64,000 nt of DNA from assembly GCA_019636475.1 (NCBI GenBank), contig JAHBXN010000004.1:1-64000 (forward strand), written 5' to 3'. The stretch comes from Phycisphaerae bacterium. GTDB lineage: Bacteria > Planctomycetota > Phycisphaerae > UBA1845 > UTPLA1. Below are positions 1 to 64,000 of this stretch, piece after piece. Both the position numbers and the translations under genes were made by a program. Position 1 is the stretch's first letter; every line of letters starts with the position of its first letter. The notes under the pieces were generated by a model. The model worked only from the letters and a program-made list of their open reading frames with translations. It did no database searches and had not been told where the DNA came from.

Positions 1-266
1 TAGCGAGTTGGGATTGGATTGTGATCGCGAGGAGGATTGCCAAATCCGGTTGACGAGCACTTTCTATATTCTCGCACTCGTTCCTACCGGGAAAGTGTGT
101 TGCTATTGGGCATACTGACGATGGCGTAACAGGCAAGAATGAAGGGTTTTTCCGGTCAAGTATGCCCGCAGTACTGTCCCGTATGCTGCTCTGTCTTCTG
201 CTCGCGGCGGCATTAGACTGACCCGCCGGGCGCATCGAAACCATAACCAGGCTGGAGAGCAAACAC
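1..266. other. Intergenic sequence at window edge
   Basis: No convincing coding frame, RNA gene or terminator was seen in this stretch. It leads into the exported protein gene that starts at 267. A ribosome binding site GGAGAG lies about 8 bases before that ATG. I could not assign a promoter with confidence. Confidence 0.4.
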
Positions 267-1841
267 ATGAATACTGCATTAGTTGCCATTCTGGTGTGCT
301 TGGGTTGTGAGGGCGTGGAGCGGGCTGTCCCCGAGTCGTTGTCCAAGGCAGTCTCCCGTCGGATGGCATTTAAGACAGCCTATTTTGAATATTCCTATGA
401 GGCACACAATCCAGGAATCTGGCTGACGCCGAAGCACGGTTACGCCGCTGGATTCGCGGGCAGAGAGGTCTACTGGACGGATTTTGGGGATGCCGACGGG
501 ATCGTGATTCGTGACCCGTTGTCCGGTCGCCCGACGTTCGGAGTGGCACACGCCTGCGCGCCCGCGCGATTTGTTCGCTGCAATGAGGGCAAAGACGAGT
601 GGTCGATCAGAGACGGCGCGGCCATGGCAAATGCATACCCGACGCCGAAGCGCCTCAGGCTTGGCGGACGTGCGACGGATCGTTTCCTCGATCCACGATC
701 CTGCGGACTTGATCTGCTCGCATGCTCGGAAACCTCGCCCGACGATTGGCTTCAGGACCTGCAAGGGCGTGACTATGACTGGTCTGAGAAAATTGCGGAT
801 GGAATGATCGAAGTGACTTCGGCTTCGAGAAAGCATGCCGGATCGAGATCTTCACTTCTTGTCTGGCGAATCGATCCTTCGAAGGATTACGCCGTTGTGG
901 AGATTCGCCGCTATCGAGTTCAACCGAATGGGTCTCGGGAGGTAGTTGCTCGGATGGAGGCGAGGCACGAGAACGTCAATGGACGCTGGTGGCCGATGGA
1001 GTGCGTCACGACGTTCGCGAAGGGCGGCGGCGAGACATTTACCTTTACCAGGGTCGAATTCGACCGGAAAGACCATCCTGAAAAACTGAGTCCCGACATC
1101 CTTGGAATTCCGCCGGGGCTGACGGTCGTCGATCGAATCAACTGGAATTCTGACCTCGGGCCCTTGAAGACAGGGCGATATATCGGCAACGGCCGGGTCG
1201 TATCCGTCCAGGAGTGGAACGAGACTTATAGCGAAAAGATTGGTACCGCGGCCCTTGATGCATTTCTTTCAAAGGCTCAAGCCATTGGAACGCGAGCATA
1301 TCCAGCGTGGTGGAATGCTCGCGGAGATACACTTGGTTTGGAGAATGTCCAATGGAAGCCCGACCTCTGGGAGGCTTATGTCCGACGCTGGATCATACGC
1401 CATTCATATGACACAGTTGGTATCGATGGCATCCAACCGGCTCGTCTCTCCGACTCGCAGGTTGAGACGGCGTGGGCGATTCTCAAGGATTGTCGCAAGC
1501 GAGCCGAGCCGATTGTCCGCCGAAGGAGTGAAGAAGACTCGGCCGGCGCTGCGGGGTCGGCTGGAATCGAGCAGGGCAGCCCCAATGCAGCGCAGTCCGG
1601 CAACACTGCAACACTGAAAGAACGCCAATCGACATCACAAGAGACTGTGAACGATGCCGGACCGTACGGCCCATCCGGCTCTGATAATGCCGGGCCTGTG
1701 GCATCACAGCCGCTGGGCCGGTACGATCGAGAGCTGGGCGGGATATTTGAACTGCTGAAGACGCGTCTTTATGGACTTCTGACGACGACGCAGCAGAAGA
1801 ACGACCCGCAGAATACGAGAGGCCCCAAGGCCGGAGAATAG
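267..1841 (+). CDS. Exported hypothetical protein
   Basis: This 524-residue protein belongs to no family I recognise. Its N-terminus is a short hydrophobic stretch (residues 3-13) ending in a cysteine, so it may be a secreted protein or an atypical lipoprotein; the lipobox is not canonical. The middle part (about 60-330) is rich in Trp, Tyr and Arg and in alternating strand-like segments, as in planctomycete beta-rich outer-envelope proteins that resemble LolA-like folds; that comparison is inference only. The last 120 residues are low-complexity and rich in Ser, Gly, Ala and Gln, so probably disordered. The ATG start is supported by a GGAGAG ribosome site about 8 bases upstream. The gene stands alone on the plus strand; the next gene converges on it. 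Confidence 0.6.
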   Translation: MNTALVAILVCLGCEGVERAVPESLSKAVSRRMAFKTAYFEYSYEAHNPGIWLTPKHGYAAGFAGREVYWTDFGDADGIVIRDPLSGRPTFGVAHACAPARFVRCNEGKDEWSIRDGAAMANAYPTPKRLRLGGRATDRFLDPRSCGLDLLACSETSPDDWLQDLQGRDYDWSEKIADGMIEVTSASRKHAGSRSSLLVWRIDPSKDYAVVEIRRYRVQPNGSREVVARMEARHENVNGRWWPMECVTTFAKGGGETFTFTRVEFDRKDHPEKLSPDILGIPPGLTVVDRINWNSDLGPLKTGRYIGNGRVVSVQEWNETYSEKIGTAALDAFLSKAQAIGTRAYPAWWNARGDTLGLENVQWKPDLWEAYVRRWIIRHSYDTVGIDGIQPARLSDSQVETAWAILKDCRKRAEPIVRRRSEEDSAGAAGSAGIEQGSPNAAQSGNTATLKERQSTSQETVNDAGPYGPSGSDNAGPVASQPLGRYDRELGGIFELLKTRLYGLLTTTQQKNDPQNTRGPKAGE

Positions 1842-2074
1842 CCCCATTGGCGTCGCAAGAGCAGAAGATGATCGCCATCGAAGCGGCTGCCGACGGCAGG
1901 GCTGGAGTCGGCGCGACTCTCGATGCGAAATGCACTGCCGGGCCACAGTAATCGACTGTTCGATCTCAATCCAGTGAAGCGAACCTGCATCCCGCTTCAG
2001 TGGGTCAAAAGGCGACGGGCCGACACTCTGCCCACGACGCGGCACGCCCCATTGCGGCCGCGTTGATCGTTCGG

Positions 2075-3187
2075 CTACTTAAGCTGCTTTTCGATTCGTT
2101 CCGTCGCCAGCTTATCGCAATCTTCGATTGACTTGGGGCCGATGCGGCGAAAATCGGGGTGGTGGCTGTTCTGGAAATCGACGCTGACCCAGTCGCCGGC
2201 CTTGTCGCAAATGATAATATGCACCGCGCCGATCCTGCCCTTGTCGAATTCCGCAAGGTAGTCGGCCATAAGAATGTAATCGGCGTCGCAGGGATGGCTT
2301 CGAAGATGCTCGCGGAGCTGTCTTGCGAAATCCCAGAGCACCCGCTGCTCATTGGGTGAACCGGGTATCTTGAGGTGGACCGGCTCAGTGAGTGCGGTAG
2401 CGCTGATGCCGAGCGCCTCGCTGATACCATGTGCAAGCCGCGATGCGCTTCCCACGTCGTCCCGATCGGCAATGCGTGTCGGCAACACGACAATCCGCGA
2501 ATCCTTGAGCCTTTCCTTCAGATGGACGAGCCGCTGGTTCATTGCCTGCCGCTCGGCCTCGCTTGGCGTACCGGATTTCTCCGCCCACAGCTGCGCGAAT
2601 GTCCCAGCGCCTTCCTTCGGGGCCCGGCCTTTGTGCCACCCCGTACGGGCAAAAAGACGATCACAAACTGCCACGCAGCATGTCATGGGCTCCGGATGAC
2701 GACCGATCAGCTTTTTTAGCGCTCGATCGCCTCGAACCAGTTGATCGGACAGGATCAATTGGCCATTGACGTCGACAATCAACCAACGAAGCTCGTCGAC
2801 GCCGTCTTTTGGAGAACCCAAAATCTCGGCGTACAGTGCGTACTTGGTCGCAGGCGCATGGATTTTCAGAAATGCCGCGAACTGGCCGGGAACATCCTCC
2901 CATTTCGATTCATTGTCCGGCTCAAAGGCATCGCGGACTGGTTGAAGTCCCGTCATCCCGTGATTCTCGAGTATCAACCCCAGCGCGTCCCCGACATCGC
3001 GATTGGGACGGTCGAGCAGGCGAACCGGGTAAATGGACATCGGAACCCCGAGTCCTGCCTCGATGAACTCCGAGGAATTGCCTTCATCGGCACCAGGTGA
3101 TGCGCTCTGCGGCGCGACACAGCCGAATACGTCCAGCGGACCAGTGGTGATGGCACAAAGAGTCAGCAGACGCAAAAGTGTCTTCAT
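2075..3187 (-). CDS. Putative lipoprotein, hypothetical
   Basis: A 370-residue exported protein. Residues 1-22 form a signal peptide and the sequence V-F-G-C at 20-23 fits a lipobox, so a lipid-anchored protein is likely. The rest has no motif I can name. It contains two charged, mixed alpha/beta halves (about 45-160 and 225-365), each containing a segment of the form ADYIL/KYALYAEIL followed by a hydrophobic strand, as though one domain were repeated. The ATG at 3187 is preceded by an AGGAAAGGA ribosome site. Its promoter has a perfect TATAAT at 3211-3216 (minus strand) buried in an 18-bp motif that recurs upstream of the adjacent TetR gene, which suggests control by that regulator. Function is unknown. 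Confidence 0.65.
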   Translation of the reverse strand: MKTLLRLLTLCAITTGPLDVFGCVAPQSASPGADEGNSSEFIEAGLGVPMSIYPVRLLDRPNRDVGDALGLILENHGMTGLQPVRDAFEPDNESKWEDVPGQFAAFLKIHAPATKYALYAEILGSPKDGVDELRWLIVDVNGQLILSDQLVRGDRALKKLIGRHPEPMTCCVAVCDRLFARTGWHKGRAPKEGAGTFAQLWAEKSGTPSEAERQAMNQRLVHLKERLKDSRIVVLPTRIADRDDVGSASRLAHGISEALGISATALTEPVHLKIPGSPNEQRVLWDFARQLREHLRSHPCDADYILMADYLAEFDKGRIGAVHIIICDKAGDWVSVDFQNSHHPDFRRIGPKSIEDCDKLATERIEKQLK

Positions 3188-3206
3188 GGCCTTATCCTTT
3201 CCTTAA

Positions 3207-3224
3207 TGTAATTATATGCTTACA
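3207..3224 (-). promoter_or_regulatory. Predicted TetR operator over the lipoprotein promoter
   Basis: On the minus strand this reads TGTAAGCATATAATTACA, an imperfect inverted repeat with TGTAA/TTACA ends. It contains a perfect -10 box (TATAAT) for the downstream lipoprotein gene. Thirteen of its 18 positions match the element at 3889-3906 upstream of the TetR gene, in the same orientation. Repression by occlusion of the -10 box is inferred. Confidence 0.5.
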
Positions 3225-3231
3225 ATTGACA

Positions 3232-3257
3232 TAGAAAACAACGGACTTCGGTCCGTT
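3232..3257 (-). terminator. Rho-independent terminator of the TetR gene
   Basis: The inverted repeat AACGGAC / GTCCGTT (3240-3257) has perfect 7-bp arms and a 4-base loop. It sits at the stop codon of the TetR gene and is followed on the minus strand by the T-rich run GTTTTCT. It separates the regulator from the lipoprotein gene, which has its own promoter immediately afterwards. Confidence 0.65.
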
Positions 3258-3847
3258 TACTTTCCTTGAAGGTTGATCAGTGCGGTCCCGACATCTCTCA
3301 ATGCGCGGGATCGTTCAGGCTGGTCCATCAGATCCAGTTCTTTCGCAATATTGATGGCCGTCCCAAGACCGATTACTCCCCACGAAGTCAGATCAGCCGC
3401 CAACGTCCCGCGACGACCTCGTCGATTCCGGTGTGACGCGATCTGTGCTTCGATGAATCGATGAAACCGGCGATAGACCCGTCGAAGGCAGTCGCGAATC
3501 TCCGGATCGTCCGTCTCGGCCAGTCCTGCAAACAGAATGCGGTATTGCCCGAATTCTCCATGATGGATCGACTCAAACCGCAATAGCCGTGTCGCCCCAT
3601 TGTCTCTGCCATCGCCCGCGAGCAACTTCAACCAGCGCTGTTCCGCGAAGTCATACACATACTCAATCGCGGCGAGGAACATGGCCTTCTTGTCAGGCCA
3701 AAGCCGATACAGAATATTCTGCTGCACGCCGCAGCGCCGCGCAAGCTGAGCCGTCGTCGCACGACGATAACCAAGATCGGTGAACGCACGCGCGACCACC
3801 GGAAGCAATTCTCTGCGCTTCTCGCGAATCTGACTGGTTCGAGCCAC
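3257..3847 (-). CDS. TetR/AcrR family transcriptional regulator
   Basis: A DNA-binding repressor of the TetR family. The N-terminal helix-turn-helix domain covers residues 1-55: a helix with A-R-A-F-T-D-L-G-Y, then T-T-A-Q-L-A-R-R-C-G-V as helices 2-3, then I-L-Y-R-L-W-P-D-K-K-A-M-F, the usual family signature. The C-terminal ligand and dimerisation domain is divergent. The open frame reaches up to a GTG at 3901, but I prefer the GTG at 3847 (196 residues). It begins right at the domain, has a GAGGA ribosome site 7 bases upstream, and leaves the predicted operator (3889-3906) outside the gene. A terminator follows the stop. The likely targets are itself and the adjacent lipoprotein gene; the inducer is unknown. 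Confidence 0.85.
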   Translation of the reverse strand: MARTSQIREKRRELLPVVARAFTDLGYRRATTAQLARRCGVQQNILYRLWPDKKAMFLAAIEYVYDFAEQRWLKLLAGDGRDNGATRLLRFESIHHGEFGQYRILFAGLAETDDPEIRDCLRRVYRRFHRFIEAQIASHRNRRGRRGTLAADLTSWGVIGLGTAINIAKELDLMDQPERSRALRDVGTALINLQGK

Positions 3848-3888
3848 TCGGCGATCCTCGTAAATAATCTCTTCGACTTCATACAAAA

Positions 3889-3906
3889 TGTATGTAGACA
3901 CTTACA
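3889..3906 (-). promoter_or_regulatory. Predicted autoregulatory TetR operator
   Basis: The minus strand reads TGTAAGTGTCTACATACA. It shares 13 of 18 positions with the element at 3207-3224, including the TGTAAG and TACA ends, and lies about 42 bp upstream of the preferred GTG start of the TetR gene. Two copies flanking the regulator in equivalent promoter positions suggest an operator. Confidence 0.5.
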
Positions 3907-3989
3907 ATATAGGGCGGAAAATGAACGGGGTCAAGTGGTCTCTGAGCCGCTCGTTTCCGATCGGAAATCCGCGCCGGATCGTGCATTTT

Positions 3990-4275
3990 TCCGAATTTCA
4001 ACGGGTTGACCGGCCTGCTTTGCGATCCACGTTCATATCGTGGCTGTCAATGAGCAAGGCGTCACCCCGGACCGCTCAAATGCTTGCCGGGCATACCGAC
4101 ATCCGGCTCACGATGAAAAGCTACACCGATCCGCGGCTGTTGGGTGGGCGATCCGCCGTCGAGGCGTTGCCAGCCTTGAGGGGCGAGCAGGTCGCGGCTG
4201 AAGCTCAGGCGACGGGTACGGCCGGGAAGAAGTCACACCCGAATTCCGTTGTACTGGAACCCCGCGTAACGGCGC
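3990..4275 (+). pseudogene. Remnant of a tyrosine recombinase (phage-type integrase) C-terminus
   Basis: The plus-strand frame encodes A-L-R-S-T-F-I-S-W-L followed by A-Q-M-L-A-G-H-T-D-I-R-L-T-M-K-S-Y-T-D. These match the catalytic box 2 of tyrosine recombinases: the conserved Arg, the second His region (GH) and the nucleophilic Tyr. The expected His-x-Leu-Arg is degraded, with Pro in place of the His. No N-terminal or SAM-like core-binding domain precedes it, and no start makes sense, so this is a truncated, decaying fragment. It lies just beyond the 3' end of ssrA (4385), a standard integration target for genomic islands, and probably marks the former right end of such an element. Confidence 0.7.
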
Positions 4276-4384
4276 ATTTCGGGAGGAGTCAGTGCGCGAG
4301 CGGCGTAAACCCGACTTTGCGTCAATCCGTTGCCGGCACGCGACTTAGCGCGTCGGTGGATAGTGACGCGCAAGCGGCACCAAA

Positions 4385-4733
4385 TGGAGGCGGCGGGAAT
4401 CGAACCCGCGTCCCGGAGCACTTCAGGATAGGCCTCTACGTGCGTAGTCGGTCGTTTATCGTCATCCCCGGGGCCGCCGATCGACAGGCTGTCCGAGGGA
4501 CCAGCTCGACTAAGTTCTCATCGCGTGGTGGCCGAGCAGCACGTTGCGACCAGCCTGCTGCATACCGTCGCCCCGCCTAGCAGGCGTTGGCGGTTTGACG
4601 GGCGGCTACTTAGGCCGCCATGCGCAACTGAGGGTTGGCATGTAAAAATGTGCCAGGTGTTTTACGAGGCCTCCTAGCAACCTCGGCACGCCACCTATCC
4701 GTCAACTTGCCCGGTCGAAACCATTTCGCCCCC
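4385..4733 (-). ncRNA. ssrA: Transfer-messenger RNA (tmRNA)
   Basis: The one-piece tmRNA rescues stalled ribosomes and tags their products for proteolysis. The 5' end GGGGGCG (4733-4727) pairs over 7 bp with CGCCTCC near the 3' end (one G-U). The T-arm with GTTCGATTC and the preceding GACGCGGG are typical, as is the upstream GACCGACTACGCACGTAG segment, which parallels the E. coli sequence. The discriminator A is at 4385 and CCA is not encoded. The tag frame is 4639-4610 on the minus strand and would read ANPQLRMAA, ending at TAA; the resume codon GCC is inferred from the Ala-rich tag ending in AA. The gene is next to an integrase remnant. Confidence 0.93.
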
Positions 4734-4761
4734 GGCATTTGCGACGAATCTGTTGCCGCGA

Positions 4762-4790
4762 ATTATAGCCGATCACGCCTTCCGAGTCAT
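4762..4790 (-). promoter_or_regulatory. Putative ssrA promoter
   Basis: A perfect TATAAT (4762-4767, minus strand) lies about 29 bases before the mature tmRNA 5' end. A weak -35 (ATGACT at 4785-4790) sits at 17-bp spacing. The position fits a precursor with a short 5' leader that RNase P would remove. Confidence 0.45.
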
Positions 4791-4922
4791 TGCCGTTTGC
4801 CATCGCCCCGAGCCGCCACGTCCCTGATCGACGACTTGTTGCGCCGCGTTTTCGCGGAAGGCATGATCGCGTACCATGGCACACTGGTCCATCAAAACAC
4901 GACGCTGGGTGAGGCTTGCTCC

Positions 4923-6716
4923 ATGTTCGGTACCTGCTCTGCACTGACCGCCGCAATACTGCTGACCTTGCTAACGATGCCCGACCTGCTCTGTGCCCAG
5001 GAGCCGAACCTCGGTGCCCGGGCGAACGCCGGGGCCGCCGGATCCGCCACCGAGCGACTGAAGGATTACTGCAACGCCTATTGGGAAATGCAGATGCGCA
5101 TCAGTCCGGAACGGGCGACCTATCTTGGTGATCATCGCTACGACGACCGCCTGACCGATTATGGCATCGATGCGCGGGAGGCCGAGCTGAGCTTCGTACG
5201 CGAATTGCTCGATCGCGTGAAGGCGATCGATCCGGCCGATCTGAACGACGCGGATCGCCTCTCGGCCGAGCTGCTCCGCTTGACGCTCACCGATCGCATC
5301 GAAATGGCCGAGTTCCCTGAGCATCTCATGCCGATCAAGCAACAGGACAGTCCGCACATTACGCTCGGCACGCTTCAGGCTACCCAGCCCTTCGACACCT
5401 TGAAGGCATGCGATCGATACAATGCCAGACTTGTGGCATTTGCCGGGCAGGTGAATGACATGATTGCCCTGATGAACGAGGGAATCGACCGCGGAGTTGT
5501 TCGCCCGAAGGTCACCATCGAGGAGGCGCTGCGCCAGATCGAAGCGATGATTGTGCAGGATGCCGAAGACAGCGTGCTTTACGCGCCCGGAAAAGCGCTG
5601 CCCGACATCGGTTGGAGGGACGATGCACAGGATCGGATGAAGGGCGCGACGCGTATCGCCAACAGGGCATTGGAAAAGCTCCGCGACTATCTCCGTAACG
5701 AATACCTGCCCCGGTGCCGCGAAAACGTCGGATATGGTGAATTGCCCGACGGGAAATCATGGTACCGCCGTGCGGCGAAGCTCCATACCACCACCGACAT
5801 GACGCCGGAGCGGATTCATCAACTCGGATTGGATGAATTGAAACGCATCCGCGAGGAAATGCAGCAGATCGCCACGGAAGTCGGACACGAAGGCAGTCTC
5901 GATTCGTTTATTCGGAAGCTCCGCGAGGACCCGGCCCGGCACAACAGCTCCGCCGCCGACATGATGAGGCGGCATCGCGAGATACTCACCCGGAGCGATG
6001 CAAACTTGCCGAAGCTCTTCGGCGTGCTTCCCGCCACGCCGTACGATTTCAAGGAGATCGAGCCGTTCCGCGCGCCCGGCGCGCCCGCCGCATACTACTA
6101 CAACGCCCCGGATGATGGGTCGCGCCCGGCCTATTTCTATGTCAACACCTACAAGCCCCAGACCCGTCCGATCTACACCATGGAAGTGCTCGCCTATCAT
6201 GAAGCCATGCCGGGCCATCACCTGCAAATCTCAATCGCGCAGGAAAAAAAGGGCCTGCCGGCATTTCGACGGTTCGAGCACATCAATGCCTTCATAGAAG
6301 GATGGGCACTCTATTCCGAAATCCTCGGTTACGATCTGGGCGGCTATCGCGATCCCTTGTCCCGGTTCGGCCAACTGACCTTCGACACATGGCGATCGTC
6401 GCGGCTGGTCGTGGATACGGGAATGCACTATTTCGGCTGGTCGCGCAGCAGGGCAATCGACTTCATGAAGGAAAACACGGCGCTGTCGGAGCAGGACATC
6501 GTCTCAGAAATTGATCGCTACATCGCATGGCCGGGGCAGGCCCTCGCATACAAGATCGGGCAGTTGGAAATTCTGAAGCTCCGAAAGGAGGCCCAGCAGC
6601 GGCTCGGCTCGAAATTTGATATCAGGGCATTCCACGACCACCTGCTCGCGGAGGGATCCATACCGCTGTCTACTTTACATCGCCGGATGCAGGAGTGGAT
6701 CGCGGCCCGCGAATAA
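4923..6716 (+). CDS. DUF885 family exported metal-dependent hydrolase
   Basis: A 597-residue protein of the DUF885 family, thought to be zinc carboxypeptidase-like and distantly related to M3/M32 peptidases. The metal motif H-E-A-M-P-G-H-H is at residues 426-433, and the downstream E-G-W-A-L-Y-S-E (459-466) supplies the expected third ligand region. Residues 1-26 form a signal peptide ending near L-L-C-A-Q, so the enzyme works outside the cytoplasm. The frame stays open upstream to 4635, but that extension would run over ssrA, so I chose the ATG at 4923 with its own signal peptide and a GTGAGG ribosome site. The substrate cannot be named; the family is usually described as hydrolysing peptides or esters. 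Confidence 0.85.
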   Translation: MFGTCSALTAAILLTLLTMPDLLCAQEPNLGARANAGAAGSATERLKDYCNAYWEMQMRISPERATYLGDHRYDDRLTDYGIDAREAELSFVRELLDRVKAIDPADLNDADRLSAELLRLTLTDRIEMAEFPEHLMPIKQQDSPHITLGTLQATQPFDTLKACDRYNARLVAFAGQVNDMIALMNEGIDRGVVRPKVTIEEALRQIEAMIVQDAEDSVLYAPGKALPDIGWRDDAQDRMKGATRIANRALEKLRDYLRNEYLPRCRENVGYGELPDGKSWYRRAAKLHTTTDMTPERIHQLGLDELKRIREEMQQIATEVGHEGSLDSFIRKLREDPARHNSSAADMMRRHREILTRSDANLPKLFGVLPATPYDFKEIEPFRAPGAPAAYYYNAPDDGSRPAYFYVNTYKPQTRPIYTMEVLAYHEAMPGHHLQISIAQEKKGLPAFRRFEHINAFIEGWALYSEILGYDLGGYRDPLSRFGQLTFDTWRSSRLVVDTGMHYFGWSRSRAIDFMKENTALSEQDIVSEIDRYIAWPGQALAYKIGQLEILKLRKEAQQRLGSKFDIRAFHDHLLAEGSIPLSTLHRRMQEWIAARE

Positions 6717-6767
6717 ACTGTGCTGAACGCTTTGCACTGGATTGCTGGTCGCAGTTGGGCCGTGGGG

Positions 6768-6773
6768 TATAAT
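6768..6773 (+). promoter_or_regulatory. Candidate -10 element for cysK
   Basis: A perfect TATAAT lies 75 bases upstream of the cysK start, between it and the preceding gene. No good -35 hexamer is present at the usual distance, so only the -10 is claimed. Confidence 0.35.
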
Positions 6774-6847
6774 GCCCCCGGTTGATTCACACGCTTTCTT
6801 GGCGTTCGATTCCGTTGCGGTATTCCTTTCGGTAGGAGACTGAATCC

Positions 6848-7792
6848 ATGGCGAGGCTGTACGCGAACATCGTCGAAGTCGTCGGTAACACGCCGCTCGT
6901 GCGGGTGAATCGAATCATCCAGTCCAGCGCGAGTGTCTATGCCAAGCTCGAGTATCTGAACCCGCTTGCCAGTGTGAAGGACCGCATCGGCCGCGCCATG
7001 ATCGAGGCCGGCGAAGCAGCCGGAAAAATAAAGCCCGACACCGAAATCATCGAACCGACAAGCGGCAATACCGGTATCGGGCTTGCCTTTGTCTGCGCGG
7101 CGAAGGGCTACAAGCTGACACTGACCATGCCTGAATCGATGAGCCTCGAGAGGCGGGCGCTGCTCAAGGCACTCGGAGCAAAACTCGTACTCACTCCGGC
7201 CACCGAGGGAATGCCCGGCGCAATCAAGCGGGCGAGAGAATTGGCTGCCGAGTCCAAGAACTCGTTCATGCCGCAGCAATTCGAGAACCCCGCCAATCCC
7301 GAAATTCATCGGCGCACCACGGCCGTCGAAATCTGGAAAGACACGGATGGACAGGTGGACATCCTCGTCTCCGGCATCGGTACCGGCGGCACGATCACTG
7401 GAGTAGGCGAAGTCATCAAGGCCGAAAAGCCCTCGTTCCGAGTTGTTGCTGTTGAGCCCGAGGAATCACCCGTGCTGACTCAGATGCGGGAGGGTGTGAT
7501 GCCAAAGCCCGGACCGCACAAGATTCAGGGCATTGGTGCAGGCTTCGCCCCGGCGATCCTGAACAAGGAAATTTATGACGAAATCGAACGAGTCAATTCG
7601 GCGGATGCCATGAACTGGGCACGCCGAGCCGCGAAGGAGGAGGGAATCCTCTGCGGCATTTCCTCGGGCGCAGCCTTGTGTGCGGCCGACCGCGTCGCGC
7701 GCCGCCCCGAGAATCAGGGCAAAATGATCGTCGTGATACTTGCGTCCAGTGGCGAACGATATCTCAGTACACCTTTGTTCGCGGAGGCATGA
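6848..7792 (+). CDS. cysK: Cysteine synthase (O-acetylserine sulfhydrylase)
   Basis: A cytoplasmic PLP enzyme that makes cysteine from O-acetylserine and sulfide. The PLP lysine is K44 in P-L-A-S-V-K-D-R. The substrate loop E-P-T-S-G-N-T-G is at 69-76 and the phosphate-binding G-I-G-T-G-G-T at about 176-182. The length of 314 is normal for CysK/CysM. The sequence [13 protein letters not shown] in the C-terminal half and the short C-terminus favour CysK over cystathionine beta-synthase. The start is set by an AGGAGAC ribosome site 8 bases before the ATG. The gene is monocistronic as far as can be seen. Confidence 0.95.
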
Positions 7793-7966
7793 ATCGCGAC
7801 GTCAATAATGAGGCCAAGGGGATGCCTTCATGCCGGCAGGGCGGCGGCAGGCCGAACGATGCCGGGTCCCCATCAAACTGCCTGCACTTCTGACAATACA
7901 CATTAGGTTAACTGGCTTGAAACTCGAGACGGAATGTGCTTCGTCTCACCGGGACTGACTCGACAG

Positions 7967-8500
7967 ATGAAAAAGTCACTTTTAAAACGGATTGGCGGGG
8001 ATCAAACCTACGAAGTCCGTCTCGAATCGCAATCGTCCGAACACGGCAGTCGATACGTCCTGCACGTGGACGCGAAAGCAACCGAGTTGGAGATCGTCGA
8101 GGGCGGCGGCGGGGTGGGTATCATCCGGTCCGCTGGTTGCTCAAGGCGATTTTATGCCTCGCGAAAAGACAACCGAATCGATGTATGGCTGGACGGCCGC
8201 GTATATTCCTTCGAATCGATGGAAGTCGCGGCGCGCAGGGCGGCCTCTGGCGAGGCGGCAGCCGGGACAGGTGCCAACGCCATTTCAGCACCGATGCCCG
8301 GGACAATTCTCAAAATTCTTGCCACGGCAGGTGATGCCGTGGAGGCACATCAGGCGCTCGTGGTCATGGAATCCATGAAGATGGAAATGACGCTTTCCGC
8401 CCCGTCTGCCGGACGCGTGAAGGACGTGCTTTGCTCCGTCGGCGAGTTGGTGGAAATGGGAAAGGTGCTGATGAAACTGGAGCCGCCATCCGATGGCTGA
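7967..8500 (+). CDS. Biotin carboxyl carrier protein of an acyl-CoA carboxylase
   Basis: A biotinyl/lipoyl attachment protein of about 177 residues. The C-terminal 75 residues form the carrier domain, with the biotinylation motif E-S-M-K-M-E-M (K138), preceded by the usual P-M-P-G-T-I-L-K at about 113. The N-terminal half is a beta-rich linker like that of the biotin-carrier part of methylcrotonyl- or propionyl-CoA carboxylases. The stop codon overlaps the HMG-CoA lyase gene by 8 bp, so the two are translated together and the carboxylase is probably methylcrotonyl-CoA carboxylase of leucine breakdown; no carboxylase subunits are in the window. The ATG at 7934 is an alternative start adding 11 residues. 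Confidence 0.85.
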   Translation: MKKSLLKRIGGDQTYEVRLESQSSEHGSRYVLHVDAKATELEIVEGGGGVGIIRSAGCSRRFYASRKDNRIDVWLDGRVYSFESMEVAARRAASGEAAAGTGANAISAPMPGTILKILATAGDAVEAHQALVVMESMKMEMTLSAPSAGRVKDVLCSVGELVEMGKVLMKLEPPSDG

Positions 8501-9401
8501 TCTGCCCGCAAGCGTCCGAATAGTGGAAGTGGGGCCACGGGACGGGCTTCAGAACGAGCCGGAGCAGATTCCGACAGAGCGGAAGCTGGCCTTCATTCGG
8601 GCGCTGGCCGCTTCAGGATTGTCGGAGATCGAGGCGACGTCCTTTGTGAATCCCCGGGCCATTCCGCAGTTGTCCGACGCGGTGGACGTGGCGTCCGCGC
8701 TGCCGTCAATTTCAACATCGGTCCGTTTCTCGGCGCTCGTGCCGAACCAGAAGGGGCTCGAGCGCGCGATCCAGTGCGGCGTCAGCCGCATCGCGGTGTT
8801 CACTGCTGCGTCGGATGAATTCACTCGCAGAAACATCAACATGTCCGTCGATGAATCACTGGTCGTGTTTGAGCCGGTCGTGGTGGCGGCGCGGACCGCC
8901 GGGATGACCGTACGCGGCTACGTCTCGACAGCTTTCGTATGTCCTTACGCCGGAGAGATCGCGAAGGAACGTGTGCTTCAGGTGACGACGCGTCTGCTCG
9001 AAATGGGCTGTGATGAAGTGGCTGTCAGCGACACCATCGGCGCGGCCGTACCGCGAGATATCGATCGCACGATCGATCATCTGCTGAGTTCGGTTTCACC
9101 CCGGCGGATCGCGCTCCATTTGCATGATACCTATGGCACCGCGTTGGCGAATGTCTACGCCGGTCTGCGTCGTGGTGTCTCGACTTTCGATTCGTCGGCC
9201 GGCGGACTGGGTGGCTGCCCTTACGCCAGGGGAGCCTCGGGCAATCTGGCGACGGAAGACCTGGTGTATTTCCTCGATCGAATGGGAATCGACTGCGGAG
9301 TTAATCTGGAAGTTCTGGCAAGTGCTTCGTCGCTGATCGCCGAAGTTCTGGGCCGGAGATTGCCAAGTAAACAATGGCAGCGGCTCACAGCCGCAAACTA
9401 A
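8493..9401 (+). CDS. mvaB: Hydroxymethylglutaryl-CoA lyase
   Basis: This enzyme splits HMG-CoA into acetoacetate and acetyl-CoA at the end of leucine catabolism. It is a TIM-barrel protein of the DRE-metallolyase group: the V-G-P-R-D-G-L-Q-N-E motif with R16/D17 binds metal and substrate, H-L-H-D-T-Y-G at 209-215 provides the His ligands, and G-L-G-G-C-P-Y at 239-245 contains the catalytic cysteine (C242) specific to HMG-CoA lyase. At 302 residues it has normal length. It overlaps the biotin carrier gene upstream and is followed by a strong terminator, so it closes a short operon. Confidence 0.93.
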   Translation: MADLPASVRIVEVGPRDGLQNEPEQIPTERKLAFIRALAASGLSEIEATSFVNPRAIPQLSDAVDVASALPSISTSVRFSALVPNQKGLERAIQCGVSRIAVFTAASDEFTRRNINMSVDESLVVFEPVVVAARTAGMTVRGYVSTAFVCPYAGEIAKERVLQVTTRLLEMGCDEVAVSDTIGAAVPRDIDRTIDHLLSSVSPRRIALHLHDTYGTALANVYAGLRRGVSTFDSSAGGLGGCPYARGASGNLATEDLVYFLDRMGIDCGVNLEVLASASSLIAEVLGRRLPSKQWQRLTAAN

Positions 9402-9459
9402 GCTGGTGCCGCGCCGGGATCCGGGATTCGAACGGTCAGTGGCGAATTAGTCCAACGAA

Positions 9460-9492
9460 AAAGGCCGCCGCGATCCAGTCGCGGCGGCCTTT
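9460..9492. terminator. Bidirectional rho-independent terminator
   Basis: Perfect 14-bp arms AAAGGCCGCCGCGA / TCGCGGCGGCCTTT flank a 5-base loop, with A residues before and T residues after. It lies between the convergent HMG-CoA lyase and PEP-CTERM genes and can serve both. Confidence 0.9.
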
Positions 9493-9523
9493 GCATGATG
9501 AGTGAGTATTGGTTGCTCGCGAA

Positions 9524-10243
9524 TTAGCGCGTCTTGCGTCGAAGTACGAACACGCTGCCGAGAACCAGAAGAGACATCGTCGTCGGCTCCGGAACGATCA
9601 CGAACACGCTGTTAACGGTCGCTTGGTCGCCCGGCGAAAGCGTGAAGCTATGATCAATGCCGATGTTATTGAGGAAGGCGACGTTTGGGCCTGCCTCAGG
9701 ACCATAGTTCAGGTTATCGCTGGTCGCGAACGGCGGAGGATTGGACAGGGTGTAGGGATCATCGAACAGCGTCCGGACGCCGACGCCGTTGACCTTCGCC
9801 GTGTAAATCGACGAACCGGAAGTGGCCGACATGGTCATGCCGCCGGAAGCGTTCGCATCAACGACTGAAATTGCAGAGCCACCAGAAATGGTGGTGCTTC
9901 CGCCCGTCGCAAACGCGGTCGGCATCAGGACGTTCAGCGAGTAGGTTTGCGTCACGCCCGTGTTGTTGGTCACCGCAAATACGCCGGCAACCACCGGATC
10001 CGCGTTGAAGTAAACGTTTGACCAGGTAAGCGTCCACCCGCTGGTGGATTGGCTTCCATCCGGTACCGAATACTCAGGCGAACCATCGGTCGAACCGGGT
10101 ATCGGAAGCGTCCAACTGTTCCCCGAACCCCAGCTCAAGGTGATGGTCGCGCCTTGGAATGCATTGGACTCATCGGCTCGCGCGACCGATCCGATCGATA
10201 CGAGGGCAATCGCGGCGACTGCGAGTAGCTTTCTATACGACAT
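9524..10243 (-). CDS. PEP-CTERM sorting domain protein
   Basis: A 239-residue secreted protein with a signal peptide (residues 1-24, ending in V-A-R-A-D) and a typical C-terminal sorting signal: V-P-E-P-T, a hydrophobic helix L-L-V-L-G-S-V-F-V-L and a basic tail R-R-K-T-R. Such tails are recognised and cut by an exosortase in the inner membrane, after which the protein goes to the extracellular matrix. The body is Ser, Thr, Gly and Asn-rich with one cysteine-free beta-type domain and no named fold. The start at 10243 has GGAGAGGA 8 bases upstream; a longer frame to 10297 lacks this. The exosortase itself is not in the window, but an exopolysaccharide locus of the matching type begins 5 kb away. 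Confidence 0.88.
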   Translation of the reverse strand: MSYRKLLAVAAIALVSIGSVARADESNAFQGATITLSWGSGNSWTLPIPGSTDGSPEYSVPDGSQSTSGWTLTWSNVYFNADPVVAGVFAVTNNTGVTQTYSLNVLMPTAFATGGSTTISGGSAISVVDANASGGMTMSATSGSSIYTAKVNGVGVRTLFDDPYTLSNPPPFATSDNLNYGPEAGPNVAFLNNIGIDHSFTLSPGDQATVNSVFVIVPEPTTMSLLVLGSVFVLRRKTR

Positions 10244-10366
10244 GGTTTCGTTCCTCTCCACTACCTGGTGCCACAGTCCTGACATCATCCTGGGCATCCC
10301 TTTCCGTCTTTTCTGCCTGAAGCGACTGGCCCGAGCCGAATCGCTTCTTTCCCTTACCAGACGTAA

Positions 10367-10395
10367 AGATTATCGCGGTCGCCCCGTAAAATCAA
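10367..10395 (-). promoter_or_regulatory. Candidate promoter of the PEP-CTERM gene
   Basis: TTGATT (10390-10395) and TAATCT (10367-10372) on the minus strand have exactly 17 bp between them, about 125 bases upstream of the start codon. The -35 lies within a small inverted repeat, GTAAAA / TTTTAC (10386-10404), that might be an operator. Confidence 0.4.
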
Positions 10396-10404
10396 GGCTT
10401 TTAC

Positions 10405-10689
10405 CCGGAATCGCGATTCTTAATGTATTGCAAATAATGTGCTTACACGCACACAGGGGTGCGGCCCCATGCGCTCGGACCGCGCAATTTTGCACACTCC
10501 AGTTGATGCGATTTTTGGTGTTTTTGATCGCGAATTTGATGACCAGAATACCGCCCAACTCGTCGCGCAGGCGGCGAAAATTGCGATTCCGATCGACCCA
10601 CCGGCGCCACAAGACCGAGACACGACCAATAATAACGACGTTTCGAACAAATCTGGCACGTCGCCAGCCAATACAAGCCTCCACCCACC
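10405..10689. other. Intergenic region between the PEP-CTERM gene and mtnA
   Basis: Together with the promoter region this makes about 446 bases without a supported gene. I found no RNA gene, terminator or conserved frame in it. Confidence 0.35.
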
Positions 10690-11844
10690 TCACCTTCCAG
10701 TCAGCACGTCCCGCACCTGCTCCCTCCCAACCGGGCTGATAATTCCGCGTTCCGTGATGATTCCGGCGATTAATTTGGCGGGTGTCACGTCGAAAGCGGG
10801 CGTGTGGCATGGCACATCGGCGGGGGCGATTTGGACTCCGCCGAGTTGACGAATTTCCGAGGCATCGCGATTTTCGATCGGGATTTGCGTGCCGGCCTGG
10901 AGCGAAAGATCGAATGTTGAGCTCGGCGCCGCGACATATACGGGAATGTCGTGAGCCTGTGCCATGATGGCGACACCGTATGTTCCGATCTTGTTTGCCA
11001 CATCGCCGTTCGCCGCGATGCGGTCAGCTCCGACGATCACCAGATCGACAAGCCGGTCACGCATCACAATCGCCGCGGTGTTGTCGCAGATGAGTGTCAC
11101 GTCGATTCCCGCCCGATGCAATTCCCACGCGGTCAGCCGGGCGCCCTGAAGCAGCGGCCGCGTTTCATCGGCGTAGACTCGAAATTTCCGGCCCTTCTCG
11201 TGCGCGGCATACATGACGGCCAGCGCAGTGCCGTATTCGCTCGTCGCGAGCGCGCCCGCATTGCAATGCGTCAGCACGCCGCCTCCTTCGGGAATCAGGT
11301 GTTCGCCGTGCCGGCCGATGGCTCTGCACATTGCCGCATCCTCGTCGCGAACGCGATGGGCCTCCGCAAGGAGTGCCATTCGTGCGGCATTCGCGGGCCT
11401 GCCGCGCAGTTCCGACGCGCAGCGGCGCATTCGATCGATCGCCCAGAAGAGATTGACCGCGGTGGGGCGGCTGGTGGCGAGGTAGTCGGCCGCCTTGTTG
11501 AAGGCGTCGTGCCAATTCACATCGGTCGGCCTGGCCGCATCCAACGCGACGATCAGGCCGTACGCCGCCGCGACGCCGATGGCCGGCGCGCCGCGGACCT
11601 GAAGGGACTTTATCGCATGCCACACATCTTCGGCGGTGCGGCATGTGACATGGGCCAATTCGCCGGGAAGCCGAGTTTGATCGATGAGTTCGAGCGCGCC
11701 CGCCGGCTGGATGGTCTCATTCCACCAGAGCGGCCGGAGAGGTTGAGCGGGCAAATGTACAGACTGTGATTTGCAGGCAGTTGAATTCAAGGCGATCCCC
11801 TCATTCACTGACAGGAAGCGGATGTCATGGCGGTCGTCGGGCAC
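10690..11844 (-). CDS. mtnA: S-methyl-5-thioribose-1-phosphate isomerase
   Basis: This enzyme isomerises methylthioribose-1-phosphate to methylthioribulose-1-phosphate in the methionine salvage pathway. It belongs to the eIF2B alpha/beta/delta-like family. The catalytic cysteine is in T-H-C-N-A-G (C194 in the long form) and the catalytic aspartate is in G-A-D-R-I-A-A-N-G (D274). R-G-A-P-A-I-G at 84-90 is the usual substrate motif. The given start is GTG at 11844; family members begin only about 10 residues before the L-R-P-L-W-W segment, so an internal start near 11790 with GAGGGG ahead of it is also possible. No other salvage gene lies nearby. Confidence 0.93.
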
Positions 11845-11876
11845 GAACCGGGTTTGGCGGAGCGATCGACCAAGGG

Positions 11877-12335
11877 CTATTCGATCTCGACCATCATTTC
11901 GACCTCGACGGCCGCATCGAGCGGCAATTCATTGGCGCCGACGGCTGCCCGGACGTGTCTTCCGGATTCGCCGAACAGCTCGATCATCAAGTCGCTTGCG
12001 CCGTTTGCAACCTTCGGCTGAGCGGTGAAGCCCGGCGCGCTATTGACCCAGACTCCGAGACGGACGATTCGTTTGATTCGATCGACGCCTCCGGCAACCT
12101 CCGCAGCAATGGCGAGCCCCGCGAGCGCGCACTGTCTTGCGGCGGCCTGAGCCTGCTCGATTGTCACGTCGCGTCCGACCTTGCCGGCCAGTGTGATCAC
12201 GCCGTCCTTGATCGGTATCTGCCCGCTGACCATGACTGTGTTTCCAACTCTGATGCCGGGGATATACGACGCGACCGGCGGAGTCGGCTTTGGAAGCGTG
12301 ATCCCGAGTTGTGCGAGTTTCTGTGAAGGCTTCAT
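11877..12335 (-). CDS. RidA/YjgF family protein
   Basis: A 152-residue member of the RidA (YjgF/YER057c/UK114) family, which hydrolyses reactive enamine/imine intermediates from PLP enzymes. The order of strands and helices fits the longer branch of the family: V-M-V-S-G-Q-I-P, then [14 protein letters not shown], then [11 protein letters not shown], and finally [19 protein letters not shown]. The usual catalytic Arg seems to be the R of R-A-A-V-G. The frame is open to 12554, but the family begins at the ATG at 12335. It lies 32 bp upstream of mtnA on the same strand, so co-transcription is likely. Confidence 0.88.
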
Positions 12336-12399
12336 GATCGTGCACTCGCTCGCAAGCTTTTCGGCCGGCTGCTGTCCGGCAGATCCGTGGGCGGCTGTG

Positions 12400-13449
12400 T
12401 CAAGCGGATGACTCGTCCGACGTGCCAGGCATTTCGGCGGCCTTGAGTATGGCGTCCACATCGATTTCGGTCCTGATCGCATCCAGCTCTGCCGCGGCCT
12501 GCGGGTCGATCTCTTCGTCGAATTCGAGCCCGGTAATGAGCGGCATTTCCGCATTAGCGGCAGGGACGGCGGAACGGCTCATGGTCGCGGATTCGACTTC
12601 CAAAGCCTCGTCCGCGCCGTCATTCCCGCCAATCGGCCCGGCCGGCGCGACGGATTCAATTTCATGACCGAGGACGGCGGTCTCGAAGGCTTCGCCCCAT
12701 TCGGCACCCACCGAGATCGGCTCGGCTGAGAGGAGCTTGACGACAATCGGCGAGGCCGGATGCTCCTGAGTCACGCGAACTCGCGATTGTCGCATGAGCT
12801 CGAGCAGGGCGAGGAAAAGGCCGATCATCTCGGGCTTTCTCCGGCCCGCGAATATTCGATCAAAGGTCAATTCGCCTCCTTCGCGGTCGATCTGGTCCAC
12901 GATGTCGGCAGCATGGAGGGAGATGGGGGTGTCGTCGAAGATGACGTCGTGTGTGACGTTGGCTGCTCCGATCGCGGTCATCACGCGGTTGAAAGCGGCG
13001 ACGAGATCCCAGATCTGCACGTCGTCCAGATCGACTTCGGACGGATCCTTTGCTCGGAGCTTCGCGGGAACCCGGGGCCATCGCATGGCCTGCCGGTCGG
13101 CCGCTTCCTGCAATTCGAAGGAGGCGTCCTTGAACTTCTTGTATTCGAGCAACTGCTTCACGAGTTCGAGTCGCGGGTCCGTCAGGTCGTCGTCGTCGGT
13201 CATGTCGTCGGCCGGCGGCCGGGGCAGGAGGAGACGTGATTTCAATTCCATCAGAATCGTGGCCATCACGAGGAATTCGCCGGCCACGTTCGGGTCGATC
13301 ACCTTAAGCATGCTGACGTAGTCGCAATACTGGCGGGTGATGTGCGCCACGGGGAGATTGTGCAGGTCGATCTCGTCACGTTTGATGAGATAGAGCAGCA
13401 GCTCCATCGGTCCTGAATAGGTTTCGGTCTGAATGCGGTACTCATCCAT
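12400..13449 (-). CDS. scpA: Segregation and condensation protein A
   Basis: ScpA is the kleisin subunit that joins SMC and ScpB in chromosome condensation. The N-terminal region has the typical Y-S-G-P-M-E-L-L-L-Y-L-I-K-R-D-E-I-D-L pattern (kleisin SMC-neck contact), followed by A-G-E-F-L-V-M-A-T-I-L-M-E-L-K-S-R-L-L-L-P at about 60-80. Residues 150-240 hold the ScpB-binding and winged-helix parts. After residue 250 there is an acidic, Ala/Glu-rich extension of about 100 residues that ordinary ScpA (about 250 residues) lacks. The gene heads a minus-strand run with RidA and MtnA; scpB is not nearby. Confidence 0.92.
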   Translation of the reverse strand: MDEYRIQTETYSGPMELLLYLIKRDEIDLHNLPVAHITRQYCDYVSMLKVIDPNVAGEFLVMATILMELKSRLLLPRPPADDMTDDDDLTDPRLELVKQLLEYKKFKDASFELQEAADRQAMRWPRVPAKLRAKDPSEVDLDDVQIWDLVAAFNRVMTAIGAANVTHDVIFDDTPISLHAADIVDQIDREGGELTFDRIFAGRRKPEMIGLFLALLELMRQSRVRVTQEHPASPIVVKLLSAEPISVGAEWGEAFETAVLGHEIESVAPAGPIGGNDGADEALEVESATMSRSAVPAANAEMPLITGLEFDEEIDPQAAAELDAIRTEIDVDAILKAAEMPGTSDESSA

Positions 13450-13509
13450 GATGTCGGGATTCTACTCACCTCCGGCATCGGCGGCGAGCGTGTAATCGCG
13501 TCCGAGGAC

Positions 13510-13551
13510 ACGGAATTCACGGGACGGAATTCACGGGACGGAATTCACGGG
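13510..13551. repeat. Three perfect tandem copies of a 14-bp unit
   Basis: The unit ACGGAATTCACGGG is repeated three times without a mismatch in the gap between scpA and the peroxidase gene. It contains the palindrome GAATTC. No protein frame or known site explains it. Confidence 0.9.
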
Positions 13552-13693
13552 GGAGAATTTGAAGGTGGAAAGTCCGTCGCCGGAAATATTTCGGTTGCGT
13601 GTGCGTTAAGCGTCTCGGTTCGTCCGGTATCCATGCCTCAGGATCGTTCATTCAGAATCGAGTCGTGATAGACTGTTTCAACAGGAGAATCCA

Positions 13694-15532
13694 GTGATGT
13701 ATCGCGCTGCGTGTCGCCGATTTCTGATCGTAACCGCGTTTGTGAGTGCGGCTTCGCCGGCCTCCTCCGTGATCGGGCAACCTCCTCCGCCACCGTTGCC
13801 GCCTCTCCCCCCGGTGCCGGTGCCGGCGCAGAATCCGATTACGGAGCCGAAGCGCGTTCTTGGAAAAATCCTCTTCTGGGATGAGCAACTCTCAAGCGAC
13901 AACTCGATCGCATGCGGCACCTGCCACAAGCCCGGCTTCGGCGGGACCGATCCGCGTGTCGCGCGGAATCCCGGTCTCGACGGCAATCTGAACACGCCGG
14001 ACGACATCTTCGCATCGCCGGGCGTCGTACTTTGCGACCAGGATCAGGACTTCAAAGCCGACGACATCTTTGGCTTCCAGCGTCAGATCACGCCAAGGGC
14101 GGCCAATCCGGCGATCATGGCCATGTTCGCGCCCGAGATTTTCTGGGACGGTCGTGCCCGTTCGACGTTTGTCAATCCCGAGACCGGTTCGGTCAGCATC
14201 CCGACGGGCGGCGCTCTGGAGAGTCAGGCTGTCGGGCCGATCCTCAGCGAGGTGGAGATGGGCCATGAAGGCCGCGACTGGGCCCAGATTGCGGCGAAAC
14301 TCGCCATCGCCAGGCCGATGGTGCTGGCAGAGGCGCTTCCTTCCGACATCAGTTCGGCGTTGCTGGCCCATCCGACCTATCCTGGCCTGTTCCAATCCGC
14401 CTTCGGTGACTCGGCCATAACGGCGGAGCGGATCGCGTTCGCGATCGCGACCTACGAGCGGACGCTGATACCCAATGAGACGCCCTGGGATCGTTTCAAC
14501 GCGGGTCAGGCAGGCGCGATGACACAGCAACAGATTCAAGGATTCAACGTGCTTCAGGGATCGCCCTGCGTCGCCTGCCATACGGCGCCGCAGTTCACGA
14601 ACAACTCGTTCCAGAACATCGGAATTCGCCCGGTTGCCGAGGACCGCGGCCGGCAGAATGTCACGGGGCTTGCGGTGGACCGTGGCCGCTTCAAGGTTCC
14701 GACACTCCGAAATGTCGGATTGAAGCCGACTTTCATGCACAACGGCGTGTTCAGTACGCTTCAGCAGGTCATCGGCTTCTATGCCAATCCTGCGGCACAG
14801 TTTCCCGATAACAAGTCGCCGCTCCTGCCCATTGGACTGCCGCCTCAGGCGGTTGGGGCCGTCATTGATTTCCTGTCCAACGGTCTGACCGATCCGCGAG
14901 TCCGTGACGAGCAATTTCCATTTGACCGGCCGCGACTTCAAGGTGACAACACCGTGCCCAATCCGCGGTTGATCGGCGGGGCGGTCGCCGGGAGCGGGGG
15001 ACGGGTTCCGCAGATGATTGCGGTGAGTCCGCCCAACGTCATGAATCTCGATTTCAAGGTGGGCGTCGCCAATGCGCTGGGCGGGGCCCAGGCGTATGTC
15101 GCGTGGTCGGAATCGCCGCCGGTCAATGGTCAACTGGTTGGCGCGACGTTACACGGACCGATCAGCCTGCCGGGCGACGGACCGGGAGCCGGCTTCGCGA
15201 CATGGAAGCAGCCGATCGACGAAACCATCATCGAGATGTGCAGCGCCTACGTGCAGTGGCAGATCGTCGATCCGGCGGCAATCGGCGGGTTCGCCAAGAG
15301 TCCGATTGCGCACCTTCGAATGGTGCCGTATCTCTGCGCATCGGGCGATATGAACTGCGATGGATCGCACGACGGGCTGGATGTCGAGGCATTTCTGGAT
15401 GCCGTGACCGATCCTGCGTCGTTCGGCACGACCTATGAAGGCTGCGCCATCAGCGAGGGGGATTTCAACGCGGACGGCGTGGTCAATCTCGCTGATCTAC
15501 CGTCGTTCGCATGGGCGCTCGTCAAGGGATGA
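13694..15532 (+). CDS. Di-heme cytochrome c peroxidase/MauG-family protein with dockerin-like tail
   Basis: A 612-residue exported protein. A signal peptide (1-28) is followed by a Pro-rich linker (P-P-P-P-P-L-P-P-L-P-P). The di-heme peroxidase/MauG region begins with L-G-K-I-L-F-W-D and has two heme sites, C-G-T-C-H (74-78) and C-V-A-C-H (292-296). It should reduce peroxide or oxidise a partner in the periplasm. At the C-terminus (about 553-612) two EF-hand-like loops, G-D-M-N-C-D-G-S-H-D-G-L-D and G-D-F-N-A-D-G-V-V-N-L-A-D, form a type I dockerin-like domain that binds calcium. The start is GTG 13694 or ATG 13697, both served by AGGAG. Confidence 0.88.
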   Translation: MMYRAACRRFLIVTAFVSAASPASSVIGQPPPPPLPPLPPVPVPAQNPITEPKRVLGKILFWDEQLSSDNSIACGTCHKPGFGGTDPRVARNPGLDGNLNTPDDIFASPGVVLCDQDQDFKADDIFGFQRQITPRAANPAIMAMFAPEIFWDGRARSTFVNPETGSVSIPTGGALESQAVGPILSEVEMGHEGRDWAQIAAKLAIARPMVLAEALPSDISSALLAHPTYPGLFQSAFGDSAITAERIAFAIATYERTLIPNETPWDRFNAGQAGAMTQQQIQGFNVLQGSPCVACHTAPQFTNNSFQNIGIRPVAEDRGRQNVTGLAVDRGRFKVPTLRNVGLKPTFMHNGVFSTLQQVIGFYANPAAQFPDNKSPLLPIGLPPQAVGAVIDFLSNGLTDPRVRDEQFPFDRPRLQGDNTVPNPRLIGGAVAGSGGRVPQMIAVSPPNVMNLDFKVGVANALGGAQAYVAWSESPPVNGQLVGATLHGPISLPGDGPGAGFATWKQPIDETIIEMCSAYVQWQIVDPAAIGGFAKSPIAHLRMVPYLCASGDMNCDGSHDGLDVEAFLDAVTDPASFGTTYEGCAISEGDFNADGVVNLADLPSFAWALVKG

Positions 15533-15615
15533 GATGACAAGCGTCGCGGGAATGCGATGCGCTGGTCCGCGCCCGCGCCGTCGAGGCTTGCAGCGATGGC
15601 AGCGCTGTCGCGGGA

Positions 15616-18600
15616 CTATGAACCCGCTTTCGGAATGTGCTTGATCAGCGCCTCTTCGCCGATCATTTCCTTCAACCAGTTGTTGATCTTCTGGCTATTC
15701 TGAACGAGTTGTCCGAGCGAGCCTGCCGTCGCAGTCAGTTTCGAGTGCATCGATGCCGACGGGGCTGCTCCCGGTTGCCCGGCATGGTCGGCCGCCGGCT
15801 CGGTTCTCAATTCATCGGCCGGCTCGTCGACCACATCGAGGATTGATGAATTCCGATTGCCAATCGACCGCGATCCTACCTTGTCGGCTGCGCGCACGCT
15901 GATGCGGTCGGCCTGCGTCCTGGTGCCGCGATCGACGACGGCGCTGGTCGCTGCACCGCTTTCGGATCGTGAATTCGGGCGGGGCGGCCGGTTCCTGGGG
16001 CTGTTTACATTCGCGGCCGGAGCCTGCCGCATTCGGGCGCCGGGCGTCTCGCGATCGAAGGTTCCGTCGCTTGCATCGAGCGCGGCGCGAAGCGATTCAA
16101 TTTCATGGGGTACGGTTCGGACTATGTCATCGACCTGACCGAGTCGGCCGCGAAGGCGTTCAATCCGGGCATCCATCGTGCCGTAGAGCTGACGAATGAT
16201 GCCAACGAGTTGGCCGAGACGCTCGGTATGCCGCTTCAGCAGATCGACCTTGTCGTCGGCCCTGGATGCGGCTTCATCCAACGCGGACTTGTTCTGTTCG
16301 GCTCGAGCCTCGGTGGTGGCGAGTTGTTTGACAATGGTTGAAATCTTGCGTGACATGGAGGTCAGTGCCTCGGCCTGTCGGCGTGCCTCGTCCACCAGTT
16401 CCCGGGGCATGGAGAGCAATGTCTCAGACCTGGCTTGTGCGGCCTGAGCCTGCCGGATGAGTTCCTCGGCCTGTGTCTGCGCGTTCTGATGTGATGCGAC
16501 CGACTTCGAGGAGAGCTGTTCGACCGATTCCCTGGCTTCAGCGAGATCAATCCGTGCGGCCGCGAGCTGCTGGCGCATCTGATCGGTCTCGGATGTGATT
16601 CGCGTGCGGAGTGATTGCACTTCGTCTCGAACTGCGGCGGTGGTTGATTCTGCCTTGTGAAGCAGGGACTCGGCCTGCGTGCGAAAGCCCTCGGCGGCGG
16701 TCTGTGCCTGAAGCAGCAACCGGGACGCGGATTCATTCAGCGTTTCGGCGCCGGAGTGCGCCCTGGCGAGCAGCTCATCGGCGTGTCCGCGGAGGGCGGC
16801 TGCGCCGCACTGCACCTGGTCGAGCAGCTTGGCGGCATTGTGTCGCATCCTCTCGCCGCTTTCCTCGACCTGCTGTCGGATCAGAGCGAGCCGCTTGAAG
16901 TTCGCGTCTGCGTCATGCTGCACCTGTTCGCGGAGGCCGCTGATCTGGCCTGTGACGTGCTCTCCGGTTCGCTGGATCAACTCGGCCTGCGATTTCGCCG
17001 ATGCCGCGATGTCGTCACTGACGACGAGCATTTCGCGCCGCAAACGATCCGCTCTTTCGGTCATCTGCAGGAGGCATTCACGTACTTCCGCCAGTCCATC
17101 CCTGGTTTGCTGGCGCAGTGCCGAGGTCGCGCGTTCCGAATCTGTGACGGATCTTTCCGCCTCATCGCGTGAAACAAGCAGGCGTTCGGCGATTTCCACC
17201 GCAGCGGAATCCGCCTGTTGATGGATGTCGAGGAGCTTCTGCGACGAATCAGCAAGCAGTGTCTCAAAGTCGCGGGCGGCGGTGTCCAATCTGGATCTCG
17301 CGGCTTCCTTGAGCAGGCCGATCTCGTTGCGCATCGTGGAAGTTGTTTCGTCAGCCTGCCGGCTGAGGGACGCGACCTGTGCGCGAGTCCCTTCGACCGC
17401 GGCTCGATTACGCTCGACCAGCGACGCGACTTCCTTCTGTGCGGCGCCGACTTCCTGGGCGAAACGGGCCTGGCACTCGCGCACACGGGCATCGGCGAGA
17501 GTGACGGCGTTTTCCAGCTCGCTGGAAATGCGAGCGGCTGACTGGCTTGCGATGTTGAGTTCGGCTTGCAGGGCGCGGACGCGCGCTTCGGCGTCGGTGT
17601 GTGCATTGTCAATGCGAAGGTCAATCGCATTGACCAGTTCATCGGCCCGCTGCACGGCGGTCTTCCGGTGTTCGGCAATTGCTGAATCCAGTGCCGCCCG
17701 CGCGTCCTCGAAGCGCGTCTGGAAATCGACCTTGATGGCCGCGGCATCGCTGGAGAGTCGCGCGATCTCCGAGCGATTTCGGACCAGAGTGGAGTCGAGC
17801 GATTCCTGCACCGAGGCCAGTTCGCCTGTGGCATGTTGCAGTATGGATTGAAGCTGTTCGCGAGACTGATCGGCGGCCTGTCGGGCGTCGGCCAGCTTCG
17901 TGGTGATTTCTCCGAGCGTGGCGATGCCGTCCGCCACGCGGGATTGGAGAATTTCTTCCGCTTTTTTGGTTTGTGCATCGGCACGGGCTCGCATTTCACC
18001 AAGGAGGCTGATGCACTGCTGTCGAGTGGATGTGAGCAATTCGTCGGCCTGTTTGAGCAACTGCGTGGCACGCACGCGATTGCCCTCCGCCTCGGCGACG
18101 AGTTGATCTCGAACGACTGTCAAGCCGGTCGCGGCACTCTTGATTCGTTCTTCCGCGGCGATCGACAGATCGGCGATTCGATTTTGAACCGTATCGACGC
18201 GCGTGCGCAGTTCGTTGGAGAATTGCTCGGCTTCGGCGGCCGCCGATTCGGCACGGGCAGTGGTGCGATCGCGAGCCGCCTGAATCTGCTCGACCACCTC
18301 CCATGCCTGCTTCTTGAGCAGCGTTCGAATCTCTTCCTGTTCGGCATCCAGTTTTGAGTTTCGTTCGCGTGCGGCCGCAATTGCTTCTTCAAACGCGGAC
18401 CGCAGCGTGCTGATCTCCGATTGATGCCGCTGTTCCATTTCAACGGCTCGCTCATCGGCCGCCGTGATTTTGTTTTCGAAGTTCCGGATCAGGGCTGCAA
18501 GCCGATTTTGCATGTCGGCCGTCTCGTCGCGAGTCGTGGCGACCAACGACCTCGCCTCTTCCACGAACTGAGCGGTCGTGCCGGCGGCCTTGTCGAGCGT

Positions 18601-19968
18601 TTCTTGAAGCTGCTGTTCAAACGCCGCCTGGGACTGGGCGATTCTTCGGGGGATCGCATCGGCTTCGGCGCGGAGCCCCTGGGCGGTCTCCATCGCGGTT
18701 TGAATCTCGCTTTGAAAGCGGGCAATTGCGGACTTGTGGTCATGGGCCGCCGTTTCCTCCGACGTGCGGATTGATTTGACGTGGCCGTCAGCGGATTCGG
18801 CTGCGCTCTCGGCGCGGGTGAGCGCCTGTCGCATTCGATCGTCGGCTTCGCGAATGGAGCGAGTGACATTCTTGAGCAGTTCGACGGCTTCGTTGCGAAT
18901 TCGCGTCGCTTCCATGCGTTCCGGAGAGTTTGCTGCGCCTTCCGATGATTCAATACCAGAACCGCCGCGTCGGGAACTCGCGCGGATTTTGCCTTCGATT
19001 GCGGCGAGTTTTTCGTCGAGCGATCGTACGTGTTCGGCCTGGCGGATCAGTTGTTCCTTCATTCCGGATTGCCCGATACCCGGAATGACGGTTTTCATCG
19101 CGGCGGATGCGGCATGTTCTGTATGCTGAAGTCCTGCGGCTGATGAGCGGCTGGTCGTGAGCGACATCATCTGGTCGATCACATCCTGTACCAGTTTCGA
19201 AGTCACCACCTTCGCGGATTCTGAATAGGCGGCAAGTAAAGCGTTGTCGCAAAGCTGGTTGATCAGACGTGGCACGCCGTCTGAGTGCAGGTAGATCGCT
19301 TCGTAAGCGGCCGGCTCGAAGATGGTCTGCTTTTCGTTGAGGCCGGCGACGCGAAGCCGATGTTCGACGTATTGTCGCGTTTGATCGCGATTCAGCGCGC
19401 GAAGATGAAAGGTACGGAAGATCCGCTGATAGGTCTGACGAAGCTCAGGGCGCCGAAATGTTTCCTGCAATTCGGGCTGGCCGAGCAGAAGTACCTGGAG
19501 CAGCTTGGCGTCATCGGCTTCGAGATTGCCGAGCATGCGCAGCTCTTCCAGAGCCTCAATCGGCAGATTCTGCGCTTCGTCAATGATGACCACTGCGAGT
19601 CGGTTTCTTGCGTATTGTTCGAGGAGGAAGTCCTCGAGCGCCCGCATATATTGCGCGGAAGTGGCGGAGTGCTGCACGTCAATCTCGAACTCCCGGCAAA
19701 TTGCGTCTAGGAGTTCGGGACCGTTGAGTCGCGTGTGGGTGATCAAAGCCGTCTTTACGTTCGCATCGACGCGATTGAGCACCATTCGACTCAACAGCGT
19801 TTTTCCCGCGCCGACTTCGCCGGAGACCAGGACGAAACCCTTGCGTTCCTCAACCGCATAAAGAAGCGATGCCAGCGCTTCCTCGTGATCCGGCGTGTTG
19901 TAGAAGAATCGCGGGTCGGGCGTGTTGTTGAACGGGGACGTCGTCAGCCCGAAGTACTCAAAATACAT
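15616..19968 (-). CDS. ExeA-like AAA ATPase fused to a very long coiled coil
   Basis: A 1,450-residue protein. Residues 1-270 are an ExeA/GspA-type AAA ATPase: M-Y-F-E-Y-F-G-L-T-T-S-P-F at the start, Walker A G-E-V-G-A-G-K-T (50-57), Walker B V-V-I-I-D-E-A-Q-N-L near 135-144. This matches the ATPase found in exosortase/PEP-CTERM exopolysaccharide loci. Residues about 330-1330 are almost unbroken Ala/Glu/Arg/Gln-rich heptads without Pro, a very long coiled coil. A basic disordered part follows and the end (N-N-W-L-K-E-M-I-G-E-E) may be an amphipathic anchor. The usual ATPase is about 270-350 residues long, so this is a large fusion. The ATG at 19968 has GAGGAG ahead of it. It is divergent from the export gene. 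Confidence 0.88.
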   Translation of the reverse strand: MYFEYFGLTTSPFNNTPDPRFFYNTPDHEEALASLLYAVEERKGFVLVSGEVGAGKTLLSRMVLNRVDANVKTALITHTRLNGPELLDAICREFEIDVQHSATSAQYMRALEDFLLEQYARNRLAVVIIDEAQNLPIEALEELRMLGNLEADDAKLLQVLLLGQPELQETFRRPELRQTYQRIFRTFHLRALNRDQTRQYVEHRLRVAGLNEKQTIFEPAAYEAIYLHSDGVPRLINQLCDNALLAAYSESAKVVTSKLVQDVIDQMMSLTTSRSSAAGLQHTEHAASAAMKTVIPGIGQSGMKEQLIRQAEHVRSLDEKLAAIEGKIRASSRRGGSGIESSEGAANSPERMEATRIRNEAVELLKNVTRSIREADDRMRQALTRAESAAESADGHVKSIRTSEETAAHDHKSAIARFQSEIQTAMETAQGLRAEADAIPRRIAQSQAAFEQQLQETLDKAAGTTAQFVEEARSLVATTRDETADMQNRLAALIRNFENKITAADERAVEMEQRHQSEISTLRSAFEEAIAAARERNSKLDAEQEEIRTLLKKQAWEVVEQIQAARDRTTARAESAAAEAEQFSNELRTRVDTVQNRIADLSIAAEERIKSAATGLTVVRDQLVAEAEGNRVRATQLLKQADELLTSTRQQCISLLGEMRARADAQTKKAEEILQSRVADGIATLGEITTKLADARQAADQSREQLQSILQHATGELASVQESLDSTLVRNRSEIARLSSDAAAIKVDFQTRFEDARAALDSAIAEHRKTAVQRADELVNAIDLRIDNAHTDAEARVRALQAELNIASQSAARISSELENAVTLADARVRECQARFAQEVGAAQKEVASLVERNRAAVEGTRAQVASLSRQADETTSTMRNEIGLLKEAARSRLDTAARDFETLLADSSQKLLDIHQQADSAAVEIAERLLVSRDEAERSVTDSERATSALRQQTRDGLAEVRECLLQMTERADRLRREMLVVSDDIAASAKSQAELIQRTGEHVTGQISGLREQVQHDADANFKRLALIRQQVEESGERMRHNAAKLLDQVQCGAAALRGHADELLARAHSGAETLNESASRLLLQAQTAAEGFRTQAESLLHKAESTTAAVRDEVQSLRTRITSETDQMRQQLAAARIDLAEARESVEQLSSKSVASHQNAQTQAEELIRQAQAAQARSETLLSMPRELVDEARRQAEALTSMSRKISTIVKQLATTEARAEQNKSALDEAASRADDKVDLLKRHTERLGQLVGIIRQLYGTMDARIERLRGRLGQVDDIVRTVPHEIESLRAALDASDGTFDRETPGARMRQAPAANVNSPRNRPPRPNSRSESGAATSAVVDRGTRTQADRISVRAADKVGSRSIGNRNSSILDVVDEPADELRTEPAADHAGQPGAAPSASMHSKLTATAGSLGQLVQNSQKINNWLKEMIGEEALIKHIPKAGS

Positions 19969-20423
19969 GCCGTGCTCCTCGCATGTCCGGCGGCGGCCCC
20001 GGCGGTCGAATCGACGTCGTCGGCTGCGGGCGGACGGAATGCATGCGTGACAAAGTGCAACGTGTCTCACCAGTTATCGGAAGTGGCGGATTCGATGCTT
20101 GATGGTTCGCTTTGGCGGCGGGCTGCAAGCGGATCGGCTCGGTCAACAGATGTCGGATTGGCGAGCTGATCGGCGCCGGCGGTTGCCGCACCGGCAAGAT
20201 TTGCCGACCCGCCTGATGACGGCGTTCGCGTTCCGTCGCGGGCGGGGGACTCACGTCAACCCTTCCTGAGCAAGCTTAATTTCCGACGGTCGCATAACTC
20301 AAAGTTCAGTCCGCTTTGCCTCGACCCGATAAGGGCTGCGGCAAAGAGTCGAAAGATGGGCGGTTTGTCAGATCGGCGGCTCTGTTGGCAAGGTTTTTCG
20401 AAGCGTCGTTTGGAACGGAATCC
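19969..20423. other. Divergent intergenic region between ATPase and export lipoprotein
   Basis: About 455 bases separate the two start codons. This must hold the promoters for both the ATPase gene (minus) and the exopolysaccharide genes (plus). I looked for a sigma-54 type -24/-12 pair, as in some PEP-CTERM systems, and found only TTGGCGGCGGGCTGC near 20112, whose spacing is one base short. No other site can be supported. Confidence 0.35.
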
Positions 20424-21212
20424 ATGACAAACGTGCAATTCAACAACTCGGCGCGGCGGGACACTCGATTCGGTCGATCGGTATGGTTTTCGGCCTCGTT
20501 GCTCCTGCCGCTCACCTGGTTTGTGGGCTGCGGCTCTGACGAGCACAAAATCAATGCCTTTATCCATGACTGGGAGGCATCGACGTCGGGAACCGAGTAT
20601 GTGGTTCAGCCGCCGGATGAACTTGAGATTACTTCGCCGACCGCCGGAGAAATTGACGGGGAGCGACATGTCGTCGGCGCGGATGGGAAGATCTCGTTGA
20701 GGCTCGTCGGGCAGGTGAAGGTCGCCGGTCTGACACCGGTGGACATCTCTCGAAAAATTGAGAATCTGCTGGCGACCTACTATCACTCACCCACCGTGAG
20801 CGTGCGCGTCATTCGAACATCGAGCAAGCGAATTTTCGTATTTGGTCAGGTCGCGCGAGGCGGCCCCTTCCCGTACAGCGGCCGTGACACCGTGCTGGAT
20901 GTGTTATCGCGTGCCCAGCCGACCTACCTGGCTGCGAAGGAGCAGATCAAACTGATCCGGCCAAGTCACGAGGGCACGAAGCGCCACACGATCACGATCG
21001 ACGGCTACAAGCTGATGGAGCAGGGTGACACGTCGTTGAACATGATTCTCGAAGAGGGCGATGTCATTTATGTGCCACCGACCGTGCTGGCGTGGATTGG
21101 TCTGCGTGTGCAGGAGGTGCTGTTCCCGATTCAGCCGATTGCACAGACGATCATCACGCCGGGCCAGACCAAGGTGTCGTACGACGTTCTCTATGAGGAC
21201 CGACGGAACTGA
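20424..21212 (+). CDS. Polysaccharide export outer-membrane lipoprotein (Wza-like)
   Basis: A 262-residue Poly_export family protein. The N-terminus has a basic stretch, a hydrophobic helix and a lipobox-like F-V-G-C at about residue 35. Residues 55-145 form the polysaccharide export domain, with Y-V-V-Q-P-P-D-E-L and G-K-I-S-L-R-L-V-G-Q-V-K-V-A-G-L-T. An SLBB domain follows with V-F-G-Q-V-A-R-G-G-P-F-P-Y. The last part, L-R-V-Q-E-V-L-F-P-I-Q-P, fits the C-terminal helix of Wza-type channels. It should form the outer-membrane exit for the polymer. The frame stays open upstream to 20316, but the ATG at 20424 has GGAACGGA before it and gives a proper signal sequence. It is the first gene of the plus-strand exopolysaccharide run. 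Confidence 0.9.
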   Translation: MTNVQFNNSARRDTRFGRSVWFSASLLLPLTWFVGCGSDEHKINAFIHDWEASTSGTEYVVQPPDELEITSPTAGEIDGERHVVGADGKISLRLVGQVKVAGLTPVDISRKIENLLATYYHSPTVSVRVIRTSSKRIFVFGQVARGGPFPYSGRDTVLDVLSRAQPTYLAAKEQIKLIRPSHEGTKRHTITIDGYKLMEQGDTSLNMILEEGDVIYVPPTVLAWIGLRVQEVLFPIQPIAQTIITPGQTKVSYDVLYEDRRN

Positions 21213-21276
21213 TTCACGTGCATTGAACGATTGACGACGACGCCTGTTCGTCGAGGTTCATCAGGGACGAGGAACC

Positions 21277-22971
21277 ATGCAGCCGCATCATCACCATGTT
21301 GACGAGTTTTCCGTGACCGACGTTCGGCACACGCTGCACGAACTGTGGCGCGTACTGGTCGTGCGCCGCTGGTATTTTCTTTTTCCGTTCTGCCTTGTCA
21401 CATCGATCGCCTGTTTGTGCTCGCTCTATGCGCCGCGCAAATACATGGCGTCCACGATCATCAAGCGTGAACACGATCCGGTCTTCGCGAGCCTTAAGAC
21501 GAAGAGTTGGATCCAGCCGTACGAAGACCTCCGAAAGCGGGTGGCCGCCGACATTGCCGATCCGCGGTTCATCGAGGAAGTGCTTCGTCGTTCGAACCTG
21601 CCGGTGATCATCGATCGGACTTCCAAGGACGGCGAGTTCGAGTCGACCGACATGGTTCGAGCGCGCCTTGCGAAGGAGATTTCGGCCGGGCTGACGGTCA
21701 AGACGCTCGAGGCATCTGAGCACCGAGACATCCTCCAGATCAGCCTGACAATGCGTGAACCCTCACGAATCGCCGACATCCTGCAGCTGCTGAGAGAGAG
21801 CTACATGGAATATTCGCGCAAGAAATCGGCAACCGTTCTGGAGAACGTACGCCGGTTTCTGCAGGACGAGGTCACGCGATGCGCCGACGAGGTGAGCGGC
21901 CTGGCCGCCAGAATTTCGGATATGGAGATGCAGTATCCGGGCATCAGCACAGAGAAAGGCGACCCACTGTCGGCGGAGCGAAGCGCGCTCATCATGGAGC
22001 GCGTCGATGCCCAGCGTCGGCTTGACGACGCCACATTTCGCAGGGAGCAACTTGAAGCCCGGCTGGCGCGAGCCAAAGGTACGCAAGTCAATCCGGAGTC
22101 CGGTGAACCGCCGATGTTTGAGAAGGCGAATCCGCGGTATTCGGAACTTCTCACCGAGATCAAGAACCTCGAAGAGAAAATCATCGTTTGTCGCACGCGC
22201 CGCGGCATGACCGAGGCCCATCCCGAGGTTCGCAGTACGCGCGCGCTTCTCGAAGAGCGCACCGCCGAGCTGGCGAACACGCCTCGCACGGTCGTGTCCG
22301 CGGAATCCGGCGGCGCACTGCGGGCGAATTCGGTCAGTGCTATCGACGAGATCGAGCGTCAGTTGGGCGACACCACGGCGACCACGAACGTGATCGTATC
22401 GAGGATGGAGGTCATCGACCGGCGCTTGAAGGAAATCGATGGAAAGCGGCAACTGGCAGTCGAGCACCGGCCCGCCTATGCGGCGCTTCGGGACCGGCAC
22501 CAGCAACTGGAAGTGGACCTGGTGAACTGGCGCAAGGAAATCGCACCGATCGAGAACGTGCTGTACCTTGAAGGCCAGGGACGGAGCGTCCATTTTGCGA
22601 CGATTCAGGAGCCGACGTCGGCGACGAAGCCGGTTTCCCCTGATTCGATGCTTGTGCTGCTCATTTGTTTTGGTCTGGGCGGAGCGGCCGGTGTTCTAGC
22701 GGTGATCGCGGTTGAAGTGTGCGATCGATCGTATCGAAGCGTGAAACAGCTTACCGCATCACTGGGCGTTCCCGTTATCGAAAGTGTCGATGAGATCCTT
22801 CCGGCCGGTGTGCGGCGCCGGCGATTGATCCGGAGTCTTGTGGTGATGCCGGCGTTGGCCGTGGTCATGCTTGTCACCGTGTCATTGGCCGGGACGATGG
22901 CGTATTACAGTCTTGAACGACCAGACGACTTCGCCCGTTTGCAGCCGCTGGGGCGTGCGCTGGGCCAATAA
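21277..22971 (+). CDS. Wzz/GumC-type polysaccharide chain-length determinant
   Basis: A 564-residue polysaccharide co-polymerase. Membrane segment 1 is at about 33-55 (W-Y-F-L-F-P-F-C-L-V-T-S-I-A-C-L) and segment 2 at about 450-475 (M-L-V-L-L-I-C-F-G-L-G-G-A-A-G-V-L); between them is a large periplasmic coiled-coil domain, the Wzz/GumC arrangement. A third hydrophobic stretch near 525-545 is extra. There is no kinase domain; that is a separate gene downstream. It should set chain length and couple the CpsD-type ATPase to the outer-membrane exporter. GAGGAACC precedes the ATG; the gene follows the export protein by 64 bp. Confidence 0.9.
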   Translation: MQPHHHHVDEFSVTDVRHTLHELWRVLVVRRWYFLFPFCLVTSIACLCSLYAPRKYMASTIIKREHDPVFASLKTKSWIQPYEDLRKRVAADIADPRFIEEVLRRSNLPVIIDRTSKDGEFESTDMVRARLAKEISAGLTVKTLEASEHRDILQISLTMREPSRIADILQLLRESYMEYSRKKSATVLENVRRFLQDEVTRCADEVSGLAARISDMEMQYPGISTEKGDPLSAERSALIMERVDAQRRLDDATFRREQLEARLARAKGTQVNPESGEPPMFEKANPRYSELLTEIKNLEEKIIVCRTRRGMTEAHPEVRSTRALLEERTAELANTPRTVVSAESGGALRANSVSAIDEIERQLGDTTATTNVIVSRMEVIDRRLKEIDGKRQLAVEHRPAYAALRDRHQQLEVDLVNWRKEIAPIENVLYLEGQGRSVHFATIQEPTSATKPVSPDSMLVLLICFGLGGAAGVLAVIAVEVCDRSYRSVKQLTASLGVPVIESVDEILPAGVRRRRLIRSLVVMPALAVVMLVTVSLAGTMAYYSLERPDDFARLQPLGRALGQ

Positions 22972-23049
22972 CAACAGGCGGGATCGAGTCGGTCGGCCGG
23001 ATCGGCCGAGACAGATAGTGGCACTTGTATTCCGAATGGACGGATTCAG

Positions 23050-23964
23050 ATGGGTCGTATCGCGGACGCAATCAAGAAGGCGAAGGACGAGCGCGAGCGG
23101 AGGCAGCGGACAGCCGACGCGATCGTGAACATGCCTGGCGCGGCTCCTGCGATGGAGTCGCTCACATCCAACAGCGATGCAGCGAATGAGCCGCCACTTT
23201 CCGGCTCGGCGCCGAATTCGGGGAGCACTCCGATTCCGGGCGCAACCGAGGCGGAGAGGTTCGCAATCGGATCCTCCGCGGTCTGGGACGTTCATCCGAC
23301 GGTGGTCGCGGTGATGGAACGATCGTCGATCATCACTGAACAATATCGCGCGGCGAGGACGTGGCTGTTGCGTCGCTATTCACCGAGCAAAATGAACTGC
23401 GTCGCGATCACCAGCAGCCTTCCGCGAGAGGGCAAGAGCGTGACGACGGCAAATCTTGCCGCCGTGATGGCTGAAGTGCGACATATGAACGTGCTGGCGA
23501 TGGACTGCGATTTCAGGCAGTGCAGCATGGCGAAATTGTTCAAGATGCCCAATTCGCCGGGCTTGTCGGACGTGCTGTCCGGCCGGGCCACGCTCAACGA
23601 TGCGATTCAGCGTACGCCCTTGGGCAATCTCTACATTCTGACCGGTGGCGGGAGCCGTGACGTCAATTCGACCGAGCTGCTGGCATCGCGGTCCGCGGCG
23701 AAGGTGTTTGATGAGATCCGCGAGAGGTTTCATTATACGTTGGTCGATACACCTCCTGTGCAATGCCTTTCGGACGTCGGCGTCATCGGCGCGCTATGCT
23801 CGGGCATTGTGATGGTGGTCCGGATGAACAAGACGGCATCGCACGTCGTGCGTCAATCGCTTCACCGGCTGCAGGCGAACAATCTTCCGGTTCTGGGCTG
23901 CATCGCCGCGGATTGCAGCGTGAAGGGCGCCCGCTACGAATACGATGGAAAAGATCACAATTGA
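23050..23964 (+). CDS. CpsD/CapB-type tyrosine-kinase-like ATPase
   Basis: A 304-residue P-loop protein of the bacterial tyrosine kinase type used in exopolysaccharide loci. Walker A is T-S-S-L-P-R-E-G-K-S (121-130), Walker A' is V-L-A-M-D-C-D (148-154) and the Walker B region is L-V-D-T-P-P (231-236). The N-terminal 80 residues are a low-complexity linker. The usual C-terminal tyrosine cluster is reduced to two tyrosines (Y-E-Y-D), so autophosphorylation may be limited or occur elsewhere. It follows the chain-length protein whose cytoplasmic ends it should touch. The last 20 bases overlap the FemAB gene, implying translational coupling. Confidence 0.9.
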   Translation: MGRIADAIKKAKDERERRQRTADAIVNMPGAAPAMESLTSNSDAANEPPLSGSAPNSGSTPIPGATEAERFAIGSSAVWDVHPTVVAVMERSSIITEQYRAARTWLLRRYSPSKMNCVAITSSLPREGKSVTTANLAAVMAEVRHMNVLAMDCDFRQCSMAKLFKMPNSPGLSDVLSGRATLNDAIQRTPLGNLYILTGGGSRDVNSTELLASRSAAKVFDEIRERFHYTLVDTPPVQCLSDVGVIGALCSGIVMVVRMNKTASHVVRQSLHRLQANNLPVLGCIAADCSVKGARYEYDGKDHN

Positions 23965-25051
23965 TACTCCATCCAGGCCGTCCGCATCCAACACCGCGCC
24001 TGCCGCACCAAGCCATATTCGCGTCATCCGGTTTGATCCATCGCTTGCGCCGGTCTGGGAATCCTTCGTTGGCGATCATGGCTCCGCATCCTTTTTTCAC
24101 GGTCTAGGGTGGAAGCGTGCGGTCGAGCGCGCCTTCGGGCATCGCTTCCACGGATTCATGGCTTATGACGGCGATCGCCTGGCCGGCGTGCTTCCGATGC
24201 ATGAGGTTCGCAGCATCCTGGCCGGCCGATTGCTCGTCAGCATGCCCTATGCGACCTATGGCGGGATCGTCGCCGACGAGCCGAGCGTCGCAAAGGCGCT
24301 GTTTGATTCGGCCGTCGCATTCTGCAACGAACTCGGCGCGCGTTCTCTTGAACTGCGTTCGGTTCATTCGATGATTGCGGATCTGCCGTCTCGCGATTCG
24401 CACGCGACATTCATTCGTGAATTGCCGGCTGCACGCGATGACGTGGATCAGATGCTTCCGCGAAAGGCACGCGCCGCGGCGCGTCGCGCGGCCGAACAGC
24501 ACGTGCTCAGTTGCACATTCGGCGAGGATGAACTTGAGACAATGTGGTCGCTTTACTCGCGATCCATGCGGCGACTGTCGTCTCCTAATTATCCTCTGCA
24601 CTTTTTTGAGGAGATCGTGTCCGCTCACCGCGGTCGGATCGCGATCCAGATCGTTCGACTCGACACCCGGCCGATTGCCGGACTTCTCATCTTCCTTCAT
24701 CGCGACACGGTGATGCCGTATTTCGTGGGTATTGATGAGCGCGCGGACGTCTATGGCCTGAGCCAATATCTGTACTCCGAATCGATGAAATGGGGCGTCG
24801 CGAACGGTTACCGGCGATACGATTTCGGTCGATCGCGAATCGACAACAAGGGACCGTTCGAGTTCAAGCGACTCTGCGGATTTGAGCCGAGCGTGTTGCA
24901 GTATCAGACGTACCTCGCGCCGGGACGGAGCGCGCCGGATCTGTCACCCACATCGAGTCGGTGGTCCGCCGCGAGACGCGTTTGGAAGACGTTGCCGTTG
25001 TCGGTGACGCGACCGCTGGGCGGATGGCTGGCACGATCGATTCCGGGATAG
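23945..25051 (+). CDS. FemAB-like GNAT acyltransferase of the exosortase-type locus
   Basis: A 368-residue protein of the FemAB-related family typical of PEP-CTERM exopolysaccharide clusters, with two GNAT-like halves. Seen are W-E-S-F-V-G-D-H-G-S-A-S-F-F-H near the start, the acceptor/CoA-type segment R-K-A-R-A-A-A-R-R-A around 175, and Y-L-Y-S-E-S-M-K-W-G-V-A-N-G-Y-R-R-Y-D-F-G-R-S around 280-303, the usual second-domain motif. It probably transfers an amino acyl or other acyl group to the polymer or an anchor; the substrate is unknown. The start overlaps the ATPase gene by 20 bp. Confidence 0.85.
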   Translation: MEKITIDTPSRPSASNTAPAAPSHIRVIRFDPSLAPVWESFVGDHGSASFFHGLGWKRAVERAFGHRFHGFMAYDGDRLAGVLPMHEVRSILAGRLLVSMPYATYGGIVADEPSVAKALFDSAVAFCNELGARSLELRSVHSMIADLPSRDSHATFIRELPAARDDVDQMLPRKARAAARRAAEQHVLSCTFGEDELETMWSLYSRSMRRLSSPNYPLHFFEEIVSAHRGRIAIQIVRLDTRPIAGLLIFLHRDTVMPYFVGIDERADVYGLSQYLYSESMKWGVANGYRRYDFGRSRIDNKGPFEFKRLCGFEPSVLQYQTYLAPGRSAPDLSPTSSRWSAARRVWKTLPLSVTRPLGGWLARSIPG

Positions 25052-25130
25052 CTTGTTTTGATTGATTGTGCAATGGCGCGACCCGCCCGTGATACACCAC
25101 ATGTTCATCGTTTGTCAATGAGACAGCCTC

Positions 25131-26396
25131 GTGCAGGAACGATTGAAAATCCTTTATCTTTCGAACCGTGTCCCTTATCCGCCGGATAAGGGTGATCGGA
25201 TTCGCACGTTTCATGCAATCGAACATCTGGCCGCGGCCCACGACGTTTACTGCGCGTGCTTCGCATCGGACGAGAGCGAAATGCGTCAGGCGGAGCGGCT
25301 GCGGCAATGGTGCCGCGATGTGACGGTGTTGCGCCGCGGGGTGCCGCTGGCGTGTCTCCACGCGGCGTGGGGCGCTGTTCACGGGAGGCCGCTGACGGAA
25401 TCGGCGTATCGCTCGACCGAGATGTATCGCCGCTTGCGACTTTGGTCTTTGTCGATCGGGTTTGATGTGGTCGTCGCGTTCTCATCGATGATGGCAGACT
25501 ATGCGCTGACGATTCCGGATTGCCGGCGCGTCATCGATCTGTGCGATGTGGACAGCGAAAAATGGATCGATTATTCGCGGGCATCCAGAGGCCTGCTTGC
25601 GGCCGGATGCCGAATGGAGGCCGAGAGACTGCGGTGTCTTGAGACACGCTGCCTTCGGGAGTTCGATGCGTCCATCGTGATTACGGAAAATGAAAGGCGG
25701 ATGATAGGGGCTGGCGAAGCGGGCGCGGTGCATGTGGTTCCGAACGGCGTGCGGCGGATCAGCGAATCAGCCATTTGTTCCGCCGATGAATGTGGCCCGG
25801 TTATCGGCTTCCTGGGCACGATGAGCTATCCGCCGAATGTGCAGGCGGTCCGCTGGTTCGCGGAGCGGGTCTGGCCGCTCGTTCAAATGAAGATGGCTGA
25901 TGCTCGATTTCTCGTCGTTGGTCGACGGCCGACGCGCGCGGTGCGGCGATTGGGGCGGCTGCCGGGAATTGAAGTCACGGGTGCGGTTGTGGACGCGACT
26001 GAGTATCTCGCCCGTTGCCGTGTGATTGTCGCGCCGCTTAGGCTGGCACGGGGCATTCCGAACAAGGTGCTGGAGGCGATGGCGGCAGGGCGGCCGGTCG
26101 TGTCAACTCGTGCCGTTGGTTTGACGCTTGATGCCACGGCAGGACAGGAGATTGTCATCGCCGACGAGCCGGAGCAGATGGCGGAGCAGGTCATCGGCCT
26201 TTGCACGGACGACACGAGGTGCAGGCGAATCGGAATGGCCGGCCGTGAGTTCGTGAGAATGCGGCATCATTGGCCGGATGCGATGTTGCTTTTTGAGCGG
26301 ATCGTCACAGGTTGTCCGGCTGGAGAGCGGCGAACTCTGCCACTGGACGCGCGAATCTTGCCGGTCGGCCGCTCCAGACAGCGTCAAACTGTCTGA
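25131..26396 (+). CDS. Glycosyltransferase, PEP-CTERM/EpsH1-type sugar transferase
   Basis: A 421-residue GT4-type (GT-B fold) glycosyltransferase. The N-terminus L-Y-L-S-N-R-V-P-Y-P-P-D-K-G-D-R-I-R is the signature of sugar transferases encoded in exosortase/EpsH loci. The donor-binding half has G-F-L-G-T-M-S-Y-P-P-N and, around 300-325, R-L-A-R-G-I-P-N-K-V-L-E-A-M-A-A-G-R-P-V-V-S-T, the nucleotide-sugar Glu region. The GTG start lacks a strong ribosome site; a TTG 9 bases later with AGGA before it is an alternative. It follows the FemAB gene after 79 bp. The sugar is unknown. Confidence 0.9.
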   Translation: MQERLKILYLSNRVPYPPDKGDRIRTFHAIEHLAAAHDVYCACFASDESEMRQAERLRQWCRDVTVLRRGVPLACLHAAWGAVHGRPLTESAYRSTEMYRRLRLWSLSIGFDVVVAFSSMMADYALTIPDCRRVIDLCDVDSEKWIDYSRASRGLLAAGCRMEAERLRCLETRCLREFDASIVITENERRMIGAGEAGAVHVVPNGVRRISESAICSADECGPVIGFLGTMSYPPNVQAVRWFAERVWPLVQMKMADARFLVVGRRPTRAVRRLGRLPGIEVTGAVVDATEYLARCRVIVAPLRLARGIPNKVLEAMAAGRPVVSTRAVGLTLDATAGQEIVIADEPEQMAEQVIGLCTDDTRCRRIGMAGREFVRMRHHWPDAMLLFERIVTGCPAGERRTLPLDARILPVGRSRQRQTV

Positions 26397-26572
26397 GGCA
26401 TGACGGATCGGCCGTGGACAGGCTGAAATTTTGATGGGGACCGAATGGGGCGGTGATTACCTCGAAAGTTTCAGCAGCCTGCTCGTGTTTTGCGGACGTA
26501 AATCACGTCCGTCTTTGCACTTCAGTTTACTTCCGCTCGGCTCGATACATCTTATGAGACGGAAAGCCGGTC

Positions 26573-28201
26573 ATGATCGGCCGCGCGAATTCCGTGCCAC
26601 GAGATCAGCCGATGGCGGTTTTTTTCGACAACCAGGATGAGGCGGGCATCAGCCCGTTCGGGGCGGTTGTGGCTCCGACGCGGATCATGCCGTGCGCCTC
26701 CGAGGACATCTCCGACAGACAGTGTGGAGGCGCCGTTCGCGATTCGAGCCATCGGACGGGCGCTACACGGACGCGCCGCGTTCTATTTATTTCAAGCCGT
26801 TTTCCGCCGGCGCAGTCAGCTGGCGTCACGCGCGTTCGTAAATTCGTGAAGTACCTTGGCGACTTCAGCTGGCATGTGACGGTGCTGACGGGCCCGGTGG
26901 CAGGGCGTTCGCAAGGCGAGCAGACCGGCAACGTTGATCGCGGCTGGTTTGCGACTGATTCGTGTAATGGTCCGCTTCGCGAAATTGTCGGCGGCGTGGA
27001 CGGTGTGGAACTCAAGGGTGTGAAGTGTCCCATCGTGGCGCGATCGACGTTCGGGCTTCTGGAAGATGCCGGAGCGCTGGCATATCGGGTCGCAGACGTG
27101 TTGTCGTGGGCGACGCGCCCCGCGGGGTTGGACCGTGCGTGGTGGCGTGATTGCTCGAGCTGGCGTATCGAATCGCTGGTGGGGCGGCTGACCCTTCCGG
27201 ACAAAGGAATCTGGCGGCTGCGGTGCGCGGCGGCCTTGGCGTTGCGGCTGCACCGCCGATTGCGTTTTGACGCGGTTTTCTCATCAGGCATGCCTTTCAG
27301 CGATCATCTCGCTGCGCTGGTCGTTCGACGGTTGATCGGCCGGCCCTGGATCGCCGATTTTCGAGACCCTTGGGTAGAGTATGCACACTTTGCGCAGTGG
27401 CGATCGAGATGGGGTCAACTTGCGACGCAGTTTCTTGAACGTCGCGTCGTCTGCGGTGCATCGCGCGTCGTAGTGGTCAATGACCACATGGGCCGGCGCT
27501 TTCGGGAGCGATATCCCGATCAGCGTGGACGGAAGTTTGTCACGATTGAGAACGGATTTGATCCGAGCGATTTTCCGGCCTCGTCGATCGATCGCTCGGC
27601 TGGCGATGAATTTCGGCTGCTCCATGCCGGATCGCTGTATGGTGCACGCCGACCCGATGAACTTCTGAAGGGGTTTCGTAAATTTCTCGAAAGCACGGCA
27701 GACAGCAGGCGATTTGCCCGGCTCGATTTTCTTGGGCGCGTCGGACCGAATCTGGCGCAGATCAATCAGTTTCCAATCGACGGATGCGTGCGATATCTGG
27801 GCGAAGTTTCCCATCCGAAAGCTGTGCAACTGATGGCTGAGGCGGATGTGAACATCGTACTTCTGCCCAATGTGATCGGGGGAGATGGCGACACGACGGC
27901 GAAAGTGTACGAGTGCATCGGCAGTCAAAGGCCGATTCTGGCCGTGGTGCCGGCAAGCGGGTCAGCGGCCGACGTGCTTCGGCGCGTGGACGGCGTCTGG
28001 TTCTGCGATCCGCAGGATGCGGACGGGATTGCATCGGCGATTCGCGTTTTGTACGACCGCTGGCTCACGGGACGCCTGCTGGTCACGCGGACCGTCGAAT
28101 CACTGAAACCACTGACGCGGCGGTATCAGGCGCAACGACTTGCGAGGGAGCTTGACGCGATTGTGAGTCAACGTGTTCCACTTGGGGGTTTTCACCGATG
28201 A
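26573..28201 (+). CDS. GT4-type glycosyltransferase
   Basis: A 542-residue GT-B glycosyltransferase. The acceptor-side fold begins only at about residue 68 (R-V-L-F-I-S-S-R-F-P-P), so the first 65 residues are either an unusual extension or result from a start annotated too early. W-I-A-D-F-R-D-P-W-V-E-Y near 258 and the donor-side K-V-Y-E-C-I-G-S-Q-R-P-I-L-A-V at about 445 are seen. The protein is a paralogue of the gene at 30228, sharing the F-P-P-x-x-x-x-G-V-x-R and W-I-A-D-x-R-D-P motifs. The stop overlaps the deacetylase start by 4 bp. Confidence 0.82.
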   Translation: MIGRANSVPRDQPMAVFFDNQDEAGISPFGAVVAPTRIMPCASEDISDRQCGGAVRDSSHRTGATRTRRVLFISSRFPPAQSAGVTRVRKFVKYLGDFSWHVTVLTGPVAGRSQGEQTGNVDRGWFATDSCNGPLREIVGGVDGVELKGVKCPIVARSTFGLLEDAGALAYRVADVLSWATRPAGLDRAWWRDCSSWRIESLVGRLTLPDKGIWRLRCAAALALRLHRRLRFDAVFSSGMPFSDHLAALVVRRLIGRPWIADFRDPWVEYAHFAQWRSRWGQLATQFLERRVVCGASRVVVVNDHMGRRFRERYPDQRGRKFVTIENGFDPSDFPASSIDRSAGDEFRLLHAGSLYGARRPDELLKGFRKFLESTADSRRFARLDFLGRVGPNLAQINQFPIDGCVRYLGEVSHPKAVQLMAEADVNIVLLPNVIGGDGDTTAKVYECIGSQRPILAVVPASGSAADVLRRVDGVWFCDPQDADGIASAIRVLYDRWLTGRLLVTRTVESLKPLTRRYQAQRLARELDAIVSQRVPLGGFHR

Positions 28202-29220
28202 CGCTGATTTCGTTCAATAGCACATTCGAACAATGGCCCGGGAAGTTCATGCGGAGTCTGCGCCGTCGGCAGAATGACATGTGCACGACGATTCTGACGT
28301 ATCACAGCATCTCGCGCGAGGAGAGCATCTTTACGACGGGGCCGGGAATGCGGCATCTGCCAAGCGACTTCGAGCGGGAGTTGGACTATCTCGCTGAGCA
28401 TTACAACGTGATCAGCCTGCGTGAGCTGACGGGGCAGTTGGAGCGTGGCGAGGAGCCGCGTCGAGCCATTGTGATAACGTTTGACGATGGGTTCGCGGAC
28501 TCGGTTCGACAGGCGCTGCCGATTCTGTATCGCCGCCGCATGCCGATGACGATTTTTCCGGTGACGTCGGTTATCGGCAATCGCGATCTGATGTGGCAGC
28601 ATAAGCTGGCGTGGCTGAGCGTGAACGGACACGAAGACCGCGTGTGGACGGCGTTGTCGGCGCGAGGCTGGCCGCCGACAAACTCGCGTGAGACGCTGCA
28701 CGACTATGTCCGATTGTACTTTCGAAACGACTTGTGCGACGCGCTGGAATGCGTATTGAAGGATGTCGGCACGAGCGGCTCGGAGTTGGCGCGACACTTT
28801 CGACCGTATCTGACGGAACAGGAGATCGCCGAATCCGATCCGGAGTATGTCGAGTTCGGCAATCATACGGACACCCATCCGGTCCTGTCGGCACTGACGG
28901 CCCAGCAGCAGATGGCGGAGATCGGGGCCGCCCGACGAAAACTGACGGAGTTGACGGGCCGTCAGCCGTTTGCGTTCGCCTATCCGTTCGGGCTTAAGCG
29001 TCATTACAACGACACAACAAGAAGTCTGGCAATTGATCTGGGTCATAGGGCCATCGTTGACATGCGTCGGCGACTGAACGTCGGCCTCGTCAATCCCCAC
29101 GATTTGAGCCGCAGGCCGGGGCCGTGTGGATCGCAGGCGGAATTCGAACGAATGATCGAGTCGCGTCCGGCCAACGCCGCTTCGCTGCCCGTTGAGGAGT
29201 CAAAGGATGTCGCGCGGTAA
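28198..29220 (+). CDS. Polysaccharide deacetylase (NodB/CE4 family)
   Basis: A 340-residue NodB-homology enzyme that removes acetyl groups from N-acetylated sugars of the polymer. The metal and catalytic motifs are F-D-D-G-F-A-D (95-101) and N-H-T-D-T-H-P (222-228). The opening L-T-Y-H-S-I-S is also typical. There is no signal peptide, so the enzyme probably acts on a lipid-linked precursor in the cytoplasm or relies on another route. It overlaps the glycosyltransferase before it by 4 bp (ATGA) and the next gene by 14 bp, so this is a tight operon. Confidence 0.9.
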   Translation: MTLISFNSTFEQWPGKFMRSLRRRQNDMCTTILTYHSISREESIFTTGPGMRHLPSDFERELDYLAEHYNVISLRELTGQLERGEEPRRAIVITFDDGFADSVRQALPILYRRRMPMTIFPVTSVIGNRDLMWQHKLAWLSVNGHEDRVWTALSARGWPPTNSRETLHDYVRLYFRNDLCDALECVLKDVGTSGSELARHFRPYLTEQEIAESDPEYVEFGNHTDTHPVLSALTAQQQMAEIGAARRKLTELTGRQPFAFAYPFGLKRHYNDTTRSLAIDLGHRAIVDMRRRLNVGLVNPHDLSRRPGPCGSQAEFERMIESRPANAASLPVEESKDVAR

Positions 29221-30187
29221 CACGCTGATAATTCCGCCGTATCCTGGCGAATTCGGCTGGGAATTGATGAACTGGCAGGGTCGAGTTCGCCGCGTGATCC
29301 GCGAGAGCGATTCGGCCCGCGTCTATGTCGTCGCGCCACCTGATCGGCGTGCGCTCTATAGCGACCTCATTGATGGGCGTGTCGTGCGTTTCTGCCCGAT
29401 GCCGCGTCATGAGTGGACGGGCGATGCGAATGACGATCATCGGATCGACGGTTCCGGCTCAGCGATTCCGCCGTCGACGCTCGAGTCGGAGTTGAGACAG
29501 GCGACGGCGGGGCATCTGGCGATTCTCGGCGTTCACACCGAAGGCGCGACGTGGTACATGCCGGGATTTCGATCGGAACTTTGTCCGGCAACTTGCGCGG
29601 AACAGGATTTCGTGTCGCTCCGTAAACAGCCGGACACGCGGACCGATGTTGTGCTGGTCCCGCGGGGGCGAGCGCTGGCGAGCGAGCGCAATCAGCCGGA
29701 GACCTGGTGGCAGGAACTGGCGGAGCGGCTTCGAAAGCGAGGTCTGAGCGTGGCGATGTATGCCGGTCGCATGGATCGAGCGATTCTTCAGCTTTCCGGT
29801 GCGCGACTTGCGGCCGGGGCGTCGACCGGCGGACTGCATCTCGCGAGCCTGTGCGGCTGTCCTCATTATGTGTGGGGCGCCGGCGCCGAAGAGCGCTGGA
29901 CCGCGATCCGGATGACGAATCGTCAGCGATATGAAACGGTATGGAATCCGCTGGGCACGCCCTGCATTTATGACGAGGTGGGCTGGCGACCTTCGCTGGA
30001 ACATGCGACGGCCGGCATATTGCGGGCGATTCAGAAGATCGGAGCTTCGAGGTATGGCGAAGCTCGGCGATCGATGGGCGCGAGATGGCGCGTTCGTCGC
30101 GGATTGGCGCGGGTACTGGAACCCGGCGCCGGGCGAAACGTCGTGCCGTGGCGTGTCCGGGAATTTGTACGAAATCACCTCGTTTGA
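29207..30187 (+). CDS. Glycosyltransferase-like protein of unknown specificity
   Basis: A 326-residue protein that I do not recognise with certainty. It opens with L-I-I-P-P-Y-P-G-E-F-G-W-E-L, a Gly-rich loop seen in some capsule-locus proteins. The C-terminal half has A-G-A-S-T-G-G-L-H-L-A-S-L-C-G-C-P and V-W-G-A-G, which resemble the donor site of GT9-like (heptosyltransferase-type) GT-B enzymes, where the pattern is G-D-T-G-x-x-H-L-A. Between lies D-V-V-L-V-P-R-G-R. A GT-B fold transferase for the polymer is the best guess. The ATG at 29207 has GAGGAG ahead and overlaps the deacetylase by 14 bp. Confidence 0.65.
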   Translation: MSRGNTLIIPPYPGEFGWELMNWQGRVRRVIRESDSARVYVVAPPDRRALYSDLIDGRVVRFCPMPRHEWTGDANDDHRIDGSGSAIPPSTLESELRQATAGHLAILGVHTEGATWYMPGFRSELCPATCAEQDFVSLRKQPDTRTDVVLVPRGRALASERNQPETWWQELAERLRKRGLSVAMYAGRMDRAILQLSGARLAAGASTGGLHLASLCGCPHYVWGAGAEERWTAIRMTNRQRYETVWNPLGTPCIYDEVGWRPSLEHATAGILRAIQKIGASRYGEARRSMGARWRVRRGLARVLEPGAGRNVVPWRVREFVRNHLV

Positions 30188-30227
30188 CGGGTAACTCCGG
30201 GAACCACTCGAGGTCAGGGAAGACCCC

Positions 30228-31646
30228 ATGTGCCGTCGTTCACTTCTGCTGGTCGCGTACCATTTTCCGCCGCGTGGCGGAAGCGGGGTGCAGCGTGCCT
30301 TGAAGCTCGCGACTTATCTTCCACGCCACGGCTGGGACGTTCATGTACTGACCGCCGGACATTCGCATCATGCCGTCAACGACGAAAGCCTGATTGATGA
30401 CTCCGCCGTTCCGTTTTGTGTTCATCGGATCCTCGGATGGGAGCCGGGTGGGGTCGCCGCTCGCATCGGCCGGTTGATTTCGACCGCCGGCGCGCGGTCC
30501 TCCCGCGTGAATTTACTTGAGGATCGAATCTACTGGCGTTTGGAATCCTGGGGTGCACGGCTGCCTTTGATTGAGATTGAATCGATGTGGAAGGCGGCGG
30601 CAATTCGCGCGGGATCGCGGCTGATCGAATCGCAGGGGATCGAATGCGTTGTCACGACATCTCCGCCGCACTCGATGCACCAGATCGGAGCGACGCTGAG
30701 CAGGAGGCACAACGTGCCGTGGATCGCGGACCTGCGGGATCCCATCGTCGATAATTTTGCGATCGAAAGCGAATCGGCCAAGGCCGCTCGATGGCGGCGG
30801 CGGATCGAGAGCGACGTATGCATGAACGCGGACCGCGTGGTCGTGACGTGCCCCGATCTGGGTGACCGTCTGGTCGATCGCCATGGTCCATCGCTGCGTG
30901 CGCGGCTGGAAACCGTCTTCAATGGATTTGACGCAGCCGATGCGCCGGACGATTCGTCGCCGTGCGACGTTCCGACTCGGCAAGACCGATTCGTCCTTTC
31001 GTATGTGGGTGCATTCTATCGCGCGCAGACGATCGAACCGCTGCTGGCGGCTGTCCGGTCGTTTCTGTTGCGGCGCTGCGATGCGAACGGTCGATTCGAG
31101 TTGCGGGTTGTCGGCACGATCGCAGCCCGCCTTCGGTCGCTGATCAGAGATTCGGATCGCACCTTTGTACGCGAGCTGGGATATGTGCCGCACAAATCGG
31201 CGATCCGGGAATTATTGCGGGCGGACGCGCTTTTCCTGATGACTCCCACGAACGCGGGCGGCCGACTCTGCGTGCCTGCGAAGCTGTTCGAGTATCTCGC
31301 GTTTGGCAGGCATGTGATTGGACTCGTGCATGCTTGCACGTCGGTGGAACGGATACTTGCGGAGTCGTCCGAGACGACGATTGTACGGCACGGCGATGCC
31401 GATGGATTATCGCGGGCAATCGAAGCGAGATTTGATGCGTGGATAACCGGCGCTGAACGATTCGTGCAAGCGGGCTGCGGGGCGACGGAAATCGCAAAGT
31501 ACCGGCGCGATTTTCTGGCAGGACAGTTCGCTGGAATCCTGACGCAAGCGATTCGAGCGCGATCGCGCGATTGTGGCTCTTCAGATCCCGGGGCGGCCAC
31601 TGAGCAGTATCGAACGGTGCTTCACGCAGCCGGAGGCGTACAATGA
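30228..31646 (+). CDS. GT4-type glycosyltransferase
   Basis: A 472-residue GT-B glycosyltransferase. The N-terminus L-L-L-V-A-Y-H-F-P-P-R-G-G-S-G-V-Q-R-A-L-K is the acceptor-side loop; W-I-A-D-L-R-D-P-I-V-D-N is at about 165. In the C-terminal half, L-F-E-Y-L-A-F-G-R-H-V-I-G-L carries the donor-binding acidic residue. It resembles the gene at 26573 in all three motifs, so the two look like paralogues with different sugar or linkage. AGGGAAG precedes the ATG. The stop overlaps the next glycosyltransferase by 4 bp. Confidence 0.88.
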   Translation: MCRRSLLLVAYHFPPRGGSGVQRALKLATYLPRHGWDVHVLTAGHSHHAVNDESLIDDSAVPFCVHRILGWEPGGVAARIGRLISTAGARSSRVNLLEDRIYWRLESWGARLPLIEIESMWKAAAIRAGSRLIESQGIECVVTTSPPHSMHQIGATLSRRHNVPWIADLRDPIVDNFAIESESAKAARWRRRIESDVCMNADRVVVTCPDLGDRLVDRHGPSLRARLETVFNGFDAADAPDDSSPCDVPTRQDRFVLSYVGAFYRAQTIEPLLAAVRSFLLRRCDANGRFELRVVGTIAARLRSLIRDSDRTFVRELGYVPHKSAIRELLRADALFLMTPTNAGGRLCVPAKLFEYLAFGRHVIGLVHACTSVERILAESSETTIVRHGDADGLSRAIEARFDAWITGAERFVQAGCGATEIAKYRRDFLAGQFAGILTQAIRARSRDCGSSDPGAATEQYRTVLHAAGGVQ

Positions 31647-32974
31647 ACATCCTCTGGCACATGCCGACATTTCGTCAGCACACCTGCGGAATCTCCAGGC
31701 GCGCCATGCACTTCGGACGCGAGTTGATTCAAGCAGGGCACCACGTTGAATTCACGGTCCGAACCCATCGAACCGATGTGACGGCTGAATCGCTCGCGAT
31801 GTTCGACAAGGGACTGAAGCTGTCGTTAATCGATGTTCGCACGTCGCGCCCTGTGCATTGGTCGCTGCAATCGCGTGCGCGCTATGCGATAGCAAGGCGA
31901 GTCGTCCGCGAACTGCGCCAAACCCATGACTTATTCATCTCATGCCAGCCGGAGGCGGTTGTCGCGTACAAGGAGCGCTGGCCGAACCGCGCCGCGCTCC
32001 TGGTTTGTGGTGGAACGACGATCCTGCACGACGCGGCAGACGCCGCGCGACATGGTCCGTCGCAGGGCCTTAGCCGAATTTCATTCTGTATCGACCGCGT
32101 CCTGAAGCGCCGCAACGAGCGTCGTGCGTTCATGCTCGCCGATGCGGTGGTGTTCAACAGTCAGATGTCGCGCGATGCGGCCGCTGAATCCTACGGACTG
32201 GTGCCGCATTCGTTGCATGTTGCGTACGGCGGGGTTGATCTCGAACGGATGCGACGTCCTGACGAAAGCGAACGAAACTCCGCGCGACTGAAGCTTGGTC
32301 TGGATGCGGATCAATTCGTCATCGCGTGGACCGGCCGTTTGTCGCCCGAAAAGAATCTGCCGCTGCTTTTGCGTGCTATCGCGATCAGCCGAACCGCTCC
32401 GCGCCTCGTGATTGCGGGCGATGGCCTGATGAAGGAAATGCTCACCACGCTTGCGAATGAATTGAAAATCAACAGCCGGGTGTGGTGGGTCGGCGCGAAC
32501 CCTGACGTTCGCCCCCTGCTTTGGGCCGCGGATCTGTTTGCGTTTCCTTCGGTGAGCGAGTCCTTCGGGAACTCGCTGGCGGAGGCGATGGCCTGTGCTC
32601 TGCCTTGCGTGGCGATTCGAGCCGATGGGCGTCTGGTCCGCAACGCCTCGCGTGAACTGCTCGACGATGGGCGGGCGGGGAGACTCGTGAACGAACCCAG
32701 TGCCGAAGCCTTTGCTCGTGCGATTGATGAACTGGCCGGGAACGAACCGCTTCGAATGCAGTTCGCAAGTGCGGCGGAGCGTCGTGCAAAATCGTTGTTC
32801 AATTGGCGGTCCGGGGGAGCGACCTTGGCAGGGTTGATTTCGAAGATCTCCGGCGCGAAAGGCGGGTCCAAATCCGCTCCAAAGCTGTTTGAGTCTCTCG
32901 GCGCCGGGCGTTCGACGGCTGTTCCGACATCGGTGGTGGGAACCACCCGTGGGAGTTCGCCGTATTGTGCCTGA
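31643..32974 (+). CDS. GT4 family glycosyltransferase
   Basis: A 443-residue GT-B enzyme with the clearest GT4 donor site in the cluster: F-V-I-A-W-T-G-R-L-S-P-E-K-N-L-P-L-L-L near 225-243, V-I-A-G-D-G-L-M near 257, and F-P-S-V-S-E-S-F-G-N-S-L-A-E-A-M-A-C near 300-318, where the E-x7-E pair binds the nucleotide sugar. The N-terminal R-Q-H-T-C-G-I-S-R-R-A region contacts the acceptor. The last 45 residues are Ser/Gly-rich and probably disordered. It overlaps the previous gene by 4 bp. Confidence 0.92.
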   Translation: MNILWHMPTFRQHTCGISRRAMHFGRELIQAGHHVEFTVRTHRTDVTAESLAMFDKGLKLSLIDVRTSRPVHWSLQSRARYAIARRVVRELRQTHDLFISCQPEAVVAYKERWPNRAALLVCGGTTILHDAADAARHGPSQGLSRISFCIDRVLKRRNERRAFMLADAVVFNSQMSRDAAAESYGLVPHSLHVAYGGVDLERMRRPDESERNSARLKLGLDADQFVIAWTGRLSPEKNLPLLLRAIAISRTAPRLVIAGDGLMKEMLTTLANELKINSRVWWVGANPDVRPLLWAADLFAFPSVSESFGNSLAEAMACALPCVAIRADGRLVRNASRELLDDGRAGRLVNEPSAEAFARAIDELAGNEPLRMQFASAAERRAKSLFNWRSGGATLAGLISKISGAKGGSKSAPKLFESLGAGRSTAVPTSVVGTTRGSSPYCA

Positions 32975-33001
32975 GTCGTGAGTGCTTTTAAGGAATCTCG
33001 G

Positions 33002-34504
33002 ATGCGTTTTGCGCTGTACCTTGCCATTCTGATTGCCCTGATGCCGCTGGTGTTTTCGCGGCCGTTCTTTGGCTTGTGCGTCTATTACGTTGTTTCTCTT
33101 TTGCAGCCGAAGTACCTTTGCTGGCGGCCGGATCTGCAGGATGCGCTGTTGGTGGGTGTTCCGCTGGTGGTCGGCGCGGTCGCAATCGGCGCGAGGCGGC
33201 GTGAGCTGGTTCCGGAGTGGGATCTGTACTCCGGACGGTTGCTGTCGTTAAGAACCCGCATTGTGTCCAGCGCGCTGATTCAGCCTCGGTGGGGCATTCT
33301 GTTGCTGGGCCTCCTGATTGCTTACGTCGCGGTGACCCGAACGATGGCGCCCTTTCCACTTTCACACACATCCTATCAATTCAGCGGATTGTGCAAGGTT
33401 TTGCTGGTTGCGGCGATGATAACCGGATTGGTGACAACGCCGAGACAGTTTCGCGCACTGTTTCTTGTTATAGCGATGGCGACAAGTTTTTGGGCAATCA
33501 AGGGCGGACTCAAGGTCATGATGATTGGCCCACATCAGGTGTATGGAAGGACCTACGACAACAACCTATTTGCGTTGACGAGCGTGATGACCTTGCCGAT
33601 GGTTTTCTACTTTGGACTTACGGTGAAGAGCGTACGATGGCGAGCGTTTCTTCTGATCTGTGCCGCGCTTATTTGTCTGGGAATCATTGGATCGCGTTCC
33701 CGAGCGGGGTTCGTCGCCTTCGGTGTCGTGCTCATGTGCATGGCATGGAGCAGCAAATACCGGCTACGCGCCCTCATCGCCGTATTGCTTGTTGCGACGG
33801 TGACAACTTTCATGTCGGGAACTGAGATTCTCGATCGACTCGATTCAATATTCGCATACTCCGAAGATCAATCGGCGCGGTCCCGATTCTTCACCTGGTT
33901 ATTCGCCTGGCAGCTTTTCCTTGATAACCCGCTTTTCGGCGTGGGATTCGGGAACTATGAGATAGCGAAGATTGCGCTGGGTGGTGGTAATAAATCGGCG
34001 CACAACATCTTCCTTCAGAATCTCGCGGAACTTGGCGCGATCGGTTCGCTGATCTGGTGCGCCGTTGTATTCGGATCAATGTATAGTCTGCAACAACTCA
34101 TGCGGTGGTCCCGGCGGCTGCCGACGGACATGCGCTGGGTGTACAACTGTGCACGCGGATTGCTCCTTGGACTGCTCGCCTTCTGTATTCACGGCTTCTT
34201 CCACAACGAGTCGTACATTGAACTGATGTTTGTGCTCGTGGCGCTTACGATCTCCTTGAGGCTGGTTGCCGAGCGACAGTGGCACGAAATGAGACTGCAC
34301 GCCGAATGGGCTTCGGCTCCGGGACCGGTCGTCTCTTCGACGCCTGATCGGGAACATGTCGCGGCATCACCGCCGGATGAGATCGCCGGCCAGCTACAGC
34401 CGCCGACGGCTCCGGAGGTTTCTGGCGAGGGTCCGCACCGACGACCGCGATCGCTTGGCGAACTGGCACGGTTTGGCGCGAGATTTCGTCCGTCCACCGG
34501 GTGA
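33002..34504 (+). CDS. O-antigen ligase/polymerase-like membrane protein of the PEP-CTERM type
   Basis: A 500-residue integral membrane protein with about 10-11 hydrophobic helices in the first 420 residues and a Pro-rich cytoplasmic tail. It has the Wzy/WaaL pattern: the R-S-R-A-G segment (G-S-R-S-R-A-G-F-V-A-F) before a large loop and N-P-L-F-G-V-G-F-G-N-Y followed by S-A-H-N-I-F-L-Q-N-L-A-E-L-G in the loop, where the His is catalytic in the family. It would polymerise or ligate the glycan on the outer face of the inner membrane. A GTG at 32978 is in frame, but the ATG at 33002 has AAGGA 7 bases upstream. Confidence 0.88.
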   Translation: MRFALYLAILIALMPLVFSRPFFGLCVYYVVSLLQPKYLCWRPDLQDALLVGVPLVVGAVAIGARRRELVPEWDLYSGRLLSLRTRIVSSALIQPRWGILLLGLLIAYVAVTRTMAPFPLSHTSYQFSGLCKVLLVAAMITGLVTTPRQFRALFLVIAMATSFWAIKGGLKVMMIGPHQVYGRTYDNNLFALTSVMTLPMVFYFGLTVKSVRWRAFLLICAALICLGIIGSRSRAGFVAFGVVLMCMAWSSKYRLRALIAVLLVATVTTFMSGTEILDRLDSIFAYSEDQSARSRFFTWLFAWQLFLDNPLFGVGFGNYEIAKIALGGGNKSAHNIFLQNLAELGAIGSLIWCAVVFGSMYSLQQLMRWSRRLPTDMRWVYNCARGLLLGLLAFCIHGFFHNESYIELMFVLVALTISLRLVAERQWHEMRLHAEWASAPGPVVSSTPDREHVAASPPDEIAGQLQPPTAPEVSGEGPHRRPRSLGELARFGARFRPSTG

Positions 34505-34506
34505 AT

Positions 34507-35259
34507 TCAGCGGGGGAGGCGCCTGCCTGCGCATCTTGCCACGAATTCGGCGTAGTCCTGAGGTGTGTCTATGCCGGGGAAAGCCCGCTCGACCTGCGTT
34601 ACGGCGATCGAGTGACCGCTATCCAGCACACGGAGTTGCTCAAGCTTTTCCATCATTTCCAATCGCGAAGGCGGCATGGCTGCAAGTTCGAAGAGGAAAT
34701 CGCGGCGGTAGGCGTAGATTCCGATGTGCAATAGCCAGTCCGTTGGGTCGGCAGGTGTGCCGGCTGCATCGCGCGGATAAGGAATCAGCGATCGAGAAAA
34801 GTACAAGGCGCGGCCGCGCGAGTTGATGACCACTTTCACCACGTTCGGATCGCGCGGATCGGAATCACGACTGAAGGGGCATGCGAGCGTTCCGACGGAT
34901 ACTTCGGGATCGGCGGTCATTCGCTCGACCAACTGGTCGATGTAGCCCGGCTCCAGTTCTGGCTCGTCACCTTGCACATTAAGAATCAGATCGGCATCAA
35001 TTTGATGTGCAACTTCAGCGACACGGTCGGTTCCGCTGGGGTGGTCCGCGCGCGTCATCATGGAACGGCCGCCGAATGACTGCACTGCGTCGTGAATTCG
35101 CGGGTCGTCGGTGGCGACGATCGCTTCCGAAATCCGCTTTGCTCGCGCGACCTGTTCCACGACATGCTGAATCAGGAATTTGCCCGTTTCCCGTACCAAG
35201 GGCTTTCCGGGGAATCGTGTGGAGGCATATCTGGCTGGGATGATAGCGACGGCGTTCAT
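34507..35259 (-). CDS. kdsB: 3-deoxy-manno-octulosonate cytidylyltransferase
   Basis: This enzyme makes CMP-Kdo from CTP and Kdo for lipopolysaccharide or capsule. The N-terminal I-I-P-A-R-Y-A-S-T-R-F-P-G-K-P-L (7-22) is the nucleotide-binding signature. N-V-Q-G-D-E-P (94-100) holds the metal-binding aspartate and G-T-D-R-V-A-E is a substrate loop. At 250 residues the length is normal. The gene runs toward the end of the exopolysaccharide run and its stop is 2 bp from that of the ligase-like gene, so the two converge. The presence of Kdo activation suggests a Kdo-containing envelope glycan. Confidence 0.95.
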   Translation of the reverse strand: MNAVAIIPARYASTRFPGKPLVRETGKFLIQHVVEQVARAKRISEAIVATDDPRIHDAVQSFGGRSMMTRADHPSGTDRVAEVAHQIDADLILNVQGDEPELEPGYIDQLVERMTADPEVSVGTLACPFSRDSDPRDPNVVKVVINSRGRALYFSRSLIPYPRDAAGTPADPTDWLLHIGIYAYRRDFLFELAAMPPSRLEMMEKLEQLRVLDSGHSIAVTQVERAFPGIDTPQDYAEFVARCAGRRLPR

Positions 35260-35362
35260 GTTGCAGGAGCGTATGATGCGGTTGTTTTCATGTCAAAATC
35301 GGCTGGGTCCAGGTCCGGACGCGCCGAGCGGCGGACGTTCGGAACGTCTGGGTTGCCGCCGC

Positions 35363-35368
35363 TATAAT
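35363..35368 (+). promoter_or_regulatory. Candidate -10 element for the peroxidase gene
   Basis: A perfect TATAAT lies 100 bases upstream of the glutathione-peroxidase-like gene, in the gap after the divergent kdsB. No strong -35 is seen. Confidence 0.35.
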
Positions 35369-35467
35369 GCGAGGTGTTTTGAATGGAGGAGCGGAGGTTC
35401 GGAGAGCAGAATCGCCTCGCGCGGAATTCCGGTTTCCCACAGGAAGGCAGTTAAGGAGATTTCTCAG

Positions 35468-36274
35468 ATGATGCTTCGCAATGGAGTTGTGAACCTTATG
35501 TTTGGTGTGGCGGCGTTTGGTTTGGTATTCGTCCTTGCGACGGGCCTTGCCGCGAAGGGCGAGCCGCCCGAGAAGTCGGATCAGACGAAGAATTCAAAGC
35601 GGCCGAAGGTCGTCAGCCAGGAGCAGAAGACCGACGATAAGGAAGCGGCTCCTGTCGATGACAAGCTCGCTGCGCTTCGCTTCAAGATGAAAGACATTGA
35701 TGGAAAGGAGCAGGATCTTGTCCAGTATTACGGAAACGTGGTGCTGATGGTCAATGTCGCCTCGCGTTGCGGCCTGACTCCCCAGTATGAACAGCTTGAG
35801 GCGGTGTATCGCAAGTATGCCGAACGCGGCTTCGTGATTCTTGCGTTTCCCGCCAACAACTTTTTGGGGCAGGAGCCGGAATCGAACGACAAGATCAAGC
35901 AGTTCTGCACGTCGAAATATTCCGTTACGTTTCCGATGTTCGCGAAGGTTTCCGTGAAGGGGAACGATATCTGCGACTTGTACAAGTACCTCACTGCAAT
36001 GAAAGCGGGCCACGAATACGGCGGTGAAATCGAGTGGAACTTCGGCAAGTTTCTCATTGGACGCAACGGCCAAATCGTCGATCGCTTTTCGCCACGCACA
36101 AAGCCGGACGCCGAGAAGGTGATCGAGGCGATTGAAAAGGCTCTCGCGGCGCCCGTTCCAGAAGATTCGCCGCTGACGAAGAAGATGAAGGAAGCTGCTG
36201 AGAAGAAGAAAGATGCGGAAGAAAAGTCTGATCGCGAGAGCCGTGAGCGTTCTTCCGATGCAAAAAAGCAATGA
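35468..36274 (+). CDS. Exported glutathione peroxidase-like protein with charged tail
   Basis: A 268-residue thiol peroxidase of the GPx family. The catalytic tetrad is present: Cys101 in A-S-R-C-G-L-T, Gln in F-P-A-N-N-F-L-G-Q-E-P (127-137), and Trp/Asn in E-W-N-F (189-192). It uses Cys, not selenocysteine. Residues 1-29 form a signal peptide, so the enzyme is exported, unlike most bacterial homologues. A Lys/Glu linker (30-65) leads in, and the last 45 residues are a Lys/Glu/Ser-rich low-complexity tail. The ATG at 35468 has AAGGAGA 8 bases before it. The longer frame upstream overlaps kdsB and is not used. Confidence 0.9.
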   Translation: MMLRNGVVNLMFGVAAFGLVFVLATGLAAKGEPPEKSDQTKNSKRPKVVSQEQKTDDKEAAPVDDKLAALRFKMKDIDGKEQDLVQYYGNVVLMVNVASRCGLTPQYEQLEAVYRKYAERGFVILAFPANNFLGQEPESNDKIKQFCTSKYSVTFPMFAKVSVKGNDICDLYKYLTAMKAGHEYGGEIEWNFGKFLIGRNGQIVDRFSPRTKPDAEKVIEAIEKALAAPVPEDSPLTKKMKEAAEKKKDAEEKSDRESRERSSDAKKQ

Positions 36275-36407
36275 GCGACGCCACCGCAATTTGCTGTAAA
36301 TTTGCCGAGCGGTTTATCTCAGCGGTTTTGGTGATTCATGCGTTTCATCCGCAGCCGGAGTGATTCGACCCTCCGGACTCGGTCCGTCAGTTCGGGGCTT
36401 TGTTTTT

Positions 36408-37250
36408 ATGCGTCTTGTGAGATGGGAAGGGGAAGATGGTCGCGCCCGGTGGGGGCGCGAAGTGGATGAGGGCACCGCGCTGCCGATTCGCGAGACGGCG
36501 TTCCCCCATTTGTTCGCCACCGCGCCCGCGGAACTGCCGTTCGAGGACCGTCAGGTTCGCATTGGTCGGCGGCTCGCGCCGGTGGATCCGCCGAATATCA
36601 TCGCGATCGGCCGTAACTACGCGGAGCACGCGAGAGAGATGAAAGGTGAGGCTTCTTCGGAGGAGCCGCTCATTTTCCTGAAGGCGACGACGAGCCTGAT
36701 CGGACCGGCCGATGCAATCATGTTGCCGATCTCCGCGCCCGACGAGGTGGACTATGAAGCGGAGTTGGCGGTGGTGATCGGCCGGGTCGCCAAATGCGTT
36801 TCGGAGCGTGATGTGCTGAACCATGTATTTGGTTATTCATGTGCCAACGATGTGTCAGCACGAGATTGTCAGAAACGCCGCGACAAACAGTGGGCGCGCG
36901 GCAAGAGCTTCGATACCTTTTGTCCGATTGGACCGGTGCTCGTGACGGCCGATGAACTGTCACCGGATCGACTCCGTGTACAGTCGTTTCTGAATGGCAC
37001 GCCAATGCAGGATGGCAACACTTCTGAGATGATTTTCTCCGTGGCGAAGTTGATTCACTTTCTTTCTCATCAGTTCACACTGCCGCCGGGGACGGTGATA
37101 CTCACCGGCACTCCAGCGGGCGTCGGCTCCGCTCGAACACCTCCGACCTTTCTCAAGGCAGGCGACGTGATTGACGTGGCGGTGGAAGGCATCGGCCGGC
37201 TGAGCAATCGGGTCGCACGCGAGGTCCAGGGCCGCACCCGCTCTGAATAA
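36408..37250 (+). CDS. Fumarylacetoacetate hydrolase family protein
   Basis: A 280-residue FAH-fold enzyme, close in length to the acylpyruvate hydrolase/5-carboxymethyl-2-hydroxymuconate isomerase subgroup. The metal site is seen as I-A-I-G-R-N-Y-A-E-H, then D-E-V-D-Y-E-A-E-L-A-V-V-I-G with acidic ligands, then the N-D-V-S-A-R-D motif and the K-S-F-D-T-F-C-P-I-G-P segment. It would hydrolyse C-C bonds of acylpyruvate-type compounds; the substrate is unknown. A GTG at 36360 would add 16 residues; I prefer the ATG at 36408, which starts M-R-L-V-R as in relatives, though its ribosome site is weak. Confidence 0.9.
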   Translation: MRLVRWEGEDGRARWGREVDEGTALPIRETAFPHLFATAPAELPFEDRQVRIGRRLAPVDPPNIIAIGRNYAEHAREMKGEASSEEPLIFLKATTSLIGPADAIMLPISAPDEVDYEAELAVVIGRVAKCVSERDVLNHVFGYSCANDVSARDCQKRRDKQWARGKSFDTFCPIGPVLVTADELSPDRLRVQSFLNGTPMQDGNTSEMIFSVAKLIHFLSHQFTLPPGTVILTGTPAGVGSARTPPTFLKAGDVIDVAVEGIGRLSNRVAREVQGRTRSE

Positions 37251-37395
37251 AACAGGCTGAGACTCGGGCCGACCGCGGGACCGGTCCATCGGCGCAATCC
37301 GACCGGAGCGAAAGCCGTGGTTATCGGGCGAGCCGGCGTTGAGTGCGTGATTCCGCGCTGAACCGCATGGATCGGCTATCCGATAAGTCGATGCC

Positions 37396-37857
37396 ATGGT
37401 GAATATTCAGAACGAGCAATTAGCCCGGCAACACGAGAGACATCATACGTCTTTTCGCGCACGGGTGGAGCCGCATGGCGATCACGCCGCGCAGATCCGG
37501 CTGAGCTTTCCGGATGCGTTCTGTGGTCTGGAGGTGATCGACGTCAGTTCCGGCGGCCTGGGTCTGAAGTCAAGCGTCTTTATTCCCAGGAATCTGCGGA
37601 TCAATCTGCACATTTCCGATGTGTCGGCTGGCGATGACGTCGCGACGCAAGTCTTGAACATTCGAGCCGTCGTGCGCCGTTGCCTGCTGGTCGATCACAA
37701 ACCGACGTACCAGGTCGGGTTGCAGTTTCTCAATCCGAAAGGCAACGATGAACAGGCTCTGGTCAAGGCGGCAAGCAGCAATCTCTCGAGGGTGAAATCG
37801 ACGGAACCGGAGGCATCGCGAGAGCCCGTGGGGGCGGGGGGTGCTCGTGGTACCTAG
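37396..37857 (+). CDS. PilZ-domain protein
   Basis: A 153-residue protein built on a PilZ domain. The beta-barrel core shows D-V-S-S-G-G-L-G-L-K (about 51-60), the second half of the c-di-GMP binding signature (D-x-S-x-x-G). The RxxxR arm is R-H-H-T-S-F-R-A-R near residues 15-23. The last 30 residues are disordered. It overlaps the GspE gene by 17 bp, so it is probably translated with the secretion ATPase and may bring c-di-GMP control to it. Binding has to be taken as a prediction because the first Arg motif is loose. Confidence 0.75.
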   Translation: MVNIQNEQLARQHERHHTSFRARVEPHGDHAAQIRLSFPDAFCGLEVIDVSSGGLGLKSSVFIPRNLRINLHISDVSAGDDVATQVLNIRAVVRRCLLVDHKPTYQVGLQFLNPKGNDEQALVKAASSNLSRVKSTEPEASREPVGAGGARGT

Positions 37858-39514
37858 TCGGTCACATGAACTCAGGGATCAACTTCTCGCTGCGCGAATC
37901 CTGCCGGCAGCCACGGTCGCGAAGATCGAGCAGGAGGCCGTCGACAACTCCATCGATTTCGAAACCGTCATCCGCAAGAAAAAGCTTCTGACGGAATCGC
38001 AGGTGCACTCTCTTCACGCAATGCGGCTGGGTTTGCCATTCATTGATCTGGCCGATTTCATTCCACGCATGCAGAACTCGGAGCTTTTTTCCGAAGAGAT
38101 TGCGCGTCGCCACGTCATGTTTCCCCTGTTCAATCTCGACAACGTGATCACGCTGGTGATGGAGAATCCGGCGGATCTGGCGGGTATCGATCAGGTGCGG
38201 CGACTGACGAAGTGCGAAGTCGAGGCCTGCCTCGGCGCGAAGAATGACGTTCTCGGCCTGATCGAGCGAGCCTATGGGTCGAGCAAGTACCTTCAAGAGT
38301 TCTCGGTCACCGATTCGATGGCCCGGGCCGATGACCTGGTGGATTCGGATGATTCGCAGCCGGTCATTCGGCTCGTGCGCGATCTGATCAACGAGGCAGT
38401 CCGGCAAAACGCATCGGATATTCACATCGAACCCTGTGAGAGCGAACTTCGAATCCGCATTCGAGTGGACGGTGTTCTGCGCGAGATCGCGGCTCCGCCT
38501 CTGGCGCTGCACCGTGCACTGGTATCACGTGTCAAAATCATGGCACGTCTGGATATATCGCAATCCCGCGCTCCGCAGGATGGTGCGTTTGATCACAAGA
38601 CCGAAAATGGGGAAGTTGTCCTGCGCGTGTCCGTTCTGCCTTCGATCTGGGGAGAGGCGGTCGTCCTCAGAATCCTTCGGAATGAGTCGGAGTCCATCAC
38701 GCTTAGCGAATTGGGCATGTCCAGCAAGGTGCTCAAGCGATTTCAGAGCGTGATTCAGAATGCGCATGGCATGGTACTTGTGTCCGGACCCACCGGCTCC
38801 GGCAAGTCCACGACCCTGTACGCGGCGATGAAGTGCATTGCCAGCCCGCAGAAGAACATCATCGCGATTGAAGACCCGGTGGAGTATCGAACCAGCGTGA
38901 TTCGGCAGGTTCAGGTCAACAAGGAAGCGAATCTGACTTTCGCCTCCGGCCTGCGGTCCGTGCTGCGGCAGGACCCGGACGTCATCATGGTCGGCGAAAT
39001 TCGCGATGCGGAGACGGCCCAGATCGCGGTCCAGGCGGCGCTGACCGGCCACCTGATGCTCAGCACGGTGCATACGAACGATTCCGTCAGCGCAATCGCC
39101 CGATTTCGGGATCTGGGCGTGCCGGAGTATCTCATTTCATCATCATTTCTGGCTGTGCTTGCACAGCGGCTTTGTCGTCGCGTCTGTCCCGACTGCAAGT
39201 CGCCGGACTCCGCGCCGGCACACATGTATGACGCGCTGGGCCTCGACCGCTCGAAGCTGGATTTCGAACCGCTCAAGGGTACAGGCTGTCGTCGGTGCAT
39301 CGGCACGGGCTATCTGGGTCGAGTCGGCGTGTACGAACTGTTCGAACTGAGCGATCGGTATTCCAACATGATCGTGCGCAACGAGCCGACGGAGGCGATC
39401 CGGTCGGCAGCGAAGGCGGACGGCATGAAGTTTCTCGTCGATGATGGCATCGAGAAAATCCGTCTTGGTGCGACGACGATTGAAGAAGTGGTACGGATCG
39501 CGGGCCGATGTTGA
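37841..39514 (+). CDS. gspE: Type II secretion/type IV pilus assembly ATPase (GspE/PilB family)
   Basis: A 557-residue hexameric traffic ATPase. Residues 1-145 form the N-terminal domain that docks to the GspL-like protein. The ATPase core has Walker A G-P-T-G-S-G-K-S-T (316-324), Asp box A-I-E-D-P-V-E (342-348), Walker B I-M-V-G-E-I-R-D (382-389) and a His box near S-T-V-H-T-N-D (408-414). A zinc-binding tetracysteine follows: C449/C452 and C483/C486. It powers pseudopilus assembly from the cytoplasm. The GTG start overlaps the PilZ gene by 17 bp. Confidence 0.95.
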   Translation: MLVVPSRSHELRDQLLAARILPAATVAKIEQEAVDNSIDFETVIRKKKLLTESQVHSLHAMRLGLPFIDLADFIPRMQNSELFSEEIARRHVMFPLFNLDNVITLVMENPADLAGIDQVRRLTKCEVEACLGAKNDVLGLIERAYGSSKYLQEFSVTDSMARADDLVDSDDSQPVIRLVRDLINEAVRQNASDIHIEPCESELRIRIRVDGVLREIAAPPLALHRALVSRVKIMARLDISQSRAPQDGAFDHKTENGEVVLRVSVLPSIWGEAVVLRILRNESESITLSELGMSSKVLKRFQSVIQNAHGMVLVSGPTGSGKSTTLYAAMKCIASPQKNIIAIEDPVEYRTSVIRQVQVNKEANLTFASGLRSVLRQDPDVIMVGEIRDAETAQIAVQAALTGHLMLSTVHTNDSVSAIARFRDLGVPEYLISSSFLAVLAQRLCRRVCPDCKSPDSAPAHMYDALGLDRSKLDFEPLKGTGCRRCIGTGYLGRVGVYELFELSDRYSNMIVRNEPTEAIRSAAKADGMKFLVDDGIEKIRLGATTIEEVVRIAGRC

Positions 39515-39566
39515 TGCACGAGTTCAGTCGTGCCGGACTTGACTCGGTTTAGACGAGGATAGGATT

Positions 39567-40802
39567 GTGCCGAAGTTCGCTGTCCATTTCGCGCTGCCCA
39601 GTGGAAAACTCGGGACCGAAACGCTCGATGTGGCGTCGGAGCGCGCGGCACTTGCGCAGATTGAAGCCAGCGGCCGAACGCCGATCAGCGTTCAACTGGT
39701 TGGCGCGGCGACGGCTCAACTCGGGGTGGCTTCGACCCGTGTTCATAAGACGCGCGGCGGTAAATCGAATCGCCGGGCGGTGCTCGATTTCACGCATCAG
39801 ATGGCCGCGGTGTCCGAAAGCGGAATTCCGATCATCGCCGGGCTCAAGGCGGTCGGCGAACAAACCTCGAATGAACAATTGCGTGGCGCGATTGCTCGAA
39901 TGGTGAGCCGCATCGAGGGCGGTCGAACGCTGGCCGACGCGATCGGTCAGGAGCCGGACACCTTCACCGAGCTTTACGCCAAGACAGTCGCAGCGGGTGA
40001 ATCCGCCGGCCAGGTTCCCGAAGTGCTCAACGCGCTGGCACGCTACATGGAGCAGGAAGAGGAGACGCGAACGCAGATTCGTTCGGCGCTGATGTACCCG
40101 GCGATGGTCGTCGTGTCGCTGGTGCTGGCCACGATCGTGCTGTTGATCTTCGTGGTGCCGCAGTTCACGGAGATGTTCGCACAGTTCGAGAGCGAGCTAC
40201 CATTGCCGACGGTGATCCTCTTGGCGATCAGTGGAGCGCTGACGCAACACTACGTGGAGGTGCTCGGCGGAATCATCGGACTCGTCATGCTGACTCGATA
40301 CGTTTTGAGCTTCCGAAAGGTCCGAGTCGTGCTTGATAAGTACGTCCTGAAGTCGCCGGTATTCGGTAGTCTGCTGCTGGGTATCTACATGGTGCGATTC
40401 ATCGAGTTGCTCGACCTGCTCATGCGGGCCGCGCTGCCGATCACTCACTCGCTGCGCGTCACCGCCGACAGCATGACCAACGAGGTGTTGAAGCAGGACG
40501 TTCGGGATGTGCTGCGATCCGTCGAGGGCGGACGCTCATTGACGGAAGCATTCGCTGAAACGTCGTGCGTAACGCCCCTGGTGAAGCGCATGCTGGCGAT
40601 TGGAGAGGAATCGGGGCGAACGGATCAGATTTTCGAGTATCTCCGCAAGTACTATTCGCAACAAACCCAGCGCGGAATCAAGCTATTATCGACGCTTATT
40701 GAACCGATCATGGTTACCGGGCTTGCCGCAGTCGTTCTTTTCTTTGCGCTCGCGATCTTTTTGCCGATGTGGAAGCTGTTGAAAATCGTCGGTACGGCCT
40801 GA
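39567..40802 (+). CDS. gspF: Type II secretion inner-membrane platform protein (GspF/PilC family)
   Basis: A 411-residue platform protein with two T2SSF domains. The first begins with the D-F-T-H-Q-M-A-A-V-S-E-S-G motif at about 72-84, and the second with L-L-D-L-L-M-R-A-A-L-P-I-T-H-S near 275. Membrane helices are at about 172-195, 215-240 and 380-405. It links the GspE motor to the growing pseudopilus. The GTG start has GACGAGGAT before it. It directly follows gspE. Confidence 0.93.
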   Translation: MPKFAVHFALPSGKLGTETLDVASERAALAQIEASGRTPISVQLVGAATAQLGVASTRVHKTRGGKSNRRAVLDFTHQMAAVSESGIPIIAGLKAVGEQTSNEQLRGAIARMVSRIEGGRTLADAIGQEPDTFTELYAKTVAAGESAGQVPEVLNALARYMEQEEETRTQIRSALMYPAMVVVSLVLATIVLLIFVVPQFTEMFAQFESELPLPTVILLAISGALTQHYVEVLGGIIGLVMLTRYVLSFRKVRVVLDKYVLKSPVFGSLLLGIYMVRFIELLDLLMRAALPITHSLRVTADSMTNEVLKQDVRDVLRSVEGGRSLTEAFAETSCVTPLVKRMLAIGEESGRTDQIFEYLRKYYSQQTQRGIKLLSTLIEPIMVTGLAAVVLFFALAIFLPMWKLLKIVGTA

Positions 40803-40886
40803 TGGCCGACCTGGACTTGGATTTGTGCGTTTGCCTTCCGGATTGGGGGGCCTTTCGAAGGCTGATCAGACAGGAGTGTGTGCAAC

Positions 40887-41327
40887 ATGACGGCTATCAG
40901 GAAGAATCGAAGTGTTCGGGGTTTCACGCTGATTGAATTGGTGACCGTGATTGTCATCCTGGGAATTCTGTCAGCGGTGGCGTTGCCGGTGTATCTGGAC
41001 TATCGCGCGGATGCGCGGAAGGCGGCCTGCAAAGGCGCGCTTGGCGCCATGCGCGCCGCGATTGCAAACTACTATGCGCACTCCGCGACCGACACGGGCG
41101 GCGGAAACGCCAGCTATCCCACCTTGGCCGTCTTTACGACGGCCAATGCGGTGATGAATGGCGCCATTCCGGACAATCCTTATGACACGGACGCGACGAA
41201 AAACAACGTCGAAGTGGGTGTGACCAAAGGCACCCTTGTGGCTGGCGGAGCGGGCGGTTGGGCCTACAAGGCCTCGACCGGCGAAGTCTGGCCTAATACG
41301 AACACCGCCGGCGAGAAGGACTTTTAA
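40887..41327 (+). CDS. gspG: Major pseudopilin (GspG-like)
   Basis: A 146-residue type IV pilin-like protein. The prepilin site is R-G-F-T-L-I-E-L: Gly12 at -1, Phe13 at +1 and Glu at +5, followed by the hydrophobic helix V-T-V-I-V-I-L-G-I-L-S-A-V-A-L-P. The globular half has the T2SS-G type order, with N-P-Y-D-T-D and G-G-W-A-Y-K. It is the only pilin here with the canonical Gly at -1. AGGAG lies 10 bases before the ATG. A hairpin follows the gene, which may lower transcription of the minor pseudopilins relative to this major one. Confidence 0.9.
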   Translation: MTAIRKNRSVRGFTLIELVTVIVILGILSAVALPVYLDYRADARKAACKGALGAMRAAIANYYAHSATDTGGGNASYPTLAVFTTANAVMNGAIPDNPYDTDATKNNVEVGVTKGTLVAGGAGGWAYKASTGEVWPNTNTAGEKDF

Positions 41328-41445
41328 TCGCATCGGTTGAACGCCGCTTGCTGGGTCGGACTTCGTGTGTGAAGTCTGTTCGATGTGAAGTTCGCGTCGA
41401 GCGTCCTTCGACTATGCACGCCGGCAGACATCTAAATGATCACGC

Positions 41446-41480
41446 GCGGCACGGGCATCTTGCTCGTGCCGCAGCCGTTT
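41446..41480 (+). terminator. Hairpin between gspG and the minor pseudopilins
   Basis: GCGGCACGGGCA / TGCTCGTGCCGC form a 12-bp stem (one G-T) with a TCT loop, followed by AGCCGTTTT. It looks like a rho-independent terminator or attenuator inside the operon. Confidence 0.7.
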
Positions 41481-41517
41481 TGGACCGATGTTTGATCGGA
41501 CGGAGGTCTCGTGTTCG

Positions 41518-42033
41518 ATGAAGCGTTCAGCTTTTACGTTGATTGAGCTGGTTAGCGTCATCGCGTTGCTGGGAATCGTCTCACTTGCCGTTGGCGGGCC
41601 GATCCTGTCGACCGTTCAGGACATGCGCTTGTCATCGGCCGCGTCGAGACTGGCGGCTGATATCCGATATCTTCAACGAACGGCGATGGCATCGGGCCTG
41701 CGGACGTGGCTGGTCGTCGACGCCGCGAGCCATCGATACACGCTGCACATCGAGAATCCCGCCAGTCCCGGCAAGGCGGGTCGAGTGGGCCTGCCTCATC
41801 CCTTGGACCAGACCACGTCGGCGATTCAGTTCAACGCCAGTCCCTTCAACGGCGTCACAATCACTTCCGTTTCATTCGATTCCACTGCCGAGTTGGAGTT
41901 CGGAAACTTCGGAACGCCAAAGGATGCCAACGGCAATGCGCTCGCGTCGATTGGAGCCGTCATCCTGTCAAACCAGCTTGCCGTACGCGTTCACCCCGTT
42001 GGCGGATTTGTGGAGCACCGATCATGGCCGTGA
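41518..42033 (+). CDS. gspH: Minor pseudopilin (GspH-like)
   Basis: A 171-residue prepilin. The N-terminus K-R-S-A-F-T-L-I-E-L-V-S-V-I-A-L-L-G has the Phe +1 and Glu +5 of prepilins but Ala, not Gly, at -1. The globular part has the GspH-type segment R-L-A-A-D-I-R-Y-L-Q-R-T-A-M after the helix. It belongs to the pseudopilus tip group. GGAGG sits 12 bases upstream of the ATG at 41518; an upstream ATG at 41488 would give a longer leader. The 3' end overlaps the next gene by 10 bp. Confidence 0.82.
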   Translation: MKRSAFTLIELVSVIALLGIVSLAVGGPILSTVQDMRLSSAASRLAADIRYLQRTAMASGLRTWLVVDAASHRYTLHIENPASPGKAGRVGLPHPLDQTTSAIQFNASPFNGVTITSVSFDSTAELEFGNFGTPKDANGNALASIGAVILSNQLAVRVHPVGGFVEHRSWP

Positions 42034-42443
42034 TTCGTTCACGACGACGCTCCGTCACGATTGTCGAGATCGTGATGTCCATTGTGATTCTCTCGGTGGC
42101 GATTCCGCCGCTGATGAACGCCTTCGCGGAGTCGGCCGTTCAGTCGATTCACCCGTCATTGGCCGCGGTCGCGGGTTTTCTGGCGACAGACCGCATGGAA
42201 GAGATCATCGCCCGGCGCTATCGAGCAACCGACGGCTACTCAGCCGTCACAACCGGTAATTTTCCGGATGAGACGCCGGTATCCGGTTTTTCAAAGTTCA
42301 ATCGCTCCGTAACCATCTCAAATGTGACGGCGGCGCTCCAGCCCGCGGGGTCGGATCAAGGTTACAAGCGGGTACGGGTGACAGTGAGCTGGAACGGTGG
42401 GGCCGATGCCGTAATGGTGGAGCGTGTTTTCGCGGATTTCTGA
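42024..42443 (+). CDS. Minor pseudopilin (GspI-like)
   Basis: A 139-residue prepilin-like protein with S-V-T-I-V-E-I-V-M-S-I-V-I-L at residues 10-23: Ser at -1, Val at +1, Glu at +5. The small size, position after GspH and before GspJ, and the short C-terminal sheet fit GspI. It starts within the GspH gene (10 bp overlap) and shares one base with the next. The non-Gly cleavage site makes processing less certain. Confidence 0.75.
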   Translation: MAVIRSRRRSVTIVEIVMSIVILSVAIPPLMNAFAESAVQSIHPSLAAVAGFLATDRMEEIIARRYRATDGYSAVTTGNFPDETPVSGFSKFNRSVTISNVTAALQPAGSDQGYKRVRVTVSWNGGADAVMVERVFADF

Positions 42444-43087
42444 TGATCAGACGAGACTCAACATCGCGCCGGGCACTGGCTGGTCGGATTGTCCAGGGAT
42501 CAGTCCCGGGCGTGCGCCGTCGGTTTACCCACCGTCAGCTCCGTTGCTTCACACTCATCGAACTTGTGACGGCGATTGTGGTCGGCGCCATCGTAAGCGG
42601 AACCGCAGCGATGCTCATCATGTCAGCCGCGCGACAGCGGGCGGAAGTTTCGGCCAGAAGCGAACTGATTGATCAGGGCTCTGCCGCGCTGGAGTGCATC
42701 ATTCGATATGTTCGTGAGGTCTCCCAGGATGAATGCCCCCTTGCAGCGACGCCCTGCCTGAACGGCAACGCGCAGATATCCACCGCCGCGCAGAGCGATC
42801 TGCGTTTTGATGCGATCGGGTTTCGACTGTCTGCCGGCCGGATTGAGATGACCAACAATGCGGGTTCGGCCTGGTGGACGCTTTGCGCGGGTGTCACGGG
42901 ACTGACGTTTACATACTACGATCGCAACGGCGTCGTACTCTCATCGCTTCCGCTCACGGCGGGGGATCGCGCGAAGATTCGTCGGGTTTCGGTACAGATT
43001 GATCTCGTGGACAAAACCGAAACGGCCCGTATTCGCACGTCGATCTTTCTGCGCAATTTCATGAATGAGGTGACACTTGCACCCTGA
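42443..43087 (+). CDS. Minor pseudopilin (GspJ-like)
   Basis: A 214-residue prepilin-like protein with an unusually long basic leader of 35 residues and then C-F-T-L-I-E-L-V-T-A-I-V-V: Cys at -1, Phe at +1, Glu at +5. Size and order suit GspJ. The start overlaps the previous gene by 1 bp and the 3' end overlaps the next by 11 bp, so translation is coupled. Confidence 0.78.
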   Translation: MIRRDSTSRRALAGRIVQGSVPGVRRRFTHRQLRCFTLIELVTAIVVGAIVSGTAAMLIMSAARQRAEVSARSELIDQGSAALECIIRYVREVSQDECPLAATPCLNGNAQISTAAQSDLRFDAIGFRLSAGRIEMTNNAGSAWWTLCAGVTGLTFTYYDRNGVVLSSLPLTAGDRAKIRRVSVQIDLVDKTETARIRTSIFLRNFMNEVTLAP

Positions 43088-43574
43088 CTCTGGCTTGTCG
43101 GAAACCCCAGGTTCGCCAGCGGCGTGCACCTTGGATGCACGTCGGTCTAGCGGGTCTGCGGCTCAGGGCGGCCGAATCCCGGACCGACGCGGAATGGCGG
43201 TGGTGGGATTCGTCGCGGCCTTGCTTGTTATCGGATCATTCGCGCTGTGGGTTTCGCAACTGACGGCCTCCACATCACGGAGCCTTTTGAGTCACTTGTA
43301 CTCAACGGGGGCCTTTTATGGGGCCGAAAGTGGAATTGAGATGGCGATGCGTGAATTGAATGCAAGTCCCGCCACTGATTTCGACAGCGATGGCACTATC
43401 GGGACGATATCAGACAACGGAAACGATGCGGACGATCCGACCATCTCGACTGCGGTCTTCAGGACGGAAAAGATCGGTGCGTCGCCGCCTTTGTTTCGAT
43501 CGACGGGACGACCGAGTGCGACGGGTTCGCCCTGGTCGAGTTACCGTCGAGTGATCGAGGCTCGGATCGAGTAA
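43077..43574 (+). CDS. Tip pseudopilin (GspK/PilX-like), short
   Basis: A 165-residue frame with the R-R-G-M-A-V-V-G-F-V-A-A-L-L-V-I-G sequence at about 37-53, the start of a GspK/PilX-type prepilin helix after Gly at -1. Position +5 is Gly, so the usual Glu5 is absent, as in GspK. GspK is normally about 300 residues; this is about half that and lacks the extra domain. The TTG start given (43077) lies in the previous gene; the true start may be elsewhere before the RRG motif. An alternative is a PilX-type protein. Confidence 0.65.
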   Translation: MHPDSGLSETPGSPAACTLDARRSSGSAAQGGRIPDRRGMAVVGFVAALLVIGSFALWVSQLTASTSRSLLSHLYSTGAFYGAESGIEMAMRELNASPATDFDSDGTIGTISDNGNDADDPTISTAVFRTEKIGASPPLFRSTGRPSATGSPWSSYRRVIEARIE

Positions 43575-43621
43575 CACAAAGTCGGCGCGCATGGCGGCGC
43601 GACCGATGACAAGGCGCCACG

Positions 43622-45313
43622 GTGGTTTTGACAAGGATGTCAGACAAACGCGACATTTTGATTCTCGAAGCTTCATCCGCCGAACTTCGACTAAGCTCCG
43701 CACGCATCAACGGCGAGCGGGTCGAGCTCTCGGACTCCTGCTCATTCGTGACTCAGGATCGGCGGGATGATCGGAACGCTGCGCAGGACCAGAATCTGGT
43801 TGATGCCCTGTCGGTCGCGGTTTCCGAGCGAAACTGGGTCGGCCGCGATGTGATCTGCCTCCTCAGCGGCGGGACCGTGGCGTGCCAGTATTTCGACATG
43901 CCGAGTCTCAAGGGCGCGCCGCTTCTACAGGCCGTCACACTCAAGCTGAGTCAGCAGTTGCATTTCCCGGTGGCTGAGGCGGTCGTTGACTTCCGCAGCG
44001 TTCCGTCTCATGCCGCGGCTCAGCATAATCAGCAGCGCGTAGCGGTGACCGCGGCCCATCAAGACGCGGCGCAATCCGTCATCAATGCAGCGATTCGCTG
44101 CGGACTTAACGTCGCCGCCGTCACGTCGGCCGCTGCGGCGCTCACGGCTCACGCCGTCAGCCGAATCGCTGCGAGCACTCAGGCGCAGGCGGTTCTGCAC
44201 ATTGGCGATCGATCGAGCACGCTGACCGTGCTGCGCGAATCCGCCGTCACGGTGACGAGCGAGCTACCGTTCGGCCTGGAGGATTTCACGACGGCGCTCA
44301 TGCGTCCGATCATCTCCGGGGAGGAAGTGATTCAGCTCGATGTCGTTCGCGCGATGGACTTGCGTGACGCCGTCGGTATTCCGGCCGCCGATGAGAGGAT
44401 CGAGTCGCTCGGGATTCCTGGCGCGAAACTGTTTCCGGTGCTCGAACCCACACTTCAGAAGATGGTTCAGCAACTGACTCAGTGGCTTACGTTCGCATCG
44501 ACGCTCGAGGAAGGCGCGGCCGTCTCCAGGTTGTATGTGACGGGTCCGGGCCTTGCAATGAAGGGCCTCACGTCAGCGCTCGCCTTGAGGCTGAAACTCC
44601 AAATCGAAGGCTGGGATTGGCTCGACGGCACGACATCAACTCGCGACCGGGCTGGAGGCATGTCGCGTGATGCGTTTGCGGCGGCGACAGCCGCGGTCTG
44701 CCATCGCAAGACGCTGCCGGACCTGGTGCCGAAAGAAGTACGAAGCGAATGGCGAGCTAGGCGTATCCGGCGTTCGACTGCGATCATCAGTCCCATCGTC
44801 GCGGTGGTGATCCTGGGCTTCGCGTTCCTGTTCAACCAGATGCGCAGCTACACGCAGACGACGCTCGGCTCGCAAAAGGCGCTGAACGAAATGCAGATGC
44901 TCGCCGACGAAAATGCCCGATGGCAGGTCGAGGCGCATCGGGTGGCGGAATATCGCTCGTCATTTGAGGCGTTTGCGAATTCTGCGCCGGCGTGGGAAGG
45001 ACTGTTCAAGGAACTTTCGCGGCTGCTGCCGAGCGAACTGCGTGTCATACGGCTCAGCGTCTCGGGGGAACTCGACGCGCTGCGACTTCGCGCCGACGCC
45101 AACATCTACACGACCCCGACCGGAAGGGACTTCGATGAGGTGGTGGAGCAGACGCTCCTGGCACTTGATCGCAGCCCGTTTCTCTCGGCGGTTCAGTTGA
45201 TCAATTCAACGCGATACCCGGCGGACGGCTCGCGGCTGGAAACGGGGGCGATGTCCGTTGATCTCGAGTTGGCCTATCCCAGGCCCCTTGCGCGGAAAGG
45301 GGGCAAAGAGTGA
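43622..45313 (+). CDS. gspL: GspL-like protein (PilM-PilN fusion type)
   Basis: A 563-residue protein that combines both halves of the inner-membrane platform. Residues 1-340 are an actin/FtsA-like (PilM-type) cytoplasmic domain: D-I-L-I-L-E-A-S-S-A-E-L near the start, the Q-L-H-F-P region and H-I-G-D-R-S-S-T-L around 190. A transmembrane helix is at about 385-405 (A-I-I-S-P-I-V-A-V-V-I-L-G-F-A-F-L-F), followed by a PilN-type periplasmic coiled coil and ferredoxin-like domain. The whole is the GspL architecture and should recruit GspE. The GTG start has AAGG 7 bases before it; an ATG at 43637 is also possible. Confidence 0.85.
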   Translation: MVLTRMSDKRDILILEASSAELRLSSARINGERVELSDSCSFVTQDRRDDRNAAQDQNLVDALSVAVSERNWVGRDVICLLSGGTVACQYFDMPSLKGAPLLQAVTLKLSQQLHFPVAEAVVDFRSVPSHAAAQHNQQRVAVTAAHQDAAQSVINAAIRCGLNVAAVTSAAAALTAHAVSRIAASTQAQAVLHIGDRSSTLTVLRESAVTVTSELPFGLEDFTTALMRPIISGEEVIQLDVVRAMDLRDAVGIPAADERIESLGIPGAKLFPVLEPTLQKMVQQLTQWLTFASTLEEGAAVSRLYVTGPGLAMKGLTSALALRLKLQIEGWDWLDGTTSTRDRAGGMSRDAFAAATAAVCHRKTLPDLVPKEVRSEWRARRIRRSTAIISPIVAVVILGFAFLFNQMRSYTQTTLGSQKALNEMQMLADENARWQVEAHRVAEYRSSFEAFANSAPAWEGLFKELSRLLPSELRVIRLSVSGELDALRLRADANIYTTPTGRDFDEVVEQTLLALDRSPFLSAVQLINSTRYPADGSRLETGAMSVDLELAYPRPLARKGGKE

Positions 45314-45900
45314 TGCGAGCCAGATTCAAGGACTGGATTCCGGCAACTGCGGCGGTCTGCACATTGATCGTTGCGGTCGCGTTTGCGATCAATCGAACCT
45401 TCGAGGTCTCGGACGAGATTCGCAACATGACCGAACTGAGCGATGTGCTCGCCGCGAAGGCCGGCGACGTGCAGCGCGAAACCCGCACCCCGGAAGAACT
45501 GGAGCAGATCGCCCGGGATCGGTCGGACTTTGAATCTCGGATTGAGGACTCAAACAAGCCCAGCGTCGTCGTGTCACAACTCAGCGAGGCGGCTCGCCAC
45601 GCGCGGCTTCAGGTTCTGGAAATTCAGCCGCTCACGGCTCAGAAGTCGGGCGTTGGCAACGTCGGTGGCGTCCAACGACCGAGCTATCGGGTACTCGTGC
45701 GCGGCGGTTACCAGGACATTTCGACCTATCTGCAGTCCTGTCGGACCCAGCGGGTGCCGGTGCGCGTCATCGGCTTCGAAATTTCCCGATTCTCCGACGA
45801 TCGATCGGATGGCTCAGGAGATGATCTTCGCGCCGATGTCGTCGTGGAACCTTACGTTCAGATCGCGAATTCAAACGACAGAGGCCCGGGAGCGTCATGA
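45313..45900 (+). CDS. GspM/PilO-like inner-membrane protein
   Basis: A 195-residue bitopic protein. One membrane helix (about 11-27, I-P-A-T-A-A-V-C-T-L-I-V-A-V-A-F-A) is followed by a coiled coil and a ferredoxin-like periplasmic domain with R-V-L-V-R-G-G-Y-Q-D-I-S-T-Y-L near 135-150, as in PilO/GspM. It should pair with the GspL-like protein, whose stop codon it overlaps by one base (a GTG three bases earlier is an alternative). It overlaps the next gene by 4 bp. Confidence 0.8.
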   Translation: MRARFKDWIPATAAVCTLIVAVAFAINRTFEVSDEIRNMTELSDVLAAKAGDVQRETRTPEELEQIARDRSDFESRIEDSNKPSVVVSQLSEAARHARLQVLEIQPLTAQKSGVGNVGGVQRPSYRVLVRGGYQDISTYLQSCRTQRVPVRVIGFEISRFSDDRSDGSGDDLRADVVVEPYVQIANSNDRGPGAS

Positions 45901-46439
45901 ACAGTCGTCAGAAAAAAGTACTGACGGTGCTTGTCGCCGGCGTTCTGATCCTCGGATGGCGGATCGTCGTACTCGTTCAGAAATACGCTCCGAGCGAGGC
46001 GGCGGCCGTCGATGTGGTGCCAGCGCAGGTGGATTTCGAGGCGCGGATTCAGCGATCCGTGCAGACTCCGAAGGATGCCCGACTTGCGGAGCTGGTGGCG
46101 ATGCAGGCGGAGGTCGCTCAGCATCCGTGGGGGCGCAATCCGTTTGCCGACGTACCCTGGATCGTGAAGAACCAGAAATCGGAAACATCGCAGGAGAATA
46201 CCCAGCGCGGAGCCCCGCAGGCGCCGCAGATTCGTTTCGTCGGAACCTCGAAAAGCGGTGACCAGTGGTTGGCAGCGGTGGAGAACGGAATTCATCGAGT
46301 GGGCGATGTCGTGCAGGATCAATTCAGGATCGTTCGAATCACTCGGCATACGTTGACGCTGGAATCGGGGGGATGGACATTCACCTATCGGGCGGGCGAA
46401 ACGGCAGCGGTCGTGAGTCCGAGGACGGAGGAGCCATGA
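45897..46439 (+). CDS. GspC/PilP-like protein linking platform and secretin
   Basis: A 180-residue bitopic protein. A membrane helix lies at about 8-24 (V-L-T-V-L-V-A-G-V-L-I-L-G-W). After a linker, W-G-R-N-P-F-A-D-V and then Q-I-R-F-V-G-T-S-K-S-G-D-Q-W-L-A-A-V form the homology region (HR) typical of GspC/PilP that contacts the secretin. There is no PDZ or coiled coil at the C-terminus, so it is of the short type. It sits immediately before the secretin gene and overlaps it by 4 bp. Confidence 0.75.
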   Translation: MNSRQKKVLTVLVAGVLILGWRIVVLVQKYAPSEAAAVDVVPAQVDFEARIQRSVQTPKDARLAELVAMQAEVAQHPWGRNPFADVPWIVKNQKSETSQENTQRGAPQAPQIRFVGTSKSGDQWLAAVENGIHRVGDVVQDQFRIVRITRHTLTLESGGWTFTYRAGETAAVVSPRTEEP

Positions 46440-48508
46440 TTCGGCAGTTTAGTACTCTATTGTCCGCAGGGCTGTTGTTCGCGGCGCCGGTCGCCTCGGC
46501 GGGCGACATGCGAGAGGCGCAGGCTGGTGCATCGTCGGCGGTCGCGGCGGCCGGTTCCGCCGCATCGACGTTGCCGTCGGTGGCTGGAGCGGATCGGCGG
46601 ATCACGCTGAATGTCCCGAAGGGTGACATTCGCGAAGCACTACGGCTTGTTGCCGAGCAGGGCGGATTGAACATCTCCATCGGCCCGGGCGTGACAGGCG
46701 AAGTCTCGGTCTTTTTATCGGATGCAACGCTGGACGGCGCGCTCAAGTCGATCGCCGTCGACAACGGCTATTCCTACAAGGTGGACAACGGGATCATCTC
46801 GGTCTCGAAATCGCCGGAATCCCAGGGCGGAGAAATTGTGCCGCAGCTGGCCGTCCAGGTGTTCACCCTTCGCTGTCAGGATGCGGAACGCGTTCGAGAC
46901 GCTCTGGAATTTGCATTGTCGAAGTACGGGCGAATGAAGGTGTTGAACGAGAACAGCCTCAACGACTACAACACGATGCGACTTGGGCAACTCGGCGGTG
47001 ATCTCGAGGGGACGAACTCAGCGACGAACCAGTTCGGGAATCAGGCGAATGCAAACAATCAGAACGTGTTCCAGAACGGGAGCGGACAGGGAGGCGTCAC
47101 GGGTCCGCCGCGAAACGCGCGTCGATTGGTTGTCACGGATGTCCCCGAGAACCTTCGGCGAATCGCTGATCTCATTGCCGACCTGGATCAGATGCCGCCG
47201 CAGGTGCTGATCGAGGCGCGGATCGTCGAGATGAGCACCGATCTTCAAAAGCAGGTCGGAATCGACTGGAACATCAACGCGCTGGCCAATGGCCCCATCT
47301 TGAATCACAGTCTGCCGTTGGAATGGGAGGCGGGTTTCGCAACCGGTTCGGCCGTGCCCCGCACGTCGTCGGGTGCAGCCCGCACGACGGCCGGCATGTC
47401 GCTCGGTACGGTGGACCTGTCGCAGGTGACATCGCTCCTGCAGATCCATCAGACCGACAACGCGATTCGCCTGCTCGCGAACCCCCGACTGCTCGTATAC
47501 AACAATCACAGTGCAAGCATCCTGGTCGGTGAACGGTATCCGATTCTAACCGCCAATATCACGGACTTCGGCACGGTGACCGAATCGTTCGATACTTACA
47601 TTCCCATTGGCGTTCAGTTGGAAGTGACTCCGACGATCATGGTCGATGGCCGCGTTTCGTTGCTGGTTCACCCGCAGACAAGCGCGCTGGGCGACAACGT
47701 CGTCGGAACAACCGGTTTGACGGTGGCGCGGATTCGCACGCGCGAACTGAGCACCCGCGTTGTCATGAATGATGGACAGACGATTGCGCTGGGTGGTTTG
47801 ATCTCGGACAGGAACACGCGAGCCGTCAGCAAAGTGCCGGGATTAGGTGACTTGTGGGGGTTGAGCGCAATCTTCCGTCAGGAACGACCGCGGTCAGAAC
47901 GCGTTGACTTGATTTGCTTTCTCACAGCTCGAGTGGAAGGCGCCGAGGTCTTGTCTGATCGCGATCGGGCCGTCTTTGCCCAATACGAACCCCATTTCAA
48001 GATGATTCAGAAGTCGCAGGACGTTCAATTGCATTTCGAGGTTCCGTCGGAGTACGAAACACCTAGATCGATGTTTGGCGATCCGCCTGACGACGACACA
48101 ACTTATGATGAACTCAATAGTCCGCCGCAGGAGACTCCCGCCGACGCGCGGTCGACTTCGGGGTCGAGGACGCCGGTCTCATCCATCCATGACGGCGTTC
48201 CTCTGGAGGTAGACGAATCGCCGGCGTCGCTGGCTCGAAGCCGGGAGGTACGCGAGCGTCGGGCGCGGCAGACCGGAATCGTGAAGGCCGGCGCGCTGCC
48301 GCGGGAGCGCGTGCTTGCTTCGCAGGAAGCGGCCGGCGTAAAGGCGCGTCCCGAGAATCAGCGGCGCGATGAAAATTCCTTCTCGCGAACCGCTTCGGAT
48401 CGATCCTCGCCGCGACGAAAACCGCACAAATCGGGGCGGGAGAATCCATCTCACGATTCGGCAGACCGTCCGGTCGCGGCCAGGCATGTCGACGATTCCG
48501 ACGAATGA
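46436..48508 (+). CDS. gspD: Type II secretion/type IV pilus secretin (GspD/PilQ family)
   Basis: A 690-residue outer-membrane channel. A signal peptide (1-22, ending S-A-G-D) precedes an STN/N0 domain (R-I-T-L-N-V-P-K-G-D-I-R-E-A-L-R-L-V). An N1-type domain and linker follow, with a low-complexity Asn/Gln-rich insert near 195-220. V-L-I-E-A-R-I-V-E-M marks the start of the secretin pore domain, which ends with G-L-I-S-D-R-N-T-R. After the pore, about 150 residues are polar and Arg/Ser/Pro-rich and could be an S domain-like extension for a pilotin. GGAGGA precedes the ATG; it overlaps the GspC-like gene by 4 bp. Confidence 0.93.
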   Translation: MIRQFSTLLSAGLLFAAPVASAGDMREAQAGASSAVAAAGSAASTLPSVAGADRRITLNVPKGDIREALRLVAEQGGLNISIGPGVTGEVSVFLSDATLDGALKSIAVDNGYSYKVDNGIISVSKSPESQGGEIVPQLAVQVFTLRCQDAERVRDALEFALSKYGRMKVLNENSLNDYNTMRLGQLGGDLEGTNSATNQFGNQANANNQNVFQNGSGQGGVTGPPRNARRLVVTDVPENLRRIADLIADLDQMPPQVLIEARIVEMSTDLQKQVGIDWNINALANGPILNHSLPLEWEAGFATGSAVPRTSSGAARTTAGMSLGTVDLSQVTSLLQIHQTDNAIRLLANPRLLVYNNHSASILVGERYPILTANITDFGTVTESFDTYIPIGVQLEVTPTIMVDGRVSLLVHPQTSALGDNVVGTTGLTVARIRTRELSTRVVMNDGQTIALGGLISDRNTRAVSKVPGLGDLWGLSAIFRQERPRSERVDLICFLTARVEGAEVLSDRDRAVFAQYEPHFKMIQKSQDVQLHFEVPSEYETPRSMFGDPPDDDTTYDELNSPPQETPADARSTSGSRTPVSSIHDGVPLEVDESPASLARSREVRERRARQTGIVKAGALPRERVLASQEAAGVKARPENQRRDENSFSRTASDRSSPRRKPHKSGRENPSHDSADRPVAARHVDDSDE

Positions 48509-48555
48509 GGATGGCGAGTACAGACGGCGGACGCTGCGTGCCTCGGGGTGTAATC

Positions 48556-49107
48556 ATGAATCCGTATTCAATGGCATTGAAGAACAAAAGTGGGATATGG
48601 GGCATGCAATTGGGCTTGCTGCTCCTGGCGGCGGGTTGTTCGCAATCGACGCCCGACGCATCGCGTTCCATCGTCACGCGGGATCGTGTCGTCGATGAAT
48701 CTCCGCGGATGTCTGCGTCCGAGCGAAGTGAGAGATTTGAATACGCGTTCGGCAAGGGAATGGAGTGGGTTGAACGAGGGGAGTACGGCATTGCGATCGG
48801 CGCGTTCGAGGAAGCGGTCAGAATGAACCCGGACTCGATCGAGGCTCAGTTCAACCTTGGCGCATGCCATGAGCAGGTTGGCGATCCCGTAAAGGCCATC
48901 CAGATTTACCGGCAGATTTTGCGGAGACTACCGAACGATCCGGCGTGCTACGCCAATCTCGGCACGAGCTACATCAAAATGTACCACCTCGAACGCAGTC
49001 CGATCTGGCGGAAAATGGCGATTGATGCTTGGGAGCGGTCGCTGGCCCTCGATCCTGAGCAGCCTCGTGTGCGAAAGTTTCTCGCGATGGCTGATACAGC
49101 GGACTGA
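48556..49107 (+). CDS. TPR-repeat lipoprotein
   Basis: A lipoprotein of about 183 residues with a signal sequence ending in a lipobox L-A-A-G-C, then about three tetratricopeptide repeats (A-I-G-A-F-E-E-A-V-R-M-N-P-D; A-I-Q-I-Y-R-Q-I-L-R-R-L-P-N-D; A-W-E-R-S-L-A-L-D-P). It directly follows the secretin and could act as a pilotin, which is the usual role of TPR lipoproteins in such operons; that is an inference. I chose the ATG at 48556 because it gives a normal signal peptide; one at 48505 overlaps the secretin stop by 4 bp and is possible. Confidence 0.75.
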   Translation: MNPYSMALKNKSGIWGMQLGLLLLAAGCSQSTPDASRSIVTRDRVVDESPRMSASERSERFEYAFGKGMEWVERGEYGIAIGAFEEAVRMNPDSIEAQFNLGACHEQVGDPVKAIQIYRQILRRLPNDPACYANLGTSYIKMYHLERSPIWRKMAIDAWERSLALDPEQPRVRKFLAMADTAD

Positions 49108-49169
49108 TATGAAATAAGTGAGACTTTCACACGAAATGCCCACAGCGCTGACGACGGTCCCTTGGAACA

Positions 49170-50147
49170 ATGCAGATGTCCGCGACGCCGTCTATTATTG
49201 AGAGAATTTGCAGTTCTCCCCGGATTCCCGCGCCGTCCCACGTTGTTTTCAAGATTCTTGAATACACGAAGGACCCCGAATGTCCGGCCAGAAAGGTTGG
49301 CGATCTCATTGCGAGCGATGGCGGGCTCACGGCCGAACTGCTTCGGCAGGCCAACAGCGCGCTATATGGCTTTTCAACTCCGACATCCTCGGCTCAGGAA
49401 GCGTGTATGCGGCTGGGGATGACACGGGTTCGCTCCGCCGTCATCAACCAGCACATCGTCAACGGACTGGGAAAGGCGAAGCCGCAGGGTTTCGATGCGA
49501 ACAGATATTGGCAGGCCACGCTCGCGACGAGCGTCGCGGCCCAGGACTTGTGCCGCAGAGTTCTCCCGAACATGGCGGAGGATGCGACGACCGCCGGTTT
49601 GCTTTGCGACATCGGCATCGGCATGATGGCGTTCGGCATTCCGGCTGAATACGCGCCTGTGCTCGCCGCGTACTCGCCGCCAACTGTGCCGTTGCATCGC
49701 ATCGAGCGGCGGATGCTTCAGATCAACCATGCCGAAGTCGCGTCTGCGGTATTGGCGGACTGGCGCCTCGATGCGCACATTCTCGATGCCGTGAAGCATC
49801 ACCACTACGATATGTGGGAGCTGGCGCCTGCAAAACCCGAGAAGTTCGCACGCGTGGTCGCCGCCGCGGTGACTCTGTCGGAGATCGCGCTCAACGGATC
49901 GGAAATGGACCAGGTGGCTGCGCTTTTTGCGCAGATCGACGCGCTCTCATCCGATGCTGACGCCCTCGTCGGAAAGCTTCTGGACGGACTCGTTGCGCGC
50001 ATTCAGGCGACAGCCGACGCCTTTGCAGTCGAGTTGGGATCCGTCGCCGACATGCAGTCAAACTTCGAGAATGTGGCCAGAAGCGCTCTGGAAATCGGCG
50101 TCAGCATCTCCTCAACGCCGATGGATCGTTCGCGGTTCGAGCGTTGA
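49170..50147 (+). CDS. HDOD domain protein
   Basis: A 325-residue protein dominated by an HDOD domain, a non-catalytic relative of HD phosphohydrolases used in signalling. Seen are P-A-P-S-H-V-V-F-K-I-L-E, A-S-D-G-G-L-T-A-E-L-L-R-Q-A-N-S-A-L-Y-G (about 48-67), R-L-G-M-T-R-V-R-S-A-V-I-N, and D-A-V-K-H-H-H-Y-D-M-W around 209. The last third is helical. It comes 62 bp after the secretion genes and may be a regulator of them; no link is proven. The ATG at 49170 or the one 6 bases later could be used. Confidence 0.85.
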   Translation: MQMSATPSIIERICSSPRIPAPSHVVFKILEYTKDPECPARKVGDLIASDGGLTAELLRQANSALYGFSTPTSSAQEACMRLGMTRVRSAVINQHIVNGLGKAKPQGFDANRYWQATLATSVAAQDLCRRVLPNMAEDATTAGLLCDIGIGMMAFGIPAEYAPVLAAYSPPTVPLHRIERRMLQINHAEVASAVLADWRLDAHILDAVKHHHYDMWELAPAKPEKFARVVAAAVTLSEIALNGSEMDQVAALFAQIDALSSDADALVGKLLDGLVARIQATADAFAVELGSVADMQSNFENVARSALEIGVSISSTPMDRSRFER

Positions 50148-50251
50148 CCCGGCCGGTTTCGCACGGATTCAATGCAAGAAGATCGGCGCCCGCCGAAACA
50201 CGACGGCGCAGGTTCGACTTTCTGTGCGACTGTCCAGCCGTACGAGAGAAT

Positions 50252-50713
50252 TCAGCTTGCGGCGACTTGTGCGCCCTGCGGGATCGGCCGCGCGCCGCCG
50301 GGAATGCCGGCTTTCGAGGGATCGGGTGTCGGAATTGATCGTACAGCCGGTTGTCCGACCGTCGCCGATCGGGCGGCCCCGCTCGAATTTCCAACGATGA
50401 CATTGCCCGCGAAAATGGCGCCGTCGGCAATTTCGAGGCGGTTTGTCTTCATGTCGCCTTCCATGCGGGCAGTCGACATCAGGTGCAGTTTCTCGGAGAT
50501 ATTCAGGTTACCTTTGCACTCGCCTTCGATGGTCAGATTGGCCGCTTCGATGTTCGCGGTGACCATGGCGCCCTCGGCGATGTGCAGTGAACCCTTCGAC
50601 TTGATTTGTCCATCGAAGCTGCCTTCAATGCGGACGCTCTTGTCGAACGACATTTCACCCTTGAACTTTGCATCCGCCCCAATCACCGTCGGATATTCGC
50701 CGTGCTCGGCCAT
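50252..50713 (-). CDS. Bactofilin
   Basis: A 153-residue cytoskeletal bactofilin (BacA/CcmA-type). The central part, about 8-115, is a beta-helix with regular strands (V-I-G-A-D-A-K-F-K-G-E-M-S; V-R-I-E-G-S-F-D-G-Q-I-K-S-K-G-S-L-H-I). The C-terminal 40 residues are Pro/Gly-rich and disordered, as is usual. It self-assembles into filaments at the membrane. The ATG has GGGAGG 9 bases upstream and a candidate promoter lies about 90 bases before it. It is monocistronic. Confidence 0.92.
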   Translation of the reverse strand: MAEHGEYPTVIGADAKFKGEMSFDKSVRIEGSFDGQIKSKGSLHIAEGAMVTANIEAANLTIEGECKGNLNISEKLHLMSTARMEGDMKTNRLEIADGAIFAGNVIVGNSSGAARSATVGQPAVRSIPTPDPSKAGIPGGARPIPQGAQVAAS

Positions 50714-50801
50714 CGCTGAACAACCTCCCGCCGGTCGATTCGACCGTGCGTATGACTTATCTCGTGGATCCGTCCGTTGAGCCCCTCCGTGGAGAGGGGA
50801 A

Positions 50802-50829
50802 AGTATAGCGAAATCAGTCTTGATTACAA
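50802..50829 (-). promoter_or_regulatory. Candidate bactofilin promoter
   Basis: On the minus strand TTGTAA (50824-50829) and TATACT (50802-50807) are 16 bp apart, about 90 bases upstream of the bactofilin start. Confidence 0.45.
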
Positions 50830-51164
50830 TCGACGACAGGTGAGATTGAATTTCAGAATCTCGTTTTTCAATTCAGCGCAACATGGGCGGCTGCTTTGGA
50901 TTTCCATTCAAAAGCCCGGGTCAAACCAACGCAAACTGTGAATTCATTTGCTAGCTGCTGCCGTGTATTCTCTTACGACTCGCAGCGGGTTCGGGTTCAA
51001 CCGGAATTCACAGCGCAAATTTGAACATCAATCACCTTGGCCGTATCGGAGTCGCGAGAAGCTCCGGGAAGCACAGGGGGGCGCACCACTTTCGCGCTTC
51101 TGAAGAACCGTTGCTGCTGAAAGAATAATGGAGTTTGAGGGAATTGCCGGCCGCTGAGCGAGAA
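50830..51164. other. Intergenic region between bactofilin and atpC
   Basis: About 335 bases in which I see no gene, no RNA and no clear hairpin. The base composition is more AT-rich than the surroundings. The stop codon of the epsilon-subunit gene follows. Confidence 0.35.
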
Positions 51165-51437
51165 TTAGGCCGCTTCCGCCGCCTTGTCGGTTAGCACAAC
51201 AACTTCGTTATTCAGCACCTGGGCGAAGCCGCCCTCGATGTTGACGAATCGCTGCATGCCGTCCACCGCGTCGATTCGAAGCGTGCCTTTGCCTAGTTCG
51301 CAGAGCAGCGGAGCGCGGTTATGTAGAATTCCGATGAGACCGTCGTGCGCCGGAATCACAACGCCCAAAGCCCGGACGTCAATCACCTGGGCCTCTGGCG
51401 TGATCACGGAAACATGAATATCGGGGTTGGTTGCCAT
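51165..51437 (-). CDS. atpC: Short ATP synthase epsilon subunit (orphan)
   Basis: A 90-residue protein covering the N-terminal beta-sandwich of the F1 epsilon subunit: H-V-S-V-I-T-P-E-A-Q-V, A-H-D-G-L-I-G-I-L-H-N-R-A-P-L-L-C at about 32-47, and F-V-N-I-E-G-G-F-A-Q-V-L-N-N-E-V near 65-80. The usual C-terminal pair of inhibitory helices is missing; the protein ends with A-E-A-A, as in the shortest bacterial epsilons. The gene stands alone: no atpD or other ATP synthase gene is in the window and the upstream gene (wecB) points away. The ATG at 51437 is chosen because the fold starts there. Confidence 0.9.
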   Translation of the reverse strand: MATNPDIHVSVITPEAQVIDVRALGVVIPAHDGLIGILHNRAPLLCELGKGTLRIDAVDGMQRFVNIEGGFAQVLNNEVVVLTDKAAEAA

Positions 51438-51632
51438 TCGCAATTTTCTACACGTTTCAGGCAAAGCGGTCAAGAATCGCCGCCATCGCCCCTTCGGCTT
51501 GAAACAGGTCGGGAAACGGTGTACGAATCGTAAGTTGCGGGGTGGCCGTGGTCTGAGTCAATCCGGCCGCCGGCATCGACGGGAAATGGCTGGGACGCGG
51601 AAAACGGACCGGGAACAGCCTGGGAAATCGAC

Positions 51633-52727
51633 ATGCTGAAACTGATCTGCGTTTGCGGGGCTCGCCCCAACTTCATGAAGATCGCTCCGCTGATGGAGGC
51701 ATTCGCCCGAACCGGCAGGATTCAGGCAATCCTCGTACACACTGGGCAGCACTACGACGAGCGAATGAGCAAGCTGTTCTTCCATGACCTCGGGATTCCG
51801 ACGCCGGATGTCAATCTGGAGGTCGGCTCCGGGAGCCATGCCGTTCAGACTGCAGAAATCATGAAGGCGTTCGAGCCCGTCGTGATTGAGCATCGTCCCG
51901 ACTGGGTTGTCGTCGTGGGCGATGTGAACAGCACTATCGCCTGTGCGCTGGTCGCGGTGAAGCTGGGTGTGAAGGTGGCGCACGTTGAGGCGGGCCTGCG
52001 CAGCTACGACCGCGCGATGCCGGAGGAGATCAATCGAATTCTGACTGATGCCATTTCCGACCTGCTCCTCGTGAGCGATCCAAGCGGACTGGACGCGCTG
52101 AAGCGCGAAGGCATCGACGACGCTCACGTTCACTATGTCGGCAACGTGATGATCGACACCCTGATCAAGCACCGCGAACGGGCGGCGCAATCGCGAATTC
52201 TCGACGAGTTGGCTCTGACAGCGGGGAAGTACGCCGTCATCACGCTCCACCGGCCGAGCAATGTGGACCAGCGCGAGACGCTCTCGCAGATTCTCGATGC
52301 CTTTGAAGTCATTGCCCGTGACATGCAGCTCGTCTTTCCGATGCACCCGCGCACGCGCAAGAATATCTCAAATCTCGGGCTCGGCGAACGCGTGTCGAAG
52401 CTGACGGCCCTCAGGACACCCGAACCGCTCGGGTATCTCGATTTCCTGCGGCTGACCTCCGAGGCGGCGCTCGTTTTGACCGACAGTGGTGGCGTTCAGG
52501 AGGAGACCACCATCCTCAAGGTTCCCTGCCTGACGCTGCGAGAAAACACGGAACGGCCCGCCACAATCACGGACGGCACCAACCGGCTCGTGAAGCCGAC
52601 GAAAGACTCGATCCTCGCCGCCTACGCCGATATCAGGAATCGGCCAATGGACATGAATCGCTCACCCAGGTTCTGGGATGGGAAGGCCGCGGAGAGGATT
52701 GCGGAAGTGTTTGTTGGGCTGGCTTGA
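51633..52727 (+). CDS. wecB: UDP-N-acetylglucosamine 2-epimerase (non-hydrolysing)
   Basis: This enzyme converts UDP-GlcNAc to UDP-ManNAc, a precursor for envelope polysaccharides. The 364-residue GT-B-like fold shows G-A-R-P-N-F-M-K-I-A-P-L near the start, V-H-T-G-Q-H-Y-D (about 36-43), G-D-V-N-S-T near 96-101, H-V-E-A-G-L-R-S (about 117-124), P-E-E-I-N-R near 131, H-R-P-S-N-V-D near 209 and D-S-G-G-V-Q-E-E near 287-294. These are all the family signatures. It lies apart from the main exopolysaccharide genes and divergent from atpC. Confidence 0.95.
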   Translation: MLKLICVCGARPNFMKIAPLMEAFARTGRIQAILVHTGQHYDERMSKLFFHDLGIPTPDVNLEVGSGSHAVQTAEIMKAFEPVVIEHRPDWVVVVGDVNSTIACALVAVKLGVKVAHVEAGLRSYDRAMPEEINRILTDAISDLLLVSDPSGLDALKREGIDDAHVHYVGNVMIDTLIKHRERAAQSRILDELALTAGKYAVITLHRPSNVDQRETLSQILDAFEVIARDMQLVFPMHPRTRKNISNLGLGERVSKLTALRTPEPLGYLDFLRLTSEAALVLTDSGGVQEETTILKVPCLTLRENTERPATITDGTNRLVKPTKDSILAAYADIRNRPMDMNRSPRFWDGKAAERIAEVFVGLA

Positions 52728-52931
52728 ATGGTTCACCGACCTTCCTGCGAGGCGACCTTGGGCACCGATTCCACTTCTGCCAAGGCCGCGGAAATCACAG
52801 TTTCGATTTCAATCGCGGAAAGTTGCCATTTTGATCTTTATCGATCGATCCCAAACAACTTCCAAACGCGTGTTGACCCCGGCTTGGTTTCCCGATATCG
52901 TGCGAGTCGGTTCGCATGAATGGAGGCACGG

Positions 52932-54227
52932 ATGTCGGGAGCGGCACAAGCGACGCTCTTCCCACTGCTTGAATTTGAGGAGCCGGTTAGCGATAAGGCA
53001 TCCTCAACATTTGTGGATAACATGCGCCTGCCGGTTCATCGCTGGGTGCGATTCAGCGCCGGCTTCTCAGGCTCCTGGGCCCAGCATCTGATTCGTAGCG
53101 TCAAGGGGACTGGCGAAATACGTGTTCTTGATCCGTTTGCAGGTTCGGGCACGACGCTCATCGCGGCGGAAAACGCCGGCGTCACGGCCTACGGTGTGGA
53201 GGCACACCCCTTCGTTTACCGGATGGCGCGGGCGAAACTCGCAAGGCACTCGGACAGAAGCGCATTCCGTAAGGCCGGCGAGTCAATCCGCGACGATGCA
53301 ACGCGGCGAACTCCCGCGATCGACAAGTATCCCAAACTGATTCGGTCCTGTTACACCGACGAAGCGCTGGGCGAACTCGACTGCATTCGTGCTGCTGTCG
53401 AATCGGCCGACGACGGCACCGACGCTGCTCGACTCGCCTGGCTTGCGCTCGTCGGCATCCTTCGCCGCTGTTCCCATGCCGGAACGGCTCAATGGCAATA
53501 CGTGCTCCCCAAGAAATCTAAGAAAGCACCGGCACGTCCGATGTTTGCTTTTGATGAACTGAGCCGGACGATCTTGTCGGACATGGCTGTAACCAACGGC
53601 ATCGATGCACCATCGGCGACATTGCTTCAGGCCGACGCACGCGATTGTGCGGGCGTGCCCGACCGGTTCGCCACACTCGTGTTGACTTCGCCTCCCTACC
53701 CGAATAACTACGACTATGCAGATGCAACGCGTCTCGAGATGTCCTTCTTCCAGGAAATCAACGGCTGGGGCGATCTCCACTCGGCCGTTCGTCAGCACTT
53801 GGTCCGCTCATGCACCCAACATGTTCCTGAACGCGCCGTCAATCTCCATAGTGTTCTAGCCGATCCGATTTTGGATCCGATACGAGACGAGATGACGCCT
53901 ATCTGCGAACAACTCGCCGAGGTCCGAATGACCAAGGGGGGCAAGAAGACCTATCACCTCATGGTGGCCTGCTATTTCCACGATCTGGCTCGCGTCTGGA
54001 TCGCCCTGCGGCGCGTGTGCGATTCTCCGAGTCAGGCTTGCTTCGTGATTGGTGATTCCGCACCGTATGGCGTGTATGTCCCGGTGATCGATTGGCTCGG
54101 GCGGCTCGCCATCGCCGCCGGGTTCAAGTCCTATCGGTTCGAGCGCACGCGCGACCGGAATGTGAAGTGGAAAAACCGCAAGCACCGCGTACCATTGTGC
54201 GAAGGCCGACTCTGGGTGGAAGGCTGA
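52932..54227 (+). CDS. DNA methyltransferase of a restriction-modification pair
   Basis: A 431-residue predicted amino-methyltransferase. AdoMet-binding motif I is L-D-P-F-A-G-S-G-T-T (66-75), with V-E-A-H-P-F next (motif II region). The catalytic motif IV is T-S-P-P-Y-P-N-N-Y-D-Y (252-262). The I-before-IV order with about 180 residues between is unlike the beta class (D-P-P-Y first), although the D-P-F-A-G-S-G-T form is typical of that class, so the enzyme looks permuted. T-S-P-P-Y suits N4-cytosine or N6-adenine methylation. The ATG at 52932 has GGAGG 5 bases before it. The next gene, 9 bp on, is the likely endonuclease. Confidence 0.85.
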   Translation: MSGAAQATLFPLLEFEEPVSDKASSTFVDNMRLPVHRWVRFSAGFSGSWAQHLIRSVKGTGEIRVLDPFAGSGTTLIAAENAGVTAYGVEAHPFVYRMARAKLARHSDRSAFRKAGESIRDDATRRTPAIDKYPKLIRSCYTDEALGELDCIRAAVESADDGTDAARLAWLALVGILRRCSHAGTAQWQYVLPKKSKKAPARPMFAFDELSRTILSDMAVTNGIDAPSATLLQADARDCAGVPDRFATLVLTSPPYPNNYDYADATRLEMSFFQEINGWGDLHSAVRQHLVRSCTQHVPERAVNLHSVLADPILDPIRDEMTPICEQLAEVRMTKGGKKTYHLMVACYFHDLARVWIALRRVCDSPSQACFVIGDSAPYGVYVPVIDWLGRLAIAAGFKSYRFERTRDRNVKWKNRKHRVPLCEGRLWVEG

Positions 54228-54236
54228 CAGTTCGAT

Positions 54237-55100
54237 ATGGCTCAATCACCGGCGCATCGCTTCGGGCAGATCATCGGCGACACGCTCGAACGTGCCATCC
54301 GGCCTATCCTCGAAACGGTCGCCAATGAACTCCACTTTTACCTCGACGGCAAGGGCGAGCGCAAGGCGCGCGGCACCAAGCGCAAAGTCGCCTGGGTGGA
54401 CGGCAAGGGCAACGCACACGACCTCGATTATGTCTTTGAGGCGGACGGCAGCGATGATGTCATCGGCGCGCCTCGTGCATTCATTGAAATCGCATGGCGT
54501 CGTTACACGAAGCACTCCCGCAACAAGGCACAGGAAATCCAGGGGGCGATTCTGCCCCTGGCCGAGCGGTACAGCCAACACCATCCATTCCTCGGCGTGG
54601 TTCTCGGCGGCGTGTTCACCGAGGGCTCCCTCAACCAATTGCGTTCGCACGGCTTCGCGGTGCTCTATTTTCCATATCAGAGTGTCATTGCGGCGTTCGC
54701 ATCGGTCGGCATTGACGCCGCCTTCGACGAAGACACGTCCGATTCGGCGCTTCTCCGCAAAGTAAGGACCTATGGAAGGCTGAAGCCGGCGCAGCGAGAG
54801 CGAATCGCAACCCTGTTGCGCGAACGGCACAAGGCCGAGGTGAATACGTTTACTTCATCGCTTCGCGTCGTTCTGACGCGGAAGGTCGACACGGTTTATG
54901 TCCTCCCGCTTCACGGTGCGGCGCGGGTGCTTGGGGGTGTCGCCGAAGCGATTGCATTCATTGAGTCGTTTGACGAATCCAAGCCGTGCGAATCCTTCAC
55001 GCGATACGAGGTCGGCGTGCGATATGGCAACGGCGACGAAATTCGGGGGCAGTTCAATGACAAGCAGGCCGCGATTGCGTTTCTTCGGACGATGAAGTGA
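54237..55100 (+). CDS. Predicted restriction endonuclease (PD-(D/E)XK-like)
   Basis: A 287-residue protein 9 bp after the methyltransferase. I see a nuclease-like core: H-D-L-D-Y-V-F-E (61-68), then A-F-I-E-I-A-W (81-87), then K-H-S-R-N-K-A-Q-E-I-Q (92-102). D62 or D64, E84 and K92/K97 could be the PD-(D/E)XK acids and a displaced lysine; the E-x-A form lacks the usual Lys at +2. The T-K-H-S-R-N-K helix after it is common in restriction enzymes. V-V-L-G-G-V-F-T and G-F-A-V-L-Y-F-P are core strands. The context gives the main support; the function is a prediction. Confidence 0.6.
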   Translation: MAQSPAHRFGQIIGDTLERAIRPILETVANELHFYLDGKGERKARGTKRKVAWVDGKGNAHDLDYVFEADGSDDVIGAPRAFIEIAWRRYTKHSRNKAQEIQGAILPLAERYSQHHPFLGVVLGGVFTEGSLNQLRSHGFAVLYFPYQSVIAAFASVGIDAAFDEDTSDSALLRKVRTYGRLKPAQRERIATLLRERHKAEVNTFTSSLRVVLTRKVDTVYVLPLHGAARVLGGVAEAIAFIESFDESKPCESFTRYEVGVRYGNGDEIRGQFNDKQAAIAFLRTMK

Positions 55101-55211
55101 TTGCTCGGGGAATCGGCTCCGTTTCCGGCAAGGCCCGGACATCGTGTGATGGTCGATAGGTTGGGTTGAATTGCCAGTGGTGTCGCTGCTACCGAATCGG
55201 TCGTGCGCATC

Positions 55212-55352
55212 ATGGCCGACAAGAAAAAGCTCCGCAGCCTCAAACTCTCCGACCGCGAACGCAACCAACTCGAATCCGAAGTCGAACACCACGAAAAACG
55301 CATCGACGAAGCGGTATTCGCACTCTACGGTGTCAAAGGCTTGCCGGAGTAA
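55212..55352 (+). CDS. Small open frame resembling the C-terminus of type IIG-like enzymes
   Basis: A 46-residue frame beginning M-A-D-K-K-K-L-R-S-L-K. Its end, K-R-I-D-E-A-V-F-A-L-Y-G-V, looks like the final helix of Eco57I/type IIG or related methyltransferase-nuclease proteins, where I-D-x-x-V-Y-x-L-Y-G-L is frequent. It could be a trimmed remnant of such a gene or an independent small protein. There is no strong ribosome site, and a GTG 9 bases upstream is also in frame. It follows the putative endonuclease by 111 bp. Confidence 0.4.
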   Translation: MADKKKLRSLKLSDRERNQLESEVEHHEKRIDEAVFALYGVKGLPE

Positions 55353-55378
55353 CTGGACCTAATAAAAGAGGATTGGTC

Positions 55379-55600
55379 ATGGCCCATCAAGTGAGCTTCG
55401 AGATTCCCAAGTGTCCGGTCGGCGTTGCCGACATCGTCTTTTCCGTTCAGCGAAACGGCAAGCAGTTCGGCAGGTTGCGGGTCAGCAAAGGCGCGGTTGT
55501 GTGGGTCCCGACTGGAAAGTCGAAAGGCCACCGCGTTAGTTGGACACAGATTGACGAATTTGCGAAAGAGAAAGGCGATCCCGTTCACGTTGGTTTCTGA
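55379..55600 (+). CDS. Small hypothetical protein
   Basis: A 73-residue protein with no known family. The ATG has GAGG about 7 bases before it, and the residues alternate in beta-strand fashion (I-V-F-S-V-Q-R-N-G-K-Q-F-G-R-L-R-V-S-K-G-A-V is two strands with a turn), ending in a helix and D-P-V-H-V-G-F. It is one of three small frames after the methyltransferase/endonuclease pair, in the same direction. Any part in defence is speculative. Confidence 0.55.
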   Translation: MAHQVSFEIPKCPVGVADIVFSVQRNGKQFGRLRVSKGAVVWVPTGKSKGHRVSWTQIDEFAKEKGDPVHVGF

Positions 55601-55646
55601 GTCGTGTATCGCGGTCGGCATTTGAAACAAGGGGATTCGAGTACTC

Positions 55647-55919
55647 ATGCCCACTGAAATCAAAACCAAACAGACCTTTGGCAGCGCCGATGTCGCTCAT
55701 GTCAGCCCGCAGTTCCGCGAGGACGTACCGAGGGCGATGAACATTGTCATCACCTTTGAGGAAGCGCTGAAGCTCCACCTGGCCATCGGTCAGACGCTGG
55801 CGAAGCTGAATTCGTACAACCGCGCGACGAAAGATGGGAAGCGTTCGGCGGTGAATCTCTGCGTTTATCCGCACGTCATTCGAATCAGTGTGAACGAAGC
55901 GAAACTGCCGCGCGGTTAG
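55647..55919 (+). CDS. Small hypothetical protein
   Basis: A 90-residue protein with no recognised domain. The central part, N-I-V-I-T-F-E-E-A-L-K-L-H-L-A-I-G-Q-T-L-A-K-L, is a strand followed by an amphipathic helix, and V-N-L-C-V-Y-P-H-V-I-R-I-S-V-N is a strand pair. A similar organisation is found in accessory-region proteins, but no function can be given. It lies 46 bp after the previous small gene on the same strand. Confidence 0.55.
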   Translation: MPTEIKTKQTFGSADVAHVSPQFREDVPRAMNIVITFEEALKLHLAIGQTLAKLNSYNRATKDGKRSAVNLCVYPHVIRISVNEAKLPRG

Positions 55920-55931
55920 CCCTCTCCTTTC

Positions 55932-55958
55932 TGCATTTTTCATTTTGCATTTTTCATT
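55932..55958. repeat. Direct repeat of a 13-bp unit
   Basis: TGCATTTTTCATT occurs twice, separated by one T, in the short AT-rich spacer between the convergent small gene and the hypothetical gene at 55967. The T-rich stretch may help termination of the plus-strand genes. Confidence 0.7.
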
Positions 55959-55966
55959 CCCCCGGT

Positions 55967-56647
55967 TCACCCCATGACCGTCGCGCTCAGCGTCGCGCTC
56001 CACGGTCCCTGCTGGCCCTTCGCATTGAGCCACCGGGCGACGTAGTGGGCCGTCAGGCCGCCTTGGGCGGCGGCGAACTCGACCAGCGCCGGCGTGCGGG
56101 TGGCGAGCTGCAAAAAGTCGAAGTCGGCCGGGTCGGCGGGGGGCGTGGCGCCGGGTGGCAGCAGTATCAGCCGAAGCTCCGCGCCGACCGTCCCGCGCGG
56201 GCGGGCCTTCCTCAGCGGCATCTCGCTGTCGGCGAAACGGACGCGGTGGATCAGCCGGTCGGCCCCGGCCAGCGAAAGAACCGGAAAGGTGCAGGGCGCC
56301 GTCGCAGCGGAGGGCGGGCCGGAGACCAGCGACAGGCCCAGTGCCGCGCGCTCGGCATCGTCGATCGTGGGCGTCGCCCGGATGCGGGCCGAGAGCGAGC
56401 GGATGAACTGCTCGAAGGCGGCGCGGGCATCCCGCTTGGCGGCGGTCGAGGCCTCGGCCAGCGCCAGGGCCTCGGTGTTCTGGTCGAGCTTCTTGCGCCA
56501 GCCGGTCTGCAAGTCTTCGAGGGCGTCCACGTCGGCGTGGGAAAGGCCCAGCGCCGGGGAATTCGCGATGGCGTAGGCGACGTAATTCTTCTGCCAGGCA
56601 TCGAAGTCGCCATCGCGGCGGGGGATGAAGTCGTGCGGTGCGCTCAT
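55967..56647 (-). CDS. Hypothetical protein with helical N-terminal region
   Basis: A 226-residue protein of unknown function. The N-terminal part is helical, with D-F-D-A-W-Q-K-N-Y-V-A-Y-A (about 14-26), then A-L-G-L-S-H-A-D-V-D-A-L; the second half is strand-rich and ends with A-R-W-L-N-A-K-G-Q-Q-G-P-W-S-A, a fibronectin-III-like closing pattern. I have seen this arrangement in proteins of unknown role in planctomycetes and related groups, but I cannot name a family. The ATG at 56647 is used; the longer frame runs into the repeat region and lacks support. Confidence 0.55.
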   Translation of the reverse strand: MSAPHDFIPRRDGDFDAWQKNYVAYAIANSPALGLSHADVDALEDLQTGWRKKLDQNTEALALAEASTAAKRDARAAFEQFIRSLSARIRATPTIDDAERAALGLSLVSGPPSAATAPCTFPVLSLAGADRLIHRVRFADSEMPLRKARPRGTVGAELRLILLPPGATPPADPADFDFLQLATRTPALVEFAAAQGGLTAHYVARWLNAKGQQGPWSATLSATVMG

Positions 56648-56780
56648 GGGCTGGTCATCGGCCAGCCGCGCGGGGGACTTTCGGTCCCGCCCGACGGCGC
56701 ACACGGCGGCGCCGCCGTAGCACTGGCGGAGAGGCCATTATGGGAAGCGGGCGGCGCAGCGCGCGTCCGAGGTGATTCCG

Positions 56781-56990
56781 GCGCGCCCGCGAGCGAAAAC
56801 AGGGTGTCCCCGGTTTCGCTGGGGTGATCCGCAAGCGGCGCGGGGCTTTCCGCGGCTGGCACGGGGCGGGCCGCGAAATTCATGCGGGTGGTCGCGAACG
56901 ATGCGGGTCCCTCCGCGCAAGGTGTGCGGTCATCCTCGAAGGGTGCGGGGCCTTTCCCGCGTCGCGTGGGGAATCGCGGGTCCTGCGCGG
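56781..56990. repeat. Degenerate 21-bp-period minisatellite
   Basis: Reading this stretch in one plus-strand frame gives ten successive seven-residue blocks of the form G-x-P-R-x-x-R (for example GCPRFRW, GDPQAAR, GFPRLAR, GHPRRVR), and the minus strand also shows a period of seven. The DNA thus has a 21-bp period with about ten diverged copies, very GC-rich. It lies in the gap between the hypothetical gene and mocA. I do not think either frame is a real gene. Confidence 0.75.
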
Positions 56991-57074
56991 GCGGGGTCGG
57001 AAGTTGGGCCGTCCGGCGGCGCGGAAATGGAGAGCCGCCCGGGCTTGACGCCGGGACCATCTGGGACGGGCCGG

Positions 57075-57686
57075 TCATCGGCCCCTGAGCCGCTCATAAT
57101 CTTCGGGCGTGTTGACATCGATCGGCATCGGGCCGGAGTGGATCGGTGACTGGCGGACCAACTCCGGGTGAAGCTTCGCCAATTCATTCAGTCCGTGCCC
57201 ACTTTCCCACGATTCGATCTCCTCGATCACGTTCATCCGAAAGATAGCCGGATGCGCCCGTCGACCTCGATAGGTCGCGATCAGGATGCCGGGTGCGTTT
57301 CGGGGACGACGAAAATCCTCCGCACAGGTGGTCAGAACGCCGGACCGAATTTCAGGTTGATCACCGGGCAGGATCATGACGCCGTCAGTCGCCCGCGGAT
57401 TGAACGCCTCGCGCAGTCGGCGAAGGCCGATTCGTACGGAGTCGATCATCTCGCTTCTTGGATCGGAATTGACTGCGATGAGGAGGTCTTCGTCGGGGTT
57501 TTCCACGAATCGGCCGACGATCAACTCGTTGGTGACGAGCACAAGGCCTTCCACAGGTGTCTCCATGACGGCATCAATGACGGCGTCCATCATGGTCCCA
57601 TCGCGATAGGGCATCAGCTGCTTGAGCCGTCCCATTCGACGGCCTCGACCCGCTGCGGCAATGATGGCGAAAATATGTCGTGGCAT
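57075..57686 (-). CDS. MocA-like molybdenum cofactor cytidylyltransferase
   Basis: A 203-residue MobA/MocA-type nucleotidyltransferase that probably adds CMP (or GMP) to molybdopterin for the oxidoreductase made nearby. The sequence A-A-A-G-R-G-R-R-M-G-R-L-K-Q-L-M-P (10-26) is the nucleotide-binding loop with its conserved Lys. I-L-P-G-D-Q-P-E (about 107-114) carries the metal-binding Asp; R-R-A-H-P-A-I-F and D-V-N-T-P-E-D-Y are the following family signatures. GGGAGA precedes the ATG by about 10 bases. Its start is 8 bp after the xdhC stop, so the two are co-transcribed. Confidence 0.9.
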   Translation of the reverse strand: MPRHIFAIIAAAGRGRRMGRLKQLMPYRDGTMMDAVIDAVMETPVEGLVLVTNELIVGRFVENPDEDLLIAVNSDPRSEMIDSVRIGLRRLREAFNPRATDGVMILPGDQPEIRSGVLTTCAEDFRRPRNAPGILIATYRGRRAHPAIFRMNVIEEIESWESGHGLNELAKLHPELVRQSPIHSGPMPIDVNTPEDYERLRGR

Positions 57687-57694
57687 ATGCTTCG

Positions 57695-58645
57695 TTATTC
57701 TCCCGAGGGCGTCTCAAGTGGTCCTTCTACGCGCGTCGGCTTTTCGGTGCGGCGCACCTGTATGAGCTGGGCAAGGATGCTTACGGCGATCTCGGGCACG
57801 GTGACCGAGCCGATCGGAAGTCCGATCGGGGCATGCACCCTGTCAAGTGCCTCTGTGTTGACACCCATTGACGTAAGGTCGTCGAAGATCAGCTTCACCT
57901 TTCGACGGCTGCCGATCATTCCGACATACCTCGCGGGCCTGTCAATCACGGCGTGCAGTGCTTTCTCGTCGTTGCTGTGTCCGCGCGTGACAATCACCAC
58001 ATAGGTGTTGCCGTCGATCGGATGAGCCTTCAATGTTTGCTCAATGTTGCCGACAATGGCTCGAATCGGCGGTGGGAGGCGGTGCGGTCCCATCATGTCG
58101 GCGCGATCGTCGATCACGCTGATCTCAAAATCAAGACCGATCGCAATGCGCGCCAGTTCCGTGCCGACGTGCCCGGCGCCGGCAATGACCAGCTTCGCGG
58201 GAGGTTCGATATGAAGGCGGTACGCTTCCAACCGCCCCTCATGATTTACGACAATCGGAATGCTCGCACTACAGGCGGCATCCAATCGATCGGCTGCTTC
58301 GACATAGGGCCGCACCTCGTCGTCGGTGCACAGTGTGACCACCGCCACCTTCATTGTGCCACCGCAAATCAGACCGTCGTCCCAGCCGTAATCGTGATCG
58401 AGTTGGAATTTCAGCAGGCTCGAATCCCCGCGTTGCAGAATGTCGAAGGCGCGTTTGCGAACTTCGGCCTCGACGCAGCCTCCGCCCAGCGTGCCTTCGG
58501 TCGTCATGTTTTCGTGCAGCAGCATCGATGCGCCGGCCGCCTGCGGCGTTGAACCGTATGATCCGACCACCGTGCACAACGCGACCCGTCGGCCTTGATT
58601 CACCTGTCGTGCGACTGAACGGAATAGCAGCGAGAATGGATTCAT
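57695..58645 (-). CDS. XdhC/CoxI family molybdenum hydroxylase maturation factor
   Basis: A 316-residue XdhC-type protein that delivers and sulfurates molybdenum cofactor to xanthine dehydrogenase-family enzymes. The N-terminal part has T-V-V-G-S-Y-G-S-T-P-Q-A-A-G-A-S-M-L (about 25-42), G-T-L-G-G-G-C-V-E (about 52-60), including the conserved Cys. The C-terminal Rossmann part has V-I-A-G-A-G-H-V-G-T-E-L at about 165-176. The frame is open to 58891, but the family starts at the ATG at 58645. mocA follows directly; a lipoprotein gene lies between it and the hydroxylase gene. Confidence 0.92.
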   Translation of the reverse strand: MNPFSLLFRSVARQVNQGRRVALCTVVGSYGSTPQAAGASMLLHENMTTEGTLGGGCVEAEVRKRAFDILQRGDSSLLKFQLDHDYGWDDGLICGGTMKVAVVTLCTDDEVRPYVEAADRLDAACSASIPIVVNHEGRLEAYRLHIEPPAKLVIAGAGHVGTELARIAIGLDFEISVIDDRADMMGPHRLPPPIRAIVGNIEQTLKAHPIDGNTYVVIVTRGHSNDEKALHAVIDRPARYVGMIGSRRKVKLIFDDLTSMGVNTEALDRVHAPIGLPIGSVTVPEIAVSILAQLIQVRRTEKPTRVEGPLETPSGE

Positions 58646-58877
58646 TTTCGAGCCTGTCTGGATCGTGCGGTCGCAGTCGTCTGGGATCCCGCGTGGACGA
58701 GTTTCGGCGATTCGATCGCCTGTCGGCATGATTATCTGGCGGCTGCATTCATATTTCGGCGAGTCGATCGCGATCTGCTGTTGGAGTCGCGAACAGGAAT
58801 GCAGCCCGAATCTTTGCGCCCGCGGTCGTGTTGAGGCGCTCCATCCCCGGTACGCCCGTGGGCGAAACGACAGCAGG

Positions 58878-60095
58878 TCATTCCCGCACACCTACGCGTG
58901 TGTCAATGGATCCAGAAGCCGCCGGATTGGTACGGACCGGATTGGCTCGCATGGCGAAGTTCGGTGAGCGTTGCGAAGCCGGATTGCCTCGCCGCGCCGA
59001 CAGTAGTGTGATGCGAAACTTTCGAGTGGCGTCCGTAAGGCTCTCGCCTTCAACCAGAAGCACGCCGGCGCAGGAGTCAAGCGGCGAAATCGGCTTCGCG
59101 CCGGTCACCCGGGTTTGGATGATGGGCTTGCCGTTGGCCTGCAATACAAATGTCATGCCGCAGGCATCGTTCGAATAGTCCGCCGGTAATCCATCCAGCG
59201 GTGTCGACGATAGACGAACGTTTTCGATCAACATGTTCAGCTTCAGGCCACCGAATACAGCGGCGAGCTTGACGGACAACGGGATGAACTCATGCACTAG
59301 CGGCCACAGGACGGGCGTCGCCAGAATGACGTAAGTAAGAGACTGCATCGCGGCATAGGTATCCAGTACGACAGGGAAAACCTTGCTGGAGGCGAGCGCT
59401 TCCGTTGATTCGAAGCCCACCGAGTCCATCCCGCATAAGTCCGGCTTGTAGAATCCCTCCCGCATGCACTTCTCGGGAAGCAGCAGGAAGCGGGCTTTCA
59501 ACAGCTTGCCGTGTACGTCGTGGAGCGCGACGTAGGTCAGAATCGGCTTCGAGCGGAATATGTAGGGTTCGGCGGGCGGATTTTCGGAATCGTCATTCTC
59601 CGTGCCAGTGGCCGTCGCATCTTGATTGGAAGTGGAGTCGACTTCCGCAGACGGACGGGGGCGCTCAGTGGACCCATCAGCACGGGTTGGCCGCCCTCGC
59701 TTGCGCAGGTCCATCGCCAAAGTCCATTCGCGGACTTTGAGGACATACGAGGGCTGATCAGTGTCCATGATCGCAAGTTCCCCGGCCTTCACCGCGGCAG
59801 CGGACGACGGATTCACGCGAATCGTCTCGATGCCGTCGAGATTGTCTTCAACGAGGCGGATGGTCAGAAAGCTCGTCTCCGCAGTGCCATCCCGAAGAAT
59901 CTCGAACTTAAAGAGGCATTCCGTGTCGCGCGAAAAAGGTGCGTCGGGCGTGAGCGGGTCGAAACCGGCGAGAATTCTCTCGGCGTTCGATAGGACGACT
60001 GCCGGCGGGGGAGTGCGAATCGGGCTGCTGCACCCTGTGGAGACGGCGCAGAACAGCGCGAGCGTGAGCAGCTTCCAGCTTCGGACCATCATCAT
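58878..60095 (-). CDS. Putative lipoprotein in the molybdenum hydroxylase locus
   Basis: A 405-residue exported protein with a signal peptide and lipobox S-T-G-C near residue 22, so probably lipid-anchored. It has no family I know. The body has a strand-rich first half (T-E-C-L-F-K-F-E-I-L; T-S-F-L-T-I-R-L-V-E), a Ser/Thr/Asp-rich low-complexity insert (about 150-180), and a second half with a possible membrane-associated stretch V-I-L-A-T-P-V-L-W-P-L-V-H. The start is one of three consecutive ATGs, with no clear ribosome site. It sits between xdhC and the hydroxylase on the same strand. Confidence 0.6.
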   Translation of the reverse strand: MMMVRSWKLLTLALFCAVSTGCSSPIRTPPPAVVLSNAERILAGFDPLTPDAPFSRDTECLFKFEILRDGTAETSFLTIRLVEDNLDGIETIRVNPSSAAAVKAGELAIMDTDQPSYVLKVREWTLAMDLRKRGRPTRADGSTERPRPSAEVDSTSNQDATATGTENDDSENPPAEPYIFRSKPILTYVALHDVHGKLLKARFLLLPEKCMREGFYKPDLCGMDSVGFESTEALASSKVFPVVLDTYAAMQSLTYVILATPVLWPLVHEFIPLSVKLAAVFGGLKLNMLIENVRLSSTPLDGLPADYSNDACGMTFVLQANGKPIIQTRVTGAKPISPLDSCAGVLLVEGESLTDATRKFRITLLSARRGNPASQRSPNFAMRANPVRTNPAASGSIDTRVGVRE

Positions 60096-60233
60096 GTGCG
60101 TGCCAATTTCGGAAAACTGCTTATACAGCAGCAACTTGGTGATCCGAGTCTATCATAGGCATTTGCCGGTCTTCAATTCCAGCCTGTCCGGAGTGCCGAA
60201 ACCCAACCGTTTGAGTTCCCGCGGCGAACCCAG

Positions 60234-62954
60234 TCAGCGTCCGTTCATCGCTCTCGCTGCGGGGCTGTCCTTCATCGGAAGGCTGAATCGGCGGATTCGG
60301 TCATACGAATACAAAGCTGCGGCGACCGCCGGCGCCGTGGGAACCAGCCCGATTTCGCCGACGCCCCGAGCGCCGTAAGGGGTGTCCGGGTCAGCGGCTT
60401 CGATGAAAATGCATCGGACGTCCGGCATCTGATGGGCCCGCAGCACCCCGTTGCTCTTGACGTCGTCTGTCACGATGCGGCCATCTTTGACGACGAACGC
60501 TTCGGTTAGGGCATAGCCCAATCCCATGTGGATGCTGCCCTCGATCTGGCCTTCCAGGAGCGTTGGATTCATTGCGCGGCCGACATCGTGAGCGGCGACG
60601 ACCTGACTGACTCGGCCTTCGTCATCGAGAATCACGACCTGCGTGGCGAATCCGTAGGTCAGATGGGTGATGGGATTTTCCACCGGCGCTCCAAACTTGT
60701 CGGTCTTAAAGCAGACCCATTCGCCGTGGTAAATTTTTCCGCTCAAATCCGAAAGCGAACGCCCCGCGTCAAGATCGGCGCGAAGCTTGCGAGCGGCATC
60801 GATCACGCCGTGTGCCCCCAGAACTGTACCGCGGCTGCCGGTGGTCTGTCCGCAGTCAATCGCGTCGCGCGTGTCGGTGGTTGCGATGAACGTGGCGGCC
60901 GGCAGGCCGGTCTCTTGTGCGGCAGTTTGTATGAGCACCGTGAACAGCCCCTGTCCCATTTCTGTGAAACCGGTGCGAATTGTGATGCGGCCTGTCGGTT
61001 CGATCGTTAGCGTCGCGCGGCCGGCCTCGGGGAGTCCGTTACCGATACCGACGTTTTTTATCCCACACGCGATGCCTGCGAACCTTGCCTCGCGGTAGAT
61101 TTCCTTTACGGACTCGAGCGTCTTTCGAAGACCGAACGGTTTGGTTAGCAGTTGTCCGGTGCAGAATCGGTCGCCCGGTTCGAGGATGTTGCGGCTTCGT
61201 ATTTCCCAGCCATCGATACCGACTTTTTCCGCGATCTGATCGAGCGCGCCTTCGACCGCGAACGCTGCCTGGTTCGCTCCGAATCCGCGCATCGCGCCGC
61301 AGGGGGGGTTGTTGGTGTATACGGCGAGCGCTTCAATGTCGACGGATGGAATTCGATAAGGGCCTGCGGCATGGCCTGCGGCCCGTTCGAGCACCTTCAT
61401 GCCGACGCTGGCATATGCTCCTTTGTCACCGACGATCCGGGCGCGTAGGGCGGTGATTCGGCCTTCGGCATCCGCCCCGACCTGCAATTTGATCCGCACC
61501 GGATGCCGTTTCGGATGTAACCGGATGCTCTCCTTGCGCGTCAGTGTTGTCTTGACCGGCACGCGGGCGAGAGACGCCAGCAGGGCAGTCTGTGCCTGAA
61601 TGGACATGTCTTCCTTGCCGCCGAATGCGCCGCCGTTTGATACGAGTTCGACGCGAATCCGCTCGTGCGGCCAACCCAGCACACTGCAACACTGCCGACG
61701 GTCATCGAAGATGCCCTGACCTTGCGATAGCAGGTGAAGTCCAAGGTCGGCTTCAGGCGTGTCGCGCCGGGCGGGGGCGCGCCGGCCGTCCGAATATTCG
61801 CGCCAGCTTTCGGCATGGCCGTCGCTGAGCCTGACCGGAATTGCGATGCAGGCCTCGGGTTCGAGAAACATGTGTTCAATGGCCTGGGTCTGCCACGTGC
61901 CTTCCACGACATGCTTGCTGGTTTTCATCGCGGCGTCGACATCGCCTCGAACCAGGGATGAGCGAGAGAGCAGGTTGCCTTTCGGATGAATTTTCGGCGC
62001 GTCCGGCTTCAGCCCGTCATCCGGCGTGGTGACCGGTTCGAGCACGTCGTATTTGATCTCGATCAGGTCCGCCGCGCGGCGCGCCGTTCGCTCGTCCGAC
62101 GCAAGTACTGCCGCGAGGATGTCACCGACGCAGCGGGTTTCCTCGCCCTCGGCGATGAAAATCGGCCAGTCCGGAATGATCAGACCGACGAACCGGTTCG
62201 ATGGAACGTCCCGAGCCGTGGCGATCCGAATCACGCCTTCCACCGCCGCCGCGGCGGAAACGTCGATTTGCTTCACAACCGCCCGTGGATGGTCGCTGAA
62301 TCGCATCGCGGCGAATGCCATTCCGGGGATCGTGATGTCGTCAATAAAGCGCCGGTCTCCCAGCACCGCTTCAGCGCCGGTGAAACGATCGAGTCGGTCC
62401 CCGACTGCGTCGGTAGCGGTTTTGTTGTGGGTGGGTTGTCCATTTCGAACGTTGCGGGAAATGCCCGCTCGCCCACTTCGCTTCGCCGCGAGGTCTTCGA
62501 TCGCATCGAGGATTTTCGTGTATCCGGTGCATCGGCACAGATGGGCCCGAAGGTCAGCGGCGATGACTTCGCGCGTGGGATGGGGGTCTCGTTCGCAAAG
62601 CGCGTGCGCGCGAATTGCAATGCCGGGAATACAGAACCCGCATTGCACGCCGCCGCACGATACGAAACTCTCCGCGATCTCGCGACGAGACTCATCCGGC
62701 AGGCCCTCCAGTGTGGTGACCTGCTTGCCGGCGACGCTTGCGGCCTTGATGGTGCAGGAAAGACGCGGTTTGCCGTCGATCAGGACGGTGCAGCATCCGC
62801 ATTGGCCCAGCGGTTGGCAGCCGTCCTTCGGCGAAATGATGTCGAGGTGGTCCCGCAATGCATCGAGCAGCGACAGCCCTGAGACAGCTTCGATCCGGGC
62901 GGGCTGGCCGTTGACCATCAGTGTTAGCGATTCGCGGGCAGGCTCGACGGCCAT
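60234..62954 (-). CDS. Single-chain molybdenum hydroxylase (aldehyde oxidoreductase/xanthine dehydrogenase-like)
   Basis: A 906-residue xanthine oxidase-family enzyme with both iron-sulfur and molybdenum domains in one chain but no FAD domain, as in the Desulfovibrio aldehyde oxidoreductase. The first 2Fe-2S cluster is in G-C-Q-P-L-G-Q-C-G-C-C (45-55) plus C67; its first gap is one residue longer than usual. The second is C105/C108 and C140/C142. The molybdenum part has the G-G-A-F-G-G-K-E-D motif and the active-site Glu in G-V-G-E-I-G-L near the end. I chose the ATG at 62954 with AGGATGG upstream over an upstream TTG. XdhC and MocA-like genes lie downstream. Confidence 0.93.
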   Translation of the reverse strand: MAVEPARESLTLMVNGQPARIEAVSGLSLLDALRDHLDIISPKDGCQPLGQCGCCTVLIDGKPRLSCTIKAASVAGKQVTTLEGLPDESRREIAESFVSCGGVQCGFCIPGIAIRAHALCERDPHPTREVIAADLRAHLCRCTGYTKILDAIEDLAAKRSGRAGISRNVRNGQPTHNKTATDAVGDRLDRFTGAEAVLGDRRFIDDITIPGMAFAAMRFSDHPRAVVKQIDVSAAAAVEGVIRIATARDVPSNRFVGLIIPDWPIFIAEGEETRCVGDILAAVLASDERTARRAADLIEIKYDVLEPVTTPDDGLKPDAPKIHPKGNLLSRSSLVRGDVDAAMKTSKHVVEGTWQTQAIEHMFLEPEACIAIPVRLSDGHAESWREYSDGRRAPARRDTPEADLGLHLLSQGQGIFDDRRQCCSVLGWPHERIRVELVSNGGAFGGKEDMSIQAQTALLASLARVPVKTTLTRKESIRLHPKRHPVRIKLQVGADAEGRITALRARIVGDKGAYASVGMKVLERAAGHAAGPYRIPSVDIEALAVYTNNPPCGAMRGFGANQAAFAVEGALDQIAEKVGIDGWEIRSRNILEPGDRFCTGQLLTKPFGLRKTLESVKEIYREARFAGIACGIKNVGIGNGLPEAGRATLTIEPTGRITIRTGFTEMGQGLFTVLIQTAAQETGLPAATFIATTDTRDAIDCGQTTGSRGTVLGAHGVIDAARKLRADLDAGRSLSDLSGKIYHGEWVCFKTDKFGAPVENPITHLTYGFATQVVILDDEGRVSQVVAAHDVGRAMNPTLLEGQIEGSIHMGLGYALTEAFVVKDGRIVTDDVKSNGVLRAHQMPDVRCIFIEAADPDTPYGARGVGEIGLVPTAPAVAAALYSYDRIRRFSLPMKDSPAARAMNGR

Positions 62955-63074
62955 CGGCACCATCCTGTCTTGTCGGGTTCGTCGGCGGGTCGCCACCAAC
63001 TTGCGGTCGATTTCATTATTATTGTGAATCGCACGCTCGATTGCACGCGTCGCGGACCGACGGCCGAGAATCGA

Positions 63075-64000
63075 TCAGTCTTCGGACGATCGGGACGTGC
63101 GGGCGGCGGAATCCACCTTGACCGTGATCCGATCATGCGATTGCTCGATGATTTCGTACGACGCGCCATCGACCTTGAGTTGTTCTATTCGGGTCGCAAG
63201 ACTTTCAAGATCGTATTCCCAATCCACCTCCACTTGGCAGATCCGATTGACGAGTTCACGCATTCGGACGGCCTGCACGCCGCGCTCGTTCATCATCGCC
63301 GATTCAAAGGCTTTGAAGTCCTTGCGAGAGCAGTTTTCGATCGTCACCTGGATGGTTCGGCGCACGTTCTGCCGCTTTCGCCAGGCGTCGCCGATTTCCT
63401 GCAAAATTCGCCCGGCGTTTTTTTCCGCGCATGCGCGGATCGCTTCATCACCGCCCTGGTTCTCATTGATGGTCGGTTTCATCTCCGAATAGGTGCCTGA
63501 CATGAGCAATTGCGCGCTGTCGGTGTGATAAGCTCGAATCGAAAGGGTCGCATTCCACTTGTGAAGTGTTCTGCCGCTCAGCTCCGTGGTGCCGACCATG
63601 CGGGCCTCAATGACACCTCGAATCAGCACATCCGCCTTGAAGGATGCCGCCATGGCCGCCATTTTCTTGACGTCATCGTTCATTGCGGCGAGGTTCATGT
63701 CACGATCCCGCGAGTCCGCAGACGCCGATTGATCCATCAATTGCACGCCTTTGTCGATGAAAAACCGTTCGATGATGCTCTGGGCGACAGCGTCGGTTTT
63801 CGGCGGAATCTCGTCATCCGCGTTGTTGTCCTCAACGATGACGACGACGCAGCGCGGATTGCCCTCCGCATCAATCGTGTGCAAAAGTTGCGCCCACTTG
63901 GCTTCAAAACTGGCTGTCGAGACCTTGGCGCGCACCTTGCAGTAGCTGATTTCTCCCTCCGTGCGCCGTTCGAGTACCTTAGATTCGGTGATGAAACCCG
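63075..64000 (-). CDS. Hypothetical protein, 5' end beyond the window
   Basis: The frame is open to the end of the window, so the gene is partial at its 5' end; an internal GTG at 63935 is not the likely start. The visible 308 residues include K-V-L-E-R-R-T-E-G-E-I-S-Y-C, then strands C-V-V-V-I-V-E-D-N, a helical part, V-L-I-R-G-V-I-E-A-R-M-V-G-T-T, A-T-L-S-I-R-A-Y, and at the end a small alpha/beta domain (I-C-Q-V-E-V-D-W-E-Y-D). The arrangement resembles LPP20/FlgT-type envelope proteins, in which an early strand pair and a later domain carry similar motifs; this is inference only. No enzyme motif is seen. Confidence 0.6.
   Translation of the reverse strand, partial: GFITESKVLERRTEGEISYCKVRAKVSTASFEAKWAQLLHTIDAEGNPRCVVVIVEDNNADDEIPPKTDAVAQSIIERFFIDKGVQLMDQSASADSRDRDMNLAAMNDDVKKMAAMAASFKADVLIRGVIEARMVGTTELSGRTLHKWNATLSIRAYHTDSAQLLMSGTYSEMKPTINENQGGDEAIRACAEKNAGRILQEIGDAWRKRQNVRRTIQVTIENCSRKDFKAFESAMMNERGVQAVRMRELVNRICQVEVDWEYDLESLATRIEQLKVDGASYEIIEQSHDRITVKVDSAARTSRSSED

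What the first reader, a model, noticed from the sequence alone, without database searches (positions are those of the whole stretch)
15616..19968. Exosortase-type ATPase fused to about 1,000 residues of coiled coil
The first 270 residues match the ExeA-like ATPase of PEP-CTERM exopolysaccharide loci. Here the ATPase continues into an extremely long, almost proline-free heptad region, then a basic disordered segment and a possible amphipathic anchor. A coiled coil of this length could span the periplasm or cytoplasm as a rod (about 150 nm if fully extended) and might link an ATP-driven secretion motor to the envelope or to a cytoskeleton. I know of no such fusion.
Basis: partly seen in the sequence, partly recalled or inferred. 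Interest (0 to 1): 0.62.

Follow-up and report, generated by a model that had tools for sequence, protein, structure and literature searches.

The report
ATPase-headed coiled-coil rod at polysaccharide locus
A planctomycete gene makes one very long protein: an ATP-burning head of the kind that helps build export machines, a long helical rod of variable length, and a short conserved tail peptide; it recurs beside sugar-polymer export genes and may be an unrecognised internal scaffold.

Summary
In detail: 15616-19968(-) is one open 1,450-residue frame with an ExeA/TIGR03015-like AAA+ domain (1-267), a nearly proline-free helical rod and a disordered tail. It is no artefact: 15 of 16 same-family genomes carry the same head+rod arrangement, divergent from the polysaccharide-export operon. 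Corrections: most of the rod is not heptad; its hydrophobic stripe repeats every 3.60 residues (18/5, nearly straight), with heptads near its end only. The tail is not basic. Hydropathy shows no membrane span, so a periplasmic rod is unsupported. New: a conserved cap ends the rod, and behind a proline-containing linker a specific 24-residue C-terminal peptide is conserved in 16 of 16 proteins, while the rod varies from 456 to 1,291 residues. In the order, 61 of 150 listed ATPase frames are 900 residues or longer; in a sister family a similar rod exists with and without the ATPase at one locus. Proteobacterial ExeA/GspA relatives carry a membrane span, with peptidoglycan-binding domains, instead. 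Best reading (inferred): a cytoplasmic ATP-regulated tether/scaffold placing or assembling the export machine. New variant of a known kind.

The parts
19159..19968 (-). N-terminal AAA+ ATPase domain (residues 1-270), ExeA/TIGR03015-like; Walker A G50-T57, Walker B D130-E131, invariant R182, R204, R234
   Evidence: TIGR03015 273.9 bits (below cut-off), AAA_22 87.6 bits; invariant columns in 30 homologues; AlphaFold mean pLDDT 90.4 for residues 1-340, closest folds ORC/Cdc6, MuB, TnsC. Motif names are recalled.
16219..18978 (-). Rod (residues 331-1250): long helix, hydrophobic stripe of period 3.60 (18/5), changing to about 3.5 after residue 1130; contains 747 residues without proline
   Evidence: AlphaFold helix at 302-335 and 1132-1299; residues 341-1130 were not modelled
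16150..16218 (-). Conserved cap of the rod, residues 1251-1273 (LGQLVGIIRQLYGTMDARIERLR)
   Evidence: 16 of 16 same-family proteins, scores 67-112 against a shuffled maximum of 31; alignment
15724..16068 (-). Proline-containing disordered linker, residues 1301-1415
   Evidence: pLDDT mostly under 50; poorly conserved, length variable
15652..15723 (-). Conserved C-terminal peptide, residues 1416-1439 (GSLGQLVQNSQKINNWLKEMIGEE)
   Evidence: 16 of 16 same-family proteins, scores 63-114 against a shuffled maximum of 34; a profile finds it at the end of this frame in 16 of 17 family genomes; helix in AlphaFold
20316..21212 (+). Divergent neighbour: polysaccharide export protein (Poly_export; TIGR03027-like, below cut-off)
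   Evidence: nearest marker gene, divergent, in 55 of 71 loci and 16 of 16 in the same family
21277..22971 (+). Chain length determinant (Wzz / TIGR03007-like, below cut-offs)
23050..23964 (+). Tyrosine autokinase (TIGR01007 over cut-off; TIGR03018 below)
23945..25051 (+). FemAB family XrtA-associated protein (TIGR03019, over cut-off)
25131..26396 (+). XrtA-system glycosyltransferase (TIGR03087, over cut-off)

Best explanation
A cytoplasmic, ATP-regulated tether or scaffold of the exopolysaccharide (XrtA/PEP-CTERM type) export machine. SHOWN: one polypeptide = ExeA-family AAA+ head + long helical rod of variable length with a nearly straight stripe + conserved cap + disordered linker + specific C-terminal peptide; no membrane-span-like stretch; gene fixed next to, and divergent from, the export genes. 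INFERRED: the heads oligomerise (as AAA+ proteins of this fold commonly do, recalled) and act on the polysaccharide export or assembly apparatus at the inner membrane, in place of the membrane- and peptidoglycan-anchored arrangement of ExeA/GspA; the rods pair side by side as coiled coils and reach some 70-190 nm through the cytoplasm; the C-terminal peptide, on its flexible linker, docks on another protein (a landmark, the envelope or division machinery, or another export unit), so that ATP state controls where machines are placed or clustered. It would work like a Scy/FilP-type coiled-coil organiser with an ExeA-type ATPase head.
For: ATPase family and intact motifs. Rod periodicity above every one of 20 shuffles in 31 of 31 tails from proteins of 870 aa or more; Ala-rich like the non-heptad rods of FilP/Scy described in PMC9858780 (passages seen). 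Conserved cap and C-terminal peptide in 16 of 16 same-family proteins with a variable rod between; the peptide appears once, at this place, in 16 of 17 family genomes, the only other matches having E 0.24 and 0.53. Conserved N10, K12, N14 and W16 lie at different angles of the peptide helix, as expected of a protein-docking motif. Export gene as nearest, divergent marker in 16 of 16 same-family loci and 55 of 71 overall. No membrane-span-like stretch in planctomycete tails, whereas 4 of 5 proteobacterial relatives (L110, L112, L117, L114; not L108) have one, with PG_binding_1 in L110 and L112 and a SPOR match at cut-off in L114 (L117 not scanned). A similar rod is kept without the ATPase at one locus in a sister family, so such a rod can have a job of its own.
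Against: No oligomeric state, localisation or partner is known; function is inferred from anatomy and neighbourhood. An 18/5 stripe is also what one long amphipathic helix would have. AlphaFold was run on single chains of two end pieces only and shows helix, not pairing. In 16 of 71 homologues no export marker is found, including the longest (2,267 aa, L061), so such rods are not tied to polysaccharide export everywhere. The TIGR03015 score is below its curated cut-off. In 4 of 16 family members (two of them near-identical) the C-terminal peptide reaches HELIQUEST-type D above 1.34, so membrane binding of the peptide is not excluded. I found no paper that gives this ATPase a role in XrtA systems: none in the listing holds the term TIGR03015, and word searches in PMC1569441 and PMC9850573 found no mention of an ATPase.
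Confidence: 0.5

Rival explanations
1. Filament-forming cytoskeleton: rods assemble end-to-end and side-by-side into intermediate-filament-like bundles that shape the cell, with the ATPase as regulator; the export operon next door is only a neighbour.
For: Rod-only versions exist at one locus in a sister family; a 2,267-aa homologue without export markers nearby; analogy to FilP and Scy (PMC9858780, passages).
Against: Linkage to the export genes in 16 of 16 same-family loci; conserved ends with a variable middle suit a tether better than a lattice (inference).
Confidence: 0.2
2. Length ruler: rod length sets a distance or a chain length, as in phage tape-measure proteins (recalled), and its variation between species tracks a dimension of the machine.
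For: Variable rod between two conserved ends (456-1,291 residues); stripe phase roughly kept up to about residue 1190, where it flips.
Against: By hand from the lengths, rods are not multiples of 18 and show no common phase; no rigid cytoplasmic partner of 70-190 nm is known to me.
Confidence: 0.08
3. Giant amphipathic helix lying on a membrane or granule surface (perilipin/apolipoprotein-like).
For: Period 3.60 is close to that of an undistorted helix; weak Apolipoprotein match (27.5 bits, cut-off 90).
Against: Mean moment 0.31, mean net charge -0.5 per 18 residues, and only 1.4% of 951 rod windows reach D > 1.34 (score and threshold recalled from HELIQUEST).
Confidence: 0.07
4. Periplasm- or envelope-spanning rod.
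For: ExeA, a relative of the head, does reach the periplasm (PMC4098917, passages).
Against: No transmembrane-like stretch after the head (best 19-residue Kyte-Doolittle mean 0.73 in the window's tail and at most 1.52 in the planctomycete tails, against 1.73-2.72 in 4 proteobacterial relatives); the rod would be far longer than a periplasm is wide (recalled).
Confidence: 0.04

Closest known systems
XrtA/PEP-CTERM system-associated ATPase (NCBIfam TIGR03015)
   Same: Same AAA+ domain (residues 1-267, 273.9 bits) and the same kind of neighbours (export, chain length, tyrosine kinase, FemAB, glycosyltransferase genes)
   Different: Below the curated cut-off; the family model ends at 269 residues, whereas here an about 1,180-residue tail follows
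ExeA/GspA of type II secretion (AAA_22 + membrane span + peptidoglycan-binding domain)
   Same: Homologous ATPase, 37-43% identical to the proteobacterial relatives found; association with an envelope export machine
   Different: No membrane span and no peptidoglycan-binding or GspA C39-like domain; rod, linker and C-terminal peptide instead
FilP / Scy (DivIVA-like rods of Actinobacteria; PMC9858780, passages)
   Same: Very long, Ala-rich, non-heptad helical rod (Scy over 1,000 residues); cytoplasmic by inference
   Different: No DivIVA match; period 18/5, not the hendecad 11/3; AAA+ head; another phylum
MuB / TnsC / ORC-Cdc6 AAA+ ATPases
   Same: Closest solved folds of the head (Z about 20)
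   Different: DNA-acting; no such rod; only about 15-23% identity

Membership tests
TIGR03015 XrtA/PEP-CTERM ATPase | Score over the curated cut-off (324.5 bits) | tested here: not met
   273.9 bits, 278.8 bits; 0 of 114 genomes of the order pass, 3 of 294 of the phylum draw
TIGR03015 XrtA/PEP-CTERM ATPase | Full-length match of the ATPase domain with intact nucleotide-binding motifs | tested here: met
   profile 1-266 of 269; invariant Walker A/B columns
TIGR03015 XrtA/PEP-CTERM ATPase | Neighbouring XrtA-type exopolysaccharide genes and an exosortase in the genome | tested here: met
   TIGR03019 and TIGR03087 over cut-off, synteny, exosortase PF09721 at G000:C6
ExeA/GspA | AAA_22 ATPase domain | tested here: met
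   87.6 bits, cut-off 27
ExeA/GspA | Transmembrane segment after the ATPase | tested here: not met
   no hydrophobic stretch in Kyte-Doolittle scans; no dedicated predictor was run
ExeA/GspA | Peptidoglycan-binding domain | tested here: not met
   no match in the Pfam scan; present in L110 and L112
FilP/Scy (DivIVA-like) | DivIVA-like N-terminal motif | tested here: not met
   no DivIVA match in the Pfam scan; the N-terminus is an AAA+ domain
FilP/Scy (DivIVA-like) | Long Ala-rich non-heptad coiled-coil rod | tested here: inconclusive
   Ala-rich rod of period 3.60 shown; pairing of helices not testable here
SMC/Rad50 | ATPase halves at both ends joined by a coiled coil with a hinge (recalled) | tested here: not met
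   single N-terminal AAA+ domain; Rad50 model match 20.6 bits against a cut-off of 1087
Apolipoprotein (PF01442) | Score over the gathering cut-off | tested here: not met
   27.5 against 90 bits

The most novel reading that the evidence does not exclude
A lineage of Planctomycetota has turned the ExeA/GspA-type secretion-assembly ATPase into an ATP-controlled cytoskeletal tether: in place of a membrane and peptidoglycan anchor it has a 70-190 nm nearly straight (18/5) coiled-coil rod with a lineage-specific C-terminal docking peptide, so that polysaccharide-export machines are placed or clustered through the cytoplasm by ATPase-headed rods.
Probability: 0.35. Interest if true: 0.75.

Novelty: new variant of a known kind. 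Interest (0 to 1): 0.5.

Why it matters
I found no paper that gives the ATPase of XrtA/PEP-CTERM polysaccharide loci a job (listing; word searches). Here a rod with defined ends stands where relatives have an anchor, which turns a vague question into concrete ones: what binds the C-terminal peptide, and what does rod length control? It would also add an ATPase-headed rod to the very long non-heptad bacterial coiled coils, in a phylum with unusual cell organisation (recalled).

Tried and rejected
Frameshift or assembly join: rejected, because 15 of 16 same-family genomes show the same arrangement; the sixteenth, G004, has no TIGR03015 match and a rod fragment filling a 3,107-base contig. Chance open frame: rejected by protein-level conservation. 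Heptad rod: rejected for most of its length, though lag 7 is the third-best autocorrelation lag (z 6.7). Rod lengths as multiples of 18: no pattern, worked out by hand. Membrane-lying rod: disfavoured. SMC/Rad50-like hairpin: no second ATPase half. Exosortase in the window: the genome search shows none there; the strong match is on contig C6, a weaker one (35.9 bits) at C4:461330-461788. Second copies of the C-terminal peptide in the family genomes: only two chance-level matches. Homology of the f8 rods to the window's rod: profile A2 matches 26 f8 genomes and one f7 genome at E of 1e-5 or better, but coiled-coil composition makes this inconclusive, and the C-terminal peptides differ. Solved relatives of the rod end: only E 0.05 matches. 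Conserved surroundings for the long copies away from export genes: Pfam scan of 10 flanking frames from six such loci showed nothing shared. Literature on the fusion: (listings) named nothing like it; the one hit was not opened. Tape-measure parallel: no paper found. Searches on MshM and CslA/DivIVA (listings) and the abstract and outline of PMC13432765 carry no claim here.
Full report
THE OBSERVATION. The frame 15616-19968 on the minus strand is open for 1,450 residues. Residues 1-267 match TIGR03015, the XrtA/PEP-CTERM-associated ATPase, with 273.9 bits against a curated cut-off of 324.5, and AAA_22 with 87.6 bits. In an alignment of 30 homologues the Walker A stretch (G50, G53, G55, K56, T57), the Walker B pair D130-E131 and R182, R204, R234 are invariant. 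AlphaFold gives residues 1-340 a mean pLDDT of 90.4; the nearest solved folds are ORC/Cdc6, MuB and TnsC (Foldseek; Z about 20). The window's genome has one match to this ATPase at E 1e-3 or better.

THE ROD. Residues 351-1290 are 16-19% Ala with 3 prolines, and 441-1187 has none. Fourier analysis of residues 331-1250 gives a sharp peak at 3.60 residues, that is 18/5, with power 51 against a maximum of 8.2 in 30 shuffles; over the whole tail the power at 3.5 is 1.2. BLOSUM autocorrelation peaks at lag 18 (z 9.5) and 36 (z 7.8); lag 7 is third (z 6.7). Only about 1130-1290 is near 3.5, and the stripe's phase flips near 1195. PMC9858780 (passages) gives 3.63 residues per turn for an undistorted helix and derives supercoiling from the difference, so a stripe of 3.60 implies almost none; it describes FilP and Scy as Ala-rich non-heptad rods, Scy over 1,000 residues. 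PMC9369452 (one passage) mentions 18 = 14 + 4 as a delocalised insertion in heptads. A rod of 920 residues would be about 138 nm as one helix (0.15 nm per residue, recalled). AlphaFold models 1132-1299 as one helix, then disorder, then a helix 1418-1442; 341-1130 was not modelled.

IT RECURS. With the full protein as query, 37 of 41 genomes (the window's own plus 40 relatives) have a match. In the same family 15 of 16 other genomes have the ATPase at the head of a long frame; G004 has no ATPase match and a rod fragment filling a 3,107-base contig. Of 47 named loci with a related ATPase, all but six carry planctomycete titles, many of them Phycisphaerae; five of the six are proteobacterial, and the sixth, L113, titled an alphaproteobacterium, has the contig length of G023 in the window's order. 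Among 71 homologous frames, lengths from the ATPase start run from 164 (cut by a contig end) to 2,267 aa. In the order, 98 of 114 genomes have a TIGR03015 match at E 1e-20 or better; of the 150 listed matches in 96 genomes, 61 frames in 56 genomes are 900 residues or longer. These are open frames, not proteins: G028's 1,110 is 783 from the ATPase start, G390's 2,180 about 1,700, and further matches were not listed. On the ATPase tree of 68 rows 'long' needs 5 changes against a shuffled mean of 22.6; several end branches are long and two pairs of them meet, so I draw no root or count of origins from it.

FIXED ENDS, VARIABLE MIDDLE. In the 16 same-family proteins (two, L115 and L073, nearly identical) a cap around LGQLVGIIRQLYGTMDARIERLR ends the rod (scores 67-112, shuffled maximum 31) and a C-terminal peptide around GSLGELVQRNQKLNEWLKDVLGEE lies behind a variable linker (scores 63-114, shuffled maximum 34), 16 of 16 each, while residue 331 to the cap spans 456-1,291 residues. 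A profile of the peptide finds it in 16 of 17 family genomes at the end of this frame; the only other matches have E 0.24 and 0.53. L3, W16 and L17 are invariant, and G4, N10, K12 and L13 are in 15 of 16. The best HELIQUEST-type D of the peptide lies between 0.68 and 1.33 in 12 of 16 and above 1.34 in 4 (1.35 twice in the near-identical pair, 1.43, 1.72; score and threshold recalled), so a membrane role is not excluded, but conserved polar residues at several angles speak for a protein partner. Outside the family other ends are seen by eye: a short export-adjacent group with RLAxxVxxL-like ends and a second long group with ARNTA- and WPRxR-like ends, not in every member. All 31 tails from proteins of 870 aa or more beat their own 20 shuffles; 13 have period 3.58-3.62 and 12 have 3.49-3.53; the 16 same-family tails span 3.568-3.610, L101 only weakly (power 11.6 against 8.1).

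NEIGHBOURHOOD. The gene is divergent from genes for export protein, chain-length determinant, tyrosine kinase, FemAB and glycosyltransferases; TIGR01007, TIGR03019 and TIGR03087 pass their cut-offs, TIGR03027, TIGR03007 and TIGR03018 do not. Of the 16 window genes used as markers the export gene is the nearest, and divergent, in 55 of 71 homologues and in 16 of 16 of the family. In the other 16 it is not found, among them the 2,267-aa L061 and the five proteobacterial loci; some of these stretches are short. A scan of 10 flanking frames from six of these loci showed no shared partner. An exosortase is in 38 of 41 genomes; the window genome's strong match is on contig C6.

CONTRAST WITH THE CLASSICAL FAMILY. 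ExeA is described as a 60 kDa AAA ATPase with one membrane span and a peptidoglycan-binding periplasmic domain, needed with ExeB to assemble the ExeD secretin (PMC4098917, passages). Of my five proteobacterial relatives L110, L112, L117 and L114 have a span-like stretch (19-residue means 1.73-2.72) and L108 (Geobacter) has none. Pfam finds PG_binding_1 in L110 and L112, a GspA C39-like domain in L112, SPOR exactly at cut-off in L114, and none of these in L108; L117 was not scanned. The planctomycete tails stay at 1.52 or lower. So in this lineage a rod, linker and peptide stand where the anchor half would be. Which state is ancestral I did not test.

ROD WITHOUT HEAD. The rod-end profile A2 matches 26 genomes of family f8 and one of f7 beyond the window's family at E 1e-5 or better; coiled-coil composition makes homology to the window's rod inconclusive. 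I fetched 13 f8 stretches, most of them chosen because their frames were not in the ATPase list, so this is no random sample, and one f7 stretch. Twelve f8 frames match A2: 2 carry the ATPase (L126, L130), 7 are whole and show no match to the ATPase profile at E 1e-3 (L120-L125, L127) and 3 begin at or within a codon of a contig end (L128, L132, L133); the thirteenth stretch, L131, has the ATPase and no A2 match. L120, L123, L124 and L127 share an upstream neighbour with L126 and with L070, an ATPase-bearing frame (27% identity); L121 and L122 share other neighbours with L123 and L126; L125 is not linked. So at one locus a rod exists with and without the ATPase.

MECHANISM. Shown: anatomy, conservation, linkage, absence of a span-like stretch. 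Inferred: heads oligomerise; rods pair; the peptide docks; ATP state controls placement or assembly of the polysaccharide export machine. I put 0.5 on this tether/scaffold reading, 0.2 on a filament system unrelated to export, and less on ruler, membrane-lying helix and periplasmic rod. What it works like: a Scy/FilP-type organiser with an ExeA-type head. What it is a member of: the AAA_22/ExeA-TIGR03015 ATPase superfamily, by its head only; it fails the TIGR03015 cut-off and the ExeA/GspA anchor features.

NOVELTY. My paper searches (listings) named no such fusion, and Haft 2006 (PMC1569441) does not mention an ATPase (word search). Only open-licence papers were searched, so this is weak evidence of absence. 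I call it a new variant of a known kind.

Noticed in passing
window 37396-45313: A PilZ-domain gene, a GspE/PilB-type ATPase, a GspF/PilC-type protein and a PilM-like gene follow the polysaccharide locus.
   Followed up: no
window 29192-30187: 331-residue protein without Pfam or NCBIfam match, yet found (44-55% identity) in 13 of 16 same-family loci (the window's own included) and in none of the other 55 loci, some of which stop short.
   Followed up: no
window 9524-10297 (-): Protein ending in a PEP-CTERM-like tail (EPTT, hydrophobic stretch, RRK; motif label recalled); no Pfam or NCBIfam match.
   Followed up: no
window 13694-15532: Di-haem cytochrome c peroxidase (CCP_MauG, residues 53-272 of 612) with a long C-terminal extension, convergent with the rod gene.
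   Followed up: no
G128 contig C1, eight places: Eight matches with identical score (142.2 bits) and frame length (276 aa) to the ATPase model in one 4.4-Mb genome: looks like a repeated mobile element with an AAA_22-type ATPase.
   Followed up: no
L061 9911-16723 and L131 (G390:C200): ATPase-rod proteins of 2,267 residues (L061) and about 1,700 residues from the ATPase start in a frame of 2,180 (L131); no export marker gene near L061, surroundings of L131 not examined for export genes.
   Followed up: partly
L120-L124, L126, L127, L070: In sister family f8 one locus holds a rod with or without the ATPase; several ends look like RAxEIxxLIxDAK, seen by eye.
   Followed up: partly
L113: Record titled as an alphaproteobacterium has the contig length of G023, a genome placed in the window's order: the title may be a misnaming.
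   Followed up: no
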